Source: a virus
DNA: 26,606 bases
Direction: 5' to 3' (one strand)
Virus record (IMG/VR): IMGVR_UViG_3300017735_002146
Span: 1 to 26,606 of that record
Part shown: piece after piece, positions 1-26,606 of the stretch
How the letters are laid out: each line of letters starts with the position of its first letter
Numbering within the stretch: the stretch's first letter is position 1
Program-made: the position numbers and the translations under genes
Notes under the pieces: generated by a model
What the model was told of the DNA's origin: nothing
The model's database searches: none
The model's input: the letters and a program-made list of their open reading frames with translations, nothing else

Positions 1-411
1 ACATTCAACCTGAACCAATTAAAAGATGTTATGAAGGTAGGTCCTAACACAGGTGGTATTATTGATATGAAGGACAACAAAGATCTTGAGGTTGATCCTA
101 ATGTAGATGTTAGTGAACAGGAAAAAAGAAGGAATGAGTATATCAAAGAAAGAAATTTACTGAAGGAACAGTTTCCAGATATGGGAGATGATAGTTTAGA
201 TAACAGCTTGAAATACATTCTTCCTGCATATGCTGATAACAAAAAAACTAAAAAGGGAGCAGCAGATGATTATAATGATAGAGCTCAAGATAATGGTATA
301 ACAAATCCACAAGATTTGGGGTATGCTCCTTCTGTTAGATACAATGCTAAAAGAGGTAATGAAATTAAAAAATATGCTTATCCATTCTATACAGGAAAGA
401 TGGGCGTATAA
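1..411 (+). CDS. C-terminal part of an unidentified phage (probably virion) protein, 5' end outside window
   Basis: I do not recognise this protein. The frame is open from the first base of the window (the codons before the first ATG at 31 read T-F-N-L-N-Q-L-K-D-V), so the ATG at 31 is probably internal and the gene begins upstream. What is visible is about 136 residues. It is hydrophilic, rich in Lys, Asp and Asn, and has no membrane segment or signal peptide. A charged, probably helical stretch (roughly residues 45-65 of the visible part) is followed by a low-complexity Lys/Asp/Asn-rich stretch and a Tyr-rich C-terminus ending in FYTGKMGV. It stops with TAA 59 bases before the 1108-residue gene, on the same strand but in a different frame from the three giant genes. 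Its position just upstream of the virion-internal genes suggests a structural role, but that is inference only. Confidence 0.6.
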   Translation, partial: TFNLNQLKDVMKVGPNTGGIIDMKDNKDLEVDPNVDVSEQEKRRNEYIKERNLLKEQFPDMGDDSLDNSLKYILPAYADNKKTKKGAADDYNDRAQDNGITNPQDLGYAPSVRYNAKRGNEIKKYAYPFYTGKMGV

Positions 412-415
412 ACAT

Positions 416-448
416 TAAAGGTTTATTTATATCTGTTTGTAAACTTTA
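416..448 (+). other. Imperfect stem-loop in the gap before the 1108-residue gene
   Basis: Bases 416-425 can pair with 440-448 (TAAAG/CTTTA core, then TTTA/TAAA) with one bulged G and a loop of about 14 bases. No long T-run follows, so this is a poor intrinsic terminator. The loop contains the TTTG of the candidate promoter. The AGGTTTA/TAAAC type of pairing occurs again in the gap before the holin-like gene. Confidence 0.25.
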
Positions 449-466
449 TAAATAATAGTAAATTTG
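436..466 (+). promoter_or_regulatory. Bacteroidota-type promoter-like site upstream of the virion gene block
   Basis: TTTG at 436-439 is followed 19 bases later by TAAATTTG at 459-466. This matches the known Bacteroidota primary-sigma pattern of a -33 TTG/TTTG element and a -7 TAnnTTTG element about 19-21 bases apart. Transcription would start around 470-473, at or beside the ATG at 471, so the transcript could be leaderless or nearly so. No Shine-Dalgarno sequence is present. In AT-rich DNA a chance match is possible, but this is one of only two gaps in the plus-strand block and it lies directly before the block of giant genes. Confidence 0.4.
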
Positions 467-470
467 AACT

Positions 471-3400
471 ATGGCAAATTATATAAAAGGAGAAAAAAAT
501 TACTACCCGGACATTAAGCCGTTTACACCGGATTATAAGTTTCTTAGTGCAGCATTAGACGCAAGAGAAAATAAATATAATGCAGGGTGGCAAGCTACCA
601 ATGACCTATATAGTAGAGTTTATTCTGATTTGTCTCACTCAGACAATAAAGAATTTCAACAACAATTTATAGAAAATTTAGCTCCTGAACTATCTAGAAT
701 TTCTGGGTTAGATCTATCATTACAAACAAATGTTGATGCTGCAAAGTCTGTGTTTGCACCATTTTTTGAAGATGAAGCTGTAGTAAAAGATATTGTATAT
801 ACTTCAACGTATAAAAAAGAATTGCAAAGAGCTAATCAATTTGCAGATTCTCCTGACCCAAGGGTAAGGGAACTTTATAATCCAGTTGGAATAAAGAACA
901 TGCAATATAGAATGCAAGAGTTTCAAGAGGCTGATAGAAATCAACTAATAAATATGCCTTTACCTAAGTATGTAGAAGATGCAGATCTGACACAATATGC
1001 TCAAGAATATCTAAGAGGTTTAGGTTTAGAAGGAAAAGGATTTACACAAAAGAAAGATCATTTTACAATGGATGCTGGTAAAGATGGCGTAATGGGTACA
1101 CCAGATGATAGAGTTGTAAATAGATGGATTATTACAGACACTAACGGTAAGCTTATTGAAGGTGATGCATATAGAAGAGTAATGACTGATTTAACTGATG
1201 ATCCTAGAGTACAAGAGTTTTATAAAGCAAAAGCTTATGTAGCATCAATGGATTTTGCTACACAAGGTGTTCAGGATGGATCAATAAAAACAATATCAGA
1301 AGGTTTATCAATGTGGTCTGATGCAGAAGTAAAAAGGGTTGCATTAGCAAACAGTGAAAGATATAATAGTCTAGATAATGAGATTAAAAGAATAGTACAA
1401 CAAACAACTAGCTGGGGTAATTTTGGAAAATTAAATGGTTTAACACCAGCAGAACAAAATTTAGTTGGGCAGTCATTATCAGAAGCAGAGCAGTTAAGAG
1501 TTAACCTAAGCAATCTTTTAAAGGTAAATGAATTTGCAAACACACCTGATAAAGATGATCAAGCATTAATAAACAAAGCATATAGTTTAAATAGTAATTA
1601 TAATATAAGTCAAGATTTACAGAGTGCTGCATATAACTATAGTAGAGAAAATGCAGAGACTGTAGTTAGAGAAAATGACTATGTTTTAAATGAAGATAAA
1701 CATAAATTTGCTTTGCAAGAAATAGCTGCTAAGTATAATGCTGATAGTGCACTGAAAGATCAACAAGCTGCTATAGATGCAAATATGGAAATCTTAAAAA
1801 GTCAATTAAAGGCTTCAGAAGCATCAAATCTAAGAAGCTTAACAGAACAAGCTCAGGAAGGTGGAGTAATTGATTATTCAGATCCTAGAGCAAATTTAAA
1901 TGTAATTGTAGATAATGAGGTAGCTAATAATGCTGACCCTTATGATACTAATTCTGAGTTGATTGCTAAGGATGGACAAAATATTTTATTAGAAAAAGCA
2001 AGACTGCTTGGTCAAATGTTTAAAGCAAGATATCCTGACCAACAAACATTTACTGTAACCTTAGATGGTGAAATGCTTAACTTATCACCTTCAGACATAA
2101 CTAACCGTTTGCTTAAGCCAAAACCAATTATTGATGGTACAAGTGTAACTGATGACCCAAATAAATTAATGTATGAGACAGATATACTAAGGATGTATGA
2201 GGAACAGTCAAAATGGTTTAAAAATAAGGATGCTGTAATTGCTCAACATACTCCAACTTTTGTAAAGCCTGGTAGTCAATATGATACCATGTATAAATTA
2301 TTATTTGGTAATGATCCAAATAATCCAGAGTCATTAGGTTTAGATCTAAGAGAGAATTTATATCTCCAAAGGATAGAAAAGTATGACAATGAATTATATA
2401 ATAAAGCATTAAGTGCTGAAGAAGCCATGTTAAATGGTAATGATGAGTGGAAGATAGAGATGATAAAAGCTAATTATCCAAAACCTTATGTAGAAGAAAA
2501 TGGTATTAAGCGTTTTATGACTTTTTCTGAATACCAAAAGGTTTTTAAAGATCAAGCATTATCTGGAAAAATAAAGAACTTTGATGTTACAGGTTTATTT
2601 GGAAATGAAAATGCTGGTAGTGATAGAGAAGATTGGACAAGAATATCAACTACTGGTAGTAGAAAAGATGGTACATATTATCAAAATGTTGTTATAGATG
2701 AGGCTGCAATAAACGGTAAGTCTAAAGCTTTATGGCAAGCTTATGCAGATCAAATAAATAATAGTTATGAAACTATAGGTGGTAATTCTTATCTTAGTTT
2801 AACAGCTGGCTATAGTCCTAATGCACCATGGGGTAACATTGGTTTTGTACCAACAATGAGTGCTACAGGTTCTGTAAAACCAGAAGCAGGATCTGCTATG
2901 GATAAGGTTTTAGGTACTGCATTAAATCAATTAGCTAGTTCAACCGCTGATCCAGAAACAAGAGTTAGTTTTTTACCTGCTCCAACTGATATAAAAGATT
3001 TTAATAATTTTAATATTGAAGCTGGGGTAGATTTGTCTGAAGAAGACAATGTTATTGCTAAAAAAATATTTTCAAGCTTACAAAATAGAGCAACTAAAGG
3101 AGAATTTACAATGACCTACTATCCAAACTTAGGAGCTACTAAGGTTGATGATGAAGATAGAAATCCTATGGGTGGTTATAAGATTGATAACTTTAGTACT
3201 ACATTTAAAAATGAGATAAAAAAGATTTATAAAGATGATGAATCTTTTGCAGCATGGACTAGAGTAATGAATCAGGGTGTTTTAATGGTTTTTGATAGAA
3301 GTGGTAATAAAGATATAAACCCTAATAACTTAAACATTATACAAGGTTCATCTTATATTGAACAAATGATGAACTTAAGTAATACTCAATCTTTTAGTTA

Positions 3401-3797
3401 TAAAGATGAAACAAATTTAACAGCAGGTTTTTCTCCAGGTGAAATAGTTTTTCAAGATTTGGGAGATGGAACAATAAGTATTAGTGGATATACTAATGTA
3501 TATAATCCTAATTCTACTGACATAAGTAGGCAATATACAAGACAACCTATGAATGCTGCTATAATAAAAAAAGGTAACATAAATTATGCAGCTGATTTAA
3601 ATAGTAGATTTGTAAAGTTACAGCAAAACTTTAAAGAACTAGATAGATTAAATAATTTAGCCATTTATCAGGTAAGAGCAAAACAATTATCTGAAACAAA
3701 GTTTATTGAAAATTATATATCAAATAACCCTGGTTCTACTATAGAACAAGCAAAGGATATGTATAAGCAAGCTAAGAATTATAAACCACAACAATAA
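471..3797 (+). CDS. Putative virion-internal (cargo/ejection) protein, 1108 aa
   Basis: Large hydrophilic protein without a signal peptide or clear membrane segment, directly upstream of the virion RNA polymerase gene. Residues about 5-45 hold an aromatic Pro/Tyr/Phe-rich opening (DIKPFTPDYKFL) that runs into a predicted helix, a style I associate with internal virion proteins of crAss-like phages. Residues 201-215 read DAGKDGVMGTPDDRV, a spaced Asp/Gly loop of calcium-binding type. Residues about 300-470 are mostly helical with charged heptad-like stretches. Residues about 760-1030 contain more Gly, Thr and Ser and look beta-rich. The last 60 residues are helical and end KPQQ. The ATG at 471 is the natural start, since it sits just after a candidate promoter. 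There is no Shine-Dalgarno sequence. The gene ends with a single TAA 9 bases before the next ATG, in the same frame as the giant gene that follows. The role as packaged cargo or ejection protein is inferred from context; a tail or capsid component is the alternative. Confidence 0.6.
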   Translation: MANYIKGEKNYYPDIKPFTPDYKFLSAALDARENKYNAGWQATNDLYSRVYSDLSHSDNKEFQQQFIENLAPELSRISGLDLSLQTNVDAAKSVFAPFFEDEAVVKDIVYTSTYKKELQRANQFADSPDPRVRELYNPVGIKNMQYRMQEFQEADRNQLINMPLPKYVEDADLTQYAQEYLRGLGLEGKGFTQKKDHFTMDAGKDGVMGTPDDRVVNRWIITDTNGKLIEGDAYRRVMTDLTDDPRVQEFYKAKAYVASMDFATQGVQDGSIKTISEGLSMWSDAEVKRVALANSERYNSLDNEIKRIVQQTTSWGNFGKLNGLTPAEQNLVGQSLSEAEQLRVNLSNLLKVNEFANTPDKDDQALINKAYSLNSNYNISQDLQSAAYNYSRENAETVVRENDYVLNEDKHKFALQEIAAKYNADSALKDQQAAIDANMEILKSQLKASEASNLRSLTEQAQEGGVIDYSDPRANLNVIVDNEVANNADPYDTNSELIAKDGQNILLEKARLLGQMFKARYPDQQTFTVTLDGEMLNLSPSDITNRLLKPKPIIDGTSVTDDPNKLMYETDILRMYEEQSKWFKNKDAVIAQHTPTFVKPGSQYDTMYKLLFGNDPNNPESLGLDLRENLYLQRIEKYDNELYNKALSAEEAMLNGNDEWKIEMIKANYPKPYVEENGIKRFMTFSEYQKVFKDQALSGKIKNFDVTGLFGNENAGSDREDWTRISTTGSRKDGTYYQNVVIDEAAINGKSKALWQAYADQINNSYETIGGNSYLSLTAGYSPNAPWGNIGFVPTMSATGSVKPEAGSAMDKVLGTALNQLASSTADPETRVSFLPAPTDIKDFNNFNIEAGVDLSEEDNVIAKKIFSSLQNRATKGEFTMTYYPNLGATKVDDEDRNPMGGYKIDNFSTTFKNEIKKIYKDDESFAAWTRVMNQGVLMVFDRSGNKDINPNNLNIIQGSSYIEQMMNLSNTQSFSYKDETNLTAGFSPGEIVFQDLGDGTISISGYTNVYNPNSTDISRQYTRQPMNAAIIKKGNINYAADLNSRFVKLQQNFKELDRLNNLAIYQVRAKQLSETKFIENYISNNPGSTIEQAKDMYKQAKNYKPQQ

Positions 3798-3806
3798 CTA
3801 AAGTTT

Positions 3807-6800
3807 ATGGCAGACGAGAATATAAAAATGCCTCAGCCTGATTATGATCTTAAACAGAGAATAGCACAGGACGCAGTAGATGTAAATCCAATAGATACAT
3901 CATTACCTTATCAGAGCATAGAAGATTTAATTCCTGACATGCGTAATGAAGTAAGTGATGAGTATGATAGAAGTATATCCATGTATAAAGGTCTTATGGA
4001 TAATATATCACCATCTACATTAGCTAATATATCAGCTGGTGCTAATTCTTCTGTTGTAAATGCTGCTCCTCCTATTCCTACAGAATTAGGTTCTGCATCT
4101 GCCTTTGATGAAATTTGGCAAACACCTTTAGAAACAAGTGTTGAGCTTCCCAATCCTATTTGGGCAAATGCTAAGACAATTAATTTTGACAAGATATATC
4201 CTACAGATGTATTTAGTGATATAGGATTTACTCCATATGCAGATATGGATCAAATCTTTAATAAAAATGAGACATCCGCTGATTACTTAACTAGATTTAC
4301 ACCTGCTTTTAAGAGTTTATTTAGAAGTGGTAGATTTGCTAATTACAGATCAATAGCTGATGCATTTAGTGGTGATTATACAAGTGCTCCAGATCTTGAG
4401 GGTGCAACTACTATGGAAGATGCAATGAGATTAGGTGGTAGTAGTACAGGTAGTTTAGGTGGTTTTATAGGAAACACTGCATTGAACTGGGCTTATTCTG
4501 CAGGTATAGTTTATCAGATTGCATTAGAAGAAGTAGCTGCTGCAGGTATTGCAGCTGCAAGTTCTTTACCATCAGGTGGTAGTTCATTGGCAGCATTTGG
4601 TGCTTTAACTTTAAAGAACTTAGCCACCCTTACAAGAATACCTAAGACAATAGCAAATGGTTTTAAAGCTTCTTATAACCTAGTAAAAAACTTTGATAAT
4701 ATAGCTTATGCTAAAAAGTTTTATGAATTTGCTAGAAGTGGTCAAACTTTAAGAAATATAGGCCGTGGAGGACTACAGCTTATATCTCCTGAGATGGCTC
4801 ATACAATAAAAAATTGGAAGACTACAGGTAATACTTTTCAGAATGCTTATAATATAGGAAAGAATACGCAAGTATTTGGTGCATTTTATAGAGACATGAG
4901 AATGTATAATGCGGCATTAGCTGAATCTAAAATGGAAGCAGGACTAGTTTATAATACTGTTTTAGAAAATGGTATGAGATATGCTAACTTTAGATCTGAT
5001 GGTAATGGTGTGTCACCAGGAGAGATGAAAAAAATTCAATTAGCTGCATCTGAAGCATCTTGGAAAACGCTAGCACCTAACTTTGCAATAATATCAGCAT
5101 CCAACAGGATTGTATTTAAGAATGTATTTGGGAGTTGGGCAAGAAAATTAAATCAAGGGGCAACTACTCAGTTAAGTAGAATGTTAAGGGTTGGACCTGG
5201 TAAATATGCAAAGAAAAGCAAGTATATGCTTAAGTCTATTCCACAAGAAATTAAAGCGGGATTTAAATTAGGTGCTTGGAAAGGAGTTGCAAAAACTTCA
5301 GGTGGTTTGATGTTAAGGTATGGTGCTAGTGGTCTTGTTGAGGGTACACAAGAAGTATCTCAAGAAGCAATATCAGCTGCAGTAGGAGGATACTATAGTG
5401 CAGCATTAAGAGAACCTACACAAGGTGGTGCTCTTGCTATGTCTGGATTCTATGGTGCTGCTGGTAAAGAAATATTTACTAAGCAAGGATTAGAAACATT
5501 TGCATCTGGATTTTTAATTGGTGGTATGATGGGACCATATCAACAAGTCTTATTTGAAGGGGTACCTGCTATTTTTAGTACTGCACGTGCTAAAGTTGCT
5601 AATAGCAAATACTTTGATCCAAGCGGAGATAAACAAGTTGTTGATTATGTTAAACAACAAAGACAACAGCAAGAAGCTGTAATTGATGATGTAATAGCCC
5701 AAGCTAATAAGATGGGTACGCAGTTAGAGCAACTTGATTTACTATTAGATCCTGCTAAAATGAGTGCTGCATTGCAGGACCAAGAAGCAGGTATGGCAAA
5801 CTTATCTATTGCTTTAAATAATAAGTATGATTATCTCAACGGTAGAAACTTTACACGCTTTGAAAATTTATATAGTAAGTATAAAAATGGTACCATGGGT
5901 CTATATAGAGATATGGTTACTGATTTTTCTAAAATGTCTGATACCGAACTAGCTGAAGCATTTGATAAAAAAGATTTTGGTAGAAGTCCAGAAAAGTTAA
6001 GAAAACAATTTATAGATGAGTTAAATAGAATAAATGAATTTGGTGAAAGAGTAGCATCAAAGTCAATGGATGAAATGTTTGAATCAAAGAAATTTGATCT
6101 ATCTGAGTATGATCAGTCAAGTAAAGGGTATAGAGATGCCGTGTTTCATAACAGAGCTGTTGATCAAGCAAAGATGTTGTATATATTTTCTAAAGAATCA
6201 TTTATAGATGCAATAAAAAGACAAGCTGATATAGAACAGTCTTTTGAAAATGAGCCTATTTTTACAAAGCAAAAGTATGGAGACGTAAGAGTTCTTGTTA
6301 ATGCAGAAAGCATTGATACAGAAATAAAAATGCTTACTAAAGAAATCAAAGCTAAAGAAGAAGCTGGTGTGCCAGCCTCTGAACTTAAGAAAGATAAAAG
6401 AAAGTTAAAAGATTTAAAAGGATATTATGCTATTTTAACTGACCCTAAAAATCTAACTAAGAAAGGTTTCTTTAATAGATCAAAGACAAAAGCAATTAAG
6501 GGTGCATTACAAACTTATTTAAATGGTATTGCAGGTGATAAGTCTGATTATGTTAATCCAGAAGTAGTTGAGACTTTATTAGAAAAATTAATTGATCATC
6601 AGGCACTACAAGAAGATGCCTTTGCATTTTCTCAAACAGTTAACATTATGGCAAACCCAGAAGTTACTGCTGAGATTGTTCAAAGGAATGTAGAGTATTT
6701 TGAATATTTATTTAAAAATAGAAAAGAAATATATAGACATCAAACAGAACAATACTTAGAATCAGATAAAAAAAATAAATTAATAAATGCTATAGCTTCA

Positions 6801-9800
6801 TATGATGTTTACATGAAGCCTGAACTAATCAGAGATTTTTTATCTGGTGAAATAGGAGTTGAGGGTTTATATGAGGGTTTAAATAAAGGTGACTTTAGCA
6901 TTGATGGTAGAGCTCTTGGTGGTGCCATACAGTTAAATGAAGACCAAGATCTACAGCAAAAGATAATTGGTGAAATATTAACTTATAAACTTTTAATAGA
7001 AAAAGAAAAAGATGTTAGAGATATTGAATCTAATAAAAGCACAGAGCAACAGATAGATGTTGAAGAAACTTTACAGGATGCAGGTGTAGATGATATACAA
7101 ATAGGAGATACAACTAGATCACCTATGTTAAAGAGTATACTTGAAACAGAGTACCGTAAATATAAAGAATCTGCATTTACTAAAGATGCAAAAGAATTTG
7201 CAGATTGGAGAGTTTCAGATGATGGTACAAGAATTAAAACTGCATATGATGCACTAAAAAGAGTATGGGGTAAAGGATATGATATTTTTGTAACAGAAAA
7301 TGGTCAACAAGTATCACGTAGAAGAGTACCATCCCAGAAAGATTTAAATACAGAAAAAGGATTTCAAGATTATTTAAATAGTAAAGTAGCATTAGAAGAT
7401 CCAACAGTTGTGGATATACTTAATGCATTAGATCTAACAATGGATATATTTACTACTGCAAATAGTCAAACTGTATCTAGATCAAAACCTCCTGTAGCAG
7501 AAGGTGTAATGTTTGACATTACAGAAGTAGTAACTGATGGTGGATCATTTTATAAGATTACAGATAAACAAGGAGGTAGCTTATCACAAGCCCAGTTAGA
7601 TATTATATCAACAGATATAAGAGAGACAGGTACTTTTACAGATTTATCTAAGGCTAAAAGATTATTGGATATACTTGATAGAGAAATATCTGATGGTTCT
7701 ACATTTATGTTTGATGGACAAGCCGTGTCAAAAGGTATGTCTGTATATGATAAAAACACAGGTGAAGAATTTAGAATAAATAGTACAGCCAATAAGGGAG
7801 GTATGATTAGTATTGTTCCTTCTGAGTTTTACACTGATGACTATAAGACAAGATACAACAATAGTAAACCTGTAAGTGAATTAGATTTCTTTGTTAATTA
7901 TGAATTAGAAAAATTATCTTTTGATACGTTACCAACTAATACGTACAAGTTATACTCTGATAGAGTAGCCAAAGCATACACGCCTTTATCACCAGAAGCT
8001 TATAAGTTTATTCTTAATTTATTGACACCTGTTGATTTCCAAAATTTAATTGTGGACATCCAAGAGAATGAAATGATAAATGAGCCTATTAAGGATGATA
8101 GGTTTTATGGTAATGATCAAAGTAAAGCTAATCCATATATTAAAAAACAAAGAGAGAGATATACTATTGCTCTTAAGTTAAGCAAAGATCAGACTGTAGA
8201 TTTTAATAAACTACTAACAGACAACAAGCTACCTATAATAGAAGGTAAATTTGTAAATGAAAGAGGTGAAGGTACTATTGCTTTCTTGCCTAATGATTCT
8301 TTATACTTTGTTGATGCTAGAGGTAAAGTTGTTGTTCCATCAGCTATGACAACTGATTATGCTAAAAATATAATTATACCTTCAAGCAATGATCTAGGTA
8401 TGCAAGCTGCATTAGATCAATTCAGTAATGATTATGATACACAGGCAGTTCTTGTTTCATTTGCTAATGATATGATATCTAAGGATCAGACTGTAGGTAC
8501 TTTAGCAGAAGGATTAAAGATTACAAGAAGTGATGGTATTCCTGCTTATAAAAAAGGAACCAACCCAGAAATTTCATTAAGTCAATTATCTCAAAGCACC
8601 ACTACAGATGGGGCTATAATTATCTATGATATAAAAAGAGATTCTGCTGGTAATATGATAGGTGATGAACCTACAATTATATCTAATTTAAAATCTGATG
8701 CTAAAATTGAATTAGCAAATAGAATAGAAAATAATCTTAAGCAGGCAGGTCTTTGGAATAAAATGATAAGCGGTGATAAGACTGGTCCAAATGGAGGTTA
8801 TACTGATAGATACATAATGCCTATTGAACAGCCTAATGGGTTAATGACATTAGCAACTGCAAAAGCAATTAGAGTAGAAGAGAATACTGTAATTAAAATG
8901 TTTAATGATTTATTACAGCAAGGAAGTGTGGCTGCTAAAGATAACATGACTACTAAGAATGGTAGGAAAGTTATTAATGACAAAGGTTTTAATGATGAGT
9001 TCAAAGTAAAGTTTATTGAAGATTATGGTGAATTTTTTATTAGTGGGGCAAAAGGAGTAAATGTAACTATAGATGTTGCACCCGATGGAGCATTGAGAGC
9101 AGATCTATTTAATAAATATACAGGTAAAAAAGGTAAAGTTTATTATAATGCAGCTGATCAACAAAAGGCAGGAACTACAATACAGCATTTAGAAAGGTTT
9201 ACTGAAAAGATTATTAAAGATCCAAAAGGAATAGAGGTTGGTGTAGAGACTTTAGGTATAAATAACTTTAGAAAGTCAATACCATTAGATGCTTCTGTAG
9301 ATATGTTAATGGAAGATTTAGTCACTAAGCTAGGTCCAGAAATTAGAACAGGTCAGTATATTAATGTTGAGGCAAGTGCTGGTGCTATACAAGCTACAAA
9401 AGATAAGGGTATATTCTTAGCTAGACCTAGAACAGAACTTGAGCCAGATAAATTAAAAAGAGTAGAAGATACTGAAGAAAGAAGGGAAGATCCTGCTAGA
9501 GAAAGAGCCAGAGCAATTACTAATCTTGGTGATAAGATAAGTCAAGAAAATGTTGAGAAAGCATTTCAAAAGTCTGAAGATGATACCATATCTAGTGAAG
9601 CATTCTTAGAATTTACTAATAATGGTGTAGTAGAAACTAAAGTAATACAATCTATTGCTGATAAAATTAAAACTGGCCAACAACTTTCACAAAGAGAGAA
9701 AGCAATACGTCAAGCTAAGAGTCAAGAGATTGAAGATCTATTAAAAGCTACAGTTACTAAAGATCAAAAAAATGATATTGACCTTACTTTAATTGCACAA

Positions 9801-12800
9801 ACTCCTATAGATGCAATAAATAATCAGATAGCTGAAAGAGAATCAGAGATATCTGAACAAGTAGGTGAAAAGAAAAAGGTAAGAGCATTAAGAAAAGATA
9901 AAATATATCAAGACTTATTAAAGCAAAGAGAGGACTTGATTGGTCCAGCTAACAAAATCTTATCTCCTAAGTTATCAAAAAGAGATGTAGAAGACATTAA
10001 TATATTTATGGAGTGGGCTAAAACAAACTTGCCTTCATTTATTAATATAGCTGATATTGAATCTTTAGGCAATAACATGAAAGCTGGTGGAGTTAGAGTT
10101 GGGGCATTTGCTTTAGATCTGTCTTCTGTAAGTGGAGGACTAAGAGCAAGTGGTACATTATATACTGGAGCATCTAATCCTTTTAGGTATCATGAAGCTT
10201 TTCATGGTGTATATAGAATGCTACTTACACCACAAGAACAAAAAAGTTTATTGTCTTTTGCTAAGAAACAAAAGAGAGAATCACTTAGGTCAGAAGGCAA
10301 ATCAATTTCAACTGAACTAAAAAAGTTCAGAAACTCTGCAGACACTTATGCTAACATGTCTGATATAGAATTAGAAAACAGATACTATGAAGAGTACATG
10401 GCGGATCAGTTTGAAATATTTAAAACTAACCCTAAAGAAACAAAAATAGATGCAGAAGTTAAATCATTCTTTACAAGAATAATAGAATGGTTTAAATCAT
10501 TATTTAGTACATACAATAAAAATAAACTGCAAACATTGTTTGAGAATATTGATTCTGCAAAATATGCTCAAGCATCAGTAGTTGCTAATGATTTTACATT
10601 AGATCCAAGCCCACAAGTAATTATAGCTAATGCTATATTGCCTTATGAAGGTTTGCAGATTAATGGTAGTAAAGGTTATTTATATTTAGATAGTAACATT
10701 GCTAATAATTTAATTAGTAGTATGGCTGCTAGTTATGTTGGTAGAAAAAATGAAAATATAGATCCAGAAATAAGTAATGCAGATATATTTGAAGATGTAC
10801 TAGAGGATTTTGCTTGGCTATATAATGTAACAAACCCAATCAATAGTAAATATAATTCTTCTCAGGAAGCTTCTAATATAGCTGCTATTGAGCAACTTGA
10901 AAGAATACATGATGCACTTACATTTAATGCATCAGAAAAGATTGAAGATAGCCCAGTATATAAAGCTGTATTTGAAGTTTTAGAACTTATAGATGTACAA
11001 CAACAAATCATTGACAACAATATTGATCAGTATGAAAACAATGAAGGATTAAGAAATGTAACTCAGTTTGGTAAGGAAGCATACATGAGTGGAGGACTGG
11101 CATCTTTACCAACATACATAAGACAATATCTTTCTACTATAACAATGCCTTACACAGATGCATTTGGTAATGAGCAATTAGAAAGTGGAGAGAAATTAGT
11201 TATACCAATAAACTCTTTTAAAACTTACAACGGTATAATTAAATCTGTTAAGAATGAAACAGATCCTTTAAAGATACTACAACGCATGTATACATTTAGT
11301 GGTAATAACCCTAATACTAAAGCTGCAGTAGAAAGTATATTTAATGATATAGGAATAAATTATCATGATGTATCTGAGATAGCTGATATACAACTACCTC
11401 AGCAAATTAAAAATCCTTTGTTATTTAATCAAATTACAAAAGGGTTTACTAACTATAAAGTAAATTGGATATTCTTACAACAAGATAATACTAATGAAGT
11501 AATATCTTTTTCAGCAGCTGAGAGAGATGACACACATACTCAAAATGAACTATGGGGCCAAGCTTACACTACTAAGTCTTTAGATTGGAAAATAAATAAA
11601 GAAAAGAAAAAAGTTGCTACAAGATCAGTTAATGCTATTTATGATGAGCTAATCCAACCAGAAGGATATGAGGATGTTGCTCTAGATAACGTATCTAAAA
11701 AATTAGCACAAGATTTATTTGAGGGTGTAGGTATTAAGTTAAGTCCATTGTATGTTAAGTACAGTATATTGTCTGCCTCAAACCAAACAAAAACTAGCAA
11801 TCAAGAATCTATACTTCAATTTAATAATGAAGTTAAGCCTATTCTAGGAGAAGATATGTTTTGGCTACAAGACATTATTAAAGAGGGTGGAGATTTATTT
11901 AATTCAGAAAATGATGGGGCAATTGCAAGATTAAAAAAATTAGCTATTAATAATGCATTGCTTGATGAAACAGTTGGTCTGTCAGTATTTAGAAATGTAA
12001 ATGGTGATTTAGTTAATGCACATCAGAAGCCTACGTTTCATTTAGAAAAAGTTTATAATTTAAATAAAGAGACTGAGATAAATAGATTAGAATCAGATAA
12101 GTTTTTAGAAAACAATTATCTATTAAATAGTGAAGAATTCTTAAATATGTCAGAAGCTAACCAGCTACAAATTTTAAGGTTGTCTGGTTTAAAAGAAGTA
12201 AAGACATTAGATAGAAGTACCAATCTAGATTCATATCAAGATGGTGTTATAGGTACAACAGAGTATGGCAGTTTTACACCTAAACAACTTACTACATCTA
12301 TTATAAATAATTACTTGTTTGATTATAACTCTAGGAGTAACACTTTAAAAACTAAAATGGATTCTGCTGCAGTAGCACCAATCTTAATTAGGATAATGGA
12401 ATCTTCTAATACAAATGATCAAGTATTATTACCTGTTGTAAAAGCAGTGGATGAAGGTTTAAGAATATCTCCTGACTACTTAGGTCATATATCTGATTTT
12501 ATAGAGAATGAGTATAATAGAATTGTCAGAGAAAATAGTGAAGAAGGAAATTTACCTTTTCAAGAAATTACTACTAAGACAGGTGATGTAATACAGATCC
12601 CAAAAACAATAGAAGGTTACAATGTTCCAGATCAGGATGGTTTAATGAGAATGAATCTTATGTTTAATGCAAAAGATTTAATCTCCCAAGAGCTAAAAGA
12701 TTCACTGGAGGTATCTGCTATACAAGAAAACCCACCTTCTTTTGATAAGGCAGTTAAAGAAGCTTTAGGTAGTCAGAGTATAAACACAATAATAGAAGCT

Positions 12801-15800
12801 CAGCTTGATAAAAAGTTTGAATCTTTTATGGAGATGGTAAATACTTTAGAAGTAGATAGTAAAGTATCTAGACTTTTAGAGAAAGGTTTATTAGATGGAG
12901 TTGAAGGGGCTGTAGCACAACAAAAAGCAAGAGCAGCATCTAGAAAACTCAACTTAACAGATAATAAAACCCATAACTTAAAACAAATATTCTTAAATGA
13001 TTATTTAAACACTAAGTCATTAAATGAATTATTATTAGGTGATCAAGCTGTAATACTTGAAGATTCTATAAAGCAAATTAAAAGAGCTAAAGGACAGAAT
13101 GCTGCTGGAGACAGTATATATTCTCCAGTACCTAATCCTGAATTTGGTGTATTTGAAAGTACTGAAAATATAAATGCTATAATATTAAATGAGCCAACAA
13201 TATTTTCTGAGTTCAGTGGTCAATCAATAGATAGTGCAGATGCACAAGTATTTACAACACTCAAGTTTCATAGACATGCACAATCCTCATTAGGAAATTT
13301 AACAAGAGCTGGAGCACTGGCATTAGACAAAATTGAGGATGGCACACCTCTTACTGCAGAAGAGTTATATGGACCTCAAGGTTTAGCTAAAACTAATCAA
13401 ATGCTGAACTCTAAGAAGTATGTTTACTTTGATGGTAAGACTTATGTAAAGTTTTCTGCTATTGCTTTAACGGAGGATCTTACAAAAAATAATCCTGATC
13501 TAAATAGATTAAGATTAAACATGGAAGCAATGGAAAGAAACTTAGGTGATATTACTTTTGCTGGACCAAAGAGTGCTTTTAAAATGTTAAAGACTAATGT
13601 ACAATCATTAGGTAGTGATATAATAGAACCATCAATACAATTAGATGCAAGATATTTTAGAGAGCAAGTAAAAACAAAAACCAATAAAGATATAATAACA
13701 GAGCAATCTCAAATAAAAGCTTTGGCTACATCTGAACAGATAGATAGCACACCTATACAAATAAAAGGAATGCCCAATGTTAAAAATATTGGTGATGTAA
13801 AAAGGCTGTATAATGAGACGTTAAGTAGAAGGATTGTACTAAAGTTTAAAGACAAAAGAAATCTTATATATACTTTTGATGGTTTAATGTCTGAGTTTTC
13901 ATTAAGCAAGAGTAAAGATTCTATTACACCTAACCTACAAGTCTTTTTAAAGTATGCACTAAACTCATTAAAAGCATCTAAGGCTAGCACAAATCTTATG
14001 GAGTTTTTTACTGTTGATCCTACAACTGGTGAAGTAAAATACAATATAAACAATCCTATTAGTATTGCTAAAGCTGAACAGTTATTTATGAGTTACTTTA
14101 GTCAAGGTGTATTCCAAGAGAAAATACCTGGTCACGGTTTAGCTTTAGTATCAGATAAAGGCTATACTGTACTTAGACGTGTCTTTAGTATGGAGGATAA
14201 CGGCAGGTTAGGTAGAAATGAAGTTATAAGAGGTAGTGTACCAGAAGGTGAAACCGTTTTAAATCTTGAAGTAGATAGCCTAGGTGCTGACTTTAAGTTC
14301 CCATCTGATGGAAAAGGAATTTTAGTAAGAGATAGATTAAGATATCAGTTAGCTGAGTATGATCAGAATGGAAAACGTACTGGACAATATTATAGTGAAG
14401 GTGTATTTGCTGCACATAGTGCTGATATATATAGTGAATTACAAAACAAACCTAATGTTGCTATACCAGATTCTATAGGTAAAATGTTTGCTGTACGTAT
14501 TCCTTCACAAGATAATCATTCAAGTATGAATGTTAAACTTGTAGATTTTATGCCTGCATACTATGGGTCTTCTGCAATGTTTCCTGCTGAACTTATTGAG
14601 ATATCAGGAGCAGACTTTGATATAGATACAGCATACGTACAAATAAAAGAATCTTACTATGATCAAAATGATAAGAAGTTTTATGCCTATGGAGATACAA
14701 AAGGTAGAGAATATTCAGATTACGTAAGATATATAAATCAAGCTGTAAATAAGGATACAATATATTCACAGGCTGCAGCTTCTTTTACTGATCAAGGTAG
14801 TAAGTTAGAAGATTCATACACTGATGCTGAACTTATAGACTCTGATTTTTCAGATAGAGCATTAAAGGCTGCCTCAAGATTAGGACTTCCAATCACAAAA
14901 TCACAGTATCAAAATTATGTAAATAAAAATGGTGAGCCATATCAAGCACCTTTAAATAATAATGTCTTAGATTATAAGTATGCACTAATGGGTAATGAAG
15001 CTGTAAAAGAAATTTCAGTTACACCTGCTACATTAGTTGCTATAGAACAAGCCTATGATGAATTAAAAACTGCAGCACCAGAATATGTTGCTAGATTAGA
15101 TAATGAAAACATTGATGTTGATAGTATTACAGGTAAAGCAATATCTTTTGAAGTAAACAAAGGAGCTGCTATTGGTAGAGCTGTATCACCAAACTTATAC
15201 TTAAGTTTATTAGGTGAGTATAAAATTAATGTAGGAGGTTTAGGATTTAACTTAAGAGGGGAAATATATGATAGTTTTGGTACAGAGCTAAATACTTATG
15301 GTAATAGACTTCAAGATGAGATATCTTCTATAATAACAATGCTTACAGATAACTCAAAAGAAAACTATGTTGCTAAATTAGGAATGCATCCATCAGCAGT
15401 TGGTCTTGCAGTAAATGCAGTTGCCTTAGGTGTACCTTTATCAGATGCTGTTTTATTATTAAATGGTAAAATAGTTAGAGACTTATTTGCAGAAGCTAAT
15501 AACAAAGTAGATAAGTTTGATGCAAGCTTTACAACATTAGTGAAACAACAACTTAAAGGTTTAAAGAATGTTAAAGCTAACGCAGAGGTTGGATTAGAAA
15601 CAATAGAAAAATCTGTAAGAGGAGAAGAGCTTACTAAAAAAGAACAAAAATCTATACTGCTTGTTATAAGCAATTTAAATACTATATCAGGTTTTACTGG
15701 TAAAATGGCTTCTATAACTTCTATGTCTGGCCGTGGTATTGGATCTAACTTTAGTGATATACAAAAAAGACTTGATGATTTTTATGATATAGGTGTAATC

Positions 15801-17756
15801 CAAAGAGTAAATGGCCCTGTACAAAAACCTATAATAGATATTACTCCTATACTAGAAAGCAGTTGGGTTAAATCAAATATAGATGTATTTAATGAAATTG
15901 CTGGTAATTTAATTCCTGCCACATTTATTTCAGGTACTCCGGCATTTAATGAAATATATAATAAGATTTCTAGAAATTTAAGCAATAACAAAAAAACGTT
16001 TACTGTATTAGATCAACAGAAAGTAAAAAGAGATATGCTTTCTTTCTTTACTATACAAGCTTATAGACAAAAGACTAAAGAGTCTGAAGTAAAAGATGGT
16101 GCAACACTTACAAATCAATTACTATATCCTAATGAATTTGATAATTCAATATTTGAAGCAGTTAATAGATTGAGTCAAGCAGATAAAGGGAACTTCTTCT
16201 TAGAAAGCTTTGTTACTATGGTACCTATGTTTGCAGAAACAAACATGACAGGTATGAATTTATTACAAGCTAACACATGGAGAGGATTAGATAAAGAACA
16301 AAAGGTTGATTTACAAACTTCATTTACTAAGCTTTACGGCAACCCTCTTTTAAGAAAAGATGCTATGACCATAGTCAACTACATAATGGTTAAAGATGGT
16401 TTACAGGCAGCTAAGGGAAGTTTATTGGATGCTATTTCTCCATTTGTGATGGATGAATACTTACAACAAATTAACAATGTCAGTGATGTTTTTCTAACTA
16501 ATAAAGGTTGGTTAGAAACATTTGGTGCTGAGCGTGATGACTTAGTTGATTATTTTGAGAACGGTTATTTTAAATCTGCAACATCTAACTCAAAAGTTAA
16601 AACCGTTATGGTTAATGATCCTTTAGATATAAACTCACGTTACACATCAAAAGAAGGTAATGTAATTTATACTCTAGACAAAGATGATAACGTAAATGCA
16701 TTACCTAGATACATAAATTTTGCAGATGCTATAACTGGTTTTAGCCAGCTATATGTACTAGATAATATAGATAAGAAAAAGGCAAGTTATGTACAAAGCC
16801 AATTAGAAGGTTCTTATTATCAAAATGGTATTGGGTTTATGTTTGGAAAAAGACCTACTACTTTAGAGAATAGAGACAACATCAGGAATAGAGGTGAAAT
16901 GAAAAGTGCTTACGGTGCAGAATCATTTGGTGCAATGACAATAGAGCAGATGGCACCTCCTGTAAATTCACCACAAAATCAAGCATTAGCAAATGAAAAT
17001 GCAACGTTTGAAGCAACTGAGAATGAGATTACCTTTACTGCAGAAGATACAGCAAATGCTATTAATATTGCTGACACAGGTGCATTAGATAATCTCTTAG
17101 GCTTGAAAAAACAAAATAATAAAGTTGCAAAGCCTGTTGAATCTAACATAAGTAATTTAGTTTCAGCATGGTTAAAAACTAAAGAAGGTTCTTTAGAAAA
17201 TCAAACTGCTGAGCAATCAGCAAATAAATTTGCACTAGAGTATGCAAAAAGAAATCCAGTAGGAGAAAGAGATGGTAGAACTGTAGATCAAATTGCAGAA
17301 GACAACAAGAAGTTAAGCAAAGATGAAAGAAAAGAAAATGCTAAACAAATAGGTGCAGACTTATTTAATACGATAGCCCAAGGAATGAATGTTAGCAGTG
17401 CAGTATTATCTGAAATTAATAATCAAACTAGAGCTGAGCTAAATGTTGTAGATGAAGCAACAGGTATATTAGATGCACAGGCAGATATGCCAATCTTAAA
17501 TGAAAGTGAACAACAAATGACGTTAAACTTTGATCAAGAGATTAGTGATCAATATCCTACAATTACTTCATTTTATAATAGTATCTTTACAGTGCCTGGT
17601 GTTGGAGGAGATATAGTTGCTCAAAGAGATATATTAGAAAATAATAATTTAGATTCTCTTGAAGCTATGGTAGAGTTTTATAATAGTCCAACTACTGAGT
17701 TTGAATCAGAGCAGGCTTTTGAGGATTATGTAAAGAAATGTATATTAGGAATTTAA
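3807..17756 (+). CDS. Giant crAss-like virion RNA polymerase polyprotein with metallopeptidase domain, 4649 aa
   Basis: Multidomain protein of about half a megadalton. Residues about 210-275 and 486-595 are Gly/Ala-rich and hydrophobic and include EGTQEVSQE at 512, as in phage ejection proteins that contact membranes. Residues about 600-2050 are long, mostly helical and unassigned. Residues about 2060-2240 form a zincin metallopeptidase: HEAFH at 2129-2133 and a likely third zinc ligand in EEYMADQF near 2195. Residues about 3100-3900 form a two-barrel RNA polymerase: DAQ at 3145, candidate catalytic lysines K3215 and K3259, RIPSQ at 3564-3568, and the metal-binding loop ADFDID with aspartates 3603, 3605 and 3607. 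A helical extension and a low-complexity Gln/Asn/Glu-rich tail follow (about 4290-4649). Known crAss-like phages package this polymerase and eject it to transcribe early genes. The peptidase may cut this protein or its neighbours, which is inference. Start: ATG 9 bases after the previous stop, with no good ribosome site. The polymerase assignment is strong; the rest of the layout is only partly assigned. Confidence 0.88.
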   Translation: MADENIKMPQPDYDLKQRIAQDAVDVNPIDTSLPYQSIEDLIPDMRNEVSDEYDRSISMYKGLMDNISPSTLANISAGANSSVVNAAPPIPTELGSASAFDEIWQTPLETSVELPNPIWANAKTINFDKIYPTDVFSDIGFTPYADMDQIFNKNETSADYLTRFTPAFKSLFRSGRFANYRSIADAFSGDYTSAPDLEGATTMEDAMRLGGSSTGSLGGFIGNTALNWAYSAGIVYQIALEEVAAAGIAAASSLPSGGSSLAAFGALTLKNLATLTRIPKTIANGFKASYNLVKNFDNIAYAKKFYEFARSGQTLRNIGRGGLQLISPEMAHTIKNWKTTGNTFQNAYNIGKNTQVFGAFYRDMRMYNAALAESKMEAGLVYNTVLENGMRYANFRSDGNGVSPGEMKKIQLAASEASWKTLAPNFAIISASNRIVFKNVFGSWARKLNQGATTQLSRMLRVGPGKYAKKSKYMLKSIPQEIKAGFKLGAWKGVAKTSGGLMLRYGASGLVEGTQEVSQEAISAAVGGYYSAALREPTQGGALAMSGFYGAAGKEIFTKQGLETFASGFLIGGMMGPYQQVLFEGVPAIFSTARAKVANSKYFDPSGDKQVVDYVKQQRQQQEAVIDDVIAQANKMGTQLEQLDLLLDPAKMSAALQDQEAGMANLSIALNNKYDYLNGRNFTRFENLYSKYKNGTMGLYRDMVTDFSKMSDTELAEAFDKKDFGRSPEKLRKQFIDELNRINEFGERVASKSMDEMFESKKFDLSEYDQSSKGYRDAVFHNRAVDQAKMLYIFSKESFIDAIKRQADIEQSFENEPIFTKQKYGDVRVLVNAESIDTEIKMLTKEIKAKEEAGVPASELKKDKRKLKDLKGYYAILTDPKNLTKKGFFNRSKTKAIKGALQTYLNGIAGDKSDYVNPEVVETLLEKLIDHQALQEDAFAFSQTVNIMANPEVTAEIVQRNVEYFEYLFKNRKEIYRHQTEQYLESDKKNKLINAIASYDVYMKPELIRDFLSGEIGVEGLYEGLNKGDFSIDGRALGGAIQLNEDQDLQQKIIGEILTYKLLIEKEKDVRDIESNKSTEQQIDVEETLQDAGVDDIQIGDTTRSPMLKSILETEYRKYKESAFTKDAKEFADWRVSDDGTRIKTAYDALKRVWGKGYDIFVTENGQQVSRRRVPSQKDLNTEKGFQDYLNSKVALEDPTVVDILNALDLTMDIFTTANSQTVSRSKPPVAEGVMFDITEVVTDGGSFYKITDKQGGSLSQAQLDIISTDIRETGTFTDLSKAKRLLDILDREISDGSTFMFDGQAVSKGMSVYDKNTGEEFRINSTANKGGMISIVPSEFYTDDYKTRYNNSKPVSELDFFVNYELEKLSFDTLPTNTYKLYSDRVAKAYTPLSPEAYKFILNLLTPVDFQNLIVDIQENEMINEPIKDDRFYGNDQSKANPYIKKQRERYTIALKLSKDQTVDFNKLLTDNKLPIIEGKFVNERGEGTIAFLPNDSLYFVDARGKVVVPSAMTTDYAKNIIIPSSNDLGMQAALDQFSNDYDTQAVLVSFANDMISKDQTVGTLAEGLKITRSDGIPAYKKGTNPEISLSQLSQSTTTDGAIIIYDIKRDSAGNMIGDEPTIISNLKSDAKIELANRIENNLKQAGLWNKMISGDKTGPNGGYTDRYIMPIEQPNGLMTLATAKAIRVEENTVIKMFNDLLQQGSVAAKDNMTTKNGRKVINDKGFNDEFKVKFIEDYGEFFISGAKGVNVTIDVAPDGALRADLFNKYTGKKGKVYYNAADQQKAGTTIQHLERFTEKIIKDPKGIEVGVETLGINNFRKSIPLDASVDMLMEDLVTKLGPEIRTGQYINVEASAGAIQATKDKGIFLARPRTELEPDKLKRVEDTEERREDPARERARAITNLGDKISQENVEKAFQKSEDDTISSEAFLEFTNNGVVETKVIQSIADKIKTGQQLSQREKAIRQAKSQEIEDLLKATVTKDQKNDIDLTLIAQTPIDAINNQIAERESEISEQVGEKKKVRALRKDKIYQDLLKQREDLIGPANKILSPKLSKRDVEDINIFMEWAKTNLPSFINIADIESLGNNMKAGGVRVGAFALDLSSVSGGLRASGTLYTGASNPFRYHEAFHGVYRMLLTPQEQKSLLSFAKKQKRESLRSEGKSISTELKKFRNSADTYANMSDIELENRYYEEYMADQFEIFKTNPKETKIDAEVKSFFTRIIEWFKSLFSTYNKNKLQTLFENIDSAKYAQASVVANDFTLDPSPQVIIANAILPYEGLQINGSKGYLYLDSNIANNLISSMAASYVGRKNENIDPEISNADIFEDVLEDFAWLYNVTNPINSKYNSSQEASNIAAIEQLERIHDALTFNASEKIEDSPVYKAVFEVLELIDVQQQIIDNNIDQYENNEGLRNVTQFGKEAYMSGGLASLPTYIRQYLSTITMPYTDAFGNEQLESGEKLVIPINSFKTYNGIIKSVKNETDPLKILQRMYTFSGNNPNTKAAVESIFNDIGINYHDVSEIADIQLPQQIKNPLLFNQITKGFTNYKVNWIFLQQDNTNEVISFSAAERDDTHTQNELWGQAYTTKSLDWKINKEKKKVATRSVNAIYDELIQPEGYEDVALDNVSKKLAQDLFEGVGIKLSPLYVKYSILSASNQTKTSNQESILQFNNEVKPILGEDMFWLQDIIKEGGDLFNSENDGAIARLKKLAINNALLDETVGLSVFRNVNGDLVNAHQKPTFHLEKVYNLNKETEINRLESDKFLENNYLLNSEEFLNMSEANQLQILRLSGLKEVKTLDRSTNLDSYQDGVIGTTEYGSFTPKQLTTSIINNYLFDYNSRSNTLKTKMDSAAVAPILIRIMESSNTNDQVLLPVVKAVDEGLRISPDYLGHISDFIENEYNRIVRENSEEGNLPFQEITTKTGDVIQIPKTIEGYNVPDQDGLMRMNLMFNAKDLISQELKDSLEVSAIQENPPSFDKAVKEALGSQSINTIIEAQLDKKFESFMEMVNTLEVDSKVSRLLEKGLLDGVEGAVAQQKARAASRKLNLTDNKTHNLKQIFLNDYLNTKSLNELLLGDQAVILEDSIKQIKRAKGQNAAGDSIYSPVPNPEFGVFESTENINAIILNEPTIFSEFSGQSIDSADAQVFTTLKFHRHAQSSLGNLTRAGALALDKIEDGTPLTAEELYGPQGLAKTNQMLNSKKYVYFDGKTYVKFSAIALTEDLTKNNPDLNRLRLNMEAMERNLGDITFAGPKSAFKMLKTNVQSLGSDIIEPSIQLDARYFREQVKTKTNKDIITEQSQIKALATSEQIDSTPIQIKGMPNVKNIGDVKRLYNETLSRRIVLKFKDKRNLIYTFDGLMSEFSLSKSKDSITPNLQVFLKYALNSLKASKASTNLMEFFTVDPTTGEVKYNINNPISIAKAEQLFMSYFSQGVFQEKIPGHGLALVSDKGYTVLRRVFSMEDNGRLGRNEVIRGSVPEGETVLNLEVDSLGADFKFPSDGKGILVRDRLRYQLAEYDQNGKRTGQYYSEGVFAAHSADIYSELQNKPNVAIPDSIGKMFAVRIPSQDNHSSMNVKLVDFMPAYYGSSAMFPAELIEISGADFDIDTAYVQIKESYYDQNDKKFYAYGDTKGREYSDYVRYINQAVNKDTIYSQAAASFTDQGSKLEDSYTDAELIDSDFSDRALKAASRLGLPITKSQYQNYVNKNGEPYQAPLNNNVLDYKYALMGNEAVKEISVTPATLVAIEQAYDELKTAAPEYVARLDNENIDVDSITGKAISFEVNKGAAIGRAVSPNLYLSLLGEYKINVGGLGFNLRGEIYDSFGTELNTYGNRLQDEISSIITMLTDNSKENYVAKLGMHPSAVGLAVNAVALGVPLSDAVLLLNGKIVRDLFAEANNKVDKFDASFTTLVKQQLKGLKNVKANAEVGLETIEKSVRGEELTKKEQKSILLVISNLNTISGFTGKMASITSMSGRGIGSNFSDIQKRLDDFYDIGVIQRVNGPVQKPIIDITPILESSWVKSNIDVFNEIAGNLIPATFISGTPAFNEIYNKISRNLSNNKKTFTVLDQQKVKRDMLSFFTIQAYRQKTKESEVKDGATLTNQLLYPNEFDNSIFEAVNRLSQADKGNFFLESFVTMVPMFAETNMTGMNLLQANTWRGLDKEQKVDLQTSFTKLYGNPLLRKDAMTIVNYIMVKDGLQAAKGSLLDAISPFVMDEYLQQINNVSDVFLTNKGWLETFGAERDDLVDYFENGYFKSATSNSKVKTVMVNDPLDINSRYTSKEGNVIYTLDKDDNVNALPRYINFADAITGFSQLYVLDNIDKKKASYVQSQLEGSYYQNGIGFMFGKRPTTLENRDNIRNRGEMKSAYGAESFGAMTIEQMAPPVNSPQNQALANENATFEATENEITFTAEDTANAINIADTGALDNLLGLKKQNNKVAKPVESNISNLVSAWLKTKEGSLENQTAEQSANKFALEYAKRNPVGERDGRTVDQIAEDNKKLSKDERKENAKQIGADLFNTIAQGMNVSSAVLSEINNQTRAELNVVDEATGILDAQADMPILNESEQQMTLNFDQEISDQYPTITSFYNSIFTVPGVGGDIVAQRDILENNNLDSLEAMVEFYNSPTTEFESEQAFEDYVKKCILGI
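9984..10526 (+). other. Zincin-type metallopeptidase domain within the giant protein (about residues 2060-2240)
   Basis: The active-site helix YHEAFHGVYRML has the HExxH motif with H2129, E2130 and H2133 intact. About 60 residues later, NRYYEEYMADQF supplies a glutamate (E2195 or E2196) suited as third zinc ligand, as in gluzincins. Upstream, the Trp-containing helix FMEWAKTNLPSFI and a short beta-rich stretch ending in LYTGASNPF lead into the helix. A Trp/Phe-rich helix (IIEWFKSLFS) follows. Self-processing of the giant protein or cleavage of neighbouring virion proteins is plausible but not shown. Confidence 0.75.
13104..15506 (+). other. Two-barrel virion RNA polymerase domain (about residues 3100-3900)
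   Basis: ADFDID at 3602-3607 corresponds to NADFDGD of the cellular beta-prime subunit, the loop that holds catalytic Mg2+. About 40 residues upstream, RIPSQ at 3564 lies where beta-prime has its R-x-P-T-L motif. Upstream of that, DAQVFTTLKFHR (from 3145), YVKFSA with K3215 and SAFK with K3259 look like the beta-type barrel, which provides the nucleic-acid-binding lysines. Downstream, LTDNSKENY with D3848 and K3851 matches a segment that I recall as conserved in crAss-like polymerases. Both barrels lie in one chain, as in the phi14:2 virion polymerase and QDE-1-like enzymes. The exact domain borders and the choice of lysines are estimates. Confidence 0.85.
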
Positions 17757-17765
17757 TAGAAAGCA

Positions 17766-20700
17766 ATGAGTAGATGTCATAACAAAAATACAGCAGAATA
17801 CCAGTCTTTAAAACAAGAGTATGGTACAGATGCGGCTACAGGAAATATAATTGATCAGTATCAAGCATTTACAAAAACTGATACAGTACCTACTGTTGCA
17901 GAAGCAATAGAATTTATTACTAATAAACAAACACTTTATAACTTAAAGCAATTAGATTTTGGTCAGTCATTACTAAACAACTTAAGAAGACTTAGCATTA
18001 TACATAGCTTTCAAGGTAAGTATTTTATAAATAATACTGATAGAGATACTTTACAACCAAGCAATGAATTAGTTGAAGCAAATAGAAAAAGGTTAGAAAA
18101 ATATTTAGATATAAATAATATTCCAGCTGAGTCAGTGCTTATTTCTAAAACACCAAAGACATATACTGTTAGTATAGACAGCACTATGTTTAGTCCAATA
18201 GATATGCTTGAGTCATCAAGAGCTTGGGACAAACCTAGAACAAGACATGTAGTTATGCATTTAATGAAACTGATTCCTGGATTGAATGTTTCTATGAAAT
18301 CAGTAAGTGAAGCAAAAGCACTTTATGAAAAAATACCACAGTGGAGAAAGTCAAAAGTTCCTTTTGATCAAATTAATTCATTTTATGTAGAGAATAATGT
18401 TATTCTTATAAAGGGTAGGGTTACCGATGAGATAGCAATAGAAGAGGTGCTTCACCCATTTGTGGAAGCAGTAAGGGTAAGTAATATAAAATTATTTGAA
18501 GGTTTATTATCAGAAGCAGGTAAAGCATTTCCTGTTATGAAACAGCAAATAGATGATGCTTATAATAGCAAAAGAAATGTTAGTGCGGTAGATAGAGAGA
18601 TGGAATTAATTACCCAAGCATTATCTAGACATTATAATAATGAGTATGAAGAAACTCCACCACAAAGTTTTATGGATAAGATCCGTGAATTATTAGAGTG
18701 GTTGTCAGCAATAATTAAAAACTTAAATGAAGTAATTACCGGTAGAACTATCAATATAGATAATATATCTGAACGAGCTAGCTTATCTGATATTGCTAAA
18801 TTATTAAATACAACAGGTATAGTATTTAATATAGATACATCACAAACTAACGGTAAAGTAAAATATAACTTATCTCCTAGAAAACAAAAGGTGGTAGATG
18901 GAGTAAAGGGAAAATCAAATGAATTACAAAAACGTATTATTGATAGACTAACACATAAAGTAAATGCTTCAAAACAAGAAGCTGATTCATTATCTGTTAG
19001 TGCAGGCCCTGAAGTAGCTATACAAAATAGTGATCCACTAGTTATTTTAAATAAAAAAGATGGTAAATTTTACAACCTAACAAATAGAAAACAAGTTAAG
19101 TCAGTCTCAGATGTTGTTGGTAGAAAGAAAGATTCTCAAAAGACAATTGAAGTTAAACAAGATATAAGCTTAATGTTAGATGCAATTGCAATTGATGAAT
19201 CATTTGAAAGCATTCAAGACAAATTTGTTGGTTTAACACCTGAGTTTGCTCAAAAAGCATTTAATAATCTAGTAGAAGAATTACATACTACAATGAACTC
19301 AACTGATAGAATGCTAACAAATGTAGTATTCTATGATCAATTAACTGACACAGCAGGTGTTGCTGATGTGGTTATATTAAATAGAGTTGGTCATTTTAAA
19401 ATATTAAAGCTACAAATTAATGAGGCTAATGTGATGACCAAAAATCCAAAGTCTTGGATTAAAGGTGTATTAAAACAAGACATAGAAAAAAGCTCATACT
19501 ATCAAGATAAAATTGACTTAGAAGAAGGAAACTTATTAAAGGATGATAAATTAACCTTGTCAGTTCAAGATCAGGTAGAGGTAGGTTTAGTTAGAAGAAT
19601 GGCACAAAATCAAGGATATGATATTGTGTATGGAGATAATGCTGTACAAAGTTTAATATTAAGCTATAAAGGTAAAGCATTACAATTTCATGGTCATATA
19701 TCTCATCCTCAATTTCAAAATGATAATCACGTAGATTCTGTAATACCATATGCTGCATATACTGTATCAGATGATGAAGTAAAGAAATTATCTAAAGATT
19801 TAGAAGAAGGACTTTATGATATAGACAGAAAGGATTCTGAAATAGAAACCCTAGCTGAGCAAGTTGACCCATCATTATATCCTGCAGAAAGCACTATTAG
19901 TGTAGCATTAGATAATTATTATGAAGCTTTAGTGGATGAAGCTAGAGTTAGGGAAATGACTGAAGCAAATATATTTAGTGATAGATCTAAGGCAGATCAT
20001 AAAGAAACAATTGCTAACACGCTAGCATATATTAATGTTGCTAAGGCAGAAGGTCCTGTGGCTCAGTCTGTTGCATATACTAAAATACTTAGGGACTCAT
20101 TGTCTGAAATGAAAAAGTTTTCTGCTTATGTTGTTGATCCAAAGAATGTTGCTGAAGATCCAAATTATATTAGATATGTAATGAACTTTAATAAGTTCTT
20201 AACCACATTTGATGGGCTTTATTTGATAGAAAACAACACTGATATTAATGCAACACAAAGATCTTTAATAGGTCAGATTAATATTGAACTTGTAAAGCTA
20301 TTAGGTGCACCAACAATAAAAGGAAATGGACAAGGGGAAGGTATAGTAAACAAAGCCATTCTTAATTATGTTCATGATTTGACTTTACAATTGTCTCAAG
20401 ATGGAATGAGCCAAGACAAAAACAACATACTACAGTCACATAGTGGAAAGACATTTACTGTTGATGATATAGAAGATATACTTAAGATGGTTCCAGATGT
20501 TGATGGAGCAGAACTGTATTCAAAAGATCTAGCTACATCAGCTGATTTTCTTTTATCTTCTATGGATAAATTATTTAAAATTAAAAGAATTGAATTTTTA
20601 GATAAAGTTAAGCTTAGAGAAAAGAAACTTAGAGAAGGAGGTGCAGCACTACTTTCCTTAGATACAGAAACAGATTTACAAAAGCTGTATGACTTTATGT

Positions 20701-23531
20701 TAGAGTTTGATGAGGATGGTAACTTTACAGGGTTGTATACACAAAGAATAGGGCAACAATACTATTCACAGAAGACTGCTTTAAGAGATCAGTTATATGA
20801 TATTAATGGCAAGCCAATTAAATATAGACCTGTATATTCTTTAGTTAATGCTAAACAAAAAGATCTAGACTGGAACAAACAAGTCTATCTTAAAAGAAAA
20901 GCATTTGGAGATTTTATGAATGCAGAAATTTATGAAGATGGACAACTCCGTTCTGGCAAGTATCATAAGTATACAGATGATTTTATTAAGATAAGAGCAA
21001 AGTTTGAGTACTTTCAACCTTGGTCTAATGGTGAAGGAGGCAACTGGGTAAAAAAATCAGGTGTTTCTAAACTAGCCTATGAATCATTTAGAAGAAAATA
21101 TTATCAAGAACAACCATATACAAAAATGTATAAGGATGATCAAAAAGATCCTACAGGAGTTGTATTAGAAAATCAATCATATCCTTCTGTAAGACCAGAG
21201 TATGTAGAAACAAAAGATTCATATATAGATGCTAAAGGTAATGAGGTTTCTTTACTCAATAAAAAGTATGAGGCCATAATGAATCCTACTGATGCATTAG
21301 GACAAGCCAGAAAAAACTTCTATGAAATATTTATAAATGATTATGAGTCTATGCTGGATTCCTTACCTAAATCAGTGAGGAATAAGATGTTAGGTAAAGT
21401 GCCAATTATAAGAAATAACTTAGTTAGAGATCTTACAGAAAGACCACCAATATTTACAAAACTTTTCCCTAGAATGGTAAGAAGTGTTAGACAGTTTTTT
21501 ACAACAACGTCAACACAAAGAATTGTTCAAGTAGATAATGATGGAAATCTGATAGATACTTTGCCTATCTATTATACTGGCTCAGCAGGGGTTGATGGTG
21601 CATTGGAGCAGGTACAGAATGAGATGGATGTGCTTAGACAAGAAAGAAAAGAAGGTAAAATTACTTTAAATGTATATGAAAAGAAAAGAGCACTGCTAGA
21701 GGCACAGTTTGCATCATTGAGAAACAAGCCTACAAAAGGTCAGCTTGAAAAAGATATGGTCAAAAGTATGATTAAGTTTAGTACAATGGCTGAGAACTTT
21801 GAAGCAATGAGTGAAATAGAAGATTCACTTCAGGCTATAATTAAGGTTATAGAGATGAGACAGTATCAAGCACCGGGAGCAGTTACCTATGTTGGTAAAA
21901 TGATTGATAAGGCAAAAGGTTCTATAACAAAAGAGGTTGGTAAGAAAAACTATGATGGTTTACAAAGTAATGCAGCTAGAAGGGCTCATCATTATATGAA
22001 GATGACGTTTTATGATAATGATCAGATTACTCAAGGTGCTATAGAAAAAACTACAAACTTACTAGTAAATGCATCTTCATTAGCATATGTAGCTTTTAAC
22101 GTGTTTGGTAACTTTAATAACCTTACTATTGGTCAGTTGAATAATGCAATTGAAGCAATGGGTGGTTTATACTTTACGGGACAAGGATATAAGAGAGCAC
22201 AACAAGACTTTGCTTATACAGCAGTACAAGGAATAATTCAAAGAACTCCTGATGCTATAGGAGACTTTGCAGACTTTACTGGTAGAGTTGCAACTTTAAA
22301 TAAAGTTAAGCTAAAGAAAGGTAATTATGATATTAAGAAGCCATTGTCATTATATGAGTGGTTATCAGATCATTATTACATGATGGATAATGATGCAGAT
22401 ATTAGAGAAACATTTAGTGGTAGAGAAGATAGTGGCACTCTATGGGAAAGATTTACAAGCTTTGGTTATTCATTTAACCAAGGTGCTGAGTACTATGCAC
22501 AGAGTACAGTAGGTCATGCCATACTATATAGTACCTTTTTAACAGATGGTAATGAGACGTTGAGTATACGTGAAGCATGGGATTGGGATGCTGAAACTCA
22601 AACAGCAACTTTAAAAGAAGGTTTTGATACAGTTATAGATAAAAGATCTGGATTTACACAGCCTTACAATGATACTTACAGAGCAAGATTAAGAAACAGA
22701 ATACGTGAAGTTAATAAGCAAATTCACGGTAACTATGCAAGAGAAGATAGAATGGTAATTCAAAATAACTTCTTAGGTATACTTATAGCACAGTTTCATA
22801 AGTGGGTTATGCCTGCATTTAGAGCAAGGTTCCAACAACAATACTATGATCAGAATTTAGGTTGGATTGAAGGTAGATACAAGTCTCTGTATAAGTTTAT
22901 AAAATATATGGGTGGTGTGACTTACTATGGAAATAGAGTAATGCAAGAGCAAGGCATGGGATCATACGGAGCAAACCTAGGTGCAGGCTTTAAGGAAGCA
23001 TATGGTTATACAGAAAACTTAAGCGGTGAAGAATTCTATGATGCAAATAAAGGAACCATGCTACTTAAAAATGTATACAGAACATTAGGTGAAGCATTTT
23101 TAATAATGAACTTATTTATTTTAACATCAATATTAAAAGGTGCAGATGATGATGATGAAGGATTAGAAAGAAAACTTAAAAACTTTATAGCTTATACTGC
23201 AGATAGATCTAAGCAAGAAATGGTAATGTTTGTTCCACTACCAGGACTTGGTGGATTTCAACAATTATATCAAATGGCCAAAACACCTATTGCATCTACA
23301 AGAACCTTGGGTGAACTTGGTGAAGCAATGGAGTTAAGTGTACAGACTCCTGTTAAGTGGTTAATTTTATCTGACGAAGAGTTCATGCAGGATAGCAGTA
23401 TTGTTTATCAAAACAAACCAAGAAAGGGTGAATTAAAATTAGCAAAGAACTGGTATGATGTTTTACCTCTACTTTATTCAATACAAAAATTCTTTTCCTT
23501 TGAAAAAAATAATGACTTTTATATTAAATAA
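17766..23531 (+). CDS. Large virion-internal/ejection protein with decayed zincin and PD-(D/E)XK-like domains, 1921 aa
   Basis: Third giant gene of the block. Residues about 150-325 resemble a zincin domain: EEVLHP at 226-231 sits where HExxH is expected, with Glu in place of the first His, and REMELITQAL near 278 gives a possible third ligand. Residues about 480-680 resemble a PD-(D/E)XK nuclease: GVADVVIL with D534, then strand FKILKLQIN where D/E-x-K has become K548-L-Q550, then helix DQVEVGLVRRMAQNQGY. Residues about 690-1700 are long and mostly helical. Residues 1778-1793 form one hydrophobic helix followed by four aspartates. The position after the polymerase gene and the overall style fit a packaged protein ejected with the DNA; this is inferred. 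It begins 9 bases after the previous gene's tandem stops TAA TAG, in the same frame, with weak purine-rich AGAAAG upstream of the ATG. A catalytic role now seems unlikely; scaffold or DNA-conduit roles are possible. Confidence 0.65.
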   Translation: MSRCHNKNTAEYQSLKQEYGTDAATGNIIDQYQAFTKTDTVPTVAEAIEFITNKQTLYNLKQLDFGQSLLNNLRRLSIIHSFQGKYFINNTDRDTLQPSNELVEANRKRLEKYLDINNIPAESVLISKTPKTYTVSIDSTMFSPIDMLESSRAWDKPRTRHVVMHLMKLIPGLNVSMKSVSEAKALYEKIPQWRKSKVPFDQINSFYVENNVILIKGRVTDEIAIEEVLHPFVEAVRVSNIKLFEGLLSEAGKAFPVMKQQIDDAYNSKRNVSAVDREMELITQALSRHYNNEYEETPPQSFMDKIRELLEWLSAIIKNLNEVITGRTINIDNISERASLSDIAKLLNTTGIVFNIDTSQTNGKVKYNLSPRKQKVVDGVKGKSNELQKRIIDRLTHKVNASKQEADSLSVSAGPEVAIQNSDPLVILNKKDGKFYNLTNRKQVKSVSDVVGRKKDSQKTIEVKQDISLMLDAIAIDESFESIQDKFVGLTPEFAQKAFNNLVEELHTTMNSTDRMLTNVVFYDQLTDTAGVADVVILNRVGHFKILKLQINEANVMTKNPKSWIKGVLKQDIEKSSYYQDKIDLEEGNLLKDDKLTLSVQDQVEVGLVRRMAQNQGYDIVYGDNAVQSLILSYKGKALQFHGHISHPQFQNDNHVDSVIPYAAYTVSDDEVKKLSKDLEEGLYDIDRKDSEIETLAEQVDPSLYPAESTISVALDNYYEALVDEARVREMTEANIFSDRSKADHKETIANTLAYINVAKAEGPVAQSVAYTKILRDSLSEMKKFSAYVVDPKNVAEDPNYIRYVMNFNKFLTTFDGLYLIENNTDINATQRSLIGQINIELVKLLGAPTIKGNGQGEGIVNKAILNYVHDLTLQLSQDGMSQDKNNILQSHSGKTFTVDDIEDILKMVPDVDGAELYSKDLATSADFLLSSMDKLFKIKRIEFLDKVKLREKKLREGGAALLSLDTETDLQKLYDFMLEFDEDGNFTGLYTQRIGQQYYSQKTALRDQLYDINGKPIKYRPVYSLVNAKQKDLDWNKQVYLKRKAFGDFMNAEIYEDGQLRSGKYHKYTDDFIKIRAKFEYFQPWSNGEGGNWVKKSGVSKLAYESFRRKYYQEQPYTKMYKDDQKDPTGVVLENQSYPSVRPEYVETKDSYIDAKGNEVSLLNKKYEAIMNPTDALGQARKNFYEIFINDYESMLDSLPKSVRNKMLGKVPIIRNNLVRDLTERPPIFTKLFPRMVRSVRQFFTTTSTQRIVQVDNDGNLIDTLPIYYTGSAGVDGALEQVQNEMDVLRQERKEGKITLNVYEKKRALLEAQFASLRNKPTKGQLEKDMVKSMIKFSTMAENFEAMSEIEDSLQAIIKVIEMRQYQAPGAVTYVGKMIDKAKGSITKEVGKKNYDGLQSNAARRAHHYMKMTFYDNDQITQGAIEKTTNLLVNASSLAYVAFNVFGNFNNLTIGQLNNAIEAMGGLYFTGQGYKRAQQDFAYTAVQGIIQRTPDAIGDFADFTGRVATLNKVKLKKGNYDIKKPLSLYEWLSDHYYMMDNDADIRETFSGREDSGTLWERFTSFGYSFNQGAEYYAQSTVGHAILYSTFLTDGNETLSIREAWDWDAETQTATLKEGFDTVIDKRSGFTQPYNDTYRARLRNRIREVNKQIHGNYAREDRMVIQNNFLGILIAQFHKWVMPAFRARFQQQYYDQNLGWIEGRYKSLYKFIKYMGGVTYYGNRVMQEQGMGSYGANLGAGFKEAYGYTENLSGEEFYDANKGTMLLKNVYRTLGEAFLIMNLFILTSILKGADDDDEGLERKLKNFIAYTADRSKQEMVMFVPLPGLGGFQQLYQMAKTPIASTRTLGELGEAMELSVQTPVKWLILSDEEFMQDSSIVYQNKPRKGELKLAKNWYDVLPLLYSIQKFFSFEKNNDFYIK
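18213..18740 (+). other. Zincin-like domain with substituted zinc ligand (about residues 150-325 of the 1921-aa protein)
   Basis: The helix IAIEEVLHPFVEAV aligns by pattern with the HEAFH helix of the giant protein, but the first His is Glu (E226). The catalytic-type Glu (E227), the second His (H230) and a downstream Glu (E278 or E280 in REMELITQAL) remain. After it, IRELLEWLSAI parallels IIEWFKSLFS after the intact zincin, which suggests the two domains are related by duplication. Zinc binding is doubtful. Confidence 0.5.
19203..19805 (+). other. PD-(D/E)XK-like fold with lost catalytic residues (about residues 480-680 of the 1921-aa protein)
   Basis: The order of elements fits a RecB/Cas4-type PD-(D/E)XK core: an N-terminal acidic helix (LVEELHTTM), GVAD with D534 at the start of a strand, a short turn, a second strand FKILKLQIN, then a helix with the Q-rich pattern DQVEVGLVRRM and GYDIVYG. 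The (D/E)xK position reads KLQ, so the acidic residue and the lysine are both absent. This is a fold guess from pattern alone; profile or structure comparison is needed. Confidence 0.4.
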
Positions 23532-23541
23532 TAAAATTAAC

Positions 23542-23594
23542 AGGTTTAAATCTAGAAGATGCCACATATATTGTTTATATTATAGTATAAACCT
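23542..23594 (+). other. Inverted repeats in the gap between the 1921-aa gene and the holin-like gene
   Basis: The 92-base gap (23532-23623) holds no gene. GTTTATA at 23573-23579 pairs with TATAAAC at 23586-23592 around a 6-base loop. AGGTTTA at 23542-23548 can pair with TAAACCT at 23588-23594, so two stems compete for the same right arm. No T-run follows, so an intrinsic terminator is unlikely. An operator or an mRNA structure controlling the holin-like gene is possible. I found no convincing TAnnTTTG promoter in the gap. Confidence 0.35.
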
Positions 23595-23623
23595 TTAGGA
23601 TTAAAGCATAATAAGACTAATCA

Positions 23624-24037
23624 ATGACAACTAAATTATCTATAGTGAGTATAACAGCATTCTGTACGTACCTGTGTACGTACTTTTTTGATTTATCAAT
23701 GGCAAACATGGAACAATACTTAGCTGTTTGTTCAGTATTATGGCTAGACGGAATATTTGGAGTATGGGCTGGCTGTAAAAGAGAAGGGTTTAAAACTTAT
23801 AAAGCATTAAGAATTACTAGAAACACCTTTGTGTGGATAGCTATTCTGACTGTCATCCTTATGGTAGAGAGAGGTTTTGCAGGAACAGGTTGGCTATCCG
23901 AGGTGGTTGTAGTACCTTTCATGATACTACAACTTATAAGTGCTTTGAAGAATGCTTCTATGGCAGGCCTAATAAAGACAGCAGAGCTTAATAAAATTTT
24001 AGATAGAATTGACAATCACAAAGGACTTAGAAAATAG
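23624..24037 (+). CDS. Holin-like membrane protein (phage holin 4 type), 137 aa
   Basis: Small membrane protein with four hydrophobic segments, at about residues 7-24, 32-50, 68-84 and 93-107, and a charged C-terminal tail (LNKILDRIDNHKGLRK). Segment 2 carries WLDGIFGVWAG followed by the basic/aromatic turn CKREGFKTYKALR, and segment 4 ends ISALKNASMAGLI. This order (Asp-x-x-x-Gly in a helix, a basic linker, then a small-residue helix ending near SALKN) fits the phage holin 4 family. Holins accumulate in the inner membrane and open it at a set time, letting endolysin reach the cell wall. No endolysin gene is visible here. The gene sits last in the plus-strand virion block, with a 92-base gap before it and a terminator at its end. 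No Shine-Dalgarno sequence precedes the ATG. Codons 14-22 contain a perfect terminator-like hairpin (separate entry). The family call is from layout and motifs only. Confidence 0.7.
   Translation: MTTKLSIVSITAFCTYLCTYFFDLSMANMEQYLAVCSVLWLDGIFGVWAGCKREGFKTYKALRITRNTFVWIAILTVILMVERGFAGTGWLSEVVVVPFMILQLISALKNASMAGLIKTAELNKILDRIDNHKGLRK
23664..23689 (+). terminator. Terminator-like hairpin inside the start of the holin-like gene (possible attenuator)
   Basis: GTACGTAC at 23664-23671 and again at 23676-23683 form a perfect 8-bp stem with a 4-base loop (CTGT), followed at once by six T at 23684-23689. The unit is self-complementary, so the two copies are direct and inverted repeats at once. It lies 40 bases into the gene and encodes CTY-L-CTY-F in the first membrane helix. 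Both Thr codons are ACG although ACA and ACT dominate around it. It has the form of an intrinsic terminator and could stop transcripts that are not being translated. Confidence 0.5.
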
Positions 24038-24048
24038 AGTCCTTTTTT
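24020..24048 (+). terminator. Intrinsic terminator at the end of the holin-like gene
   Basis: AAAGGACT at 24020-24027 pairs with AGTCCTTT at 24038-24045 around a 10-base loop, and the T-run extends to 24048 (six T). The stop codons of the holin-like gene (TAG, 24035-24037) and of the convergent lipoprotein gene (TAA on the minus strand, 24027-24029) both lie inside the structure. On the minus strand the stem is followed by only three T, so it should work mainly for plus-strand transcripts. Confidence 0.7.
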
Positions 24049-24221
24049 AATGAGTCAATATATTTAGCTCTATCATATGCATCTTGTATTGAGTCTTGCT
24101 TAGTATAGATAATAGTTTTACCTTCATCAACATACCAGTCTAATACATCCGGATCCTTATCAGGATTATACTGTGGCTTGCAACCTAGGCAAACCAACAG
24201 TAATAATACACTAACCTTCAC
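24027..24221 (-). CDS. Small predicted lipoprotein, 64 aa
   Basis: The N-terminus MKVSVLLLLVCLGC has a short basic start, a hydrophobic core and a lipobox-like end, with Cys14 as the likely lipidated residue after Gly. Cys at position -3 is unusual for a lipobox. The mature part is about 51 residues, hydrophilic and acidic/basic mixed (YNPDKDPDVLDWYVDEG, then a charged helix), without further membrane segments. The ATG at 24219-24221 overlaps the end of nrdA by 11 bases, so translation is probably coupled to it. The 3' end overlaps the convergent holin-like gene by 11 bases. The place beside a holin suggests an outer-membrane spanin subunit, but the strand links it to the early genes, where small lipoproteins can act in superinfection exclusion. 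I do not recognise a family, and the function stays open. Confidence 0.65.
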   Translation of the reverse strand: MKVSVLLLLVCLGCKPQYNPDKDPDVLDWYVDEGKTIIYTKQDSIQDAYDRAKYIDSLKKDSIF

Positions 24222-25863
24222 AACTACTACATTCTAAAATGTTTCTTGCAAAGTCTTGTGCACTACTCTTACTAAACTGATAGTATAAAGTTTTTACACC
24301 TTCTTCCCAGGCATACATATATAACTTATTTATATCTTTAGCTGAGACAGATGGATCTATCATTAAGTTTAATGACTGTGATTGATCAATATACTTTTGT
24401 CTTTGTGCTGCCTGCAACACAATCTCTTTTGGAGATATCTCTACAAATGATTTAAATACTTCTTTAGTAGGAAAGTCTAAGTGTTGAACACTACCATCTT
24501 TCTTTAGTATAGACTTCCAAGTCTTGTCTGTATTTAGACCATACTTCTCAAGCTCCTCTTCTAAAAACGGGTTCTTATAGATAGTCTTAGACTTAGCAAG
24601 ATCTTTAATAAAGTAATTAGACTTGATAGGCTCTATACCCATAGATACAGCACCATGTATAAAAGAACTAGACTTAGTAGGAGCAATAGCCATAAGAGTA
24701 GTGTTAGCATATCCTTCTCTTAGAGATGTGTATCCGTAGTCATTATGCAACTCTCTAGAAGCAATCTCACTTCTGTCTTTTAGTGTTCTAAAGATTTCAC
24801 TATTTAATCCTTTAGCTTGTAGTGAGTCAAACTCAAGAAGCTTAGATTGAAACAATGAGTGATACCCTAACACACCAAGACCAATTGCTCTATGTTTTTC
24901 AGCAAAGTTAAATGCTCTCTTCATGCCTGGCATAGTCTCAGATTTAATAATGAATTCATCCATTACTGCATTTAAGAAATACACATATGTTTCAATTGCA
25001 TCAGTTTCTTTTATCTGATCCCAGTGTAATAAGTTAATAGACCCAAGGCAGCATACAAAAGAGTTATAACTATCTGTAGGAAGTTGAATCTCTGAACATA
25101 AGTTTGATGCTGTGATCTCCATTCCAAGTTCTTTGTAAGGAGAGTTATTATTAGAGTTGTCTTTAAACATAATATAAGGAAAGCCAAACTCACTTCTGTT
25201 CTGAATAATTTTTGCCCACACCTTACGCTTACTTTTATCTCCTTCTTTCATTTCATTCATCCACTGATCTGTAACTGTAACTCCATACTGTAAGTTTTGT
25301 ATAGGGTTACCTTCTGTTCCTATGTCTAAGAACTCTGAGATGTCTGGATGTTCAACTGGTAGGTATACTGCACAAGCACCACGTCTTGCCTCAGATTGCT
25401 TGCATACATCTACTACTGTATCATAAATCTTAGCATAATGAACTGGCCCATCAGCAAAACCACCTGTAGATATTTCTGTTCCTCTTGCTCTAATGTTTCC
25501 AATAAAAGCACTTGTACCTCCCCCATATTTACTCATCATTCCAATTTCACGCCCTGCATTTAATATGCTATCTAAGTTGTCATCAACATTAGATCCGTAA
25601 CAGCTTATAGGCAAACCTTTTTGTTTACCAAAGTTAATCCATACAGGAGTAGACAGAGAGTAAAACCCTCTTGCCATGTAGTCCTCAAACTTTTCTGCAA
25701 AGCCTTTTATATTCAAATACTTTTCTGCTTTTATAGCAATGTCTTTGATTCTTTGTTCAGGGCTTTCTGATATATATCCTCTTGATAAAAATGTGCGGCT
25801 ATCTTCATTTAGCCAGTAGTATTTATTATATTCCATTATTGTTGGTTTATTAGAATAAGTCAT
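24211..25863 (-). CDS. nrdA: Ribonucleoside-diphosphate reductase, class Ia large (alpha) subunit, lacking the ATP-cone
   Basis: Reduces ribonucleoside diphosphates to deoxy forms in the cytoplasm, together with NrdB, and so supplies dNTPs for phage replication. Counting from the ATG at 25863 (550 residues), LPISCYG gives redox Cys88, NLCSEI gives the catalytic Asn254, Cys256 and Glu258, and FVCCLGSINL gives the second redox Cys271 (Cys272 is extra). APTKSSS is the substrate-phosphate loop. TLYYQ gives the radical-transfer pair Tyr527/Tyr528, and the tail CSSCEG carries the CxxC that is recharged by thioredoxin or glutaredoxin. These are the residues needed for a working enzyme. It is about 200 residues shorter than E. 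coli NrdA. The N-terminal ATP-cone is absent, so shut-off by dATP through that site is not expected. The start is uncertain: TTG at 25866 and ATG at 25863 are adjacent, and a further ATG lies at 25836. The first ATG overlaps the end of nrdB by 14 bases. The stop is TAG. Confidence 0.95.
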   Translation of the reverse strand: MTYSNKPTIMEYNKYYWLNEDSRTFLSRGYISESPEQRIKDIAIKAEKYLNIKGFAEKFEDYMARGFYSLSTPVWINFGKQKGLPISCYGSNVDDNLDSILNAGREIGMMSKYGGGTSAFIGNIRARGTEISTGGFADGPVHYAKIYDTVVDVCKQSEARRGACAVYLPVEHPDISEFLDIGTEGNPIQNLQYGVTVTDQWMNEMKEGDKSKRKVWAKIIQNRSEFGFPYIMFKDNSNNNSPYKELGMEITASNLCSEIQLPTDSYNSFVCCLGSINLLHWDQIKETDAIETYVYFLNAVMDEFIIKSETMPGMKRAFNFAEKHRAIGLGVLGYHSLFQSKLLEFDSLQAKGLNSEIFRTLKDRSEIASRELHNDYGYTSLREGYANTTLMAIAPTKSSSFIHGAVSMGIEPIKSNYFIKDLAKSKTIYKNPFLEEELEKYGLNTDKTWKSILKKDGSVQHLDFPTKEVFKSFVEISPKEIVLQAAQRQKYIDQSQSLNLMIDPSVSAKDINKLYMYAWEEGVKTLYYQFSKSSAQDFARNILECSSCEG

Positions 25864-26606
25864 CAACTGTGATGCTCTTACTTTTTTTATTATAGTCTAC
25901 ACTCTTTTTGTAAAAGAAGTCTCCTTCTTTGGTTCCAGTTATCTCTATGTCAAACCATTCTACTGATTTTAATATTTCTCTATCTACTTCAAAGATTGGT
26001 TTCATACCTATCTTTTCTAGAGAGTTATTAAATCTGTTTTTTATAAAGTGGTAGATAGTTTGCTTTGGTAGGAAATCTAATTCCCCTTGCTCAAAGATCC
26101 AATCTAGTATACCACATTCTGCTCTATATGCTTTTCTACATGCAGAATAAATAAGCTCCTCAAACTCTGCATCAAACCACTCAGGGTTTTCTTTTTTAAT
26201 AATATTGATAATCTCAGCACCAAAGTTTCCGTGTATTTCTTCTTCTTTGCTAGTGGCCTCAACAACATTAGATATACCTTTAAGTACATTTTTTTCTTTA
26301 TTGAAACTCATCATAATTAAGAACTGACTAAATAGACTTACATGCTCTATAAATAAAGAGAACAGCAATACAGACTTAGTATACATTTTATTATCTCTAG
26401 AACGTGTACCATCTAAGTACTTTTTTAAATACTTAAGTCTACCTTCTATTGCAGGTACTTCAACTACTGATTGAAATTCTTTCTCTAATCCTAGTATTCT
26501 AAGTAGCCTAGCATAAGCATCTTTGTGTCTTACTTCTGACTCAGCAAAAGTAAAGCCTACATCACCTACTTCTGTGATTGGCATTCTCTTATAAAGATCT
26601 CCCCAA
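25850..26606 (-). CDS. nrdB: Ribonucleoside-diphosphate reductase, class Ia small (beta) subunit, 5' end outside window
   Basis: Holds the di-iron centre and tyrosyl radical that start catalysis in NrdA. The frame stays open to the window edge (WGDLYKR precedes the Met at 26584), so the N-terminus, with the first iron-ligand Asp, is not seen. Visible ligands: Glu and His of FAESEVRHKDAY (E. coli E115 and H118), the radical Tyr four residues after that His (codon 26513-26515), Glu in FIEHVSLFSQF (E204), and Glu and His of KEEEIHGNFG (E238 and H241). The C-terminal tail ends SITVDDLF, suited to docking on NrdA. The gene comes before nrdA on the minus strand and overlaps it by 14 bases, so the two subunits are probably made together. 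The promoter must lie to the right of the window. With all visible ligands intact, the protein should be active. Confidence 0.95.
   Translation of the reverse strand, partial: WGDLYKRMPITEVGDVGFTFAESEVRHKDAYARLLRILGLEKEFQSVVEVPAIEGRLKYLKKYLDGTRSRDNKMYTKSVLLFSLFIEHVSLFSQFLIMMSFNKEKNVLKGISNVVEATSKEEEIHGNFGAEIINIIKKENPEWFDAEFEELIYSACRKAYRAECGILDWIFEQGELDFLPKQTIYHFIKNRFNNSLEKIGMKPIFEVDREILKSVEWFDIEITGTKEGDFFYKKSVDYNKKSKSITVDDLF

Follow-up and report, generated by a model that had tools for sequence, protein, structure and literature searches.

Among viruses of the human gut, crAss-like phages have been ranked first in abundance, and mass spectrometry detected gp45, gp46, gp47, gp49, and gp50 in ΦcrAss001 virions (available part of PMC10172136). 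The same source, Bayfield et al., describes one reduced and one unreduced sample, and proposes that the cargo proteins of this phage are kept inside the capsid and tail and leave them in a partly unfolded state. The virion RNA polymerase (vRNAP) of phage phi14:2 was reported to be packaged in the virion and to transcribe the early genes, in a paper that also illustrates the crAss-like "transcription gene block" (PMC7886860, in the part available). Moreover, crAss-like vRNAPs were noted by the authors of a study on Thermus phage P23-45 to be joined with large proteins that have no known function (excerpt of PMC10770324), and sizes reaching about 6000 aa are given in a review (accessible text of PMC10136315). 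Phage entry therefore poses the question of how such huge proteins, in the correct order and number, exit the capsid via a tail that is narrow.

Organization of the locus

The window, i.e., the whole stretch of DNA analyzed, is a 26,606-base virus record (IMG/VR IMGVR_UViG_3300017735_002146). Below, A designates the gp47-like part, B the polymerase, C the next RNAP-associated protein, and AB the A+B fusion; loci and contigs are numbered with the prefixes L and G, respectively. The window contains the following features:

31-411, + strand: small ORF, running open at the upstream end
471..3797, + strand: 1108-aa protein with 0 Cys, in the position of a cargo protein (role assigned from position)
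3807..17756, + strand: AB, 4649-aa A+B fusion (ORF; hhalign to crAss001 gp47/gp50 and phi14:2 g066; full-length relatives)
3807..10376, + strand: A part, residues ~1-2190, boundary approximate (hhalign, model, structural matches; end placed from the 6vr4 alignment)
9972..10586, + strand: putative zincin domain, residues ~2056-2260 (block identity and hhalign to gp47)
10191..10205, + strand: HEAFH, residues 2129-2133 (HE.F.H invariant in 31 sequences)
10389..10397, + strand: Glu-Glu-Tyr, residues 2195-2197, candidate third zinc ligand (invariant in 31 sequences)
10680..17753, + strand: B part, two-barrel-type RNA polymerase, residues 2292-4649 (VIA to 6vr4, hhalign to g066/gp50, tblastn)
14613..14627, + strand: DFDID catalytic loop, residues 3603-3607 (motif in alignment)
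17739..17741, + strand: codon of Cys4645, the sole Cys of AB, fifth from the end
17766..23531, + strand: C, 1921-aa RNAP-associated protein of the crAss001 gp49 / phi14:2 g065 type (tblastn)
17775..17777, + strand: codon of Cys4, the sole Cys of C
23624-24037, + strand: holin-like ORF
downstream of the holin-like ORF, - strand: NrdA and NrdB

AB occupies a single open frame encoding 518.9 kDa, and a motif scan of the whole chain returned HEAFH once (2129) and DFDID once (3603). Since full-length single ORFs of the AB type (4540-5129 aa) recur in other IMG/VR contigs, the giant ORF is confirmed as genuine rather than an assembly artefact. Its most distant full-length relative (L024) has 29% identity in the zincin region, and the AB-type ORF of L011 is disrupted by two shifts close together.

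General database searches with AB were uninformative, with PHROG and Pfam matches at chance level only (best E 0.036 and 0.053), a single chance match to PDB sequences (E 0.89), no PDB match for a six-sequence polymerase profile, no megablast match among phages, and best Foldseek E-values versus the PDB of 0.63 and 0.14 for two AB models (of residues 131-1130 and of residues 1930-3060). The 1108-aa ORF matched no PHROG or Pfam family above the cut-off, and no phage.

With C as query, tblastn retrieved 76 records, and "putative RNA-polymerase subunit" is the annotation of 8 among the 10 listed; a search of the genome contigs with C gave no relative. The 26,606-nt fragment contains no capsid gene, portal, or terminase. 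A 114 kb contig of the window type (G007) matches the crAss001 head protein (E 8.9e-6) and portal (2e-27), and its gene products include members of the PHROGs for portal, terminase large subunit, and major head protein. The other seven of the eight contigs searched matched neither of these crAss001 proteins nor the G007 portal, so that the putative assignment to the order Crassvirales rests on the polymerase block and G007.

Polymerase and zincin-like parts of AB

The initial annotation had read AB as a zincin motif and a crAss-like virion polymerase within one chain of about twice the size of phi14:2 gp66, and both the composition and the size proved right. Residues 3201-3900 matched 82 phage records in tblastn, most of the 40 listed being named or classified as crAss-like (a few merely as "Bacteriophage sp."), and the matches include phi14:2 g066, "Catalytic RNA polymerase subunit". 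Likewise, hhalign aligned AB 2887-4172 collinearly, in pieces, with phi14:2 g066 692-1927 (best E 5.1e-12), and AB 3034-3893 with crAss001 gp50 941-1801 (best E 2e-15). DFDID is invariant across six aligned polymerase sequences, and two double-psi barrels in the AB chain are implied by this homology.

A model of the 1131 residues 1930-3060 (pLDDT 72.8) was placed by VIA on 6vr4 (phi14:2 gp66), with AB 2292-3060 superimposed on gp66 99-862 (Z 13.1 over 599 residues; next row Z 4.6). The stretch 2250-3050, in which further domains had been suspected, thus largely corresponds to the front part of the polymerase. As this alignment opens at AB residue 2292 (i.e., gp66 residue 99), it also served to place the end of the A part. 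No zincin match appeared in the Foldseek and VIA listings, for which the whole 1131-residue model was the query.

HE.F.H and the downstream Glu-Glu-Tyr are invariant in 31/31 aligned sequences (the window among them), and identity within the A part peaks in block 2101-2250, at 0.61 and 0.41 in comparison with the two remotest relatives. By hhalign, AB 2065-2258 matched crAss001 gp47 2100-2295 (E 5.7e-10, HEAFH common to both), next to a weak match of AB 503-721 to gp47 430-665 (E 0.0012). A wider HMM search with the zincin found HExxH in 133/158 matches. A different-looking HExxH also occurs within the first 600 residues of 53/165 C proteins, with 1.25 expected from shuffling.

Because the hhalign matches are collinear and joined by the 6vr4 alignment, AB reads as a gp47-like A followed by polymerase B, with the joint at ~2190-2290; for comparison, crAss001 gp47 and gp50 total 4753 residues.

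The ejection-type N-terminus seen by the initial annotation did not emerge from the model of residues 131-1130, which is helical and weak (pLDDT 61.7). Its top viral structural matches are mostly crAss-like phage proteins (TM <=0.2), one of them named "RNAP associated protein fused to zincin protease", and the ORFs in cargo position are separate and lie upstream. An ejection role for the N-terminal part of AB is possible. The hydrophobic segments noted at 210-275 and 486-595 are weaker than initially described, as no 19-residue stretch within them reaches a mean Kyte-Doolittle value of 1.4 in the window protein; 6/10 of the relatives printed have one, at ~238-265.

Gene architectures across crAss-like phages

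Four scans with polymerase-core alignments yielded at least 309 loci, 301 of which had a usable motif ORF and 226 of which were distinct at 85%. Among the 226 distinct loci listed, the B/C junction was called split in 165, fused in 33 (L258 by hand), and not called in 28; for A/B (225 rows), 66 were split, 127 fused, and 32 not called. The fused state was assigned manually to six A+B+C chains that lack Cys (L301, L261, and L258 having no zincin HMM match), and their A homology was checked afterwards. Loci with broken or partial ORFs (L079, L082, L099, L155, and L305) were left out of the A/B splits, and L055 was removed by hand since its Cys-free upstream ORF resembles a cargo protein.

The arrangement of the window, i.e., A+B fused with a separate C, occurs in 102/225 of the distinct loci listed. 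Of 18 annotated genomes, A, B, and C are separate genes in bajarodcaudo virus and in five Steigviridae (two of these six having a B interrupted at the DFD loop). A accompanies a B+C fusion in eight Intestiviridae and one Crevaviridae, and three Suoliviridae combine A+B with a separate C (cr118_1, 4946 aa; cr50_1, 4774 aa; cr4_1, 4491 aa). On these counts, the A+B fusion is common and ordinary for the order rather than new or exceptional. The initial annotation held that finding the same fusion described in closely related phages would count against its reading; such fusions were indeed found, although this applies in part, i.e., as deposited sequences.

Cysteines at the facing ends

What the initial annotation passed over is that Cys4645 is the only cysteine of the AB chain. 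Together with Cys4 of C, it belongs to a recurrent pattern: in 33 distinct window-type AB+C pairs (loci L040-L119; 13 of the AB ORFs have an intact 5′ end, 20 are truncated at the edge of the locus, and 3 are broken fragments), there are 66 Cys in 204,061 residues, and all 66 are located at most 5 residues from the facing ends.

The count was then widened to ask whether these cysteines go with the junction. Among the 226 distinct loci listed, C carried an N-terminal Cys in 165/165 cases of a broken B/C junction, and the preceding chain a C-terminal Cys within 10 residues in 161/165 and within 50 in 165/165. At the A/B junction, B carried an N-terminal Cys in 66/66 judged breaks, and, where an adjacent upstream ORF was present, A carried a C-terminal Cys in 56/56. 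A limit of 12 residues was used for these A ends because L193 has its Cys at -12; under a first, cruder rule the two A/B counts were 58/63 and 45/49. The outer ends seldom have a Cys (A N-terminus 1/20, C C-terminus 1/141). Fused chains showed an N-terminal Cys in 3/69 and a C-terminal one (30 residues) in 0/33, and the C-terminal ends of B+C or A+B+C ORFs had a Cys in 0/32.

As background, 1287/113049 internal 10-mers (1.1%) contained a Cys. A first control, drawn from other ORFs of >=400 aa at the IMG/VR loci, had a Cys at the N-terminus in 18/63 and at the C-terminus in 31/110, which speaks against reading the facing cysteines as special. Since many of these ORFs resembled A or C proteins unclaimed by the neighbour rule (e.g., L200, which is crAss001 gp47) or NrdA-like tails, this control was replaced by the non-block ORFs of 17 annotated loci (recoded L035 left out), in which terminal Cys occurred in 2/104 (N) and 9/104 (C).

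In the 18 annotated genomes, a Cys lies within ten residues of the A ends (15/15), the separate B ends (6/6, two being downstream pieces of interrupted genes), and the AB ends (3/3). Starts of B or B+C carry one in 13/15 and those of C in 8/9 as annotated; at the remaining three, starting from an internal Met gives MSC, MSC, and MAKSC. The outer ends are without Cys throughout. Furthermore, where polymerase genes are interrupted at the DFD loop (bajarodcaudo virus and cr116_1; presumed introns), 3/4 of the insert-facing ends have no Cys.

Some loci deviate. L212, L217, and L260, classed as A+B fused, start with a Cys (and are perhaps misclassed); the only Cys of the RNAP ORF in L306 is 537 residues from the end, with a C-type ORF 2191 nt away; and four recoded loci have their C-terminal Cys 16-50 residues in from the end. 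A counter-point comes from the gut members, whose hosts are anoxic: they keep the facing Cys, but many also have internal ones, up to 27 in B+C ORFs.

As a pattern read from protein sequences, the facing-cysteine rule is strongly supported. It is undescribed as far as the literature was searched, i.e., titles and abstract beginnings on crAss-like phages, ejection proteins, and vRNAPs combined with cysteine or disulfide, where an earlier mention is possible. The word "cysteine" is absent from the main texts of PMC11054128 and PMC12386605, and from the available main text of PMC10172136.

Natural gene fusions and shifted breaks

Gene fusions act as natural experiments on this rule. Eight complete A+B+C single chains were found. 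The best hits of their tails among separate C proteins have E 7e-63 to 7e-240, and those of their N-terminal parts, to A proteins or to A within AB, have E 2e-28 or lower. Six of the eight (5005-5642 residues) have no Cys at all, one has one, and one has three, and none (0/8) has a Cys at most 30 residues from either end.

The position of the A/B break also varies. It follows the zincin in crAss001, lies just before it in L340, L273, L243, L264, and L247, and lies ~600-880 residues before it in L329, L332, L334, L234, and L348; in these ten shifted-break loci, Cys are present on both new ends in all. On a FastTree phylogeny, whose support values deserve less trust, the state changed 7 times for B/C and 14 times for A/B. 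Independent contrasts went in the same direction in 6/6 cases for B/C (p 0.031) and in 7/10 for A/B (0 opposite, 3 without difference; p 0.016).

In crAss001, A is encoded on the strand opposite to B and C, and the B start is ~11.6 kb from the A end. Since the A and B ends nevertheless carry their facing Cys, pairing follows protein order and not gene contact, and an effect at the level of DNA start or stop signals was rejected on the same grounds. Readthrough of a stop codon joining AB and C was likewise discarded, as the window has tandem TAA TAG, and so was split-intein trans-splicing, because too few residues lie beyond the cysteines (mostly at -1 to -6 and at residues 2-10).

A CPN-type start was found at 50/165 C starts and 9/78 B starts, vs. 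2/1212 other Cys of RNAP ORFs. Some of the B and C versions are similar over ~40 residues (E as low as 1e-9 by blastp), which gives this start the look of a portable module for coupling.

A proposed covalent string and its alternatives

We propose that A, B, and C act as a single linear chain A-B-C, in which neighbours would be linked either by a peptide bond or by a pair of lone cysteines, one at the C-terminal end of a protein and the other at the N-terminal end of its successor. In the window, fusion links A to B, and Cys4645/Cys4 would link AB to C. We infer that facing cysteines most likely form interchain disulfides inside the virion, taking the place of the peptide bond. The proteins, thought to traverse the portal and tail at least partly unfolded, would then exit as a single string with a set order and 1:1:1 number, after which the reducing host cytoplasm would open the links and free the polymerase parts to refold. 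Internal Cys, of which AB has none in window-type loci, may have been purged because stray disulfides would block threading. The absence of other Cys from window-type chains, and of any from coliphage N4 gp50, fits such avoidance of stray crosslinks, and the Cys-rich gut relatives fit it less.

We consider it quite likely that AB represents A and B of a crAss-like phage's ejected transcription block, with C as the next gene, and that a disulfide-linked string accounts for the facing Cys. A wider version carries a somewhat better than even chance: across crAss-like phages, peptide bond and disulfide would be interchangeable, with a lone Cys on both new ends of every cut and its loss on every fusion, a covalent string of up to ~0.7 MDa would be threaded through the tail in order and reduced in the cytoplasm, and the CPN-type module (~40 residues) would be portable between B and C starts. 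For crAss001, which has Bacteroides intestinalis as its laboratory host, the expected tryptic end pairs of gp47, gp50, and gp49 (262.4, 276.9, and 154.5 kDa) are CNS (gp47 end) with CITTNSTIEELAAK (gp50 start), at a monoisotopic M of 1812.823, and ICGANTLYEL (gp50 end) with CAIIPQVR (gp49 start), at M 1992.017.

The same ends might instead be paired via a shared metal ion or other thiol chemistry. The data fix thiol-bearing ends and leave the chemistry free, but one Cys per end supplies two thiol ligands only, and ΦcrAss001 virions hold disulfides in other proteins, i.e., tail hub, ring, and gp57 proteins (PMC10172136, available part), making this unlikely. It is less probable still that each Cys is a separate handle, such as a packaging signal or an anchor to the portal, tail, or membrane, that makes no link to a neighbour. 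A lone reactive end thiol would be a natural anchor, yet 6/8 of the single-chain A+B+C forms have no Cys and are presumably still packaged, outer ends seldom have one, and the Cys positions shift along with the break.

The initial annotation suggested that AB is cut into working parts by its own protease, and the invariant HE.F.H and EEY just before the A/B joint would suit a polyprotein processed by its zincin after ejection. However, the natural breaks vary in position, some following the zincin, some immediately in front of it, and some ~600-880 residues ahead of it, phi14:2 g067 has no HExxH, and a HExxH precedes the polymerase in just 3/8 A+B+C chains and is missing there in the other 5/8; nothing suggests that the zincin cuts its own chain, and we regard this reading as very improbable. 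Homodimers (A-A, B-B, C-C) in a multi-copy capsid store, for which one may cite the estimate that several cargo copies per virion are stored together (available text of PMC10172136), would leave unexplained both the loss of Cys from both partners on fusion and its presence on facing but not outer ends, and are scarcely credible.

The rule, read from sequence alone across 165 B/C and 66 A/B judged breaks and put to the test by fusions and by breaks that had moved, points to a coupling of ejected proteins that is covalent and released by reduction. If true, this would offer a design principle for the delivery of several proteins as a single string.

Comparison with known systems

The closest counterparts of the window's B part are phi14:2 gp66 (6vr4) and ΦcrAss001 gp50, which share collinear homology, the DFDxD loop, and the same kind of gene block. 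These are separate genes, whereas the window polymerase is fused to A. phi14:2 gp66 has Cys at positions 3 and -2, and ΦcrAss001 gp50 at 5 and -9 plus one internal, while the window keeps the C-terminal one only. For A, the counterparts are ΦcrAss001 gp47 and p-crAssphage gp45 ("putative RNAP associated protein fused to zincin protease"), with HExxH near the end, an A-like position, and a C-terminal Cys. Unlike the window's A, which is fused to B, both are separate genes, and p-crAssphage gp45 has two further internal Cys. The Suoliviridae genomes cr118_1 (gp14), cr50_1, and cr4_1 share the layout of the window, with an A+B ORF carrying HExxH and DFDID, a separate C, and facing Cys. Their A+B ORFs are annotated as exonuclease V, DNA helicase, and hypothetical, and, unlike the window, have a few internal Cys.

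Beyond crAss-like phages, gp96 of Thermus phage P23-45 (a 5002-aa tape measure-vRNAP fusion) is, like AB, a giant virion protein with a two-barrel RNAP; its authors, mentioning crAss-like phages, suggest that vRNAP fusions may couple DNA entry with transcription (PMC10770324, available part). Unlike AB, gp96 is the tape measure of a long tail and has no protease domain in the portion of PMC10770324 available. In coliphage N4, the vRNAP gp50 has 0 Cys in 3500 aa, and gp51 and gp52 are likewise Cys-free. N4 gp50 is a giant vRNAP ejected as a single chain and, unlike AB, belongs to the T7-like polymerase family. Finally, there are bacterial two-chain translocated proteins whose disulfide-joined chains cross a membrane, with the target cytosol reducing the link. 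These may offer a working likeness for the proposed string, with no claim of homology, and differ from it in that the crAss-like link would join virion proteins end to end and alternate with gene fusion.

The junction between AB and C in the window

In the window, AB, the 4649-aa fusion of a zincin-bearing RNAP-associated virion protein (A, gp47-like) with the crAss-like virion RNA polymerase (B), is separated from the next gene, C (RNAP-associated, gp49-like), by very little:

17754–17768 (+): end of AB, closed by tandem stops (TAA TAG), and start of C, 9 nt on and in the same frame

A single frame was shared by AB and C in 21 of the 33 pairs of this type, versus 27 of the 132 other pairs.

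Where the A/B or B/C junction is broken, facing cysteines are found at both new ends. An exception is locus L306, whose RNAP ORF (5199 aa) has its sole Cys 537 residues ahead of its end and is followed 2191 nt downstream by a C-type ORF; this might reflect an extra domain or a broken gene.

Interrupted polymerase genes and neighbouring genes

In two of the compared loci, the polymerase gene was split at the DFDxD catalytic loop:

18672–19513 of locus L030 (cr116_1): insert
18267–19162 of locus L037 (bajarodcaudo virus): insert

Both inserts are probably introns, and each contains a small ORF, annotated as an endonuclease in bajarodcaudo virus and as hypothetical in cr116_1.

Convergent with the virion block, the window also carries:

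24211–26584 (–): the genes for NrdA and NrdB, which share a few bases of overlap

Thioredoxin-like genes were annotated close to the block in 5 of the 18 annotated loci (L027, L031, L032, L034 and L037), and their products could possibly serve as a partner for virion thiols.

Motifs in A, B and C proteins

An N-terminal stretch of ~40 residues, opening with CPN, is common to some B and some C proteins, being carried by B in certain phages (L243, L260, L264) and by C in others (L317, L346).

Among the 165 C proteins from distinct loci with a broken B/C junction, 53 contained HExxH (of the HEFGH and HEVVH types) within their first 600 residues (e.g., at position 149 in L309, 266 in L174 and 107 in L190). 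The last 250 residues of phi14:2 g067, from which HExxH is absent, include a stretch containing RRKGIA, which we take, from its sequence, to resemble a GNAT acetyltransferase motif.
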